Part shown: positions 1 to 64,000 of the stretch, piece after piece | How the letters are laid out: each line of letters starts with the position of its first letter | Position numbering within the stretch: position 1 is the stretch's first letter | Assembly (NCBI RefSeq): GCF_000374165.1 | Contig: NZ_KB893712.1 | Coordinates: 98,238 to 162,237, forward strand | Length of the DNA stretch: 64,000 nt | Source: Parafrankia elaeagni | GTDB taxonomy: Bacteria > Actinomycetota > Actinomycetes > Frankiales > Frankiaceae | Direction: 5' to 3' | Position numbers and translations under genes: made by a program | The notes under the pieces: model-generated | What the model was told of the DNA's origin: nothing | The model's database searches: none | What the model saw: only the letters and a program-made list of their open reading frames with translations

Positions 1-396
1 GGCTCGGCGACGGTAGTCGGGGTGCGCAGCGGGCACAACGTGGCTGTCGGCATCGCCTTCGACCGGCTGGTGATCGAGTTCGCGGACCAGGTCCCCGGCT
101 ACGACGTGCGGTACGTCCCCGACGTGCGCTCCCCGGGCGAGGGCGCGGTGGTCGCCCTGCGAGGCCAGGCATTCATGGAGGTGGTGCTCTTTCCCGCCGT
201 GGCCCACGACGAGGCCGGACAACCGACGCTGCGTACCCCGTCCACCGGCGGTGGCCATCCCTCGCTCGTCCAGTACCGGATCACCGGCGACTACGAGGGA
301 TACGTCCACCTCGGCCTGGGCGTGGACGACCGGGTCGGCTTCCGGGTGCTCGAACTGTCGAACCCGCCACGGCTGGCGATCGACCTGGCGGCATGA
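1..396 (+). CDS. AMIN-like domain protein (5' end missing)
   Basis: The frame is open from base 1, so the start lies outside the window and only the C-terminal ~131 residues are present. The visible part reads as a beta-rich domain of the AMIN-like family found in actinobacterial secreted proteins and lipoproteins: a 'GVRSGHNVAV...FDRLVIEF' opening, an invariant-looking 'HDEAGQPT' segment, and a closing 'FRVLELSNPPRLAIDLA'. In complete members this domain follows a signal peptide or lipobox, which cannot be checked here. The role is presumably cell-envelope binding. It ends 85 bp before the universal stress protein gene on the same strand. Confidence 0.75.
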   Translation, partial: GSATVVGVRSGHNVAVGIAFDRLVIEFADQVPGYDVRYVPDVRSPGEGAVVALRGQAFMEVVLFPAVAHDEAGQPTLRTPSTGGGHPSLVQYRITGDYEGYVHLGLGVDDRVGFRVLELSNPPRLAIDLAA

Positions 397-481
397 GGCC
401 CGCCCCGCCCGCGGTGGCAACACCGCCCGCGGCGGTCAGGGCGAGGCGCGGGTGACGCGCCGACGATGCGGGGGAGGCTGA

Positions 482-1609
482 GTGATGGTGGCGGCATCGC
501 CTCGTTGGAGGGCCTCGGCGAGGCCTGGCCACGCGACGGACGACCAGGAGGAGCCGCCAGCCGGCGGCACCGACGCTGCGCGTGACGACGGCGAGGCTGT
601 CCGCGGCCGGGACGACGACGAGACTGTCCACGACGACGAGGTCGGCTGGCCGGACGGGCCCGGCCGGGACATCGTGGTCGGGCTCGACGGTTCCGCGGAC
701 TCGGAGCGCGCGCTGCACTGGGCCGTCCGGGAAGCCGTGCTCCGCGGGACCGGTGTGCGCGCGGTGCTGGCCTGGGCGTCCGCCGGACCGACACAGGACG
801 GATCGCGCCCGCCACCGTCGACGTCGCCGGAACATCCGCGGTGGACGGCCCAGTGGATCCTCAACGAGGCGGTGGACCGGGTGCGTGCGGACGAGCCGTA
901 CGCCCGGATCGTGGCCCGGACCGTCTTCGGGCCTCCCGTGCGGATGTTGCTGGCCGAGGCCGACGGCGCCGAGATGCTCGTCGTGGGTGCCCGCGGCGCC
1001 ACCCCGGCCGACCGCATGCTGACCGGCTCGGTCAGCCTCGCCTGCCTGCACGGCGCGGCTGTCCCGGTCGTCATCGTGCACGGCGGCAGCGCCGGCTGGG
1101 AGGGCCACCGCCCGATCGTCGTGGGTGTCGACGGCTCGGCCTCCTCCCGGATCGCGCTCGCCTGGGCTGTTCGGGAGGCACGGCTGCGGGCCGCCCGGCT
1201 ACGGGTCGTGCATGTCTGGACGCCGCCGCCCCCGCTGGGGGACGGGGCCGGCGCGGCAGGCGAGGAGATGTTCCACGCCGCCGCCCGTGCGCTCCTTGAC
1301 GATGCCGTGCGCGTCCTGCGCGGACCGGCCGGCGCCGGAGTCGAGGCGGAACCGGTGCTGGTGCGGGGTGGGGTGAGTCGCGAACTCATCAGTGAGGCCG
1401 CCCGGGCGCAGATGCTGGTTCTCGGCGCCCGGGGCCGGGGTGGTTTCGCGGGACTCGTGCTCGGCTCCACGAGCTCGCAGTGCGTGGCGCACGCCGGTTG
1501 CCCGGTCGCCGTGGTGCGCGGGGCCGCCGGTGGCGCCGCGCCGGAGGGACCGAGAGTCCTGGCGGACCGGGAGACAGGTCGCCCGAGGACCCACACGCCG
1601 GTGACGTGA
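482..1609 (+). CDS. Tandem universal stress protein (two USP domains)
   Basis: A 375-residue protein with an acidic, low-complexity N-terminal ~60 residues followed by two UspA domains. Domain 1 begins 'DIVVGLDGSADSERAL' and domain 2 'PIVVGVDGSASSRIAL'. Both carry the ATP-binding pattern G-x2-G-x9-G-S ('GARG...LTGS' and 'GARG...VLGS'), so both are predicted to bind nucleotide. USPs bind ATP and are induced by starvation or low oxygen; mycobacterial tandem USPs belong to the DosR regulon. The start is GTG 482 or ATG 485, behind 'gggggagg'. A long open frame on the opposite strand is a GC-rich shadow. Confidence 0.9.
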   Translation: MMVAASPRWRASARPGHATDDQEEPPAGGTDAARDDGEAVRGRDDDETVHDDEVGWPDGPGRDIVVGLDGSADSERALHWAVREAVLRGTGVRAVLAWASAGPTQDGSRPPPSTSPEHPRWTAQWILNEAVDRVRADEPYARIVARTVFGPPVRMLLAEADGAEMLVVGARGATPADRMLTGSVSLACLHGAAVPVVIVHGGSAGWEGHRPIVVGVDGSASSRIALAWAVREARLRAARLRVVHVWTPPPPLGDGAGAAGEEMFHAAARALLDDAVRVLRGPAGAGVEAEPVLVRGGVSRELISEAARAQMLVLGARGRGGFAGLVLGSTSSQCVAHAGCPVAVVRGAAGGAAPEGPRVLADRETGRPRTHTPVT

Positions 1610-1814
1610 TCCGGGTGGGGAGTCGGATGAGGATGGCGCACATGTCGTCCGCGCCGAACTGCCGGGAATCGACCCCGAGCGCGCCGTCGAGGCCAGGACC
1701 GCGGTCCGGTGCGTCAAGGTCCAGCGGGGCTGGCCGCTTCCCCCGTCAATGATGCGGTTGTCCCCACGGGCGTCCCACCGGCTCTGCCGGCACGCCCGCT
1801 GGCCCGGGCCGCTC

Positions 1815-2045
1815 TCACGGCGACCCGGCCCCTCGGGCCGCAGGGGCCAGGTACTCCCGCCGCCAGGCTCGCCACAGCTCGTCGGCGCCCCAGACCAGGA
1901 CGGGCAGCGGCAGGAGGAGCAGGAGATCGGACGGCGGCACCGACGCCGTGCCGAGTGGACCATGAAGCGGGGGCACGTAGACCACCAGGGCGGCGAACCC
2001 GACCTCGTCGAACCGGGCGGGAGCGTACCGTGCCCACCTGCCTTC
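1815..2045 (-). pseudogene. C-terminal relic of a P-type cation ATPase
   Basis: On the minus strand the frame ending at the TGA at 1815-1817 reads about 70 residues with no credible start. It resembles the last two membrane segments of a cation-transporting P-type ATPase: 'GPLGTASVPPSDLLLLLP' then 'LPVLVWGADELWRAWRR'. The 'VWGADE.WR' ending is typical of bacterial Ca/Mg-type pumps. The frame is closed upstream by the stop codon of the neighbouring gene, so more than 90% of the pump is gone. CtpF-type pumps sit in mycobacterial DosR regulons, which suits this neighbourhood. The assignment is by eye from a short fragment. Confidence 0.55.
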
Positions 2046-2369
2046 TCAGTGTGAAAGGGCGAAGACCTTGGCCGGGGCGCTGACAGGCAGGCCGGCCTGG
2101 TCGTGGACCGCCGCCTCCAGGGCGCGCAACCGGTCCGCCGACGCGCGGAGGTGATGGGCGCAGAGAAGGATCTGCTGGGCCGGCCGTCCGTCCCGGCCCG
2201 GGAGAAGGACCTGCGCCACCGGCTCGCTCGGGCAGCAGCACGACCGGGCGGCAGGATCGATCGGCGGACGGGTGGCCACCGGGTCGGAAGGTGCCGTGGG
2301 CGACTCGTCGGGGGTCGGCTGACCCAGGAGTGGCGTCTGGTGGAGGCGCTTCGCGCCCAGGAGCCTCAT
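2046..2369 (-). CDS. Small DUF7455-like protein
   Basis: A 107-residue protein starting at ATG 2369 ('MRLLGAKRLHQ'). The core 'CCCPSEPVAQVLLPG...QQILLCAHHLRAS' resembles actinobacterial small proteins (DUF7455-like) with a Cys-rich knuckle followed by 'LCxHH', plausibly a metal-binding or zinc-ribbon-like fold. No catalytic function is known for the family. It lies downstream of the CBS-DUF1918 gene on the same strand, separated by 97 bp containing a GC-rich hairpin, and directly abuts the P-type ATPase relic. The longer frame extending upstream to 2822 is a shadow of the CBS gene. Family assignment is moderately certain. Confidence 0.6.
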   Translation of the reverse strand: MRLLGAKRLHQTPLLGQPTPDESPTAPSDPVATRPPIDPAARSCCCPSEPVAQVLLPGRDGRPAQQILLCAHHLRASADRLRALEAAVHDQAGLPVSAPAKVFALSH

Positions 2370-2418
2370 GTCCTGCGATGCCTTTCGTCTCGGGGTCTGG
2401 ACGACGGATCGACGGGGT

Positions 2419-2439
2419 CTGCCGGCCGCGGGCCGGCAG
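2419..2439 (-). terminator. GC-rich hairpin between two minus-strand genes
   Basis: Two perfect 8-bp arms, CTGCCGGC and GCCGGCAG, flank a 5-nt loop. The hairpin lies 28 bp after the CBS-DUF1918 stop codon. It has no T-run, so it may be an actinobacterial I-shaped terminator or an attenuator; function is inferred from position only. Confidence 0.4.
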
Positions 2440-2466
2440 CAGTCCTCCGCCGCTGTTGACCGGCGT

Positions 2467-3144
2467 CTACCTGCCCTGATCGTCGTAGTGGTGGATCCAC
2501 GCGTCCGGGCCCGGATACATGTAGGTGCGCCGGCCGTCGGACCAGCGGACCAGGAACGGGGGGTCGCCGGCGGGCGTCGCGACCTCGAGGATCTCCCCGT
2601 CGCGTTTCGGGCTCGCCCCGACCCCCGTGTGGATGACGATGGCGTCTCCGACGCGGGCCTGCCAGCGGGCGAGGGCGCGGGTCTGTGGGCGCAGCGCGCT
2701 GAGGGGCAGGGGCAGGCCGCCTTCGTGACGGGGGTGCCCGATCTCCTCCGCGGCCACGGCGACCAGCTCCGCGGTCCGCGGATCCGTCGTGGCCGCCAGC
2801 AGATCATCGAGGCTGACCACACCGACGACGGTGTCCCCGTCGGTCACGGCCAGGCGGCGGATCGCGTGCTCCGCGAAGACGCCACCCACCTCCTCCCAGG
2901 TCGCCGACCGTGCAACGCTCACCACCCCGCAGGTCATGACAGCGTCGATCCGGCCGTCGAGCGGGACGGCGCCGGCGACGACCCTCAGGGCCAGGTCGCG
3001 GTCCGTCACGATTCCGGCCGGGCGCTCTGCGTCGGTGACGATCAGCGATCCCACTCCCGCCCGGTCCATCAGCTTCGCGGCTTCCCGGATGGGCGTCTGC
3101 GACGGCACTGTCACCGGTGCGCTGAACGTGATCTCCTGCTTCAT
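2467..3144 (-). CDS. CBS-domain protein with C-terminal DUF1918
   Basis: A 225-residue protein with two CBS motifs (about residues 7-60 and 70-125; 'GSLIVTDAERPAGIVTDRD' and 'RRLAVTDGDTVVGVVSLDD'), which together usually form an adenine-nucleotide-binding Bateman module. The C-terminal ~60 residues are a DUF1918 domain ('GDAIVIHTGVG...RDGEILEV...PFLVRWSDG'), an SH3-like fold found in actinobacteria. ATG 3144 is preceded by AGGAGG at good spacing. The combination suggests an energy-sensing regulator or stress protein comparable to mycobacterial Hrp1 of the DosR regulon; the partner is unknown. It is followed on the same strand by the small DUF7455-like gene. Confidence 0.88.
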   Translation of the reverse strand: MKQEITFSAPVTVPSQTPIREAAKLMDRAGVGSLIVTDAERPAGIVTDRDLALRVVAGAVPLDGRIDAVMTCGVVSVARSATWEEVGGVFAEHAIRRLAVTDGDTVVGVVSLDDLLAATTDPRTAELVAVAAEEIGHPRHEGGLPLPLSALRPQTRALARWQARVGDAIVIHTGVGASPKRDGEILEVATPAGDPPFLVRWSDGRRTYMYPGPDAWIHHYDDQGR

Positions 3145-3216
3145 GCCAGGTTCCTCCTGTTTTCGCGGTTCGGCGGCTGGGCAAAGCCCGAGCCACCAGC
3201 CGAACTCGGCGCCGGA

Positions 3217-4002
3217 CTACCTCGTCAGCGCCGCACCGGCGGAGGCCCGCATGCCCGCCATGGTCGCGGTGGCGCGGAGGCCACCATGTGCTCGGTCACT
3301 GCGGTCACTGTCAGCGGGGCGCGAGAGCAGCAGGCCGGAACGGTCGTCGGCGCCACGCTGGGTAAAGGCCTCGACCTCGGCGAAGAGGCGCTCGATGACG
3401 CCGGCCCGGCTTTTTTCCGTGTTCTTGTGACTGCCTGCTGTCACAAGTCGTTCGAGTCCGAACTCGGAACCCGCCGTGTTCCTCGCCTCGGCCAGGCCGT
3501 CGGTGTAGAGGAGCAGGGACTCCCCCGGCCCCAGCCGCAGTGTCCGGTTCGACCAGAGGGCCGTGCCGGCGAAGAGATCGGACAGCAGCGGCCCTGTCGG
3601 GCCGAGCAGCCGGACGGCAGCCGGGCCGCCTGTCTCCGCGGGCTGGCCGCCCAGCACGACGGGGGCGGGATGGCCGGCGTTCGCGTAGGTCACCGTGCCG
3701 TCGGCCTCGGCGACGGCGACGAAGGCGGTGGCGTACATCTCGCCCATGTCACCGAGGGCCGCGACCTCCGCCAGAGCGCCGGCGAGGGCTCGGCCGGGGG
3801 CGGTTCCCAGCAGGAGCCGGTCTCGCAGCAGGCGGCTCAGCAGCAGAGCGAGCGCCGCCGCCTGGCCGTCGTGACCGGCGGCGTCGCCCATGCTGATCGC
3901 CAGCCGTCCCCCCGCGAGCCGCAGGACGTCGATCCAGTCGCCGCCCGGCGAACCCGGCTGCGCGGGGCGTACCCGCCAGGATGCGTTGAGGCCGTTCGTC
4001 AC
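3217..4002 (-). CDS. SpoIIE/RsbU-like PP2C phosphatase
   Basis: A 261-residue protein made of essentially one SpoIIE-type PP2C domain. Diagnostic stretches are 'GGDWIDVLRLAGGRL', 'GDAAGHDGQAAALAL' (metal-binding Asp in the GD..GH motif), 'YANAGHPAPVVL', 'LLLYTDGLAEAR' and the late Asp pair 'GADDRSGLLLS'. These phosphatases dephosphorylate anti-anti-sigma factors in partner-switching stress responses; no anti-sigma partner is in the window. There is no N-terminal PAS or GAF sensor, so it would depend on another protein for input. GTG 4002 has GGAGG at ideal spacing. It is divergent from the GAF histidine kinase gene. Confidence 0.88.
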   Translation of the reverse strand: MTNGLNASWRVRPAQPGSPGGDWIDVLRLAGGRLAISMGDAAGHDGQAAALALLLSRLLRDRLLLGTAPGRALAGALAEVAALGDMGEMYATAFVAVAEADGTVTYANAGHPAPVVLGGQPAETGGPAAVRLLGPTGPLLSDLFAGTALWSNRTLRLGPGESLLLYTDGLAEARNTAGSEFGLERLVTAGSHKNTEKSRAGVIERLFAEVEAFTQRGADDRSGLLLSRPADSDRSDRAHGGLRATATMAGMRASAGAALTR

Positions 4003-4158
4003 CGGGCACCTCCGTGATCATCGCCGGTCATCACGTCCGGCGTGGTGGCGTCCCCCGGCGCGAACGACGTTCTGCACTGGACTCCCACCGGCTGCTGCCT
4101 TTCGGGCCCGCAGGAGTGGACGCATCACCAGCATCGACATCACTCCGGACTGTCGACA

Positions 4159-4170
4159 GGGACTTTCGGC
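4159..4170 (+). promoter_or_regulatory. Candidate DevR/DosR-like half box
   Basis: GGGACTTTCGGC resembles the left half and core of the actinobacterial DevR consensus (GGGAC..n..GnCCC). It lies about 125 bp before the histidine kinase start, in the divergent region with the phosphatase gene. The right half is degenerate. A related core occurs upstream of the DoxX-like gene. Confidence 0.35.
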
Positions 4171-4294
4171 AGGCGGCCGGCAGGGCAACGTCCCGGACGG
4201 AGGCCGCCCGACGGCGGGGCCGCGGGGCGGTCGGCTGTCGTCGGGCCATCGCGAAAAGGGACCGGGCAGCGTCACCTTCGCGTATCGTGCTGGC

Positions 4295-6142
4295 GTGGCC
4301 GCAAGATCAAAATCCTCTGTCTCACCCGGGTGGGATGAGGCGCATGCGCCCGGCCCGCAGGCCACCCCGGCCGCCGGGCCGGCACTGCCGCCGGGAGACG
4401 GGCTGACGTTCCCCGCGGTGGCCAGGCTGGAGCTTGACGACCTGCTCAGCCAGCTGGTCGATCGGGCCCAGGACGTGCTGGCCACGCAAGGGCGGTTGCG
4501 CGGGCTGCTCCAGGCCAACCAGGTCGTCGCCACCGACCTGCGGCTGTCCGTCCTGCTGCGGCGCGTTGTCGAGGTCGCCTGCGACCTGCTCGGCGCCCGC
4601 TACGGCGCACTGGGCGTCATCGCGCCCGACCGCACGCTGGAGGAGTTCGTCCACGTCGGCATGGACGAGTCGGCCGTCGAGCGGATCGGGCATCTGCCGA
4701 CCGGGCACGGTCTGCTGGGCCTGCTCATCGACGACCCCCGCCCGCGCCGTGTCGACGGCATCGCCGGTGCCGCCGGCTCCCAGGGCTTCCCGGCGGGTCA
4801 TCCGCCGATGACGACCTTCCTCGGGGTGCCGATCATCGTGCGGGGGGAGGTGTTCGGCAACCTCTATCTGACCGACAAGCACGGCGGCGTTCCCTTCACC
4901 GCCGAGGACGAGGAGCTCGCCCTCGCTCTGGCGGCCAACGCCGGCGTGGCGATCGCGAACGCGCGGCTCTACCACGAGTCGCAGCAGCGGCATCTGTGGA
5001 TGACCGCGTCGGCGGAGGTCGCCCGGTTGCTGATGGCCGGCGCCGACGACGCGCTCACCGCCGCAGCGCGCCGGGTTCAGGACGTCGCCGACGCGTCCTT
5101 CGTCGCTCTCGCGCTGCGCGCGGGTGACCACGCCGACCCGGAGGGAGACCTGGGCCACGGCGGGTACGTCCGGGTGGCCGTGGCGCTCACGGCGTTCGCC
5201 GCCGACGGCGGGGCTGACGTCCCGGCCGGGGGCGACGCCGAGCGCGTCGGTCGTCTCATCCCGCTGGAGCACACGCTGACCGGGCGGGTGATCGGCGAGC
5301 GGCAGGCCCTGCGCGTCGACGAGGCGGAACTCGACGCGGTCCCGGACGAGCGCGGGCCGCACACCGGGCCGCTTCTCGTCCTTCCTCTCGTCACCGGGGC
5401 CGAGCAGTGCATCGGCGCCCTGCTCGTCGGGCGGGACCGCGGCGCGCGCGCCTTCACCGACAGCGACCTCGACATGGCCGCCGGCTTCGCCGGCCACATC
5501 GCCGTCGCCCTCGAGCTCGCCCGGACCAAGGCCGACCAGGAACGGCTGAGGGTCCTCGCCGACCGCGGCCGCATCGCCCGTGACCTGCACGACCATGTCA
5601 TCCAGCGGATGTTCGCCGTCGCCCTCGGCATGCAGGATCTCGCGCAGTACGAGAACCCGTCGAACGCCGAGCGGCTCAGCGGCTACGTCGAGGACATCGA
5701 CGCCACCATCAAGGACATCCGTCGCTCCATCTTCGAGCTGCGCGGGCAGGGGCCCGCCAGGCGCGGCCACCTGCACGCCGGCCTCAGGAAGATCGCCGCG
5801 GAGGTGGGGCCCGCCCTCGGTTTCGCCCCCGCCCTGCGCCTGACCGGCCCCCTCGACACCGTCGTCGACGACCAGCTCACCGACCACCTCCTCGCCGTGG
5901 CCCGGGAAGCCCTGACCAACGCCGCCCGGCACGCCCATGCCACGCGGGTCGAGATCCGGGTGGCGGTGGAAGGGGACACGGTCACCCTCGAGGCCGTTGA
6001 CGACGGCGTCGGCCTCGGTGAGACCGCACGCCGCAGTGGCCTGGACAACCTGCGGGCACGGGCCGAAGGTCTCGGCGGCACCTTCACCGCGGAGGCCGCA
6101 CCCGCCGGCGGGACCCGGCTGCGCTGGACCGCTCCGCTCTGA
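4295..6142 (+). CDS. DevS/DosT-like GAF-GAF sensor histidine kinase
   Basis: A 615-residue kinase. Residues ~50-80 carry the conserved DevS-type opening 'LVDRAQDVLATQGRLRGL', followed by GAF1 ('LLGARYGALGVI', ~85-230), GAF2 (~245-420), a HisKA_3 dimerisation helix with the phospho-acceptor His in 'ARDLHDHVIQRMFAV', and a HATPase with 'EALTNAARHAHA' (N-box) and 'DDGVGLGE' (G-box). In mycobacteria the GAF1 of DevS/DosT binds haem and senses O2, NO or CO and phosphorylates DevR; haem binding is an inference here. No response regulator gene lies beside it. Start choice: GTG 4295 has no Shine-Dalgarno but a TATCGT hexamer 7 nt upstream, suggesting a leaderless transcript; GTG 4418 is an alternative. 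Confidence 0.88.
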   Translation: MAARSKSSVSPGWDEAHAPGPQATPAAGPALPPGDGLTFPAVARLELDDLLSQLVDRAQDVLATQGRLRGLLQANQVVATDLRLSVLLRRVVEVACDLLGARYGALGVIAPDRTLEEFVHVGMDESAVERIGHLPTGHGLLGLLIDDPRPRRVDGIAGAAGSQGFPAGHPPMTTFLGVPIIVRGEVFGNLYLTDKHGGVPFTAEDEELALALAANAGVAIANARLYHESQQRHLWMTASAEVARLLMAGADDALTAAARRVQDVADASFVALALRAGDHADPEGDLGHGGYVRVAVALTAFAADGGADVPAGGDAERVGRLIPLEHTLTGRVIGERQALRVDEAELDAVPDERGPHTGPLLVLPLVTGAEQCIGALLVGRDRGARAFTDSDLDMAAGFAGHIAVALELARTKADQERLRVLADRGRIARDLHDHVIQRMFAVALGMQDLAQYENPSNAERLSGYVEDIDATIKDIRRSIFELRGQGPARRGHLHAGLRKIAAEVGPALGFAPALRLTGPLDTVVDDQLTDHLLAVAREALTNAARHAHATRVEIRVAVEGDTVTLEAVDDGVGLGETARRSGLDNLRARAEGLGGTFTAEAAPAGGTRLRWTAPL

Positions 6143-6189
6143 CCCGGGGCCACTTCGTCCGAATCGGGGCCACTTCGTCCGACTCGGGG

Positions 6190-8646
6190 TCACTTCGCCG
6201 TCCACCCGCCGGCATCCTGGAGGGCGCCGGCCCGGGCCGCGTCCAGCAGGACACGGCGTTCCGCGCCGGCGATGGACCACGCCGCCGCCGCGACGGCGTC
6301 CGGGTCGACCGACACGGAGGTGATGCCGAGCCGGACGAGCCGTTCGATGTAGTCGGGCCTGGTGGACGGGGCCTGGCCGCACAGGGACGAGGTGAGGCCG
6401 TTGTCCCGGCAGGCCGTGATGATGCGGGCGATGGTGTCCAGGACCGCCGGGTCTGCCTCGTCGAACAGCTCGGCGCAGGTCTCGGAGTCACGGTCGACAC
6501 CGAGCACGAGCTGGGTCAGATCGTTGGAACCGATGGAGACGCCGTCGATCCCGAGCCCGGCGTAGGCGGGAATCCAGTAGGCGGCCGAGGGTACCTCGGC
6601 CATCACCCAGCGGAGCATGTCCCGGTGTTCGCCGAGCGGGCTGGCGTCGACCGCCTTCAGGCAGGCCTCGAGCTCCCAGGCGGTGCGCACGAACGGGATC
6701 ATGAGGTGCAGGTTGGGGGTGCGCTCCCGCACGGCGGCGAGCACCTCCAGCTCGGCCGCGAAGACGGCGGGGTCATGGACGTAGCGGAAGCAGCCGCGGT
6801 AGCCGATCATCGGGTTGGCCTCGACCGGCTCGTAGCGCTCACCGCCGGTGAGCCCGCGGAACTCGTTGGTGCGGAAGTCCGTGGCGCGGTAGACGACCGG
6901 CCGAGGCGCGAAGGCACAAGTGATCCGCGCGAGTGACGCCGCCATCCGCTCCACGAACTCCGCGCGCCGCCCCAGCTCCAGCAGGTGGCGGGGGTGCAGG
7001 CCGTCGAGGGCGTCGGCGAGCAGGAACTCCGCGCGCAGCAGGCCCACCCCCGCGACGGGCAGAGCCGCGAGCCGTTCCGCGTGATCGGCGACGGAGAGGT
7101 TCACGTAGAGCCTGGTGGCGGTCGGTTCGATGGTCCTCCCCGCCAGCGGAGGCTGGGGCGGGACCGCCAGCACGCCCGGGGCCGCCCCGTTCGGGCCGAC
7201 ATGCGACGGGGCGACCGTCACCACGGTCCTGCGGGGATTCGCCAGTGTCTTCGCGGTTCTCTCCACGCCTGCGCCGCCTGCGCTCTCGACCACTCCCAGG
7301 GCCCCGTCGACAACGATGTCGTCGCCGGTACGCAGGGTGGACGTCGCGGTGCGCGTCCCGACGACGCAGGGGACACCGAGCTCGCGAGCGACGATCGCGG
7401 CGTGGCAGGTGACTCCGCCGCTGTCGGTGACCACGGCGGCGGCGCGGCGGATCACGGGCACCCAGTCCGGGGAGGTCATCGCCGCGACCAGGACCTCTCC
7501 GGTAATGAAGGCGGCGGCCTCGCCGGGCGAGGTGAGGACGCGGACTCTTCCGCCGGCCCGTCCCGGCGCGCCGCCCCGGCCGGTCAGCAGCACCGTGCCG
7601 GAGGGCGTCGCACCAGGGCGTGACAGCTCACCCGGACCGGACGCGCCGGACGCGCCGGACGCGCCGACCGGGCCGTCCGCGGCTGCCGCCCCCCGGGGCA
7701 CGCCGGTGGTGACGGGGCGGGTCTGCACGATGTGGATGTGGCGGCCCTCGATCGCCCACTCCATGTCCTGCGCCCCGCCGAAATGCTCCTCCACCTGCAG
7801 AGCGAGCCTGGCCAGGCCCAGGATCTCGTCGGCGGACAGGACCCGCCGAACGTCCTGCGTCGGTATGCCCACAGCCAGGTCATGACCGTCGGCGCCACGG
7901 ACTATCTGGTGGTTCTGCGCGCCGGTCCGAGCATTGACGAGCTGCAGACCGTTCTTGTCCACGACGTACGTGTCCGGGATGACCTCGCCGCCGACGACCA
8001 CCTCACCCAGCCCGAAGGCCGCCTCGATGACGATGCGGGACCTGTCGCCGGTCATCGGGTCGGCCGAGAACATCACGCCCGACCGCTCCGCGTCGACCAT
8101 CCGCTGGATCACGACCGCGATTTCCGGTTCGGCCACCAGGCGGCGGCTGGCCCGGTAGGCGACGGCCCGCGGCCCGTACAGCGAGGCCCAGCACTCGCGA
8201 ACGCGCGCCAGGAGTTCCGCCTCACCGCAGACGTTGGTGAACGTGCTGTTCATGCCCGCGAAGGAGGTGCCGGCCGCGTCCTCGGTCGTCGCCGACGACC
8301 GCACCGCCACCGGGCCGCCGCCCAGTTCCCGGTACGCCTCCGAGATCGCCCGGCGTAGCGGTTCCGGGACGGGCGCCGCCGCGATGCGTGCCCGTAACTC
8401 CCCGGCGACCTGCGCGAGCTGCGCCTGGTCGTCAGGGTCGATCCCCGCGGCGCGGGCGGCGATCTCGGAGCGCATCCGGGCCGCGTCGACGACGTCGAGG
8501 TACGCGGACACCGCGATCACAAAACCAGGAGGCACGGGCAACCCGGCACGGGTCAGCTCGCCGAGGTTCGCGCCCTTGCCCCCGACCTGGCCGACGTCGC
8601 CCGTGCCGATCTCCCTGAACCACGCGATCCACCGTCGCTCGCTCAC
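6190..8646 (-). CDS. ppsA: Phosphoenolpyruvate synthase (pyruvate, water dikinase)
   Basis: An 818-residue, full-length PpsA. It makes PEP from pyruvate, ATP and water (EC 2.7.9.2) for gluconeogenesis. The N-terminal ATP-grasp PPDK domain has '[10 protein letters not shown]' and '[18 protein letters not shown]'. The mobile phosphohistidine domain has the catalytic His in '[18 protein letters not shown]'. The C-terminal PEP/pyruvate barrel ends with 'SLCGQAPS', containing the catalytic Cys. A Pro/Ser/Gly-rich linker with a 9-bp triplication (about 7645-7671, encoding GAS repeats) lies between domains 1 and 2. GTG 8646 is preceded by GGAGGA and overlaps the stop of the CBS-BON gene by 4 nt, so the two are translationally coupled. 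PPDK/PEPS enzymes are also induced in mycobacterial dormancy. Confidence 0.94.
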
Positions 8647-9278
8647 CGGTCCTCCTCCCTGCCGCGTGCTTCGGCCGCACCGACCGGTTGGGCGATCTCC
8701 AGGCCCAGCACCCCCGGGACGTCACACACCAGCCGCCGCAGCAACGCGACGTCCGTGGTCTCGACGTCCGAGATCCGAACCCGCCCGTGCAGGACCTCGA
8801 TCCGTGGCGAACCACGCACCCCGGCCGCCTCCACCGCGCCGCGGACGTCCTCGGCGACCACCCTGTCCGGGCGGGCGAGCAGCCGGAGCAGATCGCTGCG
8901 GCTGATGATGCCGACCAGCGTCCCCGTTCCGTCCAGGATCGGCACGCGCGAGATGTGCTGGGCCAGCATGATGCCGACGATGTCCGCGATGTCGGTGTCG
9001 ACACCGGCCGTGACGACCGGCGACGACATCACCTCGCCGACAGTGCCCGGTGCGGCCGGTCGCGGACTGCGGTCACGGCGGGCGTGCAGCCTCGAGTCAG
9101 GCCGGGCCTCGAGTGCGATGAAGTCCGCCTCGGTCACAATGCCGACCAGCTCGCCCTGCGGGGAAACCACCGGCGCGGCGCCGACTCCCCGCAGGGTGAG
9201 AAGCCGGGCGACGTCCTTCACCGGCACGTCGGGGGTCACGATGCTGAGCTTTCGCGTCATCAGTTCTCCGGCACGCAT
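8643..9278 (-). CDS. CBS-pair protein with C-terminal BON domain
   Basis: A 211-residue protein with two CBS repeats (residues ~1-60, '[19 protein letters not shown]', and ~80-140, '[19 protein letters not shown]') and a short BON domain ('[19 protein letters not shown]...VPGVLGLE'). CBS pairs bind adenine nucleotides; BON domains often contact membranes or ligands. The 4-nt overlap with ppsA implies co-translation and suggests a regulatory link to PEP synthase, for example sensing adenylate charge, though this is not shown. A related CBS protein lies at 2467-3144. The start ATG 9278 is well supported by the family N-terminus ('[17 protein letters not shown]'). Confidence 0.9.
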
Positions 9279-9333
9279 TGCCGCCGCCTCTCCGAAATCA
9301 CCTCGGGTCCGTGTCCGCGCGAGACGAAGGACT

Positions 9334-9624
9334 TCAGATCAGGTAGGGCCGGCCGCGGGTGAGAGCCGTGCGCTCCCACCAGCCCCCGAGACCGTCGGTG
9401 GGGCTGCCGCCGTTGACCCACGCCTGGGCCGAGGGGGTCTCGTGGCCCAGGCCGAACAGATTGTCGAGGAAGGCCCACAGGAAGATCCAGCCAAGGCTGA
9501 CCCGGGTGGCCGTGAGTAGGACGTCGGTGGCGACGCTGTGGCGTCCCGGGTGGTGGCGGCGGTTGAGGTCGGCCAGGGGTGAGCGGACGGCGGCGGTGGC
9601 CTTCGTACCGGTGGTGGCAGGCAT
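9334..9624 (-). pseudogene. Truncated DoxX-like membrane protein (N-terminal part)
   Basis: A 96-residue frame starts at ATG 9624 behind a strong GAGGAGG. Residues ~35-75 match the first membrane helix and signature of the DoxX/thiosulfate:quinone oxidoreductase-like family in actinobacteria: 'GWIFLWAFLDNLFGLGHETPS' with 'WVNGGSPT' after it. Normal members have about 170-200 residues and four helices; here the match ends after 'GGSPTDGL' and a short unrelated tail leads to a stop. It is probably a 3'-deleted gene. A DevR-like core sits ~40 bp upstream, so the promoter may still be active. Confidence 0.65.
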
Positions 9625-9660
9625 CGTGTCCTCCTCGATCGGGATGACCATCAGCATGTC

Positions 9661-9679
9661 GGGGGCCGAACGTCCGTCC
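9661..9679 (-). promoter_or_regulatory. Candidate DevR/DosR-like box
   Basis: On the minus strand this reads GGACGGACGTTCGGCCCCC. The core GGAC-GTTC-GGCCC is close to the DevR pattern GGGAC-n4-GGCCC and shares GGAC-nTTC-GGC with the site at 4159-4170. It lies 37-55 bp upstream of the DoxX-like start. By-eye match only. Confidence 0.4.
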
Positions 9680-9767
9680 GAGTGAGCTACCTCCCGCCAC
9701 CTGTGGGCGGATGGTCCTGGTCCGGACGGGACCGCCGGGCACAGATGGAAACCCCTGCTGGCGCGTG

Positions 9768-10043
9768 TCATCGGGTGAGGAGGTCGCGGATCACCTGGGT
9801 GATCTCGTCGGGCGCCTCCTCCGCCATGAAGTGGCCTGCGTGGGTGAGGCGGTGGTCGAGGTCGGGTGCCCAGGCCCGCCAGAGGGCAGCGGCGTCGAAG
9901 CCGAGCCGGGCGCCCCAGTCCTGCTGCACGACGGAGACGGGCATCGCGAGCTGTGAGCCCGCGTCGAGATCGGCCTGGTCGTGCGTCACGTCGACGCCCG
10001 CGGACGCGCGCCACCGCTCGCGGGTGCCGATGCGATTCTGGCG
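9768..10043 (-). pseudogene. C-terminal relic of an alpha/beta-hydrolase (haloacetate dehalogenase-like)
   Basis: The minus-strand frame ending at 9768 contains ~90 residues that read as the cap and C-terminal part of a haloacetate dehalogenase-type hydrolase: 'RERWRASAGVDVTHDQAD', 'LWRAWAPDL', and the catalytic-His loop 'HAGHFMAEEAPDEI'. The nucleophile and oxyanion region are absent. Upstream the frame runs into antisense of narK, which ends at 10046, so the break point is next to the narK stop codon. No good start codon precedes it. It is probably the tail of a gene lost in a rearrangement. Confidence 0.6.
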
Positions 10044-10045
10044 GC

Positions 10046-11554
10046 TCAGTTCGTGGTCGTTGCCAGTGTCTGCGCTGACGCTGACGTCGAGGCTGGTGCC
10101 GGTGCCGGTGCCGGTGCCGAGGCCGGCTGGGCGGGCAGGGCGGGCTGGGAGCCGGCGGCGCCGCGGCGCAGGTAGCACAGCCAGGTGACGCCGGCCATCA
10201 CGACGAACAGGCCGACGTAGACCCACAGGGCCGGGGCGATCGTCCCGTAGGCCCTGTTCGACTCGGCATACACGATCGGCACCAGGAAGCCGCCGAAGGC
10301 GCCGACCGCCGAGCAGATGCCGATGGCACCGGCAGCCTCCCGGCGGGCCCGGAGCATGGCGTCCGGGGTCCCGCCGTTGCGGGCTCCGCGGGCGGCGAAG
10401 ATCGCCGGGATCATGCGGTACGTCGACCCGTTCCCGATGCCGCTGGCGAGGAACAGCAGCATGAACGAGGCGAAGAAGAGCCCGAAACTGGGCCGGTCGA
10501 GGATGCCTCCCCGAGGGCCGATCGAGGCGACCGCGCCGAGACCGCCCAGCGTCATGACGCCGAAGGCGGCGACGGTCACCTTCGCGCCGCCGATCCGGTC
10601 GCCGAGCTTCCCGCCGAGCGGGCGGGCGACCGAGCCGACCAGCGCGCCGAGGAAGCCGTAGCTCAGCGCGACGTCCGGCCGGTCGAACAGAGCGGGGTTC
10701 TTCAGCAGCGCGGGAAACGCCGACGAATAGCCGATGAAGGAACCGAAGGTGCCGATGTAGAGAAAGGACATGATCCAGGTCTGGCCGCGCCTGGCCGCAG
10801 ACGCGGTCGAGCCGAAATCGGCCTTCGCCTCGGAGAGGTTGTCCATGAACAGCAGTGCCCCGACCGCCGCGACGACCGCCAGCGGAATGTAGATGAGACC
10901 GATCCGGGCCAGTGCGGTACCGGTCCCGGCGGCGATGACGACCGCGCCGAGCTTCTGGATCACGGCGACCCCGAGATTGCCGCCGGCCGCGTTGAGCCCG
11001 AGCGCCCATCCCTTCTCCTTCTCCGGGTAGAAGAAGGAGATGTTCGTCATGGACGAGGCGAAGTTCCCGCCGCCGACCCCGGCCACGGCGGCGACCGCCA
11101 GCAGCGCGCCGAACGACAGCTCGGGGTGGCGTACCGCCCACATCATCAGCACACAGGGCACGACCAGCAGCAGCGCGGAGAAGACCGTCCAGTTGCGGCC
11201 GCCGAAGACGGGCACCGCGAAGGTGTAGGGCAGGCGGAGGAAGGCCCCGACCCCGGAGGGGACGGCGACGAGCCAGAGCTGCTGGTCGATGGTCAGCGCG
11301 AAGCCGGCGGGACCCGGCCCGCCGTCGGCGTCCGCACCCATCTTGATGACGAGAATGCTCCACATCACCCAGACGGAGAACCCGAAGTGCTCGGCCAGGA
11401 CGGAGAGCACGAGATTGCGGCGGGCGATCCGCCGGCCGGTCCTCTCCCAGAACACGGGATCTTCCGGGTGCCAGTCGTCGATCCAGCGTCCGGACCGCCC
11501 GGACTGACCGGACCGCCGGCCCGGGCGCTTCCTGTCAACGGGGGCTGTTCTCAT
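10046..11554 (-). CDS. narK: Nitrate/nitrite transporter (NNP family, MFS)
   Basis: A 502-residue major facilitator with about 12 hydrophobic segments. Nitrate-porter signatures are visible: 'AVAGVGGGNFASSMTNISFFYPEKEKGWALGLN' (shown here as one region at residues ~135-165 with the NNP Gly-rich motif) and a second Gly-rich segment near 'FGVMTLGGLGAVASIG'. It imports nitrate and/or exports nitrite across the cytoplasmic membrane. The N-terminus has a basic, Arg-rich leader and the C-terminus a Pro/Ala tail built on a GTGCCG hexamer repeat (about 10,098-10,121). ATG 11554 has GAGGAG upstream. It is divergent from the nitrate reductase gene and may also serve low-oxygen respiration, as NarK2 does in mycobacteria. 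Confidence 0.92.
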   Translation of the reverse strand: MRTAPVDRKRPGRRSGQSGRSGRWIDDWHPEDPVFWERTGRRIARRNLVLSVLAEHFGFSVWVMWSILVIKMGADADGGPGPAGFALTIDQQLWLVAVPSGVGAFLRLPYTFAVPVFGGRNWTVFSALLLVVPCVLMMWAVRHPELSFGALLAVAAVAGVGGGNFASSMTNISFFYPEKEKGWALGLNAAGGNLGVAVIQKLGAVVIAAGTGTALARIGLIYIPLAVVAAVGALLFMDNLSEAKADFGSTASAARRGQTWIMSFLYIGTFGSFIGYSSAFPALLKNPALFDRPDVALSYGFLGALVGSVARPLGGKLGDRIGGAKVTVAAFGVMTLGGLGAVASIGPRGGILDRPSFGLFFASFMLLFLASGIGNGSTYRMIPAIFAARGARNGGTPDAMLRARREAAGAIGICSAVGAFGGFLVPIVYAESNRAYGTIAPALWVYVGLFVVMAGVTWLCYLRRGAAGSQPALPAQPASAPAPAPAPASTSASAQTLATTTN

Positions 11555-11577
11555 GGGGGCTCCTCGGGCCGATCCGC

Positions 11578-11603
11578 GAAACATCGGGCAGAAACATCGG
11601 GCA
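11578..11603 (-). repeat. 13-bp direct repeat in the narK leader
   Basis: GAAACATCGGGCA occurs twice in perfect tandem (11578-11590 and 11591-11603), 24-49 bp upstream of the narK ATG. Position suggests an operator or a leader element, but no specific regulator can be named. Confidence 0.45.
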
Positions 11604-11840
11604 GGACGTGTCGCGACGGCACGTTAGGAAGCCGCTGTTTCGCGGCACCCGGCCAGCCATTACACGGCGGGAAAACAGTTCTCTCACCGGCCGGCCGGCA
11701 GCGGTGAGCACCCTGCGGCGGAGGAGGCGGAACGGCTGGTGCGAGCACCCGGCCGAACCAGGCCCCGAGCGAGGCGGTGCCGCCCGGCGCCGCCTCCCCG
11801 CCGGAACTCACCAGGCCCTGCCGGTGGTGGTGCGGTGGTC

Positions 11841-11878
11841 GTCACCGACGGCCGGCCCGGGTGTGACACCGGTGAAAC
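11841..11878 (+). promoter_or_regulatory. GlnR-type binding box upstream of the nitrate reductase gene
   Basis: GTCAC (11841-11845) and GTGAC (11863-11867) are spaced exactly 22 bp. The second is followed after 6 nt (ACCGGT) by GAAAC (11874-11878). This fits the actinobacterial GlnR pattern gTnAc-n6-GaAAc-n6-GtnAC-n6-GAAAc in three of four half-sites. The box ends 117 bp before the GTG start, with a possible -10 hexamer TACGGT at 11889-11894. GlnR is the global nitrogen regulator of actinobacteria and controls nitrate assimilation, so the context agrees. Confidence 0.65.
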
Positions 11879-11995
11879 GCGCCTCTCCTACGGTCGGGAC
11901 GCGACGCGCCAGCCGCATCCGACAGCGCCGGCCGCATTCGTCGACAGCGCCGGCCGCCGACGACGGCGGCCTTCGTCAGGAAGGGGAGAGGCCCG

Positions 11996-14900
11996 GTGTC
12001 CGCAGCCCGGACGAGGACCGTGTGCTCGTACTGCGGGGTCGGCTGCGGCATGGTCCTCGACCTCGCCGCGGAGCCGGACGGCCGCCGCCGGGTCACCCGG
12101 GTGAGCGGGGACAGGGAACACCCCGCGAACCGCGGCCGGCTGTGCACGAAGGGCGCGACCAGCGCCGACCTGCTGGCGGCACCGGGCCGGCTGGCGACGG
12201 CACGGATACGCCGCGAGCGCGGCGGGGAGCTGACCGACCTCCCCCTGGACGAGGCGATCGGCACTGTCGCCAGCCGGCTGCGGTCGATCATCGACGAGCA
12301 CGGCCCGGACGCCGTCGCGCTGTACGTCTCGGGCCAGCTGACGCTGGAGGCGCAGTACCTGGCGAACAAACTGGCGAAGGGCTTCCTGCGTACCAACCGG
12401 ATCGAGTCGAACTCGCGGCTGTGCATGGCCAGTGCGGGCAGCGGCTACAAGCTGTCGCTCGGCGCCGACGGCCCGCCCGGCTCCTACGACGACCTCGACC
12501 ACGCCGACGTGTTCCTGGTCATCGGGTCGAACATGGCCGAGTGCCATCCCGTCCTGTTCCTGCGGTTGATGGAACGGGTCCGGGCCGGTGCCCGGCTGAT
12601 CGTCGTCGACCCGCGCCGCACCGCCACCGCCGAGAAGGCCGACCTGTTCCTCCAGATCCGTCCGGGCACGGACCTCGCCCTGCTCAACGGCCTGCTCCAC
12701 CTGCTGACCGAGGGCGGCCACCTGGACGCGGCGTTCATCGCCGAGCACACCAGCGGCTGGGAGGAGCTGCCTCCGTTTCTGGCCGACTACCCACCGGCCA
12801 CGGTCGCCGCGCTGACCGGGCTGGCCGAGGAGGATCTGCGCCGGGCCGCCGCCTGGATCGCCGCGGCCGGGAACACCTGGATGAGCTGCTGGACGATGGG
12901 CCTCAACCAGAGCACCCACGGCACCTGGAACACCAACGCACTGGTCAACCTGCACCTGGCGACGGGGGCGATCTGCCGGCCCGGCGCCGGGCCGTTCTCG
13001 CTCACCGGCCAGCCCAACGCGATGGGCGGCCGGGAGATGGGGTACATGGGGCCGGGCCTGCCCGGCCAGCGCTCGGTCCTCGTCGAGGCCGACCGCGCCT
13101 TCGTCGAGCAGCGGTGGGGCGTGGCGCCCGGCACGCTGCGCCCGGACGCCGGCCGGGGCACGATCGACATGTTCGAGCAGCTGGCCGCGGGACGGATCAG
13201 GGCCTGCTGGATCATCTGCACCAACCCGGTGGCGTCGGTCGGCAACCGGGCCACCGTCCTCGCCGGTCTCGCGGCGGCCGAGCTGGTCGTCGTCCAGGAC
13301 GCCTTCGGCGACACCGAGACGAACGCCCACGCCGACGTGCTCCTGCCGGCGGCGACCTGGGGCGAGACCGACGGCATCATGATTAATTCCGAGCGGAACC
13401 TGACCCTGGCCCGCCAGGTCGTCGACCCGCCGGGGGAGGCGCTGCCCGACTGGCAGATCGTCGCCCGGGTCGCCGCCGCGCTGGGGTTCGCGGACGCCTT
13501 CACCTACGCCTCCGCCGAGGAGGTCTTCGCCGAGATCCGCGAGTTCGCCAACCCGGAGACCGGCTACGACCTGCGGGGCGTCGACCACGAGCGGCTGCGC
13601 ACCGGCCCGGTGCAGTGGCCGGCCCCGCCGGGTGCCGCCGACCGCAACCCGATCCGCTACCGCAACGACGGTGTCAGCCAGCCGCTGCTGGAACGGCCCG
13701 ACGGCACCCGCCCGCGGCTGCGCTTCCCGACGCCGACCGGCCGCGCGGTCTTCCACGCCCGGCCGCACCTGCCGCCCGCCGAACTGCCCGACGACGACTA
13801 CCCCTTCCTGCTCAACACCGGACGGCTGGCGCACCAGTGGCACACCCTCACCCGGACCGGCAAAATCGCCAGACTGAACCGGCTGAACCCCGGCCCGTTC
13901 GTCGAGATCAACCCGTCCGATGCCGAGACGCTGGGCATCGCCGCCGGTGACCGGGTTGAGCTCGCCTCCCGCCGTGGCCGCGCCGTGCTGCCCGCGGTCG
14001 TCACCGACCGGGTGCGCCCGGGTGGTTGCTTCGCCCCGTTCCACTGGAACGACCTGTTCGGCGACCAGCTCAGCGTCAACGCGGTCACCAGTGACGCCGT
14101 CGACCCGATCTCGTTCCAGCCCGAGCTGAAGGCCTGCGCGGTCGCGCTGACCAGGGTCGCCGGTCCGCCGGTGGATATCCCGCCCGCGGACCGGGAGCCC
14201 GCGGATCGGGAGCCCGCGGAGCGTGGCACCGGCCATGCGCTGGGTGAGGCGCTCGGCCTCGATCTGACCCCACCGGATCTCACGGAACCCCAGCGGCGGT
14301 ACCTCGCCGGGTTCCTCGCGGCGCTGGCCGCCGCGCCGCCGGCCCAGGGTGACCCGCCGCGCCTGCCCGCGGACGCGCCCTTCGACGCGGGACGCCGGCA
14401 GTGGGTGGACGGTTTTCTCGCCGGAGGCTACGGCGTCGCCGGCGGGCACGGCGCCGCTCTCCCCACCGCCCCGTTCATTCCGGTCCAGACGCGGCGTGAC
14501 GTCGCTGCGACCGGCGGGACTGCGACCGGCGGGACTGTGGCCGGCGGGGCTGCCGACGCCGGGGCACGCCCGGTGAGCGTGCTGTGGGCTTCACAGACCG
14601 GCAACGCCGAGGACGCCGCCGCCGTGATCCGGGACCGGCTGCGGGAGGCGGGCTGGCAGGTCCGCGTCGACGCCATGGCGGCGCCGGCCGGCGAGCTGCT
14701 CGTGGCACCGGGTGACCTGCTGGTGGTGACCAGTACCTTCGGTGACGGCGACGCCCCCGACAACGGCACGGTCTTCTGGGACGCGCTGCGTGGCGTGGAC
14801 GCGCCTCGCCTGGAGGGCCGCCGCTACGCCGTGCTCGCGCTCGGCGACTCCAGCTACGCGGACTTCTGCGGTCACGGGCGTCGCCTCGACGAGCGGCTGG

Positions 14901-16186
14901 CCGAACTCGGCGCGACCCGGCTCGTCGGCCGCGTCGACTGCGAGCCCCACTACCGTGACGCCCTGGACGGCTGGCTGGAACAGGTCCTGGCCGCCCTCGC
15001 CGCCGTGCCCGTCGCCGCCGTGCCTGCCACCGCCGTGTCTGCCACCCGGACCGCCACACCGCCGCCGGCGGGGGACCGCGGTCCCTGGGCGGCACCGCTG
15101 ATCGACAACCGGCTGCTGAGCCTGGCGGGCTCGGCCAAGGAGGTCCGCCGGGTCACCGTCGACCTGACGGGCAGCGGGCTGGAGTACGCCGCCGGTGACG
15201 CGCTGGGTGTCTGGCCCACGAACAACCCGTCCCTGGTCGACGAGTGGCTCGCCGTGACCGGCCTCGCCCCGGACACCGAGGTCGAGACCGGCGACGGTGG
15301 GCGGGCGCCGCTCGCCGAGGCGTTGCGGAACCGCCTGGACATCACCACCGTCCGGCCGGAGCTGCTGCGTTTCGTGGCCGAACGGGCCGGTGACAGTCGC
15401 CTGCGCACGCTGCTGCGTCCCGACAACCAGCTTGAGCTCGCGAAGTGGACGTGGGGACGCCAGGCCGTCGACGTCCTGGCCGAACACCCGGTGCGGGCCG
15501 ATGCCACGGAGTGGATGACGGTGCTGCGGCCGCTGCGGCCGCGGCTGTACTCGATCTCGTCCTCGCCGCTCGTGGAGCCGCGGACGGTGAGCCTCACCGT
15601 GTCGGTCGTCCGCTTCGCGGGCGCCGGCGACCGCGCTCGCGGCGGTGTGTGCTCGACGTATCTCGCCGACGCGGAGCCGGGGCACCCGGTGCGGGTCTTC
15701 GTGAAACGGGCCCCGCACTTCCGCCTGCCACCCGACGACGCCACGCCGGCCATCATGATCGGCGCCGGGACCGGTATCGCGCCGTACATCGGGTTCCTGC
15801 AGGATCGCCACGCCCGCGGCGCGCCCGGCCCGAACTGGCTGTTCTTCGGCGAACAGCGGCGGGCCACCGATTTCTACTATGCCGACGAGCTGGCCGCGTT
15901 CGCCGCGTCCGGGGCCCTCGCCCGGCTGGATCTCGCCTTCTCCCGGGACCAGCGCGCCAAGGTCTACGTCCAGGACCGGATGCGTGAACACGGTGCGCAG
16001 ATGTGGACCTGGCTGGCCGAGGGCGCCCACGTCTACGTGTGCGGCGACGCCGTCCGGATGGCGCGGGACGTGGACCGGGCGCTGCGCGATGTCGTCGCCA
16101 CCTGTGGCGGGCTCGGCCCCGACGGCGCGGCTGCCTATGTCCGCCAGCTCGCCGCCGACCGGCGCTATGTCCGCGACGTGTACTGA
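11996..16186 (+). CDS. Assimilatory nitrate reductase fused to CysJ-type flavoprotein
   Basis: A 1396-residue fusion. The N-terminal ~720 residues are a molybdopterin nitrate reductase of NasA/NarB type, with 4Fe-4S ligands in '[10 protein letters not shown]' plus a fourth Cys in 'NRGRLCTKG' and a MopB C-terminal domain ('[19 protein letters not shown]'). A linker follows (~720-860). The remainder is a CysJ-like diflavin reductase: FMN domain '[14 protein letters not shown]'...'[10 protein letters not shown]', FAD domain 'RLYSISSSP' and '[10 protein letters not shown]', and NADPH domain '[18 protein letters not shown]' and '[14 protein letters not shown]'. The fusion should pass electrons from NADPH through FAD, FMN and Fe-S to Mo, making a self-contained NADPH:nitrate reductase. 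GTG 11996 follows AAGGGGAG. No nitrite reductase lies nearby. Confidence 0.93.
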
Positions 16187-16417
16187 CGGTCGTGACGCTC
16201 GGTGCCCCCGCTGGCGATCAGCGACCGGACCTGTGAGGTTCCCGGGGGGGGGCGTCGGTTCCTCGCGCGGGATCCTGCGGCCCGGGCCCGCGGGCCCGAT
16301 GGTTTCGGGCTGATGAAGAGCAACGCGTGCGCCGGACGGCCGTACGCGCGGCGTGCCAGCATCCCATCACGAAGTACGACACCGACCAGAGCACGACGTG
16401 GACCGAAGGGCGGGCAC

Positions 16418-16930
16418 ATGCTGACGATGTTCTGCTTCGACGGACTTGCCGTGGTTGTCGAGGACCTCTACTTCGTCGACCCGGAACCGACACCTGGCCA
16501 GGAGGGCCCGGAGCGGGGCGTGCGGGTGGAGCTGAGACTCGTCGAACGTCTGCCGTGGCGGGGCTCGGTCTACGCCTCGCAGCGGGTCGTCGTCGACGAC
16601 GCGGTGTTCCGGGTGGACCTGCTCGAGTCGGTCGCGAGCGGGCCGGGCAGCCGCGACCGCGTCCATCACCATCCCACGATGCGGGACAACGAGCCGAGCG
16701 ACCGGGTCTTCGACCCGTGGCTCACCGAGGACCCGGTCGGGTGGCTGGAGGCCCGCCTCGCCGACCCGATGGGGCTGCTCGCCGGGGCGGGCGTCCCTGA
16801 CCTCGACCTCTATCAGCAGGCTGTCGCCGGGCTGCGGGACTCGCTGCCCGAGATCACCCGCTCCGTCGCCACGATGCTGGAGAAGGTGCGCATCGGCCGG
16901 CTGGCCACGGTGCCGGGCCGCGCGGCCTGA
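16418..16930 (+). CDS. Conserved hypothetical protein
   Basis: A 170-residue soluble protein starting at ATG 16418 with 'gaaggg' upstream. The N-terminal half is beta-rich ('FCFDGLAVVVEDLYFVDPEP', 'GVRVELRLVERLPWRGSVYASQRVVVDDAVFRVDLL'). A His-rich patch 'RDRVHHHPTM' precedes a conserved-looking 'FDPWLTEDP' and a C-terminal helical region. I do not recognise the family; coding bias and the absence of frameshifts support a real gene. It is followed by a short minisatellite and then the convergent amidohydrolase gene. Confidence 0.75.
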   Translation: MLTMFCFDGLAVVVEDLYFVDPEPTPGQEGPERGVRVELRLVERLPWRGSVYASQRVVVDDAVFRVDLLESVASGPGSRDRVHHHPTMRDNEPSDRVFDPWLTEDPVGWLEARLADPMGLLAGAGVPDLDLYQQAVAGLRDSLPEITRSVATMLEKVRIGRLATVPGRAA

Positions 16931-16992
16931 GCGCCCGCGGCCTGGGCGCCCGCGGCCTGGGCGCCCGCGGCCTGGGCGCCCGCCGGCCTGAG
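16931..16992. repeat. 15-bp tandem repeat (about 4 copies)
   Basis: Units of GCGCCCGCGGCCTGG (first three identical, the last degenerate) follow immediately after the stop codon of the preceding gene and fill most of the gap to the convergent amidohydrolase gene. The units are palindrome-rich (CCGCGG) and could form hairpins. Confidence 0.85.
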
Positions 16993-17095
16993 TACCCGCG
17001 GGTGGACGGCTCCGGGTTGGACGGACACGCGGTGTGAGTACCGCGCGCCCCGCCCGCGCCCGGGGCCGGCCGGTCGTGAACCTGACGTTTCGGCG

Positions 17096-18385
17096 CTACC
17101 GCTGGGGTGCGGAGGAGGCCAGGGCCTGGTAGGCGGCGAGCTTCTCGCCACGCTCGTAGGTGCGGTGGCTCAGCGCACGGATCGTGACGTCGTGGCCCTC
17201 GGCCCGGGCCCGCAGCGCGCCGACCGTGGCCTGTTCGCGCGGGACGTGGGAGAACGGGTCGAAGGAGTACCAGCGCAGGGCGTTCTCGTAGGTCATCCGG
17301 TTGATGTCCGGGTCGGGGACGGCGAACTTGTCCATCACCGCGCCCAGCTCCTCCGGGGCACCCGGCCACATCGAGTCGCTGTGCGGGTAGTCGCATTCCC
17401 AGGCGATGTTGTCGATGCCGATGTGGTGGCGCAGCTCGACCCCGAGCGGGTCACTGATGAAACAGGTCAGGAAATGCTCGCGGAACACCTCGGACGGGAG
17501 CCGGCCGCCGAAGTCCTGCATCGTCCAGGTGGAATGCATGTCGAAGGTGCGGTCGACGCGCTCCAGGAAGTAGGGGATCCAGCCCGTCCCGCCTTCGGAC
17601 AGCGCGATCCTGATGTCCGGGAAGTTCTTGATGACCGGCGACCACAGCAGGTCCGCCGCGGCCGAGACGATGTTCATCGGCTGCAGGGTGATCAGGACGT
17701 CCGGTGGTGAGTCGGGCGCCGGGATCGTCAGCTTGCCGGACGAGCCGATGTGGATCGACAGCACGGTGTTCGTGTCGCACACCGCGCGCCACAGCGGGTT
17801 CCAGTACGTGTCGTGGAAGCTGGGGTAGCCCAGCGCCGCCGGGTTCTCGGTGAACGTCAGCGAGTGGCATCCCTTCGCCGCCGCCCGGCGCACCTCGAGG
17901 GCGCAGAGCTCGGCGTCCCAGATGACGGGCAGGGCCATCGGGATGAAGCGCCCCGGGTGCGCCCCGCACCACTCGTCGATGTGCCAGTCGTTGTACGCCT
18001 GCACCAGGGCCAGGGAGAAGTCCGGGTCCTCGGTGGCGAAAAGCCGCGCCGCGAAACCCGGGAACGACGGGAAGTTCATCGAGGCGAGAATGCCGCCGGC
18101 GTCCATGTCCTTGACCCGCTCGTCGACCTGGTAGCAGCCGGGGCGGATCTCGTCCAGGGCCTGTGGTTCTAAGCCGTACTCCTCCTTCGGTCGCCCTGCC
18201 ACCGCGTTCAGGGCGACGTTGGGGACGATGGTGTCCCGGAACTTCCAGGCGTCGGCGCCGCCCGGCAGGCTGATGACGTGCGGCGCGTCGGCCTTGTACC
18301 GCTCCGGGAGGTGGTTTGCGAACATGTCGGGCGGTTCGACGATGTGGTCGTCAACGCTGACCAGAATCATGTCGTCATGGCGCAT
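17096..18385 (-). CDS. Amidohydrolase-2 family metal-dependent hydrolase
   Basis: A 429-residue TIM-barrel protein of the amidohydrolase-2 (ACMSD-like) superfamily. It opens with 'ILVSVDDHIVEPPDMF', which supplies an early metal-binding Asp/His motif. Later come 'SIHIGSSG', 'IRIALSEGGTGWIPYFLERVD' and the metal-binding Asp in 'NIAWECDYPHSDSMWPG', followed by a closing 'INRMTYENALRWYSFD'. Such proteins hydrolyse or decarboxylate cyclic or aromatic substrates and are often found in catabolic clusters; the substrate is unknown. Start ATG 18385 with GAAAGGA upstream. No partner genes for a defined pathway lie adjacent. Confidence 0.88.
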   Translation of the reverse strand: MRHDDMILVSVDDHIVEPPDMFANHLPERYKADAPHVISLPGGADAWKFRDTIVPNVALNAVAGRPKEEYGLEPQALDEIRPGCYQVDERVKDMDAGGILASMNFPSFPGFAARLFATEDPDFSLALVQAYNDWHIDEWCGAHPGRFIPMALPVIWDAELCALEVRRAAAKGCHSLTFTENPAALGYPSFHDTYWNPLWRAVCDTNTVLSIHIGSSGKLTIPAPDSPPDVLITLQPMNIVSAAADLLWSPVIKNFPDIRIALSEGGTGWIPYFLERVDRTFDMHSTWTMQDFGGRLPSEVFREHFLTCFISDPLGVELRHHIGIDNIAWECDYPHSDSMWPGAPEELGAVMDKFAVPDPDINRMTYENALRWYSFDPFSHVPREQATVGALRARAEGHDVTIRALSHRTYERGEKLAAYQALASSAPQR

Positions 18386-18495
18386 GGGAGTCCTTTCGCG
18401 GGTGCGGGACGGACCGGCGGGCCGGCGGTCGGCCTTTCGTGACAGCCGGGCCCGCCGTCCCGTGGCACCTACTCTCCCCTGTTACGTCGGTCACG

Positions 18496-19797
18496 TCATG
18501 GGGTCGCGGCGCCTTCCTTCAATGCCGACACGGCGGGCACCAGGACGTCCGTGGTGCCCGCCGGCCCCGACGAGCAGGCCGCGACGGCGGCTGCGGCCAG
18601 GTCTCGCCGGGCGGCGGGCAGCCCGGGGTAGGCCGGTACGAAGACCAGGCCGGTGAGCATCCGGGTGGCGCCCGGCGGAGCGGGTTCGACCGCGGCGATC
18701 TGGCTGGTGGCCGGGGTCGCGTCGACGCCGGCGGCCCGCAGCCCGCGGACGGCCCGGTCCGGGTCGTCGACGACGACGGGGAAGACCCAGTGAGTGTGCC
18801 GCGCCGCGGTGGCGCCGGGCCTGAAAACCCCCGGCGGGAGCACGGCCGCGAAGGCCTCGCCGGCCTCGGTGCGGCTGGCCAGCCGGTGCGCGGGGAAGTG
18901 GGCCAGCCGCCGGGCCACGGTCCGGGCAAGCGCGTCGCAGGGCCTGCGCCGCAGCCACCGGGTGAAGCCGGGCTCGTCCCCGGGGACCCGGGAACGAACC
19001 AGCGCGGTCGGGTCGCACCTGCGCCCGCCACCGAAAAGGAGGCCGTACGGCACCGGGCGGGACGCAACCAGCGCGACCATGCAGGTGAGCACCTTCACCG
19101 CGTACGCCCGCCGGGACTGCACGGGCCAGCCCGCGTGCCGGGCGCGCATGGCGGCGGCGAGCGCTGGCCGGCGCACCCACGTGACCGCTCCACCCATCGC
19201 GGTCGCGGTCTTGAGCAGCCCGAAGCTGAACAGGGACACGTCGGCCCGCGGATCGCCCCGGTCGTCGGGGCCCTGGATGGACTGGGCGCAGTCCTCGACG
19301 AGAAGCAGCCCGCGGTCGTGCGCTGTCCGCGCGGCGGCGTCCAGCGACGACCGCGCGCCGAAAAGATGGGTGACGACGAGGGCGCGGGTCAGATCGGTGA
19401 CCGCCGAGTCCAGCGCCGTCTCGTCGACGGCGAGGGTGCCGGGGTCGATGTCCACGGGGACGGCGCGCAGACCGTGCAGCTCGATGATCCGCACCATGTC
19501 CGGGTGGGTCACCGCGGAGATGACGACCTCGCTCCCCGCCGGAAGCTCCGCCGCGCTCAGCAGCAGATGGAAGGCGGACCGCACGGACAGGCACAACAGG
19601 CCGTCCTCGGTCCGGCTGCCCCTGGTGTCGGCCCTGCCCCCGGTGTCGGCCCTCGTCCCGGCCGGGAGCAGGGAACCCGTGCTGTCCGGCGCCGGCCACC
19701 CGGCGGCCCCGGGCCAGCCCCCGGCCGCCAGAGCGAACAGGGCGAAGACGCCATCAGCGATGGTCGCGTCGATGCGGTGCCTGACGAAGAGAGCCAC
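18496..19797 (-). CDS. DegT/DnrJ/EryC1/StrS-like PLP aminotransferase
   Basis: A 433-residue protein with the fold-I aminotransferase pattern of DegT/StrS enzymes: 'AAELPAGSEVVISAVTHPDM', 'VVTHLFGARSSLDA', the PLP Asp in 'LLVEDCAQSIQG', and the expected Schiff-base Lys in 'FSFGLLKTATAMGG'. These enzymes aminate keto-sugars or related substrates, but no sugar-biosynthesis genes are nearby. There is an insertion of ~45 Gly/Thr/Arg-rich residues near the N-terminus. The frame is open to 20061, inside the neighbouring gene; GTG 19797 ('VALFVRHRIDAT') is preferred because it lies after that gene and has AGG upstream. It may be co-transcribed with the upstream fusion gene. Confidence 0.8.
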   Translation of the reverse strand: MALFVRHRIDATIADGVFALFALAAGGWPGAAGWPAPDSTGSLLPAGTRADTGGRADTRGSRTEDGLLCLSVRSAFHLLLSAAELPAGSEVVISAVTHPDMVRIIELHGLRAVPVDIDPGTLAVDETALDSAVTDLTRALVVTHLFGARSSLDAAARTAHDRGLLLVEDCAQSIQGPDDRGDPRADVSLFSFGLLKTATAMGGAVTWVRRPALAAAMRARHAGWPVQSRRAYAVKVLTCMVALVASRPVPYGLLFGGGRRCDPTALVRSRVPGDEPGFTRWLRRRPCDALARTVARRLAHFPAHRLASRTEAGEAFAAVLPPGVFRPGATAARHTHWVFPVVVDDPDRAVRGLRAAGVDATPATSQIAAVEPAPPGATRMLTGLVFVPAYPGLPAARRDLAAAAVAACSSGPAGTTDVLVPAVSALKEGAATP

Positions 19798-19906
19798 AGA
19801 ACGCTGCCTATCAGGCCAGACCGCCGAATATCGGGCCGGGTGCGACGCGGCCGTTGCGCATACGGCCCGCGACGGCAGGTCCCGGAGTCTCCGTGTCTCC
19901 ACGACC

Positions 19907-21256
19907 TCAGGCGCGGATGTTCCCGACCAGGGCCGAGTGATGGAGGAACCAGTCCCTGGCCAGGGTGGCCACCGTCTCCAGCGCGCCGGGCTCGGTGAAC
20001 AGGTGGGTGGCCCCCGGCACCACCGTGAGCTGGTTCTCGCACCGCAGCTGCGTCTGGGCACGCCGGTTCAGGTCGAGCACGACGTCGTCCTGCCCGCCGA
20101 CGATGAGCAGGGTCGGGGCGGTGACCAGAGCCAGCTTCGGGGCAGCCAGGTCGGGGCGCCCGCCGCGGGAGACGACGGCGCTGATGCGTGGGCCGAGTTC
20201 GGCGGCAGCCCACAATGCGGCCGCGGAACCGGTGCTGGCACCGAAGAAGCCGGTGGGGAGACGGGCGGTGGTCGGCTGCTGGCCCAGCCACCGGGTGACC
20301 TCGACGAGCCGTCGCGCGAGCGTGCCGATGTCGAACACGTTCGTGCGGTCGGCTTCCTCGTCCGGGGTGAGCAGGTCGAACAGCAGCGTGGCCAGGCGGG
20401 CGGAACCGAGGACCTGGGCCACGTGGCGGTTGCGCGGACTGTGCCGGCTGCTGCCGCTGCCGTGGGCGAACACGACCAGCCCGCACGGATGTTCCGGCAC
20501 CGTGAGCTGCCCGGTGAGTCGTGCCGCGCCGGCGGGGACGGTGACCTCGATCCGCTGGCCCGTGCCCGTGCCCGTGCTTCCTCCTGCGTCGGGACCGGGC
20601 ATCCGGGCGGGCTCCGGCGGGGCGGCCAGCGCGGCCTGCCGTAGCAGGTCCGTCACCTCCTCATCGGGTGTCTGGGCGAAGTCGGCGTAGAACGAGCCGA
20701 TGGCGAAGAACTCCTCCGGGGCGGCCAGACAGACCACCTCGTCGGCGTCCTGGCGCAGCCAGGCGATCCGGTCCGGCGGGGCGACCGGCGCGGCCAGCAC
20801 CACGCGGGCGGCGCCGGCGGCACGGACCGCCCGGCAGGCGGCGGAGGCTGTCGCACCGGTGGCGATGCCGTCGTCCACCACGACCACCGTGCGGCCGGCC
20901 AGCGGAACCCGCGGGCGTGACCCGCGGAAGCGGCGGATCCGCCGGTCCAGCTCCACCCGCTCGCGGGCTTCGACGGCGGCGAGGTCCGCCGGGCTGATGG
21001 CCAGGTGCCGGGTCTCGTCGTTGATGACCCGCACGTCGCCCTCGGCGATGGCACCCATCGCCAGCTCCGGCTGGAAGGGCACACCCAGCTTGCGGACCAC
21101 GATGACGTCCAGCGGCGCGCCCAGCACCCGCGCGACGTGGTAGGCGACCGACACCCCGCCGCGGGGGAGGCCGACGACCACCACGTCCGGTCCGCGCAGG
21201 TACGCCAACCGCCTGCCGAGCTCGCGACCCGCGTGTCCGCGATCACGGAAGAGCAT
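19907..21256 (-). CDS. Phosphoribosyltransferase-dienelactone hydrolase fusion
   Basis: A 449-residue two-domain protein. Residues 1-215 are a type-I phosphoribosyltransferase with the PRPP loop 'VVVVDDGIATGATASAA' and a second loop 'VVGLPRGGVSVAYHVA'. Residues ~235-445 are an alpha/beta hydrolase of dienelactone-hydrolase type with oxyanion region 'VVFAHGSGSSRHS', nucleophile Ser in 'GFFGASTGSAAAL', Asp in 'LIVGGQDDVVLD' and His in 'VPGATHLFTE'. The same architecture occurs in the mycobacterial DosR-regulon protein Rv0571c. Substrates are unknown. A Gly/Thr linker between domains contains a small GTGCCC repeat. ATG 21256 follows 'GGGAGCGACGAG'. Confidence 0.88.
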   Translation of the reverse strand: MLFRDRGHAGRELGRRLAYLRGPDVVVVGLPRGGVSVAYHVARVLGAPLDVIVVRKLGVPFQPELAMGAIAEGDVRVINDETRHLAISPADLAAVEARERVELDRRIRRFRGSRPRVPLAGRTVVVVDDGIATGATASAACRAVRAAGAARVVLAAPVAPPDRIAWLRQDADEVVCLAAPEEFFAIGSFYADFAQTPDEEVTDLLRQAALAAPPEPARMPGPDAGGSTGTGTGQRIEVTVPAGAARLTGQLTVPEHPCGLVVFAHGSGSSRHSPRNRHVAQVLGSARLATLLFDLLTPDEEADRTNVFDIGTLARRLVEVTRWLGQQPTTARLPTGFFGASTGSAAALWAAAELGPRISAVVSRGGRPDLAAPKLALVTAPTLLIVGGQDDVVLDLNRRAQTQLRCENQLTVVPGATHLFTEPGALETVATLARDWFLHHSALVGNIRA

Positions 21257-21375
21257 CTCGTCGCTCCCTTCCGCCTCCTGGCGGTCTGTGCGCCCGGTGG
21301 CCCGTCCGCCCCTGAAACCCCCTGTTCCTCCTGCCCCGCCGCCAGCCGTCCGAACATCGGTGCCCCGGTCGTGGG

Positions 21376-21894
21376 TCAGCCCCGCTGCTGCGTGGATCCC
21401 GCCTCGGCCGCCGCGGTGGGTCCGGAGATGCTGATGTGGTGGGGCTCGCTGCGGCGGGCCTTCGGGAGCCGGACGGTCAGCACGCCGCAGTCCAGAGCCG
21501 CGGTCACCGTGTCCGGGTTGACCTCGCCGGGGAGCGTGATCTGCTGTTCGAACCGACCTGTCCGGCGGCCCTGCCGGCGCAGCGTCCCCTCACGTTCCCG
21601 CGCCCTGATCTCGCCGCTGATGGACAGCTCGTTGTCCCGCAGGTCGATCGAAAGGTCGTCGGCCCGGATACCGGGTGTCTCCAGTTCGACGATGAACGCC
21701 TCGTCGGTCTCCTCGATGTCCACCGCGGCCGTTCGGCTGCCCATGGCCCCGTAAGGCCGGTGCTCACCACCACCACCGACGACGTCGCCGAGCAGGCTGC
21801 CCATCCGGCTCCAGGCGTCCTCGATCTCGCGGAACGGGTCGAAGCGGACGGTGGGCAGCGGACGGCTGGCCCCGGCGCGCACAGGCTGAGTCAT
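21376..21894 (-). CDS. hsp20: Hsp20/alpha-crystallin small heat-shock protein
   Basis: A 172-residue sHsp with a central alpha-crystallin domain (~50-145): 'AAVDIEETDEAFIVELETPG', 'DLSIDLRDNELSISGEI', and the C-terminal strand signature 'ALDCGVLTVRLPKARR'. An I-x-I motif ('HISISGP') near the end supports oligomer formation. It holds unfolding proteins until DnaK takes over and is homologous to HspX/Acr, the hallmark protein of mycobacterial dormancy. ATG 21894 is chosen over the frame start at 22278 because the family begins here and GGGGG lies 12 nt upstream. It is divergent from dnaK, with a shared ~340-bp regulatory region. Confidence 0.92.
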   Translation of the reverse strand: MTQPVRAGASRPLPTVRFDPFREIEDAWSRMGSLLGDVVGGGGEHRPYGAMGSRTAAVDIEETDEAFIVELETPGIRADDLSIDLRDNELSISGEIRAREREGTLRRQGRRTGRFEQQITLPGEVNPDTVTAALDCGVLTVRLPKARRSEPHHISISGPTAAAEAGSTQQRG

Positions 21895-22156
21895 GATGCG
21901 TAGACCCCCTTGACTGTGACTTGGCGCTCTTGTCTGACTACGGAACCATCGTCGGTCGGGCCTGCCTGGCCGGCAAGCGGATGCCCGTCCGGCGGATGCC
22001 CGTCCGGCGGGTGGCGGTCCGCCCTGCGTGTGCCGGCGCGGGCCGACACCGGCTGGTTCGCCATGCGTGCCGGTCCGCCGTTTCCGTTTTCGGGCCGGCG
22101 GTAGGTGGTACCGGTCTGTCAGGTGGCAGTGCCACGGTTCCCCGCACACGCGCATC

Positions 22157-22176
22157 TGCGTGCATATGTCCACGCA
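22157..22176 (+). promoter_or_regulatory. Inverted repeat in the hsp20-dnaK control region
   Basis: TGCGTG and CACGCA form perfect 6-bp arms around 8 nt (CATATGTC), and a second CATATG follows at 22175-22180. It lies 56 bp upstream of the dnaK GTG. It does not match the HspR HAIR consensus (CTTGAGT-n7-ACTCAAG) or CIRCE, so it may be an operator for another regulator. Confidence 0.35.
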
Positions 22177-22231
22177 TATGTCGGAGGGGAGAAAGCGTCT
22201 CGTACCGGAAGGCTCTCGTCGGGAGGACATC

Positions 22232-24091
22232 GTGGGAAAGGCCGTGGGAATAGACCTCGGTACGACGAACTCGGTCATAGCGGTTGTCGAGGGCGGTCAG
22301 CCCACCGTCGTTCCCAATGCGGAGGGCTCCCGTACGACACCGTCGGTGGTCGCGTTCACGGAGAGCGGTGAACGCCTCGTGGGGGAACTGGCGCGCCGGC
22401 AGTCGATCCTGAACCCGAAGGGCACGGTCACCTCGGTCAAGCGGTTCATCGGCCGCCGTTACAGCGAGGTCTCCAGCGAGCGCAGGACCGTCACCTTCGA
22501 CCTCGAGCCGGGCAGGGACGACGCCGTCCGGATCGCCGTGCGCGGGCGGCAGTACGCGCCCGAGGAGATCTCGGCGATGGTGCTGCGGAAACTGGCGGAC
22601 GACGCCGGCCGGTTCCTGGGGGAGCGGGTCACCGAGGCGGTGATCACCGTGCCGGCCTACTTCAACGACGCCCAGCGGCAGGCCACGAAGGACGCCGGCC
22701 GGATCGCGGGCCTGGAGGTGCTGCGGATCATCAACGAGCCGACCGCCGCGGCGCTCGCCTACGGGCTGGACAAACGGTCGCACGAGACCGTGCTGGTCTT
22801 CGACCTGGGCGGCGGCACGTTCGACGTGTCCGTTCTCGACGTCGGTGACGGCATCGTCGAGGTGCGGGCCACCGCGGGTGACACCCATCTGGGCGGAAAC
22901 GACTGGGACCGGCGCCTGGTGGACCTTCTCGCCGACGACTTCCAGAAGACGTCCGGCATCGACCTGAGGATGGATCCGCAGGCACTGCAACGGCTCTTCG
23001 AAGCGGCGGAGAAAGCCAAGACCGAACTCTCCTCGGTGACGCAGGCACAGATCAACCTGCCGTTCATCACCGCCGACGCGAACGGTCCGAAGCATCTCAA
23101 CACCACCCTCACCCGGGCACAGTTCGAGGCGAGCACGTCCGACCTGCTCGAGCGGTGCATGCCCGCGCTGCGGCAGGCGATGAAGGACGCCAAGACCGCG
23201 CAGGGGGACATCGACGAGGTCATCCTGGTCGGTGGCGCCACCCGGATGCCGGCGGTCCAGGCCGCCGTCCGCCGTTTCGCGGGGGGCAGGGACCCGAACA
23301 TGACCGTGAACCCGGACGAGGTCGTCGCGGTCGGGGCGGCCGTGCAGGCCGCGGTGCTCAGGGGCGAGGTCTCCGACGTCCTGCTGCTGGACGTCACCCC
23401 GCTCTCCCTCGGCGTGGAGACACTCGGCGGGGTCAGCACCACGGTGATCGAGCGGAACACGACAATCCCGGCGCGCCGCAGCGAGACGTTCTCGACCGCG
23501 GAGGACAACCAGTCCGCCGTCGACATCGTGGTGCTGCAGGGCGAGCGCGAGATGGCCGCGGACAACCGGACCCTCGGCCGGTTCCGCCTGGAGGGTGTCC
23601 GCCCCGCGCCGCGCGGCCAGGCCGAGGTCGACGTCACCTACGACATCGACGCGAACGGCATCCTCAACGTCACCGCGAAGGACAGGGAAACCGGCGCGGA
23701 GCAGCGGATCACCATCTCCGACAACACCAACCTCCCGCCGGACGAGATCGAGCGGATGGTGGCCGACGCGGAACGCAACCGGGCGCAGGACAGCACCCGG
23801 CGGGAGAACGCCGACGCCCGCAACCAGCTCGACTCGATCGTCTACCAGGTCGAGCGGCGGATCTCCGAGCTCGGTGACCAGGTGCCCGTGCACGAGAAGG
23901 CCCGTGCCGAACAGCTGGTCAGCGACGCGCGCCGCGCGCTCGACGAGAACGCCGACGTCGAGCGGGTCCGCCCGCTGGTGAACGATCTGCAGCAGATCCT
24001 GTTCGGCCTCCCGCCCGTCGGCGTCCGGCAGACGGCGTCGGCCGCCGACGATGTGATCGACGCCGACTTCACCACCCGTGACGATGACTGA
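22232..24091 (+). CDS. dnaK: Hsp70 chaperone DnaK (second-copy type)
   Basis: A 619-residue Hsp70 that folds client proteins in an ATP cycle with GrpE and DnaJ. The start GTG 22232 gives the invariant '[17 protein letters not shown]', with GGGAGGA 4 nt upstream. The nucleotide-binding domain shows '[13 protein letters not shown]', '[17 protein letters not shown]' and '[13 protein letters not shown]'; the substrate domain shows '[18 protein letters not shown]' and 'ITAKD'-like '[10 protein letters not shown]'. The C-terminal lid is shorter than in typical actinobacterial DnaK and ends in '[13 protein letters not shown]', retaining an EEVD-like acidic tail. It leads a dnaK-grpE-dnaJ-cbpM operon with overlapping genes and no hspR, so it is probably a specialised paralogue. 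Confidence 0.96.
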
Positions 24092-24578
24092 GCCGTCCGG
24101 CCTGGCGGCCGAGCTGGAGGAATGCCAGGCCAGACAGCTGCGCACCCTCGCCGACTTCGACAACTACCGCCGCCGGGCCGGGCGGGAGCTCGACGCGGCC
24201 CGGTCGGCCGAGCGGGACAGAGTCGTCCTCGCCTGGATTCCGGTCCTCGACCATCTCGACCTGGCTCTGGAGCACGCGGCCGCCGACCCCGGCGCGCTGG
24301 TCGACGGCGTCCGCGGCGTGCGTCAGCTCGCGCTGGACGCGCTGCGGGTCAGCGGCGTCAGCCGGCTGGACGACGAAGCCGGCCCGTTCAACCCGAAGCG
24401 GCACGAGGTCGGGGCGGTGGTCGACGCCTCGACCATGCCGGAGCCGCCACCCGCCGGCACCGTCGTCGAGGTCCTGCGCCCCGGGTTCGCCGCGGACGGG
24501 CGGCTGCTGCGCCCCGCGACCGTCGCCGTGAGCGCCGGGCCGCAGGCGGACGCGCCGCAGGAGGAAGCGCCGTCATGA
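24078..24578 (+). CDS. grpE: Nucleotide exchange factor GrpE
   Basis: A 166-residue GrpE that releases ADP from DnaK. Family marks are '[15 protein letters not shown]', '[15 protein letters not shown]' and the beta-wing '[16 protein letters not shown]' with '[22 protein letters not shown]'. The N-terminal coiled coil is very short, about 20 residues before the core, so it is a compact form. It overlaps the end of dnaK by 8-14 nt (GTG 24078 or ATG 24084) and its stop overlaps the dnaJ ATG (ATGA), implying coupled translation. Confidence 0.93.
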
Positions 24579-25597
24579 GCGGCAGGCGCACCGGGCCGGC
24601 GACCAGCCAGGACTTCTACCAGGTCCTGGGGGTGGCACGGGACGCGGATGCGGACGCCATCCAGCGGGCCTACCGCCGGCTCGCGCGGAAGTACCACCCG
24701 GACATCAACTCCGACCCGTCGGCGGAGGAACGATTCAAGGACGTGTCCGAGGCGTATGACGTGCTGTCCGATCCGCGGACGCGGGCCCGCTACGACCGCT
24801 TCGGCCCCGACTTCCGCCGGGTGCCCGAGGGGGCCGAGGGCGCCGAGGCCTGGGCCGGTCGCCCGGGCGGCGGCCCCGGCGGCGCAGCCGCCGGCAGTGG
24901 TGCGGGTGGCAGCGGTGCGGGTGGCGGTGCCGGTTTCGGCTTCGGCGCTGGTCCGCGCGGCGGTGGGTTCGGGTTCGGGGGGTTCGATTTCGCCGACCTG
25001 TTCGGCGCGGGTGCGCAGGGGTTCGCCCGCCGCGGCCGGGCCGGGGCGGTCCCCGGCGCCGACCAGGAGGCCGAGGTCCAGGCGACGCTCGGTGAGGCGT
25101 ACCAGGGCGGGCGGCGCCGGGTGGTCCTGCCGGGCGCCGACGGCCCGCGTGAGATCGAGGTGACGATCCCGGCCGGGATCCGCGACGGCCAGCGGCTGCG
25201 GCTGGCCGGGCAGGGCGGCCGGGGGCGTGGCGGCGGCCCGGCAGGTGACCTGTACCTGGTGGTGCGGCTGCTGGCCGACCCGCGGTTCCGGGCGGAGGGC
25301 CGGGACGTCCACACCGATCTGCTGCTCGCTCCCTGGGAGGCCGCGCTCGGCACGACGGTCGCGTTGGACACCCCGGACGGGCAGCGGGTGAGCCTCGCCG
25401 TGCCGGCGGGGACGCCCAGCGGCCGTGCGCTGCGCCTGCGCGGACGGGGCCTGCCGGCCTCCGGACCGGGGGCGGACGCCGGTGACCTGTACGCACACGC
25501 CCGGATCATGGTGCCGCCGAAGCCGACCGAGCGGGAGAACGAGCTGTTCCGCCAGCTGGCCCGGGACTCGTCCTTCAACCCCAGGGGGCCGTCATGA
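24575..25597 (+). CDS. dnaJ: DnaJ/CbpA-type co-chaperone without zinc finger
   Basis: A 340-residue class-B J-protein. The J-domain (~12-75) starts 'DFYQVLGVARDADADA' and includes the HPD motif in 'RKYHPDINSD'. A Gly/Phe-rich stretch (~95-150) is followed by two C-terminal beta domains ('IEVTIPAGIRDGQRLRLAGQG', 'LLLAPWEAALGTTVALDTPDG'). The CxxCxGxG zinc repeats of true DnaJ are absent, so it is CbpA-like. It stimulates DnaK ATPase. Its stop overlaps the start of the next gene, which encodes the matching CbpM-like modulator. Confidence 0.94.
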   Translation: MSGRRTGPATSQDFYQVLGVARDADADAIQRAYRRLARKYHPDINSDPSAEERFKDVSEAYDVLSDPRTRARYDRFGPDFRRVPEGAEGAEAWAGRPGGGPGGAAAGSGAGGSGAGGGAGFGFGAGPRGGGFGFGGFDFADLFGAGAQGFARRGRAGAVPGADQEAEVQATLGEAYQGGRRRVVLPGADGPREIEVTIPAGIRDGQRLRLAGQGGRGRGGGPAGDLYLVVRLLADPRFRAEGRDVHTDLLLAPWEAALGTTVALDTPDGQRVSLAVPAGTPSGRALRLRGRGLPASGPGADAGDLYAHARIMVPPKPTERENELFRQLARDSSFNPRGPS

Positions 25598-25986
25598 CGA
25601 CGCTGCTGGTCCGTATCCGCCCGCCCGGCACCGGCGTCGGAGCCGATGCCGGTCTCGGCTCCGACGCCGGTGCCGGGCGAGACAGCCCGGTGCCGGGACT
25701 CGACCTGGAGGCGTTCGGCCTCGCCTCCGGGCTGCACCCCGATCTGGTCCGCCGCCTCGTCGCGCTCGGCCTGCTCGACGCCGAGCCCGACGCGTCCGGG
25801 CGCTACGTCCTCGCCGCACGGGCGGTGGCGCGCGCCGGGCGCATCGAGCGGCTTCGTCGTGACCTGGGGATCACCTACACGGCGACCGGGGTCGTCCTCG
25901 ACCTGCTCGACCGCATCGACGAGCTGGAACGCCTGCTGCGGGCCCGGCCGGCGCGCGGCGAGGCGCACCGGCCGCCCGTCAGCTGA
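25594..25986 (+). CDS. cbpM: CbpM-like MerR-fold chaperone modulator
   Basis: A 130-residue protein whose C-terminal ~90 residues fit the CbpM/HspM family (MerR_2 fold): 'LDLEAFGLASGLHPDLVRRLVALGLLDAEPD', then 'RIERLRRDLGITYTATGVVLDLLDRIDELERLL'. In E. coli CbpM binds the J-domain of CbpA and restrains it. The ATG overlaps the dnaJ stop by 4 nt, the classic cbpA-cbpM arrangement. The N-terminal 35 residues are Gly/Ala-rich with a repeated 'GADAG/GSDAG' pattern and are probably disordered. Confidence 0.85.
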   Translation: MTTLLVRIRPPGTGVGADAGLGSDAGAGRDSPVPGLDLEAFGLASGLHPDLVRRLVALGLLDAEPDASGRYVLAARAVARAGRIERLRRDLGITYTATGVVLDLLDRIDELERLLRARPARGEAHRPPVS

Positions 25987-26009
25987 CCGTGCCGGGCCCG
26001 CTGCCCGGC

Positions 26010-26234
26010 CTACCGGTTGCTGACCACCTTCGCCGACGACCTGGCGGGATGGTGGAGCTGGTCGTGGGTATCGGCCCAGGCGTACGCCTCGGCGGCGACC
26101 CGGGTGAAGGAGGCGGGCCCGAGCCGGCACTCGGCGCAGGACACCCCGAACAGACGACTGAACGTCCGCCCGCCGAACGTGGGCGTGGGGTCGGACTCGC
26201 GGGAGGCGTCGGAACGACGGCGGAAAAGTCCCAT
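26010..26234 (-). CDS. Small hypothetical protein with CxxC pair
   Basis: A 74-residue frame from ATG 26234 with GAGG ~11 nt upstream. It has a basic start ('MGLFRRRSDAS'), a central 'LFGVSCAECRLGPASFTRV' containing a CxxC, and 'AAEAYAWADTHDQLHH', which adds His residues that could complete a metal site. It lies convergent to cbpM and downstream of the pentapeptide-repeat gene. I do not recognise a family. The composition looks protein-like rather than a shadow, but support is modest. Confidence 0.5.
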   Translation of the reverse strand: MGLFRRRSDASRESDPTPTFGGRTFSRLFGVSCAECRLGPASFTRVAAEAYAWADTHDQLHHPARSSAKVVSNR

Positions 26235-26433
26235 CAGATCGACCTCGAGGGCGACCCACCTGCCGATGGTGGACGACCGGTGACCTCTCCGGTGGCGGGT
26301 CGGCTGGTGCCGGCCGCCAGGTCGCCGTCCCGGGGCCCCGGGACGGGCAGCGTGGTCAAACACCGCAGGTTCATCTCGCGATGGTAGGACGAAGCCGGCC
26401 CGGACTCGACCGGTAAGGCCTGTACGGCATGTG

Positions 26434-27303
26434 TCAGCCGTGTCGGCTGCCCTCGACCTCGAAGACATCCGGTGCGGTCTCGCGGGAGGTCGAGCGCACC
26501 CGGTGTGCCCACTCGTTCCGCGGCCAGGTGGTCGCCGCGGACCAGCGGAGCCGGTCGAGCCGGGCCGCGCACAGCACCGCCTCACCGAGTTCGGTGCCCC
26601 GGGCGTCGGCGCCGCGCAGGTCCACCCGGTGCAGCCGGGCCCCGGCCAGCCGCAGGCCGCGCAGGTCGGCCGTGCGCAGGTCGGCCGTGTCGAGGATCGC
26701 GTCCGTCGCGTCCGCCCCCGCCAGGACGGCGCCGCGCAGGATGGTCGCGCCGGCGTCGGCGTCGCGCAGGTCGGCGCGACCGAGGAACGCCCCGCGCAGG
26801 TCGACGTCGCGCAGGTACGCCCCGCGCAGGTCGGCGCCACGCAGGTCCGCGCCGGTGAGGTAGGTGCCGACGAGCATGGCCCCGCTGAGGTCCGCACCGG
26901 CCAGCACCGCGCCGCTCAGGTCGGTGTCCCGCAGGTCGGCGCCGCGCAGCTGGGTGCCCCGCAGGTCGGTGCCGCGCAGGTCCGCGCCGCTCAGATAGGC
27001 CCCGCGCAGGTCGGCCCCGCGCAGCCCGCGGCCGCTGAAGACCCGGCCGGCCAGGTCGGCGCCGGCGAGCTCGGCCGCGGCGCCCCGCCGGCCGGGCCAC
27101 AGGCCACGGCGGGTCGAGAGGCCACGGCGGGTCGAGGCGGCTCCGGATAACCGGTCCGCGACCACCCCGGTGCCGCCTGAGCGGCCCCGGCCGGTGCGAT
27201 TGTCGCGCGTCATGACAGGTGAGATTAGCCACACAACCGGCTTCGGGGGAACTGTTACGCCACCTTCGGCTGCTCCGTCACCGGGAGCGGACGTGGTGGT
27301 CAC
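26434..27303 (-). CDS. Pentapeptide-repeat protein
   Basis: A 289-residue protein with ~30 consecutive A(D/N)LxG-type pentapeptides from about residue 75 to 250 ('LRGADLRGAYLSGADLRGT'), predicted to form a right-handed quadrilateral beta-helix. Some members mimic DNA and protect gyrase (MfpA/Qnr), but most are of unknown role. The N-terminal ~70 residues are basic and low-complexity. GTG 27303 overlaps the pheA stop (GTGA) and would make it the last gene of the oxoacid-dehydrogenase operon; an internal ATG at 27213 is a possible alternative but lacks a Shine-Dalgarno. Confidence 0.88.
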   Translation of the reverse strand: MTTTSAPGDGAAEGGVTVPPKPVVWLISPVMTRDNRTGRGRSGGTGVVADRLSGAASTRRGLSTRRGLWPGRRGAAAELAGADLAGRVFSGRGLRGADLRGAYLSGADLRGTDLRGTQLRGADLRDTDLSGAVLAGADLSGAMLVGTYLTGADLRGADLRGAYLRDVDLRGAFLGRADLRDADAGATILRGAVLAGADATDAILDTADLRTADLRGLRLAGARLHRVDLRGADARGTELGEAVLCAARLDRLRWSAATTWPRNEWAHRVRSTSRETAPDVFEVEGSRHG

Positions 27304-28469
27304 AGCTCCGGCAGCTCACCGATGCCGTCGATGCAGCGGGCGACCCAGGCGGCTGACCTGGCGAACTCGTGGTTCGCGAGGCGCGGGTCGGTCGCGGGGG
27401 CGGTCCGGTCGGCGCGGGCATAGGAGCCGAGGAAGCGGATTCTGCTGCTGATCCGGTGCAGCCCCGTCAGTGCCTCCCGGACCGGGCGGTCGGTGACGTG
27501 CCCCTCGGCGTCGATCGAGAAGGAGTACCGGCCGAGTCCCTCGCCGGTCGGCCGCGACTCGATCCGCAGCAGGTTCACCCCGCGCACGGCCCACTCCGCC
27601 AGCAGCGCCAGCAGCGCCCCCGGCTCGTCGGCGGCCGGCCAGACCACGATGGACGTCTTGTCCATGCCGGTCGGCGCGGCGACGCGGCCGGGACGTCCGA
27701 GCAGCACGAAGCGTGTCATCGCGTCGGGAGCGTCGTTGATCTCGGTGATCAGCGCCTCCAGCCCGTAGCGGCGCGCGGCGAACTCCCCGGCGAAGGCGCA
27801 GTCGAAGCGGCCGTCGCGCACCAGGCGGGCACCCTCGCCGTTGGACGCGGCGGACTCCCACTCGGCGTGCGGAAGGTGCCGGGCCAGCCAGCGCCGCACC
27901 TGCGCCTGGGTCACCGGGTGACCGGTGACGCTCTTGACGTCGTCCAGGGTCGTGCCCGGCCGGACGAGCAGCGCGAAGCTGATCGGCAGCAGCACCTCGC
28001 GGCGGATCGTCAGCGGCCGCCCGGTCGCGAGCTCGTCGAGCGTGGCGGTGACCGCCCCTTCGACCGAGTTCTCGATCGGCACCAGCGCGGCGGCGGCCTC
28101 CCCGCCCCGCACCGCGTCGAGCGCACCCGCCACCGAGTCGGACGGGAACACCTCGTGCGTGGCAGCCTCGGGAAGGGTGCCCAGCGCGGCTTCGGTGAAG
28201 GTTCCCTCGGGGCCGAGGTAGGTGCATCGCTGCGGGTGGGCAGGCAAGACATCCCTTCCGGGACCGGCCAGGGCACGGGCCTCGCCGGTCTGGTGCGGCA
28301 CGGAGATCGCCGGCGCGGGCCGGGGTGTCGCCACCACCGGCGCCGTGCCGGGCGAGACGGTGAGCGGGACCGTCGGCGCGGCCGGGCGCGAGGCCGGGCG
28401 CGAGGCCGGGCGCGAGGCCGGGCGCGATGTCGGGGACGGGGCTGGCGGAGCCACCGGGCGGGTCGTCAC
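27300..28469 (-). CDS. pheA: Prephenate dehydratase
   Basis: A 389-residue PheA that converts prephenate to phenylpyruvate in phenylalanine synthesis. From residue ~80: 'YLGPEGTFTEAAL', 'ALVPIENSVEGAVTATLDEL', and the catalytic 'TRF' in 'DAMTRFVLLGRPG'. The ACT domain has 'GALLALLAEWAVRGVNLLRI' and the Phe-binding 'ESRP', so feedback inhibition by phenylalanine is expected. The N-terminal ~75 residues are a Pro/Ala/Ser tail with a SRPA repeat coded by four copies of a 12-bp unit (28381-28428), absent in normal PheA. GTG 28469 overlaps the E2 stop codon, so translation is coupled to the dehydrogenase genes. Confidence 0.93.
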   Translation of the reverse strand: MTTRPVAPPAPSPTSRPASRPASRPASRPAAPTVPLTVSPGTAPVVATPRPAPAISVPHQTGEARALAGPGRDVLPAHPQRCTYLGPEGTFTEAALGTLPEAATHEVFPSDSVAGALDAVRGGEAAAALVPIENSVEGAVTATLDELATGRPLTIRREVLLPISFALLVRPGTTLDDVKSVTGHPVTQAQVRRWLARHLPHAEWESAASNGEGARLVRDGRFDCAFAGEFAARRYGLEALITEINDAPDAMTRFVLLGRPGRVAAPTGMDKTSIVVWPAADEPGALLALLAEWAVRGVNLLRIESRPTGEGLGRYSFSIDAEGHVTDRPVREALTGLHRISSRIRFLGSYARADRTAPATDPRLANHEFARSAAWVARCIDGIGELPEL

Positions 28470-29968
28470 AGGTACCGGAGCAGCCGGACGGGGTTCTCGA
28501 CGGCGTCGGCGACGAAACGCAGGAACGCACCGGCGGTAGCCCCGTCGCAGACCCGGTGGTCGAAGGTGAAGGACAGCTGCGCGACGCTGCGAACCGCCAG
28601 CGTTCCGTTGACCGCCCAGGGCCGCGGGATGATCCGGCCGATACCGATCATCGAGGTCTCCGGGTGGTGGATGATCGGAGTGGCTCCGTCGACGCCGAAC
28701 ACTCCGTAGTTGTTCAGCGTGAAGGTGCCTCCGGAGAGCTCCGCGGGGGTGAGGCTCCCAGCCCGCGCGGCGGTGGTCAGCCGGGTGATCTCGCCGGCGA
28801 GCGCGGCGGTGGTCAGCGCGTGGGCGTCCCGGACCACGGGGACGACCAGGCCCCGCGGTGTCTGCGCGGCGAAGCCGAGGTGCACGGCCCGGTGCCGGCG
28901 CACCGCGGTGGCCCGGCCGTCGAGGTCGGTGACAACCTGCGAGTTGAGGTCGGGGAAGCGCAGCAGCGCCGCCACGCAGACACGGGCGACGATCGCCAGC
29001 AGCCCGATGGAACCGCCACCGTCCGTGCCGGCCGTGCTGCTCGTGCCGGCCGTGCTGCTCGTGCCGGCCGTGCTGCTCGTGCCGGCCGTGCTGCCGGTGC
29101 CGGGTGCGCCGGCGGTGGGTGCGTTCTGGTTGAGGGTCGCCCGGGTCGCGAGCAGCGCGGTGGCGTCCGCGTCGACCCAGCAGGTGGAGTCGGCCACCTC
29201 ACGCCGGCTGCGGGTGAAGGCCTCCGCCGCGTGCCGGCCCAGTGGGCTGAGCGGCACCACGTCATGGTCATCCGTGCTGACCGTGCTGACCGTGCTGGCG
29301 AGCGGGCTGCTGGACGTCGCGGTACGGGCCGTCATGACCGCGGCCTCGACGTCCCGGCGGCGGATCAGGCCGTCCGGCCCGCTGCCGGCGAGCGAACGCA
29401 GGTCGACGCCGTTGTCCCGGGCCAGGCGCCGGACCAGGGGCGAGACCACCCTGACGACCCCGTCCGCCGCCCTGGCCGCCGGTTCGGTCACCGGCCGCGG
29501 AGCTGGTGCCGACCGTGGGGCTGGTGCCGACCGTGGGGCTGCTGCCGAGCGGGAGGCTGGCGCCGAGCGGGAGGCTGGCGCCGGCTGAGGGGCCAGGCCG
29601 CTCCGGGCCCGCCGGCCGGTACGGGCCGGCTGCTCGCGGGTGCCGTAGCCGACGAGAACGCTGCCGGACCCGCCCGCCCCGTCCTCCGACCCACGCGCGG
29701 GCCCGTCGGACGGCTCACCCGCGGACCCGACCGCGACGGTGATCAGCGGCCTGCCGACCTGCAGCTCGGTGCCGGCCGGGCCGGCCAGTGAGGTGACGAC
29801 GCCGGCGTGCGGGCAGGGGACCTCGACGACCGCCTTGGCGGTCTCGACCTCGGCCACCGGCTGGTCGACCTCGATGACGTCCCCGACCTCCACCAGCCAG
29901 TGGACGATCTCGGCCGAGGTCAGCCCCTCGCCGAGATCGGGCAGGGCGAATACGTGTACCGCGGCCAC
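28466..29968 (-). CDS. bkdC: 2-oxoacid dehydrogenase E2 (dihydrolipoyl acyltransferase)
   Basis: A 500-residue E2. It has one N-terminal lipoyl domain ('FALPDLGEGLTSAEIVHW', lipoyl-Lys in 'VETAKAVVEVP'), an E1/E3-binding domain ('SPLVRRLARDNGVDLRSLAG'), and a catalytic domain ending with the HxxxDG active site in 'FTFDHRVCDGATAGAFL'. It transfers acyl groups from E1 to CoA. A linker inside the catalytic half contains four copies of an 18-bp unit (29025-29095) encoding GTSSTA repeats, an unusual place. GTG 29968 with GGGAG 10 nt upstream is preferred to ATG 30004, which lacks a ribosome site. Whether the complex uses branched-chain oxoacids or pyruvate cannot be settled. Confidence 0.9.
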   Translation of the reverse strand: MAAVHVFALPDLGEGLTSAEIVHWLVEVGDVIEVDQPVAEVETAKAVVEVPCPHAGVVTSLAGPAGTELQVGRPLITVAVGSAGEPSDGPARGSEDGAGGSGSVLVGYGTREQPARTGRRARSGLAPQPAPASRSAPASRSAAAPRSAPAPRSAPAPRPVTEPAARAADGVVRVVSPLVRRLARDNGVDLRSLAGSGPDGLIRRRDVEAAVMTARTATSSSPLASTVSTVSTDDHDVVPLSPLGRHAAEAFTRSRREVADSTCWVDADATALLATRATLNQNAPTAGAPGTGSTAGTSSTAGTSSTAGTSSTAGTDGGGSIGLLAIVARVCVAALLRFPDLNSQVVTDLDGRATAVRRHRAVHLGFAAQTPRGLVVPVVRDAHALTTAALAGEITRLTTAARAGSLTPAELSGGTFTLNNYGVFGVDGATPIIHHPETSMIGIGRIIPRPWAVNGTLAVRSVAQLSFTFDHRVCDGATAGAFLRFVADAVENPVRLLRYL

Positions 29969-29972
29969 GGGT

Positions 29973-31154
29973 TCACTGCTCCCACTGGAGTCGGGCGACG
30001 GCATCGAGGATCCGGTCGACGTCGGGCAGGTAGTGGTGCTCGAGCAGCGGCGGCGGATACGGGATGTCGAAGCCCGTCACCCGCAGCACCGGCGCGGCGA
30101 GGTGGTGGAAGCACCGCTCGGTGACCCGGGCGGCGATCTCCGCGCCGACGCCGCCGAACCCGGCCGCCTCGTGGACGACCACGGCCCGCCCGGTGGCCCG
30201 GACCGCCGCGCACACCGTCTCGTCGTCGAACGGCACGAGCGAGCGCAGGTCGACGACGGCCAGGTCCCAGCCCTCGGCCGCGGCGGCGTCGGCGGCCTGC
30301 AGGCAGACCGGCAACGAGGGCCCGTAGGTGATCAGCGTGGCCGCGTTGCCGTGCCGGCGCGTCACGGCGCGGCCGATGGGCGGTACCGCGCTCGGGGTGA
30401 ACTCCTCGCTGGACCAGTACAGGCGCTTCGGCTCGAGGAAGACCACCGGGTCGTCCGAGGCGATCGCGGCGCGCAGCAGCCCGTAGCAGTCGGCGACAGT
30501 CGCCGGGGTGACCACGTGCAGCCCCGGCGTGTGGGCGTAGTACGCCTCGCTGGAGTCACTGTGGTGCTCGACCCCGCCGATCCCGCCGCCGTAGGGGATC
30601 CGGATGGTGATCGGGAGCGGGACCCGGCCGGCCGTGCGGTTGCGCATCTTCGCCACATGCGACGCGAGCTGCTCGAAGGCCGGGTAGGCGAAGGCGTCGA
30701 ACTGCATCTCCACGACGGGCCGCAGCCCGTACATGGCCATGCCGACCGCGGTGCCGAGGATGCCGGCCTCCGCCAGCGGGGTGTCCAGGCAGCGGTGGGC
30801 CCCGAACTCGGCGGCGAGCCCGTCGGTGACCCGGAAGACGCCGCCGAGCGTCCCGACGTCCTCACCGAGGACGTGTACGTCCGGGTCCTCGCGCAGCGCG
30901 TCGCGCAGCGCGGTGTTGAGCGCCCGCACCATGGTCGTCCTGGTGCTGCTGGTGCTGCTGGTGCTGCTGGTGCTGCCGCGGGAGCGCCCGCCGGGCCGGC
31001 CGAGCGCCCCGGCGGGCACCGCGGGCCTGGTGGCCGCGCCGGCCTCGGCCCCGGCGACCTCGGCGGCTGCCCCGGCCGCCCCGGCGGCGGTGGCGCCCGC
31101 CGGGGCGCTCGCGGTCGTGGCGATCGTGGGGGGGATGCTGGTCGCGTTGCTCAT
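29973..31154 (-). CDS. bkdB: 2-oxoacid dehydrogenase E1 beta subunit
   Basis: A 393-residue E1beta. The conserved part starts near residue 75 ('TMVRALNTALRDALREDP') and shows 'VLGEDVGTLGGVFRVTDGL', 'DTPLAEAGILGTAVGMAMYG', 'RIPYGGGIGGVEHHSDSSEAY' and 'VDLRSLVPFDDETV'. With E1alpha it decarboxylates the 2-oxoacid on TPP. The first ~70 residues are an Ala-rich extension followed by an STSS repeat coded by GTGCTGCTG units (about 30942-30975); this is not found in standard subunits. ATG 31154 overlaps the E1alpha stop. An alternative start at the Met of 'TMVRAL' would remove the extension. Confidence 0.92.
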   Translation of the reverse strand: MSNATSIPPTIATTASAPAGATAAGAAGAAAEVAGAEAGAATRPAVPAGALGRPGGRSRGSTSSTSSTSSTRTTMVRALNTALRDALREDPDVHVLGEDVGTLGGVFRVTDGLAAEFGAHRCLDTPLAEAGILGTAVGMAMYGLRPVVEMQFDAFAYPAFEQLASHVAKMRNRTAGRVPLPITIRIPYGGGIGGVEHHSDSSEAYYAHTPGLHVVTPATVADCYGLLRAAIASDDPVVFLEPKRLYWSSEEFTPSAVPPIGRAVTRRHGNAATLITYGPSLPVCLQAADAAAAEGWDLAVVDLRSLVPFDDETVCAAVRATGRAVVVHEAAGFGGVGAEIAARVTERCFHHLAAPVLRVTGFDIPYPPPLLEHHYLPDVDRILDAVARLQWEQ

Positions 31155-32449
31155 GACAGGTCACTCCGGGTGCCGGGGCCCGCCGCGGGCTCCGCGGCGG
31201 CGAGGTCCCCACGGGCGTCAGGGTGGACGTCCGGCCGGGCGCTCGGACCGGAGTCCGGGCGGACGTCGAGATCGGCGTCGAGGTCGAGATCGGCGTCGAG
31301 ATCGGCGTCGAGGCGGGCGGCGAGCTCGGCGGCCTGCTCGCGAAGCTGGCTGGTCGGCTCGGCGTAGACATGGGCGAACAGCGTGTGCGGGTCGGGAGCG
31401 GGTGCGTGCGCGGCCTGGGCTACCTGCGCGCGCATCCGGGCGGCGAACTCCTCGGCGGCCCGGGTGACGGTCGCGACGCCGGTGTCGTCCAGCTGCCCGG
31501 TCTCGCGCAGGTGCTGTTCCAGGCGGGTGACCGGGTCGTGCGCCCGCCAGGCGTCGACCTCCCCCTGGGACCGGTAGCGGGTCGCGTCGTCGGCGCTGGT
31601 GTGCGCGTCCAGTCGGTAGGTGATCGCCTCGACGAGCACCGGGCCGTGGCCGGCCCGTGCGTGTTCGACCGCCTCGCTGAGCACGGCGTGGACCGCGGGG
31701 GCGTCGTTGCCGTCGACGAGACGTCCGGTGACGCCGTAGCCGACCGCCTTGTGGGCCAGGGTCGGCGCCGCGGACTGCCGCGACAGCGGCACCGAGATCG
31801 CGTAGCCGTTGTTCTGCACCAGGAACACCACCGGCGCCCGCAGCACCCCGGCGAACGTCAGCGCCTCGTGGAAGTCACCCTCGCTGGTGCCGCCGTCGCC
31901 GACCAGCGCGAGAGCGACCACCTCCCGGTCCGCCGCCGGATCGGCGGCCGCGCGCAGCCGGGCGGCGTGGGCCAGACCGACGGCATGGCAGGCCTGCGTG
32001 GCGAGCGGAGTCGACAGCGGGGCGGTCCGGGCGTGCCTCGGGTCGTAGCCACAGTGCGTGTGACCGCGCATCAGCGCGAGGACGTCCATCGGCGGCACGC
32101 CGCGCGCCGTCACGGCCAGGGTGTCGCGGTAGCTGGGGAACAGCCAGTCCGTCTCGCGCAGCACCATCGCCGCGGCGATCTGGCAGGCCTCCTGGCCGGT
32201 GGACGCCGGGTAGACCGCGAGGCTGCCCTGGCGGGCCAGGGTCGTGGCCTGCTGGTTGAAGCGGCGCCCGAGGACCAGGCGGCGGTACAGCTCGCGGAGC
32301 AGACCGGGGTCGACCTCGCCGGCGGCGTCCGTGCCGAGAACCCGCACCGGCTCGGGGTCGGGGAGCAGCGGCGCGGGGTCGCACCGCGGGCCGTGGGAGC
32401 TCGGCGGGCCCGTCTGGCCGGGTGCGGCGCTGGCGTCGACGATCGTCAT
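31151..32449 (-). CDS. bkdA: 2-oxoacid dehydrogenase E1 alpha subunit
   Basis: A 432-residue E1alpha. TPP/Mg binding is shown by 'VGDGGTSEGDFHEALTFAG' ending in 'LVQNNGYAIS'; the substrate region includes 'YPASTGQEACQIAAAM', 'SYRDTLAVTARG' and the phospho-loop-like 'ITYRLDAHTSADDATRYRS'. The C-terminal ~60 residues carry an Asp/Leu repeat (DLDAD) coded by a 31255-31325 minisatellite. ATG 32449 follows GAAGGTGG. It is the first gene of a five-gene overlapping operon that continues through bkdB, bkdC, pheA and the pentapeptide gene. Confidence 0.93.
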   Translation of the reverse strand: MTIVDASAAPGQTGPPSSHGPRCDPAPLLPDPEPVRVLGTDAAGEVDPGLLRELYRRLVLGRRFNQQATTLARQGSLAVYPASTGQEACQIAAAMVLRETDWLFPSYRDTLAVTARGVPPMDVLALMRGHTHCGYDPRHARTAPLSTPLATQACHAVGLAHAARLRAAADPAADREVVALALVGDGGTSEGDFHEALTFAGVLRAPVVFLVQNNGYAISVPLSRQSAAPTLAHKAVGYGVTGRLVDGNDAPAVHAVLSEAVEHARAGHGPVLVEAITYRLDAHTSADDATRYRSQGEVDAWRAHDPVTRLEQHLRETGQLDDTGVATVTRAAEEFAARMRAQVAQAAHAPAPDPHTLFAHVYAEPTSQLREQAAELAARLDADLDADLDLDADLDVRPDSGPSARPDVHPDARGDLAAAEPAAGPGTRSDLS

Positions 32450-33701
32450 AGTCCACCTTCGGCGGTTGGTGGCGGAGTGCGGTCTGCGGCGCCGGGGCCG
32501 GCGGCGGGGCCGCGCCCGGCGCGGTCGGGCGTGCTGCCCCCGCGACGTCCGCCGTTCAGGAAACGAGCTGCGGTGAGCGGTGGCCGGACCCGGCCTGTTT
32601 CGGCTCGCCGGCACGCCCTGCCCGGGCGATCTCCGTGATCACGATCCTTCTCCGCTCAGCTTCTCGGTACCGGCTGGACCTCCGCGGCATCCCGTAACCC
32701 GAACCCGAACCGAACCCGGGCACTAGCCGGCCGCTGCTCACCGATTTTCCGCCTCGGGTGAGTGGCTGGATCGTGTTCAGAATCACCCCGGGGCCTCGTC
32801 CGGGGGTGACCCGCCTCCGCCGACCGGTGTGTGGGAAAGGGGAAGAAAGCCTGGCGGACGTGCCGATGGTGTTACCAGGTCGTGCCGGGTATGCGTTCCC
32901 GGGAATGCCGCCCCGGCCTGTGCGGCGAGGTCGACATGTCGGATCGACGGCGCTGTAGCCTCTGGTCAGAGGCATGATCGTGAAGCTTCTGTCGGTCGGG
33001 GCAGGGCGGAAAAGGCGCAGAACGGTGTACTGGTTCCGCCGGGGATCGTTGTCGGTCGCCACGGCCTGAGGGTGGACGGAGTGGGCGCCGGAGAATCCGG
33101 GTGGTGGTACCCGAAAGGCCATTCTCTGTGGCTGTGACAAGGGTCTCCGGGGTGCCCGCCGAAGGTGCCTTCGGGTGCTGTCGGCTAGCCGTCCAGGCCG
33201 GGTCTGGCCCTTTGCGAAGGTGTGGCTTCAGACCCGTCCGCGATTTACCGTTGTCATGGTGCGGGCCGTTTCCCGTGCACCCTGCCGCCCGGGTACGGAA
33301 TCGCGGGTGCAGCATTCCGGGTGCCGTATCCCGAGTGCCGGGCTCGGGTCCTTGGGCCGCCGGGTCGTGGGGTCGCCAGGTCATCGGGCCGCCGGGTCGA
33401 TGGTCCCTCGCGGGAGCGCACCTTGGTGCCGGTGGCCCGGTTGTACGGTTGTCATGAGAAAACGCGCTGTATCCGCAGGTTGCCGACTCTGACCGCTGCG
33501 AGTGATCAACCTCTTGCTGTGCGTCCCATATGCCAGACGGGAGACGTCCACCACAACCCTGGATGTCGTGTCAGGCACGGGCAGTAATTGATGCATGGGT
33601 ATAGGTTCCTTTTGCGCACAGATGCGCCAATTTGTCAGGGCTGACGATCGGACGCTCCAGACCTGTACCCACTGCCCGCGGACGGGTGGGGGGAGCGTCT
33701 G
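32450..33701. other. Long gene-free divergent region (1.25 kb)
   Basis: No convincing protein is seen between the oxoacid-dehydrogenase operon and the acyltransferase. Frames present are short, arginine/proline-rich and inconsistent. The stretch contains the operon promoter side (32450-32700), a zone at 33090-33330 with several complementary segments (e.g. AGAAT/ATTCT near 33090-33125, and ACGGAAT with ATTCCG near 33296-33322), two near-copies of 'cggttgtcatg' (33250 and 33447), and a GCGCA-caga-TGCGC hairpin at 33615-33628. Base composition drops below that of the genes near 33480-33660. A structured RNA or long leader is possible but unproven. Confidence 0.5.
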
Positions 33702-35294
33702 ATGGCTCTGCTCGGCGCGATCAGAAAGTCCGACTACACGCCGGCGCACGTGCGCCCGCTGACCCCGGGAGACCGGGCCTATCTCGCCTTCGTCCAGCGC
33801 AACCCCGGTGAGCACCAGGACATCGGCGCGCTGCTGTTCTTCGACGGCCCGCAGCTCGACCTCGCCGAGCTGCGCGCGCACGTCGCCGAGCGGCTGCGCG
33901 CCCCGGAGGCGCGGACGCTCACCGACCGACTCGACACCGTGACGATCTGGTCGCCCGAGCGGGGGGCGTCGGCGCGCGAGACCCGCTGGGTCTCCGATCC
34001 GAACATCGATCTCACCGATCATGTCGTCGCGATCGACCTGCCCCCGGTCGGCGACCTGACCGCTGACGGTCCGAGGGGCGGTGGGGAAGACGCCGGTGCC
34101 GCGGCGGGCATCGGCGCCCGCGGCGGTGTCGACGACGCCCGCCTGCGGGCCGCCGTCGACAACATCGCCAGCCGGCCGATCGACCTGACCCGGCCGCCGT
34201 GGATGCTGTACCTCCTGCGTGACCCCAGCCCGGGCGCGACGGGCACGGCGCTGGTGTACCGCTCCAGCCACGTCCAGCAGGACGGGATGGCCATGTACCG
34301 GGCCATGCACCTGCTGTTCGGGGAGAGCGACACGGTCGATCTCGGCCTGCCGGCGACGATCCGCCGCCCCCGGCCGGCCGAGTACGCCAAGTTCGTCGGG
34401 CGTGGGATCAACTGCCTGCTGCCGACCCGCCGGCTGCGCGGCTGGGGCGGGCCGCCCACCGGCCCGGCCCGGCACAACTGGGTCACCGTCGAGCTGGGCA
34501 CCCTGCGCTCGATCGCCCGCCAGCACGGCGTCACCGTGAACGACATCTACCTCGCCGCGCTCGCCGGCGCACTGCGGGCCTGGTCACCGGCGGACTGGAG
34601 ACGCGGCACCCGTCCCATCCACGCGCTGATGCCGGTGAGCATCCGCTCCGCGGCCGAGCAGGACGTCCTGTCGAACTACAACACAGGCGGGCGGGTGCCG
34701 CTGCACTGCGGTGAGCCCGACCCGGCGCGGCGGCTGGCCCGCATCGCCGCGGCCACCACCCGGATGAAGGAGGGCGGCCTGGGCCTGGTGGAACGGCGGC
34801 ACTTCCCGGCGATGGCCCGGTTCGCCTCCCAGCGCATGCTCGCCGGCGTCGGGAGCTACCCGACGCAGATCAGCAAGATGGCGCTGGTGGCGACCAACGC
34901 CCGGTCGATCCGCGGCCCGCTGTCCGTCGCCGGCCGCCGGATGACGGGGCTGATCGGCACCGGGCCGCTGCTGATCGGGCGCCAGCACCTGGCCGTGGCC
35001 ATGTTCGGCATCGACGACCAGGTCGGGGTCATGTTCGTCGCCAGCGAGAGCGTGCCGGGCCACGAGCGGCTCGCCCAGCTCTGGCTGGACGAGCTCGACG
35101 CCCTGCGTGCCTGCGCCCCCCGGCAGCGGGTCAACGTCCCGGCCCAGCGGCTGCCCGCGGCGGCCGCCGCCGTGACGGCGATGATGACCGGCACCGTGAC
35201 CGGGGCGGTGACCGGCGTCGTCACGAACGAGGTCGGCGGTCGGCTCCGGCCCCGGCGCCGCCGCACGACGGCGCCGTCCGCCTCCGCCGTCTGA
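33702..35294 (+). CDS. Wax ester synthase/diacylglycerol acyltransferase (WS/DGAT)
   Basis: A 530-residue acyltransferase of the bacterial WS/DGAT family, which esterifies acyl-CoA to diacylglycerol or fatty alcohol for storage lipid. The start 'RPLTPGDRAYLAFVQRN' corresponds to the usual 'LSPLDAxFL'. The active-site region reads 'YRSSHVQQDGMAMYRAMH', so the HHxxxDG motif appears as SHxxxDG: the second, catalytic His is kept, the first is Ser. Other family stretches are 'NDIYLAALAGALRAW' and 'LMPVSIRSAAEQ', and a late 'NVPAQRLPAA' region. ATG 33702 follows GGGGGGAG. The low-complexity C-terminus 'VTGTVTGAVTGVVTNE' has a membrane-peripheral look. Confidence 0.82.
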   Translation: MALLGAIRKSDYTPAHVRPLTPGDRAYLAFVQRNPGEHQDIGALLFFDGPQLDLAELRAHVAERLRAPEARTLTDRLDTVTIWSPERGASARETRWVSDPNIDLTDHVVAIDLPPVGDLTADGPRGGGEDAGAAAGIGARGGVDDARLRAAVDNIASRPIDLTRPPWMLYLLRDPSPGATGTALVYRSSHVQQDGMAMYRAMHLLFGESDTVDLGLPATIRRPRPAEYAKFVGRGINCLLPTRRLRGWGGPPTGPARHNWVTVELGTLRSIARQHGVTVNDIYLAALAGALRAWSPADWRRGTRPIHALMPVSIRSAAEQDVLSNYNTGGRVPLHCGEPDPARRLARIAAATTRMKEGGLGLVERRHFPAMARFASQRMLAGVGSYPTQISKMALVATNARSIRGPLSVAGRRMTGLIGTGPLLIGRQHLAVAMFGIDDQVGVMFVASESVPGHERLAQLWLDELDALRACAPRQRVNVPAQRLPAAAAAVTAMMTGTVTGAVTGVVTNEVGGRLRPRRRRTTAPSASAV

Positions 35295-35414
35295 CAGCGG
35301 GGCCAACGCCCGCCCTGCGGCGCGCCGTGCCGGTGCCGTGGGGCGGGCAGGTCTGGCACGATTGCGGCCCCGGTAACCGCTCCGACCGCGGCCCGGCCTG
35401 AGGAGGGCTGCCAG

Positions 35415-35867
35415 ATGGTCCCGTTCGATGATCACAGCTGGATGAGGCGGGCCATCGAGCTCGCGCGCCGATGCCCGCCCGCGGCTGGTGCCTATTCCGT
35501 GGGCGCCGTCATCGTCGGCGCGGACGGATCCGAGATCGCGTCCGGCTACTCCCGGGAGGTGGACGACGCGGTGCACGCCGAGGAGTCCGCCCTCGCGAAG
35601 ATCCCCGTGGATGACCCCCGGCTCGCCACGGCGACGATCTACAGCACGCTGGAACCCTGCTCGCAGCGGAGGTCCCGACCGCGTACCTGCGCCCAGCTCA
35701 TCCTGGCTGCCGGCATTCCCCGGGTGGTGATCGCCTGGCGCGAGCCCAGCCTGTTCGTCGCCGACTGTCAGGGATTCGAGCTCCTCACCGCCGCAGGCGT
35801 CACCGTCGTCGAACTCCCCGACCTCGCGGACCAGGCCCGTGCTGTGAACGCCCACCTGGCCCTCTGA
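35415..35867 (+). CDS. RibD-like cytidine/deoxycytidylate deaminase domain protein
   Basis: A 150-residue zinc deaminase. The catalytic motif is 'DDAVHAEESALAKI' (HAE) and the zinc Cys pair is in 'STLEPCSQRRSRPRTCAQLI' (PC-x8-C). The fold matches the deaminase half of RibD ('MRRAIELARRCPPAAGAYSVGAVIV'), which in riboflavin synthesis deaminates the pyrimidine intermediate. The reductase half is absent and the spacing in the second motif, with RRSRPRT, is typical of stand-alone RibD-like proteins. The substrate is uncertain. ATG 35415 follows GAGGAGGG. Confidence 0.87.
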   Translation: MVPFDDHSWMRRAIELARRCPPAAGAYSVGAVIVGADGSEIASGYSREVDDAVHAEESALAKIPVDDPRLATATIYSTLEPCSQRRSRPRTCAQLILAAGIPRVVIAWREPSLFVADCQGFELLTAAGVTVVELPDLADQARAVNAHLAL

Positions 35868-35959
35868 GCCGGGCCCGGACTGCCTGGCTGGAGATGTGCG
35901 CGGGCGGTGTGGCCGGCGGTTTGGTGCGCCTCCCGCGGTCCGGGTCCGGGTCCGGGTCC

Positions 35960-36862
35960 GGCGATCTGACGCTGTGACCAGCGTTCTGCCGCGAGGTCAG
36001 GTGTTGCGTTCTCGAGACTAAAGGGCCACACGTGTCTCCTCTCTCGGAACCGTTGACACCCCGGTGTGGGCGCTGTCCGCAAACCCTCGCCGACGGTGGC
36101 CACCAGGAGACACCACAGGCCATCCAGCCCCGGAGATCGGACCTTGTCCTTGCCCCGCAGGCTCCAGAACCCCCTGGTCGTCGGCCTGACAGCCTCCCGG
36201 AGCGGCCCGAGGGCGTCCCCCCGAAGCCCGTCCTGACCGGCCCCCGCGCCTTGCTCGGGCGTCGACGTCCGGAGGGTCGACCAGCTGGCCGCGAAACTGT
36301 GCCGGACGGGCCGCCGCGCCATCCACCTGGTTACCCGATTCATCGCGGAGTCGAAAATCTGACATTGCTGGCACCCTGACCCAGGAGCGACGGTGCGGCA
36401 GCGGCGGCCGGGAGTTGCCCGGCGGTTTCCCGCCTGTGTCGACTACGGTGACAATGATGCCAGAAGTGATCCCGGTGGTCGGCCAGGCGCCCGGGTGGAC
36501 GTCGGGGTGGCCCGTCCGGGATGGTGCTCGGTGTGTGGCGGTAGGCCGGCCGGACGTCGGTGCTGTGGGGGACCGTGACGGTCGGCCAGGGGTGGGGTTC
36601 GCCAGCTCGCGACTGGGCTCCGAAGCGGCTGCCAGGGCGGCTGAGCAGGAGTTTTGAAGGCCCGCCAAGGACGGACAAGGTCCGCCTCCGGGGCTGGATG
36701 GCCTGTGGGTGTCTCCTGGTGGCCACCCTCGGCGAGGGCTTGCGGAGAGCGCCCACACCGGGGTGTCAACGGTTCCGAGAGAGGAGACACGTGTGGCCCT
36801 TTAGTCTCGAGAACGCAACACTCGAGCTCGCGGCGAGGAAGTGGCCACAGCGTCAGATCGCC
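35960..36862. mobile_element. About 900-bp inverted-repeat element (MITE-like)
   Basis: The left arm (35960 to about 36160) is mirrored by the right arm (about 36660 to 36862). Identity is perfect over 74 bp (36001-36074 versus 36748-36821), and roughly 90-95% over the flanking ~100 bp of each arm, with one 1-bp indel and scattered substitutions. Outer ends match as GGCGATCTGACG and its complement. Weaker similarity continues inward. The ~400-bp centre has no recognisable gene, and no transposase is present. It lies between the RibD-like gene and the acyl-CoA dehydrogenase. It could be a non-autonomous mobile element or a giant RNA hairpin; the perfect core implies recent duplication or gene conversion. 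Confidence 0.75.
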
Positions 36863-37041
36863 AGCGGCAAGGCCTGGGCGGGGAGCCCTGGCAGCGAGGC
36901 GCTCGGCCTCTCGATGGGCGCAGACCATCGTCGTGCAACCGGCTGAACGAGGACCTGCTGGACTTTCTCACCGCCGGCCCCCGGCGCGGGCGTGATCCGC
37001 GGCCGGGGGCGCCGACGCCACGTCGGCTGGTACGACGTCGT

Positions 37042-38208
37042 CTAGTACGACTTCGGCAGGCCGAGGACGTGCTGCGAGACGTAGTTGAGGACCATCTCCT
37101 GGCTGACCGGGGCGAGCCGCATGATCCGTGACTCGCGGAAGTAGCGCTCCACGTGGTACTCGCGGGCGTAGCCCATGCCGCCGTGGGTCTGGATCGCCTG
37201 GTCGGCGGCCTGGAAACCGGCCTCGGCGCAGAGCCACTTCGCCGAGTTCGCCTGCTGGCCGCAGGGCAGGCCCTGGTCGTAGCGCCAGGCGGCCTGGCGG
37301 GCCATCAGCTCGGCGGCGTCCAGCCGGATCTGGGCCTCGGCCAGCGGGAACGCGACACCCTGGTTCTTGCCGATCGGGCGGCCGAACACCACCCGCTCCT
37401 TGGCGTAGCGGGTCGCCTTCTCCAGCGCCGCCCGCCCGATGCCGAGCGCCTCGTGGGCGAGCAGGATGCGCTCCGGGTTGAGCCCGTCCAGCAGGTACTT
37501 GAAGCCCTTGCCCTCCTCGCCGATCCGCGCCGACTCGGGGACGAACAGGTTGTCGATGAAGACCTCGTAGGAGGAGACCGCGTTGCGGCCCATCTTCGGG
37601 ATGGCGCGCAGGTCGATCTTCTCGCGGTCGATGTCGATGAGGAACAGGGTCATCCCGTCGGTGGAGCGGGTGACGTCCTCACGCTTCGTCGTGCGGGTGA
37701 TCAGGATCATCTTCTGCGAGTCGCCGGCCTTGGTGATCCAGACCTTCCGGCCGTTGATCACATAGCCGCCGTCGACCTTCTCGGCGAAGGTCGTGATGCT
37801 GGTGGTGTCGGTGCCGGCGTTCGGCTCGGTGACCCCGAAGCAGACGTGCAGCGACCCGTCCGCCGCGCTCGGCAGGATCTCCTTCTGCAGGTCCGCGCTG
37901 CCGTGCTTGACGATCGTGTTCAGACCGAAGATCGTCAGGTGCATCGTGCTGCACCCGTTCATGCCGGCGCCGGAGGCCGCGATCTCCTCCAGGAGCAGCG
38001 CCGCCTCGGTGATGCCCAGCCCGCCGCCGCCGAACTCGGTGGGGATCGCGATGCCGAGCCACCCGCCCTCGGCGAACGCGTTGTAGAACTCCCAGGGGAA
38101 CTCGACCTTCTGGTCCTTCTCCGCCCAGTAGTCGTCCCCGAAGCTGCGGGCGAGTTCGCGCGCCCCGGCCCGGAGCTGCTCCTGATCCGGAGTGAGTTCG
38201 AAGTGCAT
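37042..38208 (-). CDS. Acyl-CoA dehydrogenase
   Basis: A 388-residue FAD-dependent acyl-CoA dehydrogenase. Visible marks: 'PTEFGGGGLGITEAALLLEEI', the FAD/substrate loop 'CFGVTEPNAGTDTTSI', 'GRKVWITKAGDS', 'RYAKERVVFGRPIGKNQGV', and C-terminal 'QTHGGMGYAREYHVERYFRESRIMRLAPVSQEM'. The usual catalytic Glu position just before the 'GGxGY'-distal segment reads 'YVSQHVLGLP', so the exact base cannot be assigned by eye. It oxidises an acyl-CoA to the enoyl-CoA. ATG 38208 gives the typical opening 'MHFELTPDQEQLRAGAREL' with GAAGG upstream. Confidence 0.92.
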   Translation of the reverse strand: MHFELTPDQEQLRAGARELARSFGDDYWAEKDQKVEFPWEFYNAFAEGGWLGIAIPTEFGGGGLGITEAALLLEEIAASGAGMNGCSTMHLTIFGLNTIVKHGSADLQKEILPSAADGSLHVCFGVTEPNAGTDTTSITTFAEKVDGGYVINGRKVWITKAGDSQKMILITRTTKREDVTRSTDGMTLFLIDIDREKIDLRAIPKMGRNAVSSYEVFIDNLFVPESARIGEEGKGFKYLLDGLNPERILLAHEALGIGRAALEKATRYAKERVVFGRPIGKNQGVAFPLAEAQIRLDAAELMARQAAWRYDQGLPCGQQANSAKWLCAEAGFQAADQAIQTHGGMGYAREYHVERYFRESRIMRLAPVSQEMVLNYVSQHVLGLPKSY

Positions 38209-38370
38209 CAGTCGACCTTCCGCTGGACGAGGTGGGCGGGGCGGTGGCGAAGCGGCCGCCCCCCACACGATCCCGCGTAAGACGGGACCACGCATCTGAT
38301 TCGCCGCAGACGAGTATTACATTCCGTAGTTTTCAGGTTGCCGGGATCGCCCGTCGGGGGGCGGAACGGG

Positions 38371-39189
38371 TCAGCCGGCCCGGGCGAGGAAGGGGAGCAG
38401 GGCGGCCAGGTAGGCGTCGCGGTCACGGCTCCACAGGTCGTGCCCGGCGTCGTCGACGGTCGCCAGCTCGACGGTCGGGAGTGCCTCCCGCCACTGCGCG
38501 GCGACCTCGTCGGTCACCACCGCCCCGCGCCGCCCGCCGCGGATCACCAGGACACCGCAGCGCAGCTCGCCGAGCCGGTCCCACAGCGGCACGTCCCGGG
38601 CCTGGGCGAAGACGGCCCGCGCCGCGTGGCCCGGCATCCGGTCGGCGACGGCGACGCCCCGGATCCGGGCCGTCAGCTGTCGCTCCACCGCGGCGTCGGG
38701 CGGCCGCGCGTGCCGGGCCCAGTAGTCGCCGACGACGAGGCCGCCGACCTCGTCCGGGTATCGCAGCGCGTACCCCAGCGCGTAGGACGAGCCGCGGGAG
38801 AACGCGACCAGCACGGGCCGGTGCAGGCCGAGCGCTTCCACGACAGCCCGCAGATCCGCGATGTGGTCCTCCCAGGAGTACCCGGCGGAGTCGGCGGGCG
38901 GCGCGTCGCTGCCGCCCCGCCCACGCAGGTCGACGGCGACGGCCCGACGGTCGCCGAGCCGATCGAGTAGCCACCCGTACTCGCCGGCGTACTCGCCCAT
39001 GCCGGGCACCACCACCACCGGTGCCGGTGACCGGTCGGCCTGATCGGCCTGATCGGCCTGATCGGCCTGATCGGCCTGATCGGCCTGACCGGACGGCGCG
39101 GCTCGGTCGTTGCCGAGGACGTGCAGCCGGACCGGGCCATGCTGGACGAAGGTGCTCACGCCGGTCGCCGCGCTCTCGGGAGCTGTCAC
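38371..39189 (-). CDS. Alpha/beta-hydrolase with QAD repeat
   Basis: A 272-residue hydrolase. The oxyanion region is 'VVVPGMGEYAGEYGWLLD', the nucleophile elbow is 'LVAFSRGSSYALGYA' (Ser in FSRGS), and the catalytic His lies in 'VDDAGHDLWSRD'. An N-terminal loop contains six QAD tripeptides coded by a 9-bp tandem repeat (about 39039-39090). Substrate unknown; the 4-nt overlap with the upstream enoyl-CoA hydratase gene (GTGA at 39186-39189) indicates co-translation and suggests a thioesterase or ester hydrolase role in the same catabolic step. Confidence 0.86.
   Translation of the reverse strand: MTAPESAATGVSTFVQHGPVRLHVLGNDRAAPSGQADQADQADQADQADQADRSPAPVVVVPGMGEYAGEYGWLLDRLGDRRAVAVDLRGRGGSDAPPADSAGYSWEDHIADLRAVVEALGLHRPVLVAFSRGSSYALGYALRYPDEVGGLVVGDYWARHARPPDAAVERQLTARIRGVAVADRMPGHAARAVFAQARDVPLWDRLGELRCGVLVIRGGRRGAVVTDEVAAQWREALPTVELATVDDAGHDLWSRDRDAYLAALLPFLARAG
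39036..39092. repeat. 9-bp in-frame minisatellite (about six copies)
   Basis: GGCCTGATC is repeated about six times without interruption inside the hydrolase gene, coding a Gln-Ala-Asp tripeptide on the minus strand. Copy number in such arrays changes easily by slippage without breaking the frame. Confidence 0.9.
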
Positions 39190-39878
39190 CGGCCCGGACC
39201 TCCTTCCAGGGCTTCCGCCGGCCTGATCGGGATGGGCGAGACGGCCGAAACCGCCGGGACGGCCGGGGCGGCCGGGCTCTCGTCGTCGTGGCCGGCCGCC
39301 CCGCCGAGGCTGCGGGCGAGGGCGAACGTGGCGCTGTGTAGTGCCGCCAGCGGCACCACCGCGGTGACCAGGCCGAGGCTCTGCGCCTCGGCCGCGGTCA
39401 GTGTCCCGGTGCCCCCACCTCCGGGTGCGGGCCCCGGGTCGGCGCCGCCCACGGCCAGGCGGACCTCGGAGGCGCAGAACTCGGCGTCGTCGGCGGCGAT
39501 GACGTGGTCGCACGGCCAGCACAACAGGGCGCCGCCGGCCGCGCACCGGCCCTGGACGGCCGCGACGGCCGGTTTGGGCACGGCCTTCCACGCCCGGGCG
39601 TAGCGCAGCTGCCAGGCCTGCCCGCCCTGCACCGGTGGGCCGGCGGCCGGCGGGTCGAAGAAGTGCAGGCCGGTCCCGCGGAGCACGATCACCCGGACCC
39701 GGCTGTCCGCGCCGGCGGTCCGCCAGGCGTCGTCGAGCTCGCGCATGAGCTGGGCACCGTGCGCGTCGGCCGGGTCGCCGGCCGCGGGTGCGCCGACGGC
39801 GCGGGGAAGGCGAAACTGGAACGTGATGACGCCGATGTGCTGGTCGACGACGTCGTACTCGACATGTTCGGGACGCAT
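39186..39878 (-). CDS. Enoyl-CoA hydratase/isomerase family protein (divergent)
   Basis: A 230-residue crotonase-fold protein. It has 'DSRVRVIVLRGTGLHFFDPP' and 'RYARAWKAVPKPAVAAVQGRCAAGGALLCWPCDHVIAADDAEFCASEVRL' (residues ~95-145), which is the CoA-binding and oxyanion-hole region. The segment after it is Pro/Gly-rich and shorter than in true hydratases, and the usual catalytic Glu pair is not obvious, so activity may differ. ATG 39878 follows GGGAG; frames further upstream are not protein-like. It is the first gene of a pair with the alpha/beta hydrolase. Confidence 0.78.
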   Translation of the reverse strand: MRPEHVEYDVVDQHIGVITFQFRLPRAVGAPAAGDPADAHGAQLMRELDDAWRTAGADSRVRVIVLRGTGLHFFDPPAAGPPVQGGQAWQLRYARAWKAVPKPAVAAVQGRCAAGGALLCWPCDHVIAADDAEFCASEVRLAVGGADPGPAPGGGGTGTLTAAEAQSLGLVTAVVPLAALHSATFALARSLGGAAGHDDESPAAPAVPAVSAVSPIPIRPAEALEGGPGR

Positions 39879-40068
39879 CGGTCTCCCTCGCCGGTCGCAG
39901 GCGGACGGAAGCAAACCGCGGTCGACGGTCCCCCCGGGGACAGCGACGTCGATGTCGCATTGACCCACACCTCCACACCGAGGGTCAACAGATCCACACG
40001 CGCGGCGCTCGCGCGCGCCCGCCGAACGCCCGATGGCAGGGTGGGGCGGGGCCGAGGGAGGGATTGGT

Positions 40069-40974
40069 GTGGAGATCACCGGAATGATGCTGGCGCTGCT
40101 GGACGTCGCGGCGGAGCACACGGTCGACTACAACCGCTGGTACGACCTGGACCACATGCCCGAGCATCTCGCCAAGCCGGACGTCCTCGCCGGCCGGCGC
40201 TACGCCGCGCCGCGGGACCTGCGGGCGGTGCCGGGGGCTGTCCGGTCCGAGCTGATCGGCGGGCATCCGTCCTACCTGACCACCTACTGGTTCGGCGGCC
40301 CGCTCGACATGACCAGCCCGCAGGCCCGGGAGGGCTGGCTCACGCTGGACCGGACGATCCTGCGGGCCGGCAGGTTCTGGCGCCCCGGCCAGGTGCGGCA
40401 CAACTCGCGGTGGCGGGTCTCCTCGGCGTGGACCCGCCCGGGCTGTCTGGTGCGTCCCGTCGCTGTGCCCTACCTGGCACACCGGGGAGTGATCATGGCG
40501 TTGGGGCGGGCGCCGTCGCCGGAGCGGGTGGACGAGGCGGTGGCCTGGTGGGAGGGCGTGCACCTGCCCGACCTGGCCGCGGTGCCCGGAGTGCTCGCCG
40601 CCGTCCGGCTGGCCCGGGCCGACGACGAGGGCGGCGGCGAAGCCCTGCCCGGGGCTGCCGCCGCGTCGGCGTCGGTATCGGCCGGGCCGGCCGTGCGGGT
40701 GGCGGAGTCGGGGCTGGCGGAGCAGACCGGCCTGGTTCTGCACCTGCTGTTGTGCGAGGACGACCCGGCGGTGGTCATCGGCCGCATCGCGCGGGCCCGC
40801 CGGTCCTGGCAGGCGGTCGGCCGCTTCCCGGCGCACCGCGGCGCGTACGAGGAGCTGGCCTTCCTGCCGTACCGGCTGATCCTGCCGCTCCAGTACGACT
40901 TCGACATGGGCGAGGACGATGCCGACGCGGGCCCGGTTGCCGGTGTCGACGGGGGTCCGGTGGGGGGGCGGTGA
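40069..40974 (+). CDS. EthD/dimeric alpha-beta barrel-like protein, function unknown
   Basis: A 301-residue protein. Its first ~30 residues, 'MMLALLDVAAEHTVDYNRWYDLDHMPEHLAKPDVLAGRRY', contain the 'YNRWYDLDHMPE' pattern common to EthD-like ferredoxin-like folds. A second similar half starts at ~residue 145 ('EAVAWWEGVHLPDLAAVPGVLAAVRL'), so it looks like a fused duplicate. The short Ala/Gly linker precedes a third beta-rich part. GTG 40069 has GGAGGG at good spacing and is preferred to ATG 40033. It sits divergent from the hydratase gene and upstream of acyl-CoA dehydrogenase genes, suggesting a catabolic role. Confidence 0.7.
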   Translation: MEITGMMLALLDVAAEHTVDYNRWYDLDHMPEHLAKPDVLAGRRYAAPRDLRAVPGAVRSELIGGHPSYLTTYWFGGPLDMTSPQAREGWLTLDRTILRAGRFWRPGQVRHNSRWRVSSAWTRPGCLVRPVAVPYLAHRGVIMALGRAPSPERVDEAVAWWEGVHLPDLAAVPGVLAAVRLARADDEGGGEALPGAAAASASVSAGPAVRVAESGLAEQTGLVLHLLLCEDDPAVVIGRIARARRSWQAVGRFPAHRGAYEELAFLPYRLILPLQYDFDMGEDDADAGPVAGVDGGPVGGR

Positions 40975-41004
40975 GCTGACTGCGAGCTGACTGCGAGCTG
41001 ACCG
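40972..41004. repeat. 11-bp direct repeat after the EthD-like gene
   Basis: GAGCTGACTGC occurs twice in tandem with a partial third copy (GAGCTGACCGC) starting at the stop codon. It has no hairpin potential. Confidence 0.7.
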
Positions 41005-41205
41005 CGGTCCCAGTTGCTCGCCCCGGGCGGCCCGGCTGGGAGCCGTTCCGGCGGTCCCAGGCCAGTAGATGCCGGGGTCGGGACTTGTCCCCGGGGCCGC
41101 TGTCGGGTTACCTGTTGAACACCGGTCAAATTCGCCTATAGGTTTTTCTCACCTCCTGCGGTGCTGGGTGTCGCGCGGGGGCTCAAGCGACGTGGAGGTA
41201 GGACT

Positions 41206-42345
41206 GTGCTGCTGGAGTTGGACGCCGATCAAGAGGTGCTGCGGGAGGCGACCGCCCGGTACCTGAGCGACCAGGTTCCGGTCGACCGGATCCGCACGCT
41301 CCGCGACAGCCCCGCCGGTTTCGACGCCGACTACTGGCGGGCCGGCGCGGAGCTCGGCTGGACGTCCCTGCTCGTCTCCGAGGAGAACGGCGGCGGCTCG
41401 ATCAGCGGGGCGGGCCTGGTCGACCTGACCATCGCCGCCCACGAGTTCGGGCTGCGCGCGGCGCCCGGGCCGCTGGTGCCGACGAACGTCGTCGCGGCCG
41501 CGCTCAGCGCCGCCGGCGGCGAGGCGCACACCGAGGCGCTGGAGAACCTGCTGGCCGGCACGACGGTCGCCTCCTGGGCGCACGCCGAGCCCGCGCCGCA
41601 CGACCGGCTGGGCACGGTGGGGCTCACCTGCCGCGTCGAGGGCGACGAGATCGTCCTCGACGGGGTGAAGCGCCCGGTCGAGTCGGCCGAGCAGGCCGGG
41701 TACCTGCTGGTCACGGGGCGGACGGCGGAGGGCCTCAGCCAGGTGCTGGTGCCGGCCGGCACGCCCGGGGTGACGATCACTCCGCTGAAGACGGTGGACC
41801 TGACCCGGCGGTTCTTCACCGTCCGGTTCGACGGTGTCCGCGTTCCGCGCGGCGCCGCCGTCGGCGAGCTCGGCGGCGCGGCGGACCAGGTGGAGCGCCA
41901 GCTGCAGCAGGCTCTGGTGATCCAGTGCGCGGAGAGCGTCGGCGCGATGCAGGCAGCCTTCGACCTGACGGTGCAGTGGTCGTTCGAGCGCTATTCCTTC
42001 GGCCGGCCGCTGGCCTCCTACCAGGAGCTCAAGCACCGCTTCGCGGACATGAAGTCGTGGCTGGAGGCGGCGCACGCGATCAGTGACAAGGCGGCCAGGG
42101 CCGTCGACGCCGAGACCCCGGACGCACCCGAGCTGGTCAGCGTCGCCAAGGCCTTCATCGGCGACTACGGCTCCGAGCTGCTGCAGGACTGCGTCCAGAT
42201 GCACGGTGGCATCGGCGTGACCTTCGAGCACGACCTCCACCTCTTCCTCCGCCGGGTCGTGCTCGACCGGGCGCTGTACGGAACACCGTCCGAGCACCGG
42301 CAGCGGATCGCCGGCGTCGTCGAGCACCTGAAGGAGCGGGCATGA
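41206..42345 (+). CDS. Acyl-CoA dehydrogenase, subunit 1 of a pair
   Basis: A 379-residue acyl-CoA dehydrogenase-like protein. It shows 'GWTSLLVSEENGGGSISGAGL', a central beta domain with 'VTITPLKTVDLTRRFFTVRFDGVRVP', and a helical end 'YSFGRPLASYQELKHRFADM' and 'VQMHGGIGVTFEHDLHLFLRR'. In actinobacterial steroid and long-side-chain catabolism, two different ACAD genes lie in tandem and form alpha2beta2 enzymes with one active site per heterodimer. The overlap (ATGA) with the next ACAD gene fits that arrangement. GTG 41206 has GGAGG at 41194-41198, better than ATG 41161. Confidence 0.9.
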   Translation: MLLELDADQEVLREATARYLSDQVPVDRIRTLRDSPAGFDADYWRAGAELGWTSLLVSEENGGGSISGAGLVDLTIAAHEFGLRAAPGPLVPTNVVAAALSAAGGEAHTEALENLLAGTTVASWAHAEPAPHDRLGTVGLTCRVEGDEIVLDGVKRPVESAEQAGYLLVTGRTAEGLSQVLVPAGTPGVTITPLKTVDLTRRFFTVRFDGVRVPRGAAVGELGGAADQVERQLQQALVIQCAESVGAMQAAFDLTVQWSFERYSFGRPLASYQELKHRFADMKSWLEAAHAISDKAARAVDAETPDAPELVSVAKAFIGDYGSELLQDCVQMHGGIGVTFEHDLHLFLRRVVLDRALYGTPSEHRQRIAGVVEHLKERA

Positions 42346-43640
42346 GCACGGGCGCCACGAGCGGCGGGACAACCCCGTCGGGCGACATCGAGGATGTCGA
42401 GAGCTTCCGCCAGCGGGCGCGGAGCTGGATCCGCGCCAACCTCGCGCCGCTGCCGCCGAACGCCGGCGTCGGCGTGATGCGGGCGGGGCACAGCGACGAG
42501 GAGGAACTCGCCGGCGTCGCCCGCCAGCGCGAGATCCAGCGGATGTTCTTCGACGCGGGCTTCGCCGGCATCTGCTTCCCGAAGGAATACGGCGGGCAGG
42601 GCCTCACTCCCGACCACCAGCGGGTGTTCAGCGAGGAGATCACCGGCTACGAGTACCCGTCCGAGATCCAGGCGCCGACCTTCTCGCCGTGCGCGGCGGT
42701 GCTGCTGGACTTCGGCACCGAGGAGCAGAAGCGCACGCACATCCCCGCGATCCTGCGGGGCGAGGAGCTGTGGATGCAGTTCCTCTCCGAGCCCAGCGCC
42801 GGGTCGGACGTCGCCGCCGCCATGACCACCGCCGTCCGTGACGGCGACGACTGGATCCTCAACGGCTCCAAGATCTGGACGACCGGCGCCTGGTGGTCGG
42901 ACTGGGGCCTGGTGCTCGCCCGGACGAACTGGGACGTCCCGAAGCACCGCGGGCTGACCGTGTTCATCATGCCGATCCACCAGCCCGGCATCGAGGTGCA
43001 CCGCATCGAGATGCTGAACGGCAACAAGGAGTTCTGCCAGGAGTTCATCACCGACGTGCGGGTACCCGACTCCGACCGCGTCGGCGAGGTCGACGACGGC
43101 TGGACGGTCGGCACCCGGTGGATGTTCCACGAGCGGATGCTGCACAACTCGCCGCTGGTCACCATCCCGAAGGGCGGGGCCCGCGGCAGCATCCGCGCCA
43201 CCCACCTGGTGGAGATCGCGCGGGACGCCGGCCGGCTCGACGACCCGCTGGCCCGCGATCTGATCGGCGAGGGCCGGATGCTCGACATCGTCACCCACGC
43301 CCTGCAGGAGCGGCTCTCGCAGGGCCTGCGCTCCGGCCGGATCCCGGACCAGTCCGCGGCCGTCGGGCGGCTGTTCACCGGTGTGGTGGCAGCCCGGACG
43401 TCCACCCTGTCCTTCGAGCTCGCCGGCGGTGCCGGGGCGGCCTGGGCGGACGACGACGGCGCCACCGCCGAATGCGGCAACGACTACCTGCTGCGCCAGG
43501 TGAGCTGCATCGGCGGCGGGACCACCGAGATGGCCCGCAACGTCATCAGCGAACGGGTGCTGGGCATGCCGCGGGAGGTGGCGCTCGACCGCGGGGTGGC
43601 GTTCCGGGACGTCCCGCGGGGCGGTTCGAGCCGGCGCTGA
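42342..43640 (+). CDS. Acyl-CoA dehydrogenase, subunit 2 of a pair
   Basis: A 432-residue ACAD with 'GFAGICFPKEYGGQGLTPDH', the flavin loop 'QFLSEPSAGSDVAAAMTTA', 'LNGSKIWTTGAWWSDWGLVLART', and C-terminal 'CIGGGTTEMARNVISERVLGMPRE', which matches the conserved FAD-binding tail of FadE-type subunits. Its ATG overlaps the stop of the partner by 4 nt. The two would make a heteromeric dehydrogenase for a bulky acyl-CoA. A GACCTG hexamer repeat lies just after the stop (43662-43685). Confidence 0.92.
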   Translation: MSTGATSGGTTPSGDIEDVESFRQRARSWIRANLAPLPPNAGVGVMRAGHSDEEELAGVARQREIQRMFFDAGFAGICFPKEYGGQGLTPDHQRVFSEEITGYEYPSEIQAPTFSPCAAVLLDFGTEEQKRTHIPAILRGEELWMQFLSEPSAGSDVAAAMTTAVRDGDDWILNGSKIWTTGAWWSDWGLVLARTNWDVPKHRGLTVFIMPIHQPGIEVHRIEMLNGNKEFCQEFITDVRVPDSDRVGEVDDGWTVGTRWMFHERMLHNSPLVTIPKGGARGSIRATHLVEIARDAGRLDDPLARDLIGEGRMLDIVTHALQERLSQGLRSGRIPDQSAAVGRLFTGVVAARTSTLSFELAGGAGAAWADDDGATAECGNDYLLRQVSCIGGGTTEMARNVISERVLGMPREVALDRGVAFRDVPRGGSSRR

Positions 43641-44439
43641 CCGCGGACCGCCGGCCGGCGGACCTGGACCTGGACCTGGACCTGCCAGCGGTGGCCGGCG
43701 TCGTCGGGTGCGACGCCGGCCACCGCCGGGCCCGCCCCGCCGGCACGCCTGCGGAGACCGGGTGGGCCGTGGCCGGGAAAGGGCTGCGGATCACCCCCTG
43801 GAACCGTTTGACCGTTCAACCTTTCTGAAGTGCGATGTACCGCCCTCGGGATCGCTTCCGCGTACGGTTTTCGTGACGGCCGGGATCGATATCCGGGAAA
43901 CCTGCCACGATTTTCGTTTATGTTTCGAGAAACACGCTCTCACCAGAAAGAGTATCGTTACCGCAGCTGTCTCCTCGAAGTCGTCGTCGCACCGCGGTGG
44001 TGCCGTTCGTGCGGCGTGCCACGGTGGCGGGCGGTCGCCGGCGGAAGCCCGGCGCGGTGCCCGGGTGAGGCACTCCGCCGCCGTTGTCCGCTGGTGGTGG
44101 AGCTGTCCGGCTGCCCGGCGGGGCCTCCGGCGGCTGTCGCCGCCGGGTTCCGTGCCGTCGCGCCGCGCATATCACACGCATTCTCGGATGCGCCATATAG
44201 GCTTCTTCCAGATGGCGGTGAGATGGCCGGGAATGTCCGGTGCCGCGACTCGCCGCGGCCCGGTGTCGGGTTGTCCGGTGTGGGGCAGTGGCTCAATCTG
44301 TGGCTCTTGACCGACCGAACGACAGATGATAGCAATTTTTTAGGATTCGTTCGGTTTGCGTGATGCTGTGTCCGGCTGGTCGTCGGGCCTGGTCATCCGC
44401 CGGGCGTTCGCTGCTTCACGGGCGGAGGGCTCTGAAGAC
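43641..44439. other. Gene-free 0.8-kb region, partly AT-rich
   Basis: No convincing gene is seen. The first ~170 bp are GC-rich with a GACCTG hexamer array. Base composition falls sharply at 43,840-43,970 and at 44,170-44,360. Elements noted: TTGACCGTTCAA (about 43,809), an imperfect palindrome TGTTTCGAGAAACA (43921-43934), and a T6 run at 44336-44341. It probably contains the promoter of the following CMD-family gene; the low-GC patches look like acquired or decayed DNA. Confidence 0.45.
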
Positions 44440-45012
44440 ATGGCACGGATCGAACCGCGTCCCCTGCGGCAGTGGCCGAAGGAGATGCGCGAGGCCCTGG
44501 CGGCGATGACGCCCGAGGCGCCGCGGCACCCCCCGCTGCCCACCGAGGGGCGTTCCAAGGCCCTGAACACGCTCGGAACCCTCGCCCACCATCCCGAGCT
44601 GGCCCACGCGTTCTTCACCTACAACGGGCACATCCTGCGCGGCACCACGCTCACGCTGCGCCAGCGCGAGACGCTCGTCCTGCGGGTCTCCGCGGTGCGT
44701 AAGAACGCCTACGAGTGGGCCCAGCACGTGATCATGGCCCGGGATCTGGGCATCACCGACGCGGAGATCGCGCGTATCGCCTGGGGGCCGGACGCCCCGT
44801 TCCTGGACCCGCTCGACGCCGCGCTGGTCCGCGCGGTCGACGAGCTGATCATCGACGGCGAGATCGCGCTGCCGACCTGGGAGGTGCTCAGCGCCAAGCT
44901 CGACGTCCAGCAGCTGCTCGACGTCATCTTCACCGTGGGCACCTACGAGACGCTCTCCATGATGATGCGCTCGTTCGAGCTGCCGCTCGACGACGACCTC
45001 CACGAGAGCTGA
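44440..45012 (+). CDS. Carboxymuconolactone decarboxylase (CMD) family protein
   Basis: A 190-residue AhpD/CMD-fold protein. The family core is visible: 'TLGTLAHHPELAHAFFTYNGHIL', 'LTLRQRETLVLRVSAVRKNAYEWAQHVIMARDLGITDAEI'. The AhpD CxxC pair is absent: the helix reads 'AYEWAQH', a frequent variant in CMD proteins of hydrocarbon and steroid clusters that lacks peroxidase cysteines. ATG 44440 follows GGAGGGC. It precedes a dioxygenase relic, and both may belong to one degraded catabolic unit. Confidence 0.85.
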   Translation: MARIEPRPLRQWPKEMREALAAMTPEAPRHPPLPTEGRSKALNTLGTLAHHPELAHAFFTYNGHILRGTTLTLRQRETLVLRVSAVRKNAYEWAQHVIMARDLGITDAEIARIAWGPDAPFLDPLDAALVRAVDELIIDGEIALPTWEVLSAKLDVQQLLDVIFTVGTYETLSMMMRSFELPLDDDLHES

Positions 45013-45019
45013 GGCCACT

Positions 45020-45172
45020 GTGGCCGTCACTGTCTCCGCTGTCAGCCCGGGTGTCGGCGTCGAGGTGGCCGGCCTCGCCGGGCCCCAGCTCGTCGCCCCG
45101 GCTGTCGCCGCGGAGTGCCAGGCGCTCCTGGAGAAGCACGGCGTCGTCACACGGCGACGTCGCACCGGCTGA
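45020..45172 (+). pseudogene. N-terminal relic of a TauD/TfdA-type dioxygenase
   Basis: GTG 45020 opens a frame of 50 residues: a beta-rich start 'VTVSAVSPGVGVEVAG', then 'AAECQALLEKHGVVTRRR'. This is the usual N-terminus of alpha-ketoglutarate-dependent TauD/TfdA dioxygenases (~290 residues), where 'HGVV' is followed by the 'fR.' strand; here the frame breaks into 'TRRRRTG' and stops. The Fe-binding HxD and later His are gone. It lies 7 bp after the CMD gene. Confidence 0.6.
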
Positions 45173-45344
45173 TGCACCGAACGACCCTGCGGGGCGAAGA
45201 AGTCGTAGCCTGACCTCCGCGCATCGAGCAGATGCGCGGCAGGATGACGCCCATCGGAGCGCCGGCCAGGTCTGCCAGGCCGGACTTGGCGGCGCGGCGG
45301 ACGTGATCCCGGTCTGGAGTGTGTCGGTCTGACGGAGGGTCAGC

Positions 45345-45539
45345 ATGCGAGTGGTCGTGGATTTCAAACTGTGCGAGAGCAACGCGCTGTGCGTGGGCAT
45401 CGCCCCGTCGGTGTTCGAGCTCGACGACAACGACTATCTGGTCATCCTCGACGAGGAGCCGGACGAGGATCTGCGTAAGGACCTCAAGGCCGCCGTCTCG
45501 GCCTGTCCCAAGCAGGCCATCGCCATCGCCGAGGACTGA
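45345..45539 (+). CDS. 3Fe-4S ferredoxin
   Basis: A 64-residue ferredoxin with three Cys in the order C-x5-C...C-P: 'KLCESNALCVGIAPSVF' and 'VSACPKQAIAIAED'. The second Cys of a normal C-x2-C-x2-C motif is missing, giving the 3Fe-4S type that feeds cytochrome P450s in actinobacteria. No P450 gene is in the window. Acidic stretches 'DDNDYLVILDEEPDED' are usual for partner docking. ATG 45345 has GGAGGGTC upstream. Confidence 0.92.
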   Translation: MRVVVDFKLCESNALCVGIAPSVFELDDNDYLVILDEEPDEDLRKDLKAAVSACPKQAIAIAED

Positions 45540-45672
45540 GCCTCGGCCCTGGGAGCCCGGGCACCGGCACGGGCGGACCCCGCCCGTGCACACGCCGCCC
45601 GGGGCTCCCCACGGGGGAGAGAAACACTTTTTGTCAGGTGATACGCGCTCTGCGCGCCTAGGATCATCCAGG

Positions 45673-46566
45673 ATGAGCCGTCTGCCCCCCGTCGCCGCGC
45701 GCGTGTCCCGCCTGCGGCGGGTGCCCCGCGGTCGGGTGTCTGCCGCGGCGGCCGCACCGGTCGGGGCCCGGGCGGCGGGCCGCCGGCGGGCGGCGCAGCA
45801 GTTCTGGCAGCTTCCCGAGCCCGAGCTCGACCGCCTGCTGGCCCTCGCCAGCGAGGTGGACCGGGTCGAGCTCAAGCTGATCGTGCCGGCCCACGCGCAC
45901 GGGAGCACCTGTGAGGCCCTCGGGGTCGACTTCACCCGGGCCCGCAGGCTCCGCGTGTGCTACCTCGACACCCCGGACCACGCACTGCACCGCAACGGGG
46001 CCGTGGCCCGGATCCGGAGCATCGCCGGTGGGCCCGACGACGCCGTCGTCAAGCTGCGCCCGGTCGTCCCCGCCGACATCCCGCGGCGGCTGCGGCGGGC
46101 CCGGGACTTCGTCGTCGAGGTCGACGGGATGCCCGGCTACTACGTGTGTTCCGGGGCGCTGCGGGCCCGGCTCGGCGCGGACGACGTCGCCCGTGTCATC
46201 GCCCGGCGCCGCGCGGCGCACCGCCTGTTCACCCGACGGCAGCTGCGGCTGCTGTCGTCCCGCCTGCCCGCCGGTGTCCGGCCGGAGGACCTGGTGATGT
46301 TCGGCCCGGTCGACGCCGGCCGGACCAAGATCCGGGTGGCGGGCCTGGACCGCCGCCTGCTCGTCGAGCGGTGGACCTACCCCGACGGCTCCCGCCTCCT
46401 CGAGCTGTCGACCCGCTGCCTGCCCGCCGAGGCCCTGCGGGTCGGTGCCCGCACCGCGGACGTCCTGCGCGCCCACGGCGTCGAGCTCACCGGCCCGCAT
46501 CCGACCAAGACCCGGGCCACGCTGGACTACTTCGCCGGCGCCGCGGCGGCCCAGCGCCCGCACTGA
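45673..46566 (+). CDS. CYTH-like domain protein
   Basis: A 297-residue protein with a basic N-terminal ~45 residues. The segment 'EVDRVELKLIVPAHAH' resembles the opening strand of CYTH phosphatases/cyclases, though the ExExK motif is degenerate. Later marks are 'RVCYLDTPDHALHRNGAVARIRSI' and 'DDAVVKLRPVVPADIP', typical of the tunnel strands that bind triphosphate groups, then 'DFVVEVDG' and 'RTKIRVAGLDRRLLVERWTYPDGS'. CYTH proteins hydrolyse or sense tri- or polyphosphates; function here is unknown. ATG 45673 has a weak AGGATC upstream; other starts would add non-conserved sequence. Confidence 0.72.
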   Translation: MSRLPPVAARVSRLRRVPRGRVSAAAAAPVGARAAGRRRAAQQFWQLPEPELDRLLALASEVDRVELKLIVPAHAHGSTCEALGVDFTRARRLRVCYLDTPDHALHRNGAVARIRSIAGGPDDAVVKLRPVVPADIPRRLRRARDFVVEVDGMPGYYVCSGALRARLGADDVARVIARRRAAHRLFTRRQLRLLSSRLPAGVRPEDLVMFGPVDAGRTKIRVAGLDRRLLVERWTYPDGSRLLELSTRCLPAEALRVGARTADVLRAHGVELTGPHPTKTRATLDYFAGAAAAQRPH

Positions 46567-46567
46567 C

Positions 46568-46639
46568 GCGCACCGAGGCGCACCGAGGCGCACCGACGCG
46601 CACCGAGGCGCACCGACGCGCACCGACGCGCACCGAGGC
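46568..46639. repeat. 10-bp tandem repeat (about seven copies)
   Basis: Units of GCGCACCGAG and GCGCACCGAC alternate irregularly, starting just after the CYTH-like stop codon. The array separates that gene from the EthD-like gene. It is non-coding in any supported frame. Confidence 0.85.
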
Positions 46640-46733
46640 GGTCCGGGACGGATGCGCCGGACCGGTGGCCTGGGAGAAGCTGTACAGATGGTGTCCTGAC
46701 GGGCGGATACCGGGGACCGAGGAGGCCGATACC

Positions 46734-47018
46734 GTGATCCGGCTCAGCGTGCTGTACCCGAGGAGCGAGGGCGCGACCTTCGACCACGAGTACTACGTCA
46801 CCAACCACATCCCGATGGCCTGCCGGATGTGGGGGCTGACCGAGGTCGAGGTCGACCGGGGCATCCGCGGGCCGTACGTGGCGGCGGCGCACTTCCGCTT
46901 CGCCTCGATGGAGGACCTGAAGAAGGCGATGAGCTCCGACGCCTCGGAGATCAGTTCCGACCTGGTGAACTACACCACGATCACCCCGGTTATGCAGATC
47001 AGCGAGTTCACCGGCTGA
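46734..47018 (+). CDS. EthD family protein
   Basis: A 94-residue protein of the EthD/REDY ferredoxin-like fold: 'VIRLSVLYPRSEGATFDHEYYVTNHIPMACRMWGL' (as separate segments residues 1-35), 'GPYVAAAHFRFASMEDLKKAM' and 'YTTITPVMQISEF'. EthD-like proteins help ether- or aromatic-degrading systems, but enzymatic roles are rarely known. GTG 46734 has GAGGAGG upstream. It is followed by a strong hairpin terminator facing metH. Confidence 0.86.
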   Translation: MIRLSVLYPRSEGATFDHEYYVTNHIPMACRMWGLTEVEVDRGIRGPYVAAAHFRFASMEDLKKAMSSDASEISSDLVNYTTITPVMQISEFTG

Positions 47019-47027
47019 CCAGCCCCA

Positions 47028-47079
47028 GCCGCCCCCGCAGCCGCAGCCGGTCACGTCGGCCTGCGGCTGCGGGGGCGGC
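47028..47079. terminator. Bidirectional hairpin terminator between EthD gene and metH
   Basis: A perfect 19-bp stem: arms 47028-47046 and 47061-47079 (GCCGCCCCCGCAGCCGCAG and complement) with a 14-nt loop. It lies between two convergent genes, 9 bp after one stop and 25 bp after the other. There is no T-run, as is common in GC-rich actinobacteria. Confidence 0.85.
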
Positions 47080-47103
47080 GGGGGCTGCTGGGACGCCCGG
47101 TGA

Positions 47104-50865
<3,762 letters not shown>

Positions 50866-50904
50866 GACACACACCTCCCTGTTGAGGGAGGCGCCCTTAC
50901 GGAG

Positions 50905-50985
50905 TGGTACCGGCCGAGCGTGGCGGACCTGAGCCCGTTACAGAACCAGGGTCCGTTGCAGCGCCCCTCGACTTGGTTGCCGACA
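50905..50985 (-). promoter_or_regulatory. S-adenosylhomocysteine (SAH) riboswitch candidate upstream of metH
   Basis: On the minus strand the core at 50971-50914 reads TCGAGGGGCGCTGCAACGG, then a hairpin with perfect arms CGGACC (50955-50950) and GGTCCG (50929-50924), then GCCACGCTCGG. This follows the SAH-I riboswitch layout: P1 from CGAG/CTCG, the conserved internal loop GAGGxGCGCTGCrAC, a P2 hairpin, and a 3' strand close to CCAGGCTCGG (one C/G difference). It begins right after the upstream gene's stop codon and ends ~40 nt before the metH ribosome site. SAH riboswitches are known to control metH and ahcY genes. Confidence 0.8.
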
Positions 50986-51918
50986 TTACACGGTGCCCCG
51001 CGAGGCACCGACGTCCAGCCGGACCCCTGGCCCGACGTCCCGCCGGGGTTCCCGCCCGGGTTCCGGCCCGGCCTGCGCAACGACCTCCGGGCCGCCGGTG
51101 AGCAGGTCGCGCAGCATCGCCCGCAGCGAACGCCGGTCGCTCCACATCGGAGCTGTGGCGGGAAAAACATGCGTCCTCGCATGGGGGAGGGCGGCAGCGA
51201 CCTCGCCCACCACCAGGGTGCGGTGGATGAAGTCGCCGTCCTGCCCGACGACCAGCACCCGCGACTGGACCCGGGCCAGCCGCCCACGGTCGGTGACCGG
51301 GGCGTTCCCCGGGCGCTGCGTCGGCGGTGTGCAGGCCGCCAGCATCAGCGCGTAGGCCCGCAGGTACGCGTCCGCGCCGCGGACCGACAGCAGCTCCGGG
51401 GACATGCACGCCGCGATCTCGGTGCGCAGCTCGTCCGGGTCGCCACCGTGTCGGGCCAGGTGGATCCGGCGGAACAGTTCCCCGACATCCGGCGGGATCG
51501 GCTCGTCCAGCGCCGGCGGCAGCAGCAGCGCCAGTGCCTCGAACCGGCTCGGCTCCCGGTCGACGAGTGCCATCAGCGCACCGGCCCCCATGCTCTGCCC
51601 GATGGCGGAGGTCGCCCCGACCGCATCGGCGACCGCGGCCAGCTCCGCGGCGAGCTCGGGGTATGTCCAGCCGTCGGGCCGCGGCGACGAACCGCCGTAG
51701 CCGCGGAAGTTCACCACGGCCTTCGTGCCCGGCAGGTTCAGAACAGTGGGCAGCATCACCCGCGCCGACGCGCCCCAGGCGTGCGCGGCGAGGATGACGG
51801 GCTCTCCCTCCCCGACCACGAGCACCTCGTTCGACGCACCGGGCCCGCCGACCGTGACCGTCCGAACCTTCTTCGGCACTGCCCGGAGCTGCCCCGTCCC
51901 TGTTGCCTGCACCGACAC
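50986..51918 (-). CDS. Alpha/beta-hydrolase
   Basis: A 310-residue hydrolase: oxyanion region 'VILAAHAWGASARVM', 'VVNFRGYGGSSPRPDGW', nucleophile Ser in 'AIGQSMGAGALMAL', and late segments 'VLVVGQDGDFIHRTLVVGEV' with the acid in 'GQDGD'. The last catalytic His is likely in 'ALPHARTHVFP'. The substrate is unknown. GTG 51918 ('SVQATGTGQLRAV') with AGGGACGG upstream is preferred to the longer Arg-rich frame. It is followed by the metH leader and might be co-transcribed with metH. Confidence 0.83.
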   Translation of the reverse strand: MSVQATGTGQLRAVPKKVRTVTVGGPGASNEVLVVGEGEPVILAAHAWGASARVMLPTVLNLPGTKAVVNFRGYGGSSPRPDGWTYPELAAELAAVADAVGATSAIGQSMGAGALMALVDREPSRFEALALLLPPALDEPIPPDVGELFRRIHLARHGGDPDELRTEIAACMSPELLSVRGADAYLRAYALMLAACTPPTQRPGNAPVTDRGRLARVQSRVLVVGQDGDFIHRTLVVGEVAAALPHARTHVFPATAPMWSDRRSLRAMLRDLLTGGPEVVAQAGPEPGREPRRDVGPGVRLDVGASRGTV

Positions 51919-52101
51919 CCCGTCCCTGCGCTGTCGCGGTCCCCCGCGCTGTCGCGAAGACCATCCTGCCCTCCGCTGACGATCCCATCGTGGCTCTCCC
52001 GGTGTCGGACAGGGCACCGGGCGTCACACCCGAGCAACGGGGGAGTCGTCAGCTGCCCTGCGTCGTCAGCTGCCCTGCGTCGGGAGCTGCGCGGCCAGGA
52101 G

Positions 52102-52551
52102 CTACTCGTTCCGGACCTTCGGGGGGAGCTGTTCCTCGCCGGTGAGGTAGTCGTACGGGTAGGTCGTGGTGGTTCCCGACGGCCCGGCCCATACGAATGT
52201 CCCGGGGGTGGGCTGACGGACCCTCCACAGCCGGCCTGGCCGGTGCCGCATGCGGTGGTGACGCTTGCAGCAGGGGCCCAGGTTGATCGTGAGGGTGGGC
52301 CCGCCCTCGGAGTAGGGCACGGTGTGGTCGGTCTCGGTGCGTGTCGCCGGGCGGGTGCAGGTGGGATGGACGCACTGCCGGTTCCGGGCCCGGACGTGGC
52401 GTACCTGGCCGGGGCTGGGGAGCCGCCGTTCGGCCACCTCCAGCAGCGCGCCCTGTGCGTCGGTGAGAAGACGGCGCCACGTGGAGCCTGGCCGCATCGC
52501 GATCTCTCTCGCGACCGCGGCGGGCAGCGGGCCGTAGTCGTCGATGGCCAA
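52102..52551 (-). pseudogene. C-terminal relic of a DUF222/13E12-type HNH endonuclease
   Basis: About 150 residues at the C-terminal end of the actinobacterial DUF222-HNH family: 'IDDYGPLPAAVAREIAM', 'RRLLTDAQGALLEVAERR', zinc Cys in 'QCVHPTCTRPA', the HNH core 'ETDHTVPYSEGGPT', and 'CCKRHHRMRHRPGRLW'. Full members have 400-500 residues with an N-terminal DUF222 domain, missing here. The frame continues upstream to 52743 but only as antisense of the HTH gene. The break coincides with a near-perfect palindrome at 52556-52579. A TTG at 52551 is the only start close to the homology. Confidence 0.7.
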
Positions 52552-52555
52552 ACTA

Positions 52556-52579
52556 CATATGTGATGTGCATCACATATG
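52556..52579. promoter_or_regulatory. 24-bp palindrome with CRP/GlxR consensus
   Basis: Arms CATATGTGATG and CATCACATATG are perfect complements around a 2-nt centre (TG). The inner 16 bp (52560-52575) are TGTGA-n6-TCACA, the exact binding consensus of CRP-family regulators (GlxR/Crp in actinobacteria). It lies at the break point of the HNH relic and between it and the HTH gene, in unusually AT-rich sequence. Confidence 0.65.
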
Positions 52580-52652
52580 CTGGTGAAGTCGCGCGTATGC
52601 CGCCGGGCCGGTCCACCTGGGCTTGGAGCGGCACGCCGCGCATGCCGGATGA

Positions 52653-52880
52653 TCAATCGGTGGCGCTCGTCGACTTGAGGTCTGTGCGCGTGCCCCGCCC
52701 TGGTCGGCCGAGTAGCCACGCCTCGACCGTCGACGTCTTCCATCTGGGTCGGTCGGGCACCGACAGGTCATCCGGCTCGGGGAGCAAACCTTTATTGCGG
52801 TAGCTACGTAGCGTGCCTGGCTTGATGCCAGCCCGTTCCGCCATCTCCCGATAGCCGATCAACGGGTCTTCGTCCGACAC
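52653..52880 (-). CDS. AlpA/MerR-like small HTH protein
   Basis: A 75-residue protein with a winged-HTH start: 'LIGYREMAERAGIKPGTLRSYRNKGLLPEPD', then 'DRPRWKTSTVEAWLLGRPGRG'. This is the size and pattern of AlpA-like regulators and excisionases of integrative elements, which bend DNA near att sites or control integrase. GTG 52880 has GGAG ~7 nt upstream. It is divergent from the 53009 gene across a region with an inverted repeat (52900-52926), which could be its own operator. Confidence 0.78.
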   Translation of the reverse strand: MSDEDPLIGYREMAERAGIKPGTLRSYRNKGLLPEPDDLSVPDRPRWKTSTVEAWLLGRPGRGTRTDLKSTSATD

Positions 52881-52899
52881 GCATCTCCTCGTTCACCGG

Positions 52900-52926
52900 A
52901 ACTATGGGACGCGGCGTCCTATAGTT
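52900..52926. promoter_or_regulatory. Inverted repeat between divergent HTH and 53009 genes
   Basis: AACTATGGGAC (52900-52910) and GTCCTATAGTT (52916-52926) match in 10 of 11 positions around a 5-nt spacer. It overlaps a TATAGT hexamer. Location in the divergent promoter region suggests an operator for the adjacent HTH protein. Confidence 0.55.
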
Positions 52927-53008
52927 GTTGTCATAGGCGGTTCCGGGGCAGAGCTTGCACCTCCAACCCCGGAACCTTGATCACAACCTGCGTGAACAGG
53001 GGTGACCC

Positions 53009-53467
53009 ATGTCTAGTATTCCGCCGTCCGGTCCGGGTAGGTGGCGCAACCCGTTCGACGGACACCGGTTCGTTGCCGTGACGTCTCGCGCCCACGGGGT
53101 CTATGAGGTGACGGTCGCGGCTGGCGCGCTCCTGCGGGATCTCGTCGACGCCACGGCGACCCTGCCGCGGGCCATCTACACCGACCATCGCCCGGTTGCT
53201 CCGGGTCACACGGACGTGTTGTTGACCTTCCGGACGCTGGGTGACCGGCTGCCGGCGTCTGGTGGCGGTGACGGGTGGGTGCCTCCTGACGGCACGTGGG
53301 CGATGCCCGCGTGGAATTCCTTTCAGGAAGCTCTTCACGTGCTGCTGACCAGGATTCCGGGCGGTCCAACCGGTGAGCGGCTGTCCTCGGAGATCCTCGG
53401 GCTCGACCCTCGGTCCGTCGTGGCACTGGCGGACATGGTCCGCGACCATCGCCCGGTGCGCACGTAG
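53009..53467 (+). CDS. Hypothetical protein of the integrative element
   Basis: A 152-residue soluble protein. Visible segments are 'RWRNPFDGHRFVAVTSRAHGVYEVTVAAGALL', a hydrophilic loop 'YTDHRPVAPGHTDVLLTFRT', 'WAMPAWNSFQEALHVLLTRIPGG' and a C-terminal 'GLDPRSVVALADMVRDHRP'. I do not recognise the family. ATG 53009 follows 'caggggtgaccc'. It is divergent from the HTH gene and ends before two hairpins, so it is a single transcription unit. GC content is slightly lower than in chromosomal genes. Confidence 0.7.
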   Translation: MSSIPPSGPGRWRNPFDGHRFVAVTSRAHGVYEVTVAAGALLRDLVDATATLPRAIYTDHRPVAPGHTDVLLTFRTLGDRLPASGGGDGWVPPDGTWAMPAWNSFQEALHVLLTRIPGGPTGERLSSEILGLDPRSVVALADMVRDHRPVRT

Positions 53468-53485
53468 CTTCGACAGGCCAGCTCT

Positions 53486-53518
53486 ACGGCCGGCATCCGA
53501 TCTTCGGATGTCGGCCGT
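53486..53518 (+). terminator. Hairpin after the 53009 gene
   Basis: Arms ACGGCCGGCATCCG and CGGATGTCGGCCGT pair with one mismatch around a 5-nt loop, 19 bp after the stop codon. No T-run follows. Confidence 0.75.
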
Positions 53519-53560
53519 TGCCATTGATCGGCTGCGTTCAGATTGTACAGAACATTAGCG

Positions 53561-53606
53561 ACGGCGATCACCCTCTACATCAGAGGGTGTCACGGTCGCC
53601 GTTTTT
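53561..53606. terminator. Intrinsic terminator with T-run between convergent genes
   Basis: ACGGCGA...ACCCTC (left) pairs with GAGGGT...TCGCCGT (right) with an internal bulge, followed by GTTTTTG. It sits between the 53009 gene and the convergent Nudix gene. T-run terminators are scarce elsewhere in the window, in keeping with foreign origin. Confidence 0.7.
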
Positions 53607-53632
53607 GATCTCTGTGGTCCTGAGTGACCAAC

Positions 53633-54196
53633 TCACGGTCGGATGAGAAGCGTAACTCGGGTACGTTCGCCCAGGCGGCCGGGTAGTTCGGTCAACGGGG
53701 CCCAGCGGTAGTCAGTGACCTCTTCCAGTTGCAGCGCCACGTTGGCGTTGCCAGCTGGTGGATCGATGGACAGCAGGAAGCGAAGATCGTAGTGGATGTG
53801 CTCTGGCTCCCGCTTCGCGGGATTCAGCGGGATCACGTGTGCGTCCACGTCCACGGGCCGTTCGAGGACAGGGCTGACCCAGGTCCGGGGAATCCCTGTC
53901 TCTTCGACCAGCTCCCGTAGGGCCGCGTCCAGAAGCGAGGCGTCATCCGGCTCGATGTGCCCGCCGGGCAGGAGCCATCGGTTCAGGCTGCGGTGGTGGA
54001 TCTGGAGGACCCGGCGATCACGTGTGACTGCGACCACTCCGCAGGTCACGTGGCCGGGTGCGGTCGTCCTGGAAGCTAGGGGTGCATCGCTTCCGCGGGC
54101 CGTTTCCAGTAGAGGGGCCAGGGACTCCGTGTCCTCCGGGTGCGCATCGAGATGCGCACTGATCGTCTTGGCGATGTTGTCATTCGTAACGGGCAC
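53633..54196 (-). CDS. Nudix hydrolase (Pif-like candidate)
   Basis: A 187-residue Nudix protein. The Nudix box is intact: 'GGHIEPDDASLLDAALRELVEETGI' spans G-x5-E-x7-REUxEExGU (residues ~75-97). The N-terminal ~45 residues are helical and the C-terminus 'VTDYRWAPLTELPGRL' is the usual closing strand. In the AICE pSAM2 the Nudix protein Pif blocks redundant transfer between donors; the position in this element suggests a similar immunity role, but that is inference. GTG 54196 has GAGGAG upstream. It lies 6 bp after the adenosylhomocysteinase-like gene, clearly the same operon. Confidence 0.87.
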   Translation of the reverse strand: MPVTNDNIAKTISAHLDAHPEDTESLAPLLETARGSDAPLASRTTAPGHVTCGVVAVTRDRRVLQIHHRSLNRWLLPGGHIEPDDASLLDAALRELVEETGIPRTWVSPVLERPVDVDAHVIPLNPAKREPEHIHYDLRFLLSIDPPAGNANVALQLEEVTDYRWAPLTELPGRLGERTRVTLLIRP

Positions 54197-54202
54197 GGGC
54201 GT

Positions 54203-55387
54203 TCACTCCTCGTTGAAGCATCGCAGCCAGGACCGGGCGATGATTTCACGCTCCCGGTTGCCGACCTCGTGTAGGCCCGGCTCCATGACCTGTCCCGACG
54301 ACAGCAGCGCGAGGGCCGCGAGGATCTCGCCCTGGACGAGGAAGATGAACGGGCCGACCGCGGCACCGTGGACGAAGTTGACTGCATTTCCATCATTGAG
54401 TAGATAGAAATGATGGTTCCACGAGGTCATGCGGCTGAGGTGCGGGCCGAGCCGCTCGATGCGGTAGGTTCCTCGGAGCGAGGCGAGGTTAAGTTCGTCG
54501 TCTGACGACGTCACAGACGCCACGTAGGAGCCGGGCCGTAGGTAGGTGAAGTCTTCACCCTCCAGCGCTCGGTTGCCGGTGGCGCATACGACGACATCGG
54601 CGCGGCCTAGCGCCTCGGCTTTTGACCATTTCACCGCGAAGCCGTGCGACATGGCTTCGACGGCACGCACCGGGTCCGTCTCGTACACGGTCGTGCGGAC
54701 CGATTTGGCGCGGAGGGTGTTCGCCACGCTGCGGCCAATCTTGCCGTAGCCGATGACGCAGGTCTCGCGGCCGTGCAGGATGTCCCCGTGTTCTCGGAGG
54801 AGCGATTCGGTAGAGAACACGATGGACTGACCCACCAGATAGTCTTCCGGCTGTTTCAATGGACTGCGGGCTACCGAGAAAACCGGGCAGGGTAATTTTC
54901 CGCACGAAAGGTACTTGCGGTACCCGTTCTCCGTGTCCTCGACGACTCCCACGATTCGCCCGCTGAACTGTCGGCACAGGGAGGTCAGCGCGGGCGCGAA
55001 GTAGCCGCCGATATCCAGCAAGGCGAGGTCTCGACCCGCGGCCCGCTCCTCGATGTACGCAAGAACTTTCGCCGGATGGACGAAGCGGTCACGCTCCAGG
55101 TCATCGCAGTGGTACCGGCTGCTGACGGCAGCCCGTGTCCCAGGGTCACAGGACTTCGGCTTGGGGAGAATCGATATCAGGTCGTTCCCGTGCGCCACTG
55201 CGTCCAGGAAGAAGGGTCGGTCGGGCAGCATATGAGTGACGACGATGGTCGCCACCTCACGCGTTGACGGGAATGAGTTGTTGATCGTCAGGAAGTACTG
55301 CTCAATTCGTCTTTTTGTCGAAGGTTCGGCGACGATCGTCGCGTGCGTGGGGCGGTCGAGGGTCAGCCTGCCGTCCATCTCGTCCAC
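54203..55387 (-). CDS. Divergent S-adenosylhomocysteine hydrolase-fold protein
   Basis: A 394-residue protein with the SAH-hydrolase architecture but shorter than the usual ~430-490. The NAD domain is clear: 'GRETCVIGYGKIGRSVANTLRAK' followed by 'TTVYETDPVRAVEAMSHGF'. Substrate-side segments align with canonical ones: 'LALLDIGGYFAPAL' (canonical LDDGGD), 'GVVEDTENGYRKY' (SEETTTG) and 'SPLKQPEDYLVG' (VTKSKFDN). By eye the active-site Lys and one Asp are kept, while the second Asp of DDGGD, the Glu of EETTTG and the Asn after KSKFD are replaced. The C-terminus lacks the KPDHYRY tail. It may bind another nucleoside. GTG 55387 or ATG 55378. Confidence 0.75.
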   Translation of the reverse strand: MDEMDGRLTLDRPTHATIVAEPSTKRRIEQYFLTINNSFPSTREVATIVVTHMLPDRPFFLDAVAHGNDLISILPKPKSCDPGTRAAVSSRYHCDDLERDRFVHPAKVLAYIEERAAGRDLALLDIGGYFAPALTSLCRQFSGRIVGVVEDTENGYRKYLSCGKLPCPVFSVARSPLKQPEDYLVGQSIVFSTESLLREHGDILHGRETCVIGYGKIGRSVANTLRAKSVRTTVYETDPVRAVEAMSHGFAVKWSKAEALGRADVVVCATGNRALEGEDFTYLRPGSYVASVTSSDDELNLASLRGTYRIERLGPHLSRMTSWNHHFYLLNDGNAVNFVHGAAVGPFIFLVQGEILAALALLSSGQVMEPGLHEVGNREREIIARSWLRCFNEE

Positions 55388-55417
55388 GTTCGGTCGACTC
55401 CTAGATCCAGGACGGAA

Positions 55418-55783
55418 TTATGCAGGGGGGTTGCTGTGGACCTGATTCTCGTCGGGGTTGCCAGGGGATGCATCGGTCTCCCCGTTCATCGGCTCGCAGC
55501 CACCGACCTTCGTGAAAATCGTCCACGCGATGAGTTCGCACGTCTCCCGTGTGATTCGCCGCGTGATCCGCTGCGTCCGATCCTCCACCTCCAATGGTAG
55601 GATAACGTCAGGGTTCTGTAGTTTCTCGTGTGCCCAGACGTGGGCCTCATCCCAGGTGGCGAAGATGGCGACCTGTACGCCGTATCCGTTCAGGACAGCG
55701 TAGGGTCGGATGTGCCGGGCAAGTACCTCCCCGAATTCCGCTCCTCTCTGCCCGTGATCTTTTCGATCTGATCCTTGATCCAC
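55418..55783 (-). CDS. Hypothetical protein, overlapping its upstream gene
   Basis: A 121-residue protein. Conserved-looking parts are 'HIRPYAVLNGYGVQVAIFATWDEAHVWAHEKL' and 'RRITRETCELIAWTIFTKVGG'. No family recognised. GTG 55783 has a very strong GGAGGAGG 4-6 nt upstream, so the start is well supported, even though it lies 94 nt inside the preceding gene in another frame. It is followed by the adenosylhomocysteinase-like gene after 30 bp, suggesting one operon. Confidence 0.7.
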   Translation of the reverse strand: MDQGSDRKDHGQRGAEFGEVLARHIRPYAVLNGYGVQVAIFATWDEAHVWAHEKLQNPDVILPLEVEDRTQRITRRITRETCELIAWTIFTKVGGCEPMNGETDASPGNPDENQVHSNPPA

Positions 55784-55992
55784 CGGACCTCCTCCGTAGC
55801 GTTCTCCACTCGTTCCAGTAGTGCCGCGTACTCAAGGGGCTCGGCGGGGAAATAGCCCTTGTAGCCCGTGAGCTTGCTTTCCAGCTCCTCCATTGCGGTG
55901 ACGGCAACGTCGCTCTGCAATCGCAGCAACCTCAAAGGAAGATCGCCGGGCAGCCTCGGGGCGCCCGACCAGCTTCCGCTCATCCGTTCCAC
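55690..55992 (-). CDS. Small coiled-coil-like hypothetical protein
   Basis: A 100-residue protein with a long helical stretch: 'RLLRLQSDVAVTAMEELESKL', 'EPLEYAALLERVENATEEVRWIKDQIEKI'. Heptad-like spacing suggests a coiled coil. No family recognised. GTG 55992 (or ATG 55983) has GAGGGAG upstream. Its last third is double-coding with the following gene. It is the first gene of the leftward unit divergent from the XRE-TPR regulator. Confidence 0.68.
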   Translation of the reverse strand: MERMSGSWSGAPRLPGDLPLRLLRLQSDVAVTAMEELESKLTGYKGYFPAEPLEYAALLERVENATEEVRWIKDQIEKITGREERNSGRYLPGTSDPTLS

Positions 55993-56113
55993 TGCCCGAT
56001 TTCTCCCTCGTTCGATGTCCGGCCCGGAGCGGCGCCCGAGGCCGAGGAGCCCACCACTGTCATCTGAAGAACGGTTTCCTCGACCCGGCCTCGGGGCCTG
56101 GAGGTAAGTTTGA

Positions 56114-56162
56114 GATCAACGATTCGTGATCACTAGACGTGGCACGCATAGGCGCCATGCGT
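56114..56162. promoter_or_regulatory. Two inverted repeats upstream of the XRE-TPR regulator
   Basis: GATCA/TGATC (56114-56118 and 56127-56131) and ACGCAT/ATGCGT (56144-56149 and 56157-56162). Both lie in the divergent promoter region between the small coiled-coil gene and the regulator gene. Probable operators; the binding protein is not known. Confidence 0.45.
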
Positions 56163-56245
56163 CGTAGGTATGAGTGATCCGCGGCGCTGGATAGACTGCG
56201 CAAGCACCGTCCGGGCATGGGAGGTCACGAAGGGGCGCCCCTGCG

Positions 56246-57763
56246 ATGAGCAACCAGGTAGACGATTCTCGCTACTGCCGTTGCGGCACACGCCTTGCCC
56301 GCGACAACGACCGGGGATCGTGCGGGCCCTGCCAGCGCCGGGCGCGAGAACAGGGCACGGCTGCGCCAGAGGTACCGGCCGGATTCTGGACCGCCTCCGA
56401 TCAGCTTCAGGACGCCCTCGATGAGTGGCACATGGGCCGGGTGATCGCGGCCTACCGCAACCACCCTCATCACACCGTCGCCCTGTCACAAGAGACGGTG
56501 GCCGGGTGGATGGGCATCACCCAGACCCAGTTGAGCCGCATCGAATCGGGTGAGCCGGCGACTGACCTTACGAAACTCATCCGGTGGGCTGAGCTCCTGC
56601 ACATCCCGGAAGATCTGCTGTGGTTCAAGCTCCCACGACAGCGCCCCAACGAGGCAACCTCTGCCCCTGCCCCGGTTGTCTCTCCCACCGCACCGGCGGT
56701 TCCCGACATCCTCGGGGTACCGCCGGGAGACAGCGCGGCTCCGCCGGCGGACCCATACCGGGTGATCGCAAACGTAGGGGAGGTGGTCATCGTGGCCATC
56801 GATCGGCGCACGTTCCTCGCGGGAAGCGGTGCCGGGTTCCTAGTCGGTGGCACGGTTATGCCTCTTGCGTCGTATCAGCAGGTCGCACCTGAGGCCATCG
56901 AGTATCTGGTGGCCCAGCTTGACGGCTACTACCGGGCCGACGCCGCGTTGGGGCCACACGCCGTGATTCCGTCGGTGCTGGTGCAGCAGGAACTCATCCG
57001 GCAGTTCCTGCGCGTCGCCCGGGGGCCCGAACGGCACGCCCTGTTGCGCACAAGCGTCGCCTACGCGGGCCTGACGACCTGGCTTTACCAGGACGCGGGA
57101 GACCTCGTGACCGCGTCGCACTGGGCGAACCAGGCACTCGAACTCGCCCACCGGGTGGGAGATACCCAGCTCGTCCGGCACGCCCTGACAAACAAGGCCA
57201 TGATCTGCACCGACCAGCAGGACGGACCTGGCACTCTCGACTTGACCAGCGCGGCCCTGACGGACGAGAACGGGCTGTGCGCGAAGGTCCGGGTACAGGC
57301 GATGCAGCAGACCGCCCACGGTTACGGCCTCATCGGCGACCGACGCGGTGCCGAGTACGCCTTGGACAAGGCTGCCGCGCTGCTGGCCCGCGTCGACGAT
57401 GACTACCCCTGGTTCAACGCCTGCCGGCGCACCCCCGGCTACATCGAAGTGCAGCGGGCTACCTGCTACAACCGGCTTGGCCTCGGCCGCGAGGCCCTGC
57501 CGCTGTGGGAGCAGGTCATCTCGGCCCTGCCCTCCACAGCCCGCCGAGACAAGGGCGTGTACCGGGCGCGGCAGGCCACCGCGCACGCCCAAGCCGGAAA
57601 CCCTGAGGCCGCCGCGGACGCCGTGACGCACGCCGTCACCGTTGCCCAGGAGACCAGTTCGGCGCGGCTACGGCAGGAACTCCACGGAGTTTGGCAGCAC
57701 CTCACGCCGTGGCATGACCATGAGATTGGACGACAGGTCAAAGCTCTGCTGGTCACGCTGTAG
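56246..57763 (+). CDS. XRE-family regulator with TPR domain and zinc-ribbon-like start
   Basis: A 505-residue regulator. Residues ~10-32 are a CxC...CxxC knuckle ('YCRCGTRLA' and 'SCGPCQRRA'). The HTH (~80-130) reads 'LSQETVAGWMGITQTQLSRIESGEPATDLTKLIRWAELL'. A Pro-rich linker precedes 'IDRRTFLAGSGAGFLVGG' and then a ~300-residue TPR-like array ('SHWANQALELAHRVGDTQLVRHAL'). This architecture is typical of actinobacterial regulators that sense small ligands or peptides. Here it sits in an integrative element, so control of transfer or excision is possible. ATG 56246; it is followed after 15 bp by the pterin dehydratase gene. Confidence 0.86.
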   Translation: MSNQVDDSRYCRCGTRLARDNDRGSCGPCQRRAREQGTAAPEVPAGFWTASDQLQDALDEWHMGRVIAAYRNHPHHTVALSQETVAGWMGITQTQLSRIESGEPATDLTKLIRWAELLHIPEDLLWFKLPRQRPNEATSAPAPVVSPTAPAVPDILGVPPGDSAAPPADPYRVIANVGEVVIVAIDRRTFLAGSGAGFLVGGTVMPLASYQQVAPEAIEYLVAQLDGYYRADAALGPHAVIPSVLVQQELIRQFLRVARGPERHALLRTSVAYAGLTTWLYQDAGDLVTASHWANQALELAHRVGDTQLVRHALTNKAMICTDQQDGPGTLDLTSAALTDENGLCAKVRVQAMQQTAHGYGLIGDRRGAEYALDKAAALLARVDDDYPWFNACRRTPGYIEVQRATCYNRLGLGREALPLWEQVISALPSTARRDKGVYRARQATAHAQAGNPEAAADAVTHAVTVAQETSSARLRQELHGVWQHLTPWHDHEIGRQVKALLVTL

Positions 57764-57778
57764 GAAGGGACAACGAGC

Positions 57779-58102
57779 ATGGGACTACGCGACCCGCTGT
57801 CGGCCGAGGAGGTCACCCGACGTCTGGCCACGCTGGACGGATGGGTGAAGGCCACCGACCGCGAGGAGATCCACAAGACCTTCCCCGTGGAGTATTACGC
57901 CGCGATCGAGGCACTCGGCGCCGTGGCCGAGTCCGCGAAGGAACTGGAGCACCACCCGGACGTCGAACTGCACTGGGGAGAACTGACGTTCAGCCTCACC
58001 ACCTACAGCGCCGGGCAGCAGATCACCGAACTCGACTTCCGGCTGATCGACCGTATCGAAGATGTGCTGGCCCGCTACGTCCAGGAAGAAACGGCGGGAT
58101 AG
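57779..58102 (+). CDS. Pterin-4a-carbinolamine dehydratase
   Basis: A 107-residue PCD. The active-site segment 'AKELEHHPDVELHWGELTFSLTTYSAG' carries the conserved EHHP motif and the His of 'LHWG', with 'LDFRLIDRIEDV' at the end. PCD recycles the 4a-hydroxy-tetrahydropterin of aromatic hydroxylases and also acts as a transcription cofactor (DCoH) in animals. No hydroxylase is in the window. ATG 57779 follows GAAGGGAC. Placed directly after the regulator, it may be cargo or a regulator partner. Confidence 0.9.
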   Translation: MGLRDPLSAEEVTRRLATLDGWVKATDREEIHKTFPVEYYAAIEALGAVAESAKELEHHPDVELHWGELTFSLTTYSAGQQITELDFRLIDRIEDVLARYVQEETAG

Positions 58103-58240
58103 CCGAAGAGCACCCAGAGGGGGACATCTGAAATCCGCGGTCTCTACTCGATCCGCTCCCTCGACTGACGACCCCGCGACCTTCCCCGTGCTCCCCCGGC
58201 GGATGTGGTCCGGGGTCGTCTTCGGTGTGGGGACGTGGGA

Positions 58241-58285
58241 CAGCCCCGGGGCTCGTCCGCTGGTGTGGCGGGTGCCCCGGGGCTG
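58241..58285. terminator. Hairpin with self-palindromic arms between convergent genes
   Basis: CAGCCCCGGGGC (58241-58252) and GCCCCGGGGCTG (58274-58285) are perfect complements; each arm is itself nearly palindromic. It lies between the pterin dehydratase gene and the convergent 58325 gene and would stop transcription from both sides. Confidence 0.75.
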
Positions 58286-58324
58286 TGGGGTGTGCTGGTG
58301 GTGCGCGGGGTGGTGGTGTGTGGG

Positions 58325-58723
58325 TCATGCGGCTTTGCGTCGCTGTTGCCAGATCTCCCAAGCGATGTCGTGGAGGTAGGTGCCTTCGCGTCGGGGTCGG
58401 CGGAAGGCTCCTGGGGTGATCCCGATGCGTTTGGCGGCGCGTTTGCGTCGGTCTTCGATGCCGTTGTGCCAGGTTCCGGGTTCCAACCCGAGCATGATCC
58501 GCATCGCCGCGCTGACGTCGGTTCCGAGAGGCTCGATCGCGTCACGGATGATCTGCTCGGCGGCGATGGCCCGTTCGTCGGGGCTGCCGGTGTGGCTGGG
58601 GGTGAGCAGGTCGACCAGGTGTGGCGCGTGGGTGGCAAGGCGCGTGGCGCGGACGCCGTGGCGCATTGCCTTCCGGAGGTGCTGGGTGAGCGTCGGGACG
58701 TCGATCGGGTGTTCGGTCGTCAT
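58325..58723 (-). CDS. AICE hypothetical protein, paralogue of the 59973 protein
   Basis: A 132-residue helical protein: 'PTLTQHLRKAMRHGVRATRLATHAPHLVDLLTP', 'RAIAAEQIIRDAIEPLG', 'MLGLEPGTWHNGIEDRRKRAAKRIGITPGAFRRP', ending in 'LHDIAWEIWQQRRKAA'. The spacing of HAPhLVxLL, RAI-AE and GLxxG..RR..AA..hGhT blocks recurs in the protein at 59973-60380. The second half resembles actinobacterial modules that read like atypical helix-turn-helix domains. ATG 58723 is chosen although its ribosome site is weak; the frame is open further upstream. Confidence 0.7.
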   Translation of the reverse strand: MTTEHPIDVPTLTQHLRKAMRHGVRATRLATHAPHLVDLLTPSHTGSPDERAIAAEQIIRDAIEPLGTDVSAAMRIMLGLEPGTWHNGIEDRRKRAAKRIGITPGAFRRPRREGTYLHDIAWEIWQQRRKAA

Positions 58724-59092
58724 GTGCGGTCTGGCTGGGGCCGTTGATCGGCCCCCGCTTTCCCCCGCCGTTCCCTCCTCTCGTGTGTGTCGCCCGGAAC
58801 GCGGGGGTTCGGGGCAACGCTGAGCATTCTGACACGTTGACCCACGTGTTGCGGTGTTTGCATCCACTAGCCTCCAGCAACGCACCCTGTGATCACCTGG
58901 CGTCTCTCCGAATCCGGTCTGTCTGATCCGGTGCGGTGCGCGTCCTGGCGGGGGTGCCCGGGTTCCGTCTTCCGGCGCGCGGGGCGCTGGGGCCTGTGAG
59001 TGCCGGGGTGTCTGCATGCAGCAAGGATGCCCACCATCGGGGGCTATCGCAGGTCGCTGGACGCTACGGCCGTTGTTCGGATCCGTGACGTT

Positions 59093-59169
59093 GTGTCCGC
59101 CAGTGTCCGCCAGTGTCCGCCAGTGTCCGCCAGTGCCCGCCAGTGTCCGCCAGTGCCCGCCGGTGTCGG
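59093..59169. repeat. 10-bp tandem repeat (about 7.5 copies)
   Basis: GTGTCCGCCA is repeated with period 10; copies 5 and 7 read GTGCCCGC. Period 10 places every unit on the same DNA face. Streptomyces conjugation loci (clt) carry short direct repeats bound by the FtsK-like TraB protein, and RCR origins may carry iterons, so this array is a candidate for either. Confidence 0.85.
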
Positions 59170-59285
59170 AATGTGCCGCTCCGTCCGGCCCAAACTTTCT
59201 CGGTGTGACTGGCACTTAAGTGGGGGTGGGCCCGCGCTGAGACTCCCACGGCCCGGCCTACGGCACCCAGCGACCACCCCCGACG

Positions 59286-59307
59286 CTTTGTGGTACAGCT
59301 CACAAAG
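59286..59307. promoter_or_regulatory. Inverted repeat CTTTGTG-n8-CACAAAG
   Basis: Perfect 7-bp arms (59286-59292 and 59301-59307) around 8 nt in an otherwise GC-rich zone, ~300 bp before the rightward gene block. A likely operator for an element-encoded repressor (KorSA-like role); inferred from symmetry alone. Confidence 0.5.
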
Positions 59308-59605
59308 AGGCGAATCGGGGCTGTAGGTCCCCGATGGGGTGTGCTGCGGGGGTGCTGGCTGGCGGTGCGCGCGTCGGGGTGGTTGACCTGGGCGTATGCC
59401 GGTCGTGTGCCAGTGGGGTGCCGGCCGCGGTGGCGGGCTGATACCGGTTGAGCGCCTTTCCTGTGCCGCTTTGATGCTGGTTAGCGGCCGGTTATGGGTG
59501 CAGCGCGCTGCCAGCGTTTCGAGGAATTCTGCGTGCACGGCGGGAAACGCCCCGCCAGATGCCCCGCATGGGGCGTCACGTTCTTTCCTCGGAAGGTGGT
59601 TCCTG

Positions 59606-59785
59606 GTGGCTCGGTATGTGTATCGGCGGTCGTTGTGGTGGACGTTCGCGAAGATCTGCGCGGCGATGTGCGCGTTGTATCTGGTGCTCGCGGCGGTGGA
59701 GTGGGTGTTCGAGACGGCGCCGTATCTGGTCCTCGGGTCGTTGACGGTGGCGGCGGGCGCGGTGGCTGCGCGGGTGATCCGCTGA
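59606..59785 (+). CDS. Small membrane protein of the transfer block
   Basis: A 59-residue protein: basic start 'VARYVYRRSLWWTFAKICAAM', then two hydrophobic segments ('CALYLVLAAVEWVF' and 'YLVLGSLTVAAGAVAARVIR'). GTG 59606 is preceded by GGAAGG at 59591-59596; a longer upstream frame is not protein-like. Its stop overlaps the next ATG (TGATG). Position and size match the small Spd-like proteins of Streptomyces plasmids and AICEs, which help plasmid spread between hyphal compartments. Confidence 0.65.
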   Translation: MARYVYRRSLWWTFAKICAAMCALYLVLAAVEWVFETAPYLVLGSLTVAAGAVAARVIR

Positions 59786-59976
59786 TGGGGGAGGACATCG
59801 CCCGGCGACAGCGCATTCTGTTCTGGGCCGCGTTGCTGGCTCTGAATGTGGGTGTTGCGGTCGCGTCGTTCTCGGTGATGGCGCTGGTCGGGGTTCTCGC
59901 TCGGCCGGATCCGGCTCCGTTGGCACCGGTGTCGGTGACGGCGGACCGCGTGGACCGGGTGGAGGTGTCGCGGTGA
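59785..59976 (+). CDS. Small single-span membrane protein
   Basis: A 63-residue protein: charged start 'MGEDIARRQRILFWAALLALNVGVAVASFSVMALVGVLA' shows one long membrane helix (residues ~11-37), then a short Pro/Val tail. ATG 59785 overlaps the preceding stop, and its end overlaps the next GTG by 4 nt. A Spd-like or TraSA-partner membrane protein is likely; no family recognised with certainty. Confidence 0.65.
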   Translation: MGEDIARRQRILFWAALLALNVGVAVASFSVMALVGVLARPDPAPLAPVSVTADRVDRVEVSR

Positions 59977-60380
59977 CCCTCCCCGAGCTGGCGGATGTGT
60001 GGGTGGAGCTGGACGGCACGGTCCGGCACGGCGCGCGGGCGCAGGCGCTCGTGGAACACGCCCCGGACCTGGTTCGACTCTTGGCCCCGGACGACGCAAC
60101 CCCCCTGGTCATCAGGGCTATCACGGCGGAAGGACTGCTCCGGCTGGCGGTGGCCGGTCTGGGCGGGGTTCAGGGTGTGGCGGTGGCTGCGCTGTTCGGG
60201 CTGGCGGACGGGATGGGCGGGCAACCCCTCGGGGTCCGGCGTGAGCACGCGGCGGCGGTGTTGGGGCTCACCGGGTGGGCGTTGCAGAAACCCGCCCGTC
60301 GTGACGGCCTGGTCCTCGGGCTCGCGGTGGAGGTCTGCCGGGTACTCCACGCGGTCCGAAACGACCAGCACCGGCCGTAG
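59973..60380 (+). CDS. AICE hypothetical protein, paralogue of the 58325 protein
   Basis: A 135-residue protein. The blocks 'ARAQALVEHAPDLVRLLAP', 'RAITAEGLLRLAVAGLG', 'ALFGLADGMGGQPLGVRREHAAAVLGLTGWALQKPARRDG' and 'LAVEVCRVLHAVR' follow the same order and spacing as in the opposite-strand protein at 58325-58723. GTG 59973 overlaps the preceding gene (GTGA). The fold may be an atypical HTH or a protein-binding helical module. Function unknown. Confidence 0.75.
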   Translation: MTLPELADVWVELDGTVRHGARAQALVEHAPDLVRLLAPDDATPLVIRAITAEGLLRLAVAGLGGVQGVAVAALFGLADGMGGQPLGVRREHAAAVLGLTGWALQKPARRDGLVLGLAVEVCRVLHAVRNDQHRP

Positions 60381-60548
60381 AACGGCGATCCGCTGGCGGC
60401 GGTCCGATTCCCTTCCTTCTCCGGTCCGTGTTCTGTCCTGCAACTTTCCGCAAACTCGGCTGCCCTTTTCCTCTTCGACCGGTGGATCGTTGAAGGACGA
60501 TGAAAGCCGGTCGGCACCCCCCACTCGACAACCCTTGGAGGTTTTCTG

Positions 60549-60878
60549 ATGCGTGTGATTCCGATCGACGTGGCGGCGTTCACGGTGACGTTGGCGATGG
60601 GTCCGGCGGCGCCGGTGATGGAGATGGACAAGAAGAGCCAGCGCGCTAACACGGACGGCGAGGCTTTGTATCAGGTGCCGGTGGCGTTCGGAATGTCGGA
60701 CGGCACGGCGAGTGTGGTCAACGTTCGTGTGGCGGGTGCGGCTCCGACGGTGCAGGTCGGCGCTCCCGTGGTGATCACGGGTCTGGTCGGGCGGGTGTGG
60801 GAGATGGGCGGCCGTCACGGCATCTCCTACTCCGCGGCGTCGGTCCGGCCGGCGGTCGGGTCGCCCTCGAAGGGCTGA
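60549..60878 (+). CDS. Conserved AICE protein upstream of traSA
   Basis: A 109-residue beta-rich protein: 'MRVIPIDVAAFTVTLAMGPAAPVMEMDKKSQRANTDGEALYQVPVAFGM' (as residues 1-50), then 'ASVVNVRVAG', 'GAPVVITGLVGRVWEMGGRHGISYSAASVRP'. Short proteins of this kind lie just before the FtsK-like gene in many actinomycete integrative elements; the OB-fold-like strand pattern could mean single-stranded-DNA binding, but this is unproven. ATG 60549 follows 'TTGGAGG'. Confidence 0.75.
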   Translation: MRVIPIDVAAFTVTLAMGPAAPVMEMDKKSQRANTDGEALYQVPVAFGMSDGTASVVNVRVAGAAPTVQVGAPVVITGLVGRVWEMGGRHGISYSAASVRPAVGSPSKG

Positions 60879-60963
60879 GTAGACGGGGCGGCGGTCTGGT
60901 GATGTGCCGGGCCGCCGTGCCCTTTCCCGGTTCTGGCTGATCTTCATGTGAAGGGTGGTGGGT

Positions 60964-62664
60964 GTGGTGCCGGTGTTGCAGGTGCGGGCGGGCAGGCTGC
61001 GGCCGGACAACTTCCGGCTACGGCTGCGTCCCTCGGTCTGGGAACTGGCGTTCAAGTACGGGGCCCGGACGCTGTGGGGGTGGCGCCGTGAGCTGGGGGT
61101 GCTGGGCGGGCTGGTGTGGCTGCGCGGGCAGCTGGCCGGACTGTTCGGCGCGGACGGCGGCATGGTCGTGCTCGGCGTGCTCGCCGTGCTGGTCCTGGTC
61201 GTCGCGCCGTGGCGACGCGCGGTGCTCGGCTGGCTGGGGGTCGGGCGGCTGCGGCGGCGCTGGTCGGCGGCGTGTCGGGCGTCCGGGTTGGAAGTAGCGG
61301 GGCGTTCTCCGGGGATCCGGCGGGTGCGACGTACCGCGGCGGGGCGGACCTTCCGCGTTCGTCTGCGTCCCGGTCAGGACGTGAACGATCTGCAACGGGT
61401 CGCGTTGAAGCTCGCGGCGGCGCTCGGGGGCCGTGATCTGCGGATCGCTGCGGACCTGGCGCATGCCGGGCGGGCGGATGTGGTGTTGGTCAACCGGGAG
61501 GCGCTCGGGGCCACGGTCGGCGCGGTGGACCTCGACGGCGGCGGCGATGACCTGTCGGATCTGGATGCGGTGCCGGTCGGGCGGCGTGAGGACGGCGGCC
61601 CGTGGCTGCTACGGCTCCGTGGCTCGCATGTCCTTGTCGCTGGCGCATCCGGTGCGGGTAAGGCGTCGGTGTTGTGGTCGATCGTCCGCGCGTTGGCGGT
61701 GGCGATCCGCTCGGGGCTGGTGCAGGTGTGGGCGGCCGATCCCAAGGGCGGGATGGAGCTGGGGTTCGGTGAACCGCTGTTCCGTCACTTCGCTACGGAT
61801 ATCGAGGGCATCGCGGATCTACTCGAAGACGCGGTGGGCACGATGCAGCGGCGGACGGGCTGGCTCCGTGGCCGGACCCGGCTGCACACCCCGACCCGGA
61901 AACACCCCCTGATCGTGATCATGGTGGATGAGATCGCCGCGCTGACCGCCTATGCGGCGGACCGGGAGACCAAACAGCGGATCTCCGGGGCGCTGTCGCT
62001 GCTGCTATCCCAGGGCCGTGCGGCCGGGGTCGTCGTGATCGGCGCGGTGCAGGACCCGCGTAAGGATGTGGTGCCGTTCCGGGACCTGTTCCAAATCCGG
62101 GTTGCGCTACGGATGAAGGCCGCGGAAGCCAACCTGGTGCTGGGCGAGGACGCCTACCTGCGCGGCGCGTGGACCGACCGGATCCCGATGTCGCTGCCGG
62201 GTGTCGGCTACGTGTTGGAAGACGGCGATCCCACCCCTGTGCGGGTGCGCGCCGCGTGGGTGGACGACCAGGACATCCACACCATGGCGGCGCAGTACGG
62301 GCAGGCACCGCAGTGGGCGGCCCCGGCCTGGGCGGCGCTGCCGCACAGCGCTCCGGCACCGAAGCTGCCCCGCCTCGTCCCGCCCACGGCGGCACTGCCC
62401 CCACCGGTACGGCCTGCCGCCCCACCTCCACCCGTGCCACCCCCGGCGCCATCCTCGGCGGGGGCTGCGGCGGCTGGCGGCTGGGTGCCTGACCTGAGCG
62501 CGTACGGCGTGGATGACGACCCGACGATTCCGCTTCGCCTGCCGCTTCCCCCACCCCCGGCGTTGCCTCCGGTGCCTCCACCGACAGCGGATGACGGAAG
62601 TCCCGCGTCTGAGGCGCTGTGGGAACGGTTCGCGCGCCGTCAGCGCCCCCCTGAGCAGAGCTAG
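60964..62664 (+). CDS. traSA: FtsK/SpoIIIE-type DNA translocase (TraSA/TraB-like)
   Basis: A 566-residue translocase. The N-terminus has two hydrophobic segments (~35-85). The motor domain shows Walker A 'VAGASGAGKASVLW', 'VWAADPKGGMELGFG', Walker B 'PLIVIMVDEIAALTAYA', and 'SQGRAAGVVVIGAVQDPRKDV'. The C-terminal ~120 residues are Pro-rich. In Streptomyces such single proteins move double-stranded DNA between mycelia after binding repeats at clt. The GTG cluster at 60955-60969 leaves the start ambiguous; GTG 60964 is 8 nt after AAGGG. Confidence 0.92.
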   Translation: MVPVLQVRAGRLRPDNFRLRLRPSVWELAFKYGARTLWGWRRELGVLGGLVWLRGQLAGLFGADGGMVVLGVLAVLVLVVAPWRRAVLGWLGVGRLRRRWSAACRASGLEVAGRSPGIRRVRRTAAGRTFRVRLRPGQDVNDLQRVALKLAAALGGRDLRIAADLAHAGRADVVLVNREALGATVGAVDLDGGGDDLSDLDAVPVGRREDGGPWLLRLRGSHVLVAGASGAGKASVLWSIVRALAVAIRSGLVQVWAADPKGGMELGFGEPLFRHFATDIEGIADLLEDAVGTMQRRTGWLRGRTRLHTPTRKHPLIVIMVDEIAALTAYAADRETKQRISGALSLLLSQGRAAGVVVIGAVQDPRKDVVPFRDLFQIRVALRMKAAEANLVLGEDAYLRGAWTDRIPMSLPGVGYVLEDGDPTPVRVRAAWVDDQDIHTMAAQYGQAPQWAAPAWAALPHSAPAPKLPRLVPPTAALPPPVRPAAPPPPVPPPAPSSAGAAAAGGWVPDLSAYGVDDDPTIPLRLPLPPPPALPPVPPPTADDGSPASEALWERFARRQRPPEQS

Positions 62665-62762
62665 CCCGAAAGCCCCTCCTCTCCTTCTCGTCGCAGGGGC
62701 GTGACCGGCCTGGCGTTCGTGCCGGGCCGGTTCCCGCCGTGCCCGAAAACAGGGACACGATC

Positions 62763-64000
62763 ATGAGTGAGGCTTCCCCCGACGATCGGTCGATCGCGGG
62801 TGGCTGTTCCCGTCCGATCCGCCTGGCGGGACATGTTGACCATGTTGATACGGCTACGGGTGAGATCCGCCGGGCGTTCACCAGCTCGGATCAACCGGGC
62901 GGGGTGCTGCATGTGCGGTGCAACAACCGGCGGGAGAGCGCGTGTCCGGCCTGCTCGGCGGTGTACAAGCGGGACGCGCGGCGGCTGGTCCTGGCCGGGC
63001 TGGCGGGTGGCAAGGGTGTGCCGGAGACGGTCACCGGGCATCCGGCGTGGTTCGTCACGCTGACCGCGCCGTCGTTCGGCCCGGTGCATTCCCGCCGTCA
63101 ACAGGGCGGGAAAACCGGTCCGGTGCGGGCGTGTCACCCCCGGCGGGGGCTGTGTCCGCATGGCCGTGCGGCGGGCTGTCATGAGCGGCACCGTGAGGAT
63201 GATTCCCGGCTCGGTTCCCCGATCTGCCCGGACTGCTACGCCTATGGCCGGTCGGTGACCTGGAACGCGCTCGTCCCCCGGCTGTGGAAGGCCACCCGCG
63301 ACGCGACGGAATCCGCGGTGGCGGCGGCGGCCGGGTTGACCGTGGCGGGGCTTCGCCGTTCGGCGCGGTTGAGCTTCGTGAAGGTCGCGGAGATGCAGGC
63401 ACGGGGCGTGGTGCACCTGCATGTGGTGGTCCGGGTCGACGGGCCGGACGGGCCTGGTTCTGCTCCCCCGGGGTGGGCGGATGGAGAGCTGGTCGCGGAC
63501 GCTCTGCGGGATGTTGTCGGGTCGGTTGCGGTCCCTGCTCCCGATCCGGACGCGCTCACCCACGGCACGGGCACGGGCACGGGTGCCGATGACGGGTGGG
63601 CGGTGCGCTGGGGTGTCCAGGTCGACATCCGGCGCATCGCGCTCGACGGTCCCACCGACGTCGGGCGAGTCAGCAACTATCTCGCGAAGTACATCACCAA
63701 GTCGGCAGCGGCCGGTGGGGCGTTGGATCATCCGGTGCGGTCGTTGGCCGCACTCGGCCGGCTGGTCCTGGCGCCCCACGTGCGGCGGCTGGTGGAGACC
63801 TGCTGGCGACTCGGCCACGACCCGGCATTCACGGCGGCGTTGGATGCGGCACTCGGCCGGGACTCCGGTGATGTCCCGCGGCTGCTGCGCTGGGCCCACC
63901 AAATGGGGTTCGGTGGCCACTGGCTCACGAAATCGCGGGCCTACTCGACGACGTTCACCGCGTTGCGGACGGTGCGGCGGGTGTGGTCCCGCACGATCGG
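62763..64000 (+). CDS. repSA: RepSA-type replication initiator (3' end missing)
   Basis: The frame is open from ATG 62763 to the window end (412 codons). It is the rolling-circle-type initiator of AICEs: Cys-rich start 'RCNNRRESACPACSAVYKRD', a further zinc-like pair 'SPICPDCYAYG', the HUH-like metal motif in 'GVVHLHVVVRVDG', and the catalytic Tyr region 'RVSNYLAKYITKS'. RepSA replicates the excised element before transfer. It lies 99 bp after traSA in the same direction. In pSAM2-like elements xis and int follow, and att would be next to int, to the right of this window. Confidence 0.9.
   Translation, partial: MSEASPDDRSIAGGCSRPIRLAGHVDHVDTATGEIRRAFTSSDQPGGVLHVRCNNRRESACPACSAVYKRDARRLVLAGLAGGKGVPETVTGHPAWFVTLTAPSFGPVHSRRQQGGKTGPVRACHPRRGLCPHGRAAGCHERHREDDSRLGSPICPDCYAYGRSVTWNALVPRLWKATRDATESAVAAAAGLTVAGLRRSARLSFVKVAEMQARGVVHLHVVVRVDGPDGPGSAPPGWADGELVADALRDVVGSVAVPAPDPDALTHGTGTGTGADDGWAVRWGVQVDIRRIALDGPTDVGRVSNYLAKYITKSAAAGGALDHPVRSLAALGRLVLAPHVRRLVETCWRLGHDPAFTAALDAALGRDSGDVPRLLRWAHQMGFGGHWLTKSRAYSTTFTALRTVRRVWSRTI

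Follow-up and report, generated by a model that had tools for sequence, protein, structure and literature searches.

Described relatives and layout of the locus

Relatives of SAH hydrolase (SAHH) have been repurposed in nucleoside antibiotic pathways, including AgmF, the angustmycin dehydratase, which carries its own NAD+ (PMC8599513, in excerpt), and HcdB/AnmB/Her4 of the herbicidin family (PMC6794829, in excerpt). Nudix genes are often carried by AICEs, Pif of pSAM2 is a Nudix protein, and the mdp-nud-xre cluster of Frankia AICEs brings a Nudix gene close to an XRE regulator gene (PMC3218068, in excerpt). HATPase, XRE-DUF5753 and DUF397 genes are the gene types of the whiJ/abaA/bldB loci of Streptomyces (PMC10294661, in excerpt).

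The locus presented here joins a protein of the SAH-hydrolase fold (SAHHL) to a Nudix hydrolase, and no description of such a pair was found in a literature search judged by titles and the opening lines of abstracts. Compared by description rather than by sequence, its Nudix protein resembles Pif in having a Nudix domain and AICE-type surroundings; it differs in its partner, since the excerpts of PMC3218068 and PMC9513070 name no SAH-hydrolase-type protein alongside Pif, and the word "homocysteine" is absent from both. Like the mdp-nud-xre cluster, the locus places a Nudix gene close to an XRE gene on AICE-type DNA; it differs from that cluster in having SAHHL and in that no HD gene was recognised beside the Nudix gene (PMC3218068, in excerpt).

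The window (the whole stretch of DNA analysed, 64,000 nucleotides) belongs to a Frankia-type genome of 7.59 Mb in 135 contigs and extends to the end of contig C43. Frankia also provided the closest named relatives in the SAHHL scan of named genomes, among the best 80 of 274 relatives. The features of the locus are as follows.

53009..53467, plus strand: P6, a protein flanking the enzyme pair on the side away from ccA-unkB, at the left edge of a variable slot; homologues in relatives
53633..54196, minus strand: Nudix hydrolase (P0001, 187 aa), downstream member of the constant pair; Pfam NUDIX, E 1.4e-15
54203..55387, minus strand: SAHHL, NAD-binding protein of the SAH-hydrolase fold (P0002, 394 aa), upstream member of the constant pair; Pfam AdoHcyase_NAD, E 2.2e-17
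55418..55783, minus strand: unkB (P0003, 121 aa), small protein of a family associated with regulator genes by co-occurrence
55690..55992, minus strand: ccA (P0004, 100 aa), small protein whose gene accompanies unkB and overlaps it by 94 nt
56246..57763, plus strand: divergent XRE/TPR regulator of the NsdA family (P0005, 505 aa); NCBIfam NF053720
57779..58102, plus strand: PCD, pterin-4a-carbinolamine dehydratase-like protein, recurrent partner of the XRE gene; Pfam Pterin_4a, E 1.1e-20
60955..62664, plus strand: FtsK/SpoIIIE-type ATPase, a transfer-type gene of an AICE-like element; Pfam FtsK_SpoIIIE, E 1.5e-11
62739..63998, plus strand: RepSA replication initiator, open at the end of the window and contig; Pfam RepSA, E 6.2e-136

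The four co-oriented minus-strand reading frames of the initial annotation are indeed present in this order and at these coordinates, with gaps of 6 nt between Nudix and SAHHL and of 30 nt between SAHHL and unkB. They are probably acquired DNA, since their GC content is 0.60-0.65, versus 0.73 in positions 1-52000 of the window. Neither ccA nor unkB had a convincing Pfam or NCBIfam match. A promoter and terminator scan of 53400-56400 gave no excess over chance, and a repeat scan of 55960-56280 nothing beyond short matches.

The overlap between ccA and unkB, which had been taken for double coding, also exists in relatives, in a shorter form in G003, where ccA has 89 aa. In three comparisons with relatives, an excess of differences at third codon positions was absent from the overlap in either frame; such an excess was seen in the sequence of unkB alone (20/41, 22/40 and 30/59 differences) and, weakly, in that of ccA alone (19/42, 17/41 and 27/64). 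With no codon-position signal within it, the overlap looks like an ordinary operon overlap.

Two modules, ccA-unkB and SAHHL-Nudix

The same four genes had been regarded as one unit. Together, they were seen only in the window and in three close Frankia-type relatives (G003, G020 and G022, the locus of the last being split across two contigs). ccA-unkB was found without adjoining SAHHL-Nudix in six relatives (G019, G021, G032, G031, G025 and G015; L207-L212), and SAHHL-Nudix without ccA-unkB was also found among the loci examined. At E <= 1e-20, SAHHL is absent from G021, G031, G025 and G015, and the only SAHHL matches of G019 and G032 are distant and lie elsewhere in the genome. Because the modules separate across relatives, a single four-gene system was rejected, and the co-occurrence expected outside this genome was found for the SAHHL-Nudix pair and not, beyond close relatives, for the set. 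The locus consists of two modules, and its architecture is that of a regulatory block, in which an NsdA-type XRE gene is divergent from ccA-unkB, with an attached two-enzyme module.

The regulator scores 174.6 bits against NF053720, for which the cut-off is 75, in line with membership of the NsdA family, and the association of XRE with PCD recurs on Streptomyces plasmids. An NsdA-type XRE gene also stands divergent beside ccA-unkB in G019, G021, G032 and G031; none was seen in the piece of G015 examined, and the contig of G025 ends nearby. Relatives of unkB are found in 34 of the 36 genomes of the order (E <= 0.001). Those at L214 and L215 lie beside HATPase and XRE-DUF5753/DUF397 genes, as at whiJ/abaA/bldB-type loci, and a further likeness to the latter is that HATPase and XRE genes precede SAHHL at many loci (PMC10294661, in excerpt). 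The window itself differs from the loci of that excerpt in that its regulator is of the NsdA family and no adjoining HATPase or DUF397 gene was recognised. Since ccA-unkB occurs without the enzymes, usually with an XRE gene, and since unkB has kin at whiJ-type loci, this module belongs with the regulator, and unkB is probably no enzyme of the pair. The predicted model of unkB (pLDDT 72.4) gave no match at E <= 0.001 in a search of the PDB.

Homologues of P6 are found at the far side in L108, L112, L207 and L208. The slot between P6 and unkB, occupied by SAHHL-Nudix in the window, holds a DUF6119 gene in G019 and an uncharacterised 587-aa gene in G021. In the latter genome, the alignment, judged by eye, suggests a short remnant of the start of SAHHL, and this remnant in turn suggests that SAHHL-Nudix was replaced there, rather than never present.

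The SAHHL protein and its Nudix partner

An SAH-hydrolase fold with altered substrate residues and an intact NAD site had been ascribed to SAHHL, and this description holds across the 96-99 family rows compared. The family was aligned to the genome's own ordinary SAH hydrolase, L002 and L012-L014 being left out and five near-identical or duplicate pairs retained. The predicted model has the SAH-hydrolase fold with its NAD domain. H52 (97/97), T152 (99/99), K178 (99/99) and D182 (98/99), which we take to be the equivalents of H55, T157, K186 and D190 of human SAHH, are kept, so that the family has the residues of ribose 3'-oxidation; GxGxxG (99/99), D/E236 (99/99) and N337 (97/97) are kept as well. 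By contrast with SAH hydrolase, and in human numbering, the equivalent of D131 is V/I (96/96), that of H301 is S (97/97), that of H353 is P/T/A in at least 87/97, and that of N191 is also changed. SAHHL differs further from SAH hydrolase in near-invariant motifs of its own, such as KP(K/R)S, EDTENG, ARSPLK and GNAVNF, and in a score of 86.1 bits on TIGR00936, below the curated equivalog cut-off of 497.6. A separate ordinary copy is encoded elsewhere in the window's genome.

AgmF and HcdB/AnmB/Her4 offer a parallel as SAH-hydrolase relatives recruited to nucleoside specialised metabolism (PMC8599513 and PMC6794829, in excerpt). When matched by numbering offset rather than by alignment, H56, K184 and D188 of AgmF have equivalents in H52, K178 and D182 of SAHHL, while D129 and H299, two of the five residues varied in the excerpted PMC8599513, correspond to V/I126 and S294. 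The neighbouring genes, compared by description and not by sequence, are unlike those of SAHHL in the same excerpts.

The Nudix assignment was confirmed by the Pfam match given above and by a REuxEE box, the R and E residues of which are invariant in 13 aligned members. The dN/dS ratio of the Nudix gene is 0.21-0.22, and both SAHHL and Nudix are under purifying selection and keep their catalytic signatures. The Nudix subfamily has matches in 35 of the 36 genomes of the order (E <= 1e-12), versus 13 for SAHHL (E <= 1e-20), three of which have distant matches only (31-34% identity).

A Nudix gene of this subfamily lies directly downstream of SAHHL, on the same strand, at 91 of 107 loci, a count that includes the window and the duplicates L008/L030 and L021/L073; four loci leave no room and 12 are without it. 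Of these 12, L002 is an ordinary SAHH and L012-L014 are distant, the true exceptions being L010/L011 (47% identity), L017-L020 (33-43%), and L049 and L061 (biosynthetic-type clade, see below). In the order and class searches, which gave 18 loci, the Nudix gene was present at 14 of the 16 with room, with a gap of -18 to 15 nt. An adjoining Nudix gene was found at 0 of 30 ordinary SAH-hydrolase loci of the same order (flanks of about 1.5 kb on each side; 26 of these controls are 84-100% and four are 47-48% identical to the genome's own SAH hydrolase). The shared nucleoside or nucleotide theme first suspected for the two neighbours is thus strengthened, and their recurrent, tight linkage implies one pathway, in which both would act on a nucleoside or nucleotide.

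The family is sparse. SAHHL was found in 17 of 394 genomes of the class (E <= 1e-35), including ten that belong to this order, and in one of 396 genomes drawn from the phylum, which is the window's own, few candidates being scored per genome in both searches. The best 80 of the 274 relatives in named genomes are all actinobacterial by title, and the loci taken from them lean towards close relatives. Neighbouring genes were called by a simple codon-composition caller and not by a standard program.

From a mechanistic point of view, we tentatively favour, at a level somewhat short of probable, a compact nucleoside-modifying module which would make a small nucleoside-type compound under the adjacent regulator and would travel as cargo on an AICE-derived island. 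With its bound NAD+, SAHHL may oxidise the 3'-OH of a ribosyl compound other than SAH and, lacking the customary C4' base and the residues for the 5'-leaving group, may proceed to a different follow-up reaction (elimination, addition or epimerisation). The Nudix enzyme would cleave the pyrophosphate of a nucleotide precursor or product, and the two together would yield a modified nucleoside or nucleoside phosphate. The resulting compound may be a signal or an antimetabolite under the adjacent regulator, and the pair would be accessory cargo on the AICE-derived island in the window. If the pair does make a nucleoside, it offers a very small biosynthetic module and gives the NsdA/WhiJ-type regulators, themselves poorly understood, a defined product.

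Most annotated loci show a regulator and no recognisable biosynthetic set, and a complete pathway is therefore not visible there. A single SAHHL clade of ten (SH-aLRT 99) accounts for nine of the 15 regulator-free loci; the loci of this clade carry subsets of thymidylate-synthase-like, carbamoyltransferase, glycosyltransferase-like, methyltransferase, APH, histidine-phosphatase, epimerase and CTP-transferase genes. Plasmids of Lactiplantibacillus, Pediococcus, Levilactobacillus, Lentilactobacillus and Staphylococcus carry distant relatives of SAHHL (about 27-33% identity). Four of these Firmicutes records were examined, and in each an HD gene precedes the relative and an MFS gene adjoins it (in L119, only two thirds of the query were matched).

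The same two genes would be expected from detoxification or nucleotide house-cleaning, in which the pair would inactivate or recycle a harmful nucleoside or nucleotide analogue, own or foreign, and be kept as an accessory resistance. A nucleotide hydrolase as the usual partner, the HD and MFS genes of the Firmicutes records and the patchy distribution are all in line with detoxification, but the adjoining regulators and, in one clade, the biosynthetic-type surroundings agree equally well or better with synthesis. Judged from sequence and gene context, synthesis of a modified nucleoside appears the most likely role, and detoxification, which we regard as somewhat unlikely, comes next.

Regulators, mobile surroundings and immunity readings

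Three or more upstream genes are available at 79 loci, and at 64 of these a regulator-type or HATPase gene lies within four genes upstream of SAHHL. XRE/HTH-type genes account for 56 of the 79 (including seven loci with u20, which has no Pfam match; at least 49 without them), versus 20 of 98 control genes, an imperfect control drawn from the same neighbourhoods, among which HATPase was counted in 10 of 98. On the SAHHL tree, 17 changes of regulator label were counted (least possible 7, by a quick method), 25 of the 95 rows being without a label and several branches being long. The pair is mostly constant while regulators change. SAHHL could also be a non-catalytic sensor of a ligand or of NAD, working with the XRE regulator while Nudix clears the ligand, as the upstream excess of XRE/HTH-type genes might suggest. 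This sensor role seems quite unlikely, however: the ribose-oxidising residues, which a pure sensor would not need, are near-invariant, and the type of regulator keeps changing.

RepSA and the FtsK-type gene to the right of the locus mark an AICE-like element in the window, of which the 58.1-62.8 kb stretch is unmatched in the interval from PCD to RepSA in G003 and G022. Around the pair, RepSA or FtsK-type matches were seen in the window, in G003, G022 and G024, and in Streptomyces naganishii (L055); the pair is thus carried on AICE-like DNA in at least five genomes. Small RepSA, FtsK and serine recombinase profiles, searched on the 107 loci and ten larger pieces, give lower bounds: RepSA was matched in L028/L117 (a single strain), L055 and L108, FtsK-type genes were matched in L055 and L113 (G024), and a recombinase in L028/L117, L075, L108 and L112. 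G003 has a block with RepSA and a serine recombinase, and G020 a block with a recombinase match; the examined pieces of these two genomes showed no FtsK match. Again as lower bounds, of the 80 named-genome loci only L028, from the G022 strain, and L055 have a RepSA or FtsK-type match, and of the 66 that reach 15 kb only L055 does. The predicted recurrence in mobile elements is accordingly seen in the five genomes and in the distant kin on Firmicutes plasmids, but hardly among the longer named-genome loci.

The initial annotation had proposed an immunity system, one form of which would be Pif-like exclusion of sister elements during transfer. The RepSA and FtsK genes of the window, the FtsK-type gene near the pair in G024, the presence of both types in L055 and the Nudix nature of Pif (PMC3218068, in excerpt) are consistent with exclusion. 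It nevertheless appears very unlikely, and was set aside: RepSA and FtsK-type matches are rare at the longer named-genome loci, the Nudix subfamily is nearly general in the order, and purifying selection acts on the pair in G003 and G020, where the pieces examined gave no FtsK match. Of the immunity proposal, the AICE-like setting in at least five genomes thus stands, while transfer exclusion is poorly supported. Position on an AICE alone is no ground for naming a Nudix gene an exclusion factor.

Prokaryotic viperins make a nucleotide analogue that blocks phage replication, and the pair might, by analogy, serve phage defence in the same manner. In line with this, G020 carries Mrr_cat, HNH_3 and weakly NA-iREase1-like (18.8 bits, cut-off 27) matches between P6 and the pair, and the content of the slot differs among relatives, as described above for G019 and G021. 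The G020 hint is weak, however, and comes from one genome, in which a zf-His_Me_endon match marks the HNH_3 gene as a possible homing-type nuclease. SAHHL had no match in PADLOC, and Nudix only a weak, generic one (PDC-S07, E 8.9e-4, 16.9 bits); ten slot or neighbour proteins gave a single marginal match (AbiEi, E 0.024), and the FtsK, XRE and MerR-type proteins of the window gave generic matches. We consider phage defence unlikely. A bolder form of the synthesis we favour, which also seems improbable, would make the pair a minimal mobile generator of a nucleoside antimetabolite or signal, the SAH-hydrolase fold producing, under exchangeable NsdA/WhiJ-type regulators, a 3'-keto or 4',5'-dehydro nucleoside that acts against phage or signals between cells, a chemistry-based analogue of viperin-type defence.

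Viral relatives of SAHHL were rejected: six stretches of viral contigs matched a sequence pattern and none encodes a relative, and three records of a phage collection matched only in part (26-29% identity over 46-57% of the query). The Staphylococcus epidermidis operon that contains an SAHHL relative also has Nudix, PALP enzyme and phosphoribosyltransferase genes; a reading of it as a 6-N-hydroxyaminopurine cluster found no support in titles and abstract openings and is not claimed here. Two Frankia-type genomes also have a more distant SAH-hydrolase-like gene that is divergent from an NsdA-type XRE gene and is accompanied by kinase-like, methyltransferase and GNAT genes.

SAHHL in nucleoside-type clusters and an SAHHL relative on a plasmid

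In the tree of SAHHL, the SAH-hydrolase-fold NAD-binding protein of the window, a single clade holds the proteins from a group of actinobacterial loci in which SAHHL sits inside an unassigned nucleoside-type biosynthetic cluster (L049, L061, L075, L076, L079, L092, L095, L100, and L102). A relative was also observed on a 24.9-kb Staphylococcus epidermidis plasmid (L118, NZ_CP121498.1), in an operon at 578-8418 that looks like a biosynthetic cluster and carries genes for the following proteins:

HpaB-type oxygenase
Nudix protein
Xaa-Pro-peptidase-family protein
PALP enzyme
phosphoribosyltransferase
HD protein
SAHHL relative
MFS protein

The NsdA-type regulator and its neighbors

In the window (56246-58102) and in L125 and L126, a gene for a pterin-carbinolamine-dehydratase-like protein (PCD) comes directly after an NsdA-type XRE/TPR gene. 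This pair is recurrent and occurs on Streptomyces plasmids too, where no SAHHL is listed next to it. Divergent from NsdA-type XRE genes, a run of six genes was observed in L227 (2277-7901) and L228 (3035-8548), encoding:

kinase-like protein
distant SAH-hydrolase-like protein (516-521 aa)
protein of 171-177 aa
methyltransferase
methyltransferase-like protein
GNAT protein

Other genes divergent from such regulators, in L231 (4450-5700), L232 (4552-5802) and L236 (8264-10200), are a PCMT-type methyltransferase and, in L236, a radical SAM gene together with a relative of the kinase-like gene.

Transfer segment and defense-model matches

The transfer-type segment of the window, which includes FtsK (58103-62777), had no match between PCD and RepSA of the close Frankia-type relatives G003 and G022, a difference reflecting either an insertion in the window or a loss in these relatives. 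Two PADLOC models, which probably detected generic domains, matched window proteins:

52653-52880, MerR-type protein (mad1, 25.9 bits)
60955-62664, FtsK-type protein (mad8, 43.6 bits)

At about 59044-59300, a short stretch is repeated in ORF translations (GGHWRTLADT-type in one frame), which suggests a tandem DNA repeat.

Long Nudix proteins of Streptomyces linear plasmids

Streptomyces linear plasmids encode proteins of ~490 to 530 aa, part of each being matched by P0001, the window's Nudix hydrolase. NUDIX-annotated long proteins are found in L121 (5001-6476), L122, L123, and L124, next to HIT, phosphotransferase, MFS or methyltransferase genes, and that of L121 contains three Nudix stretches.
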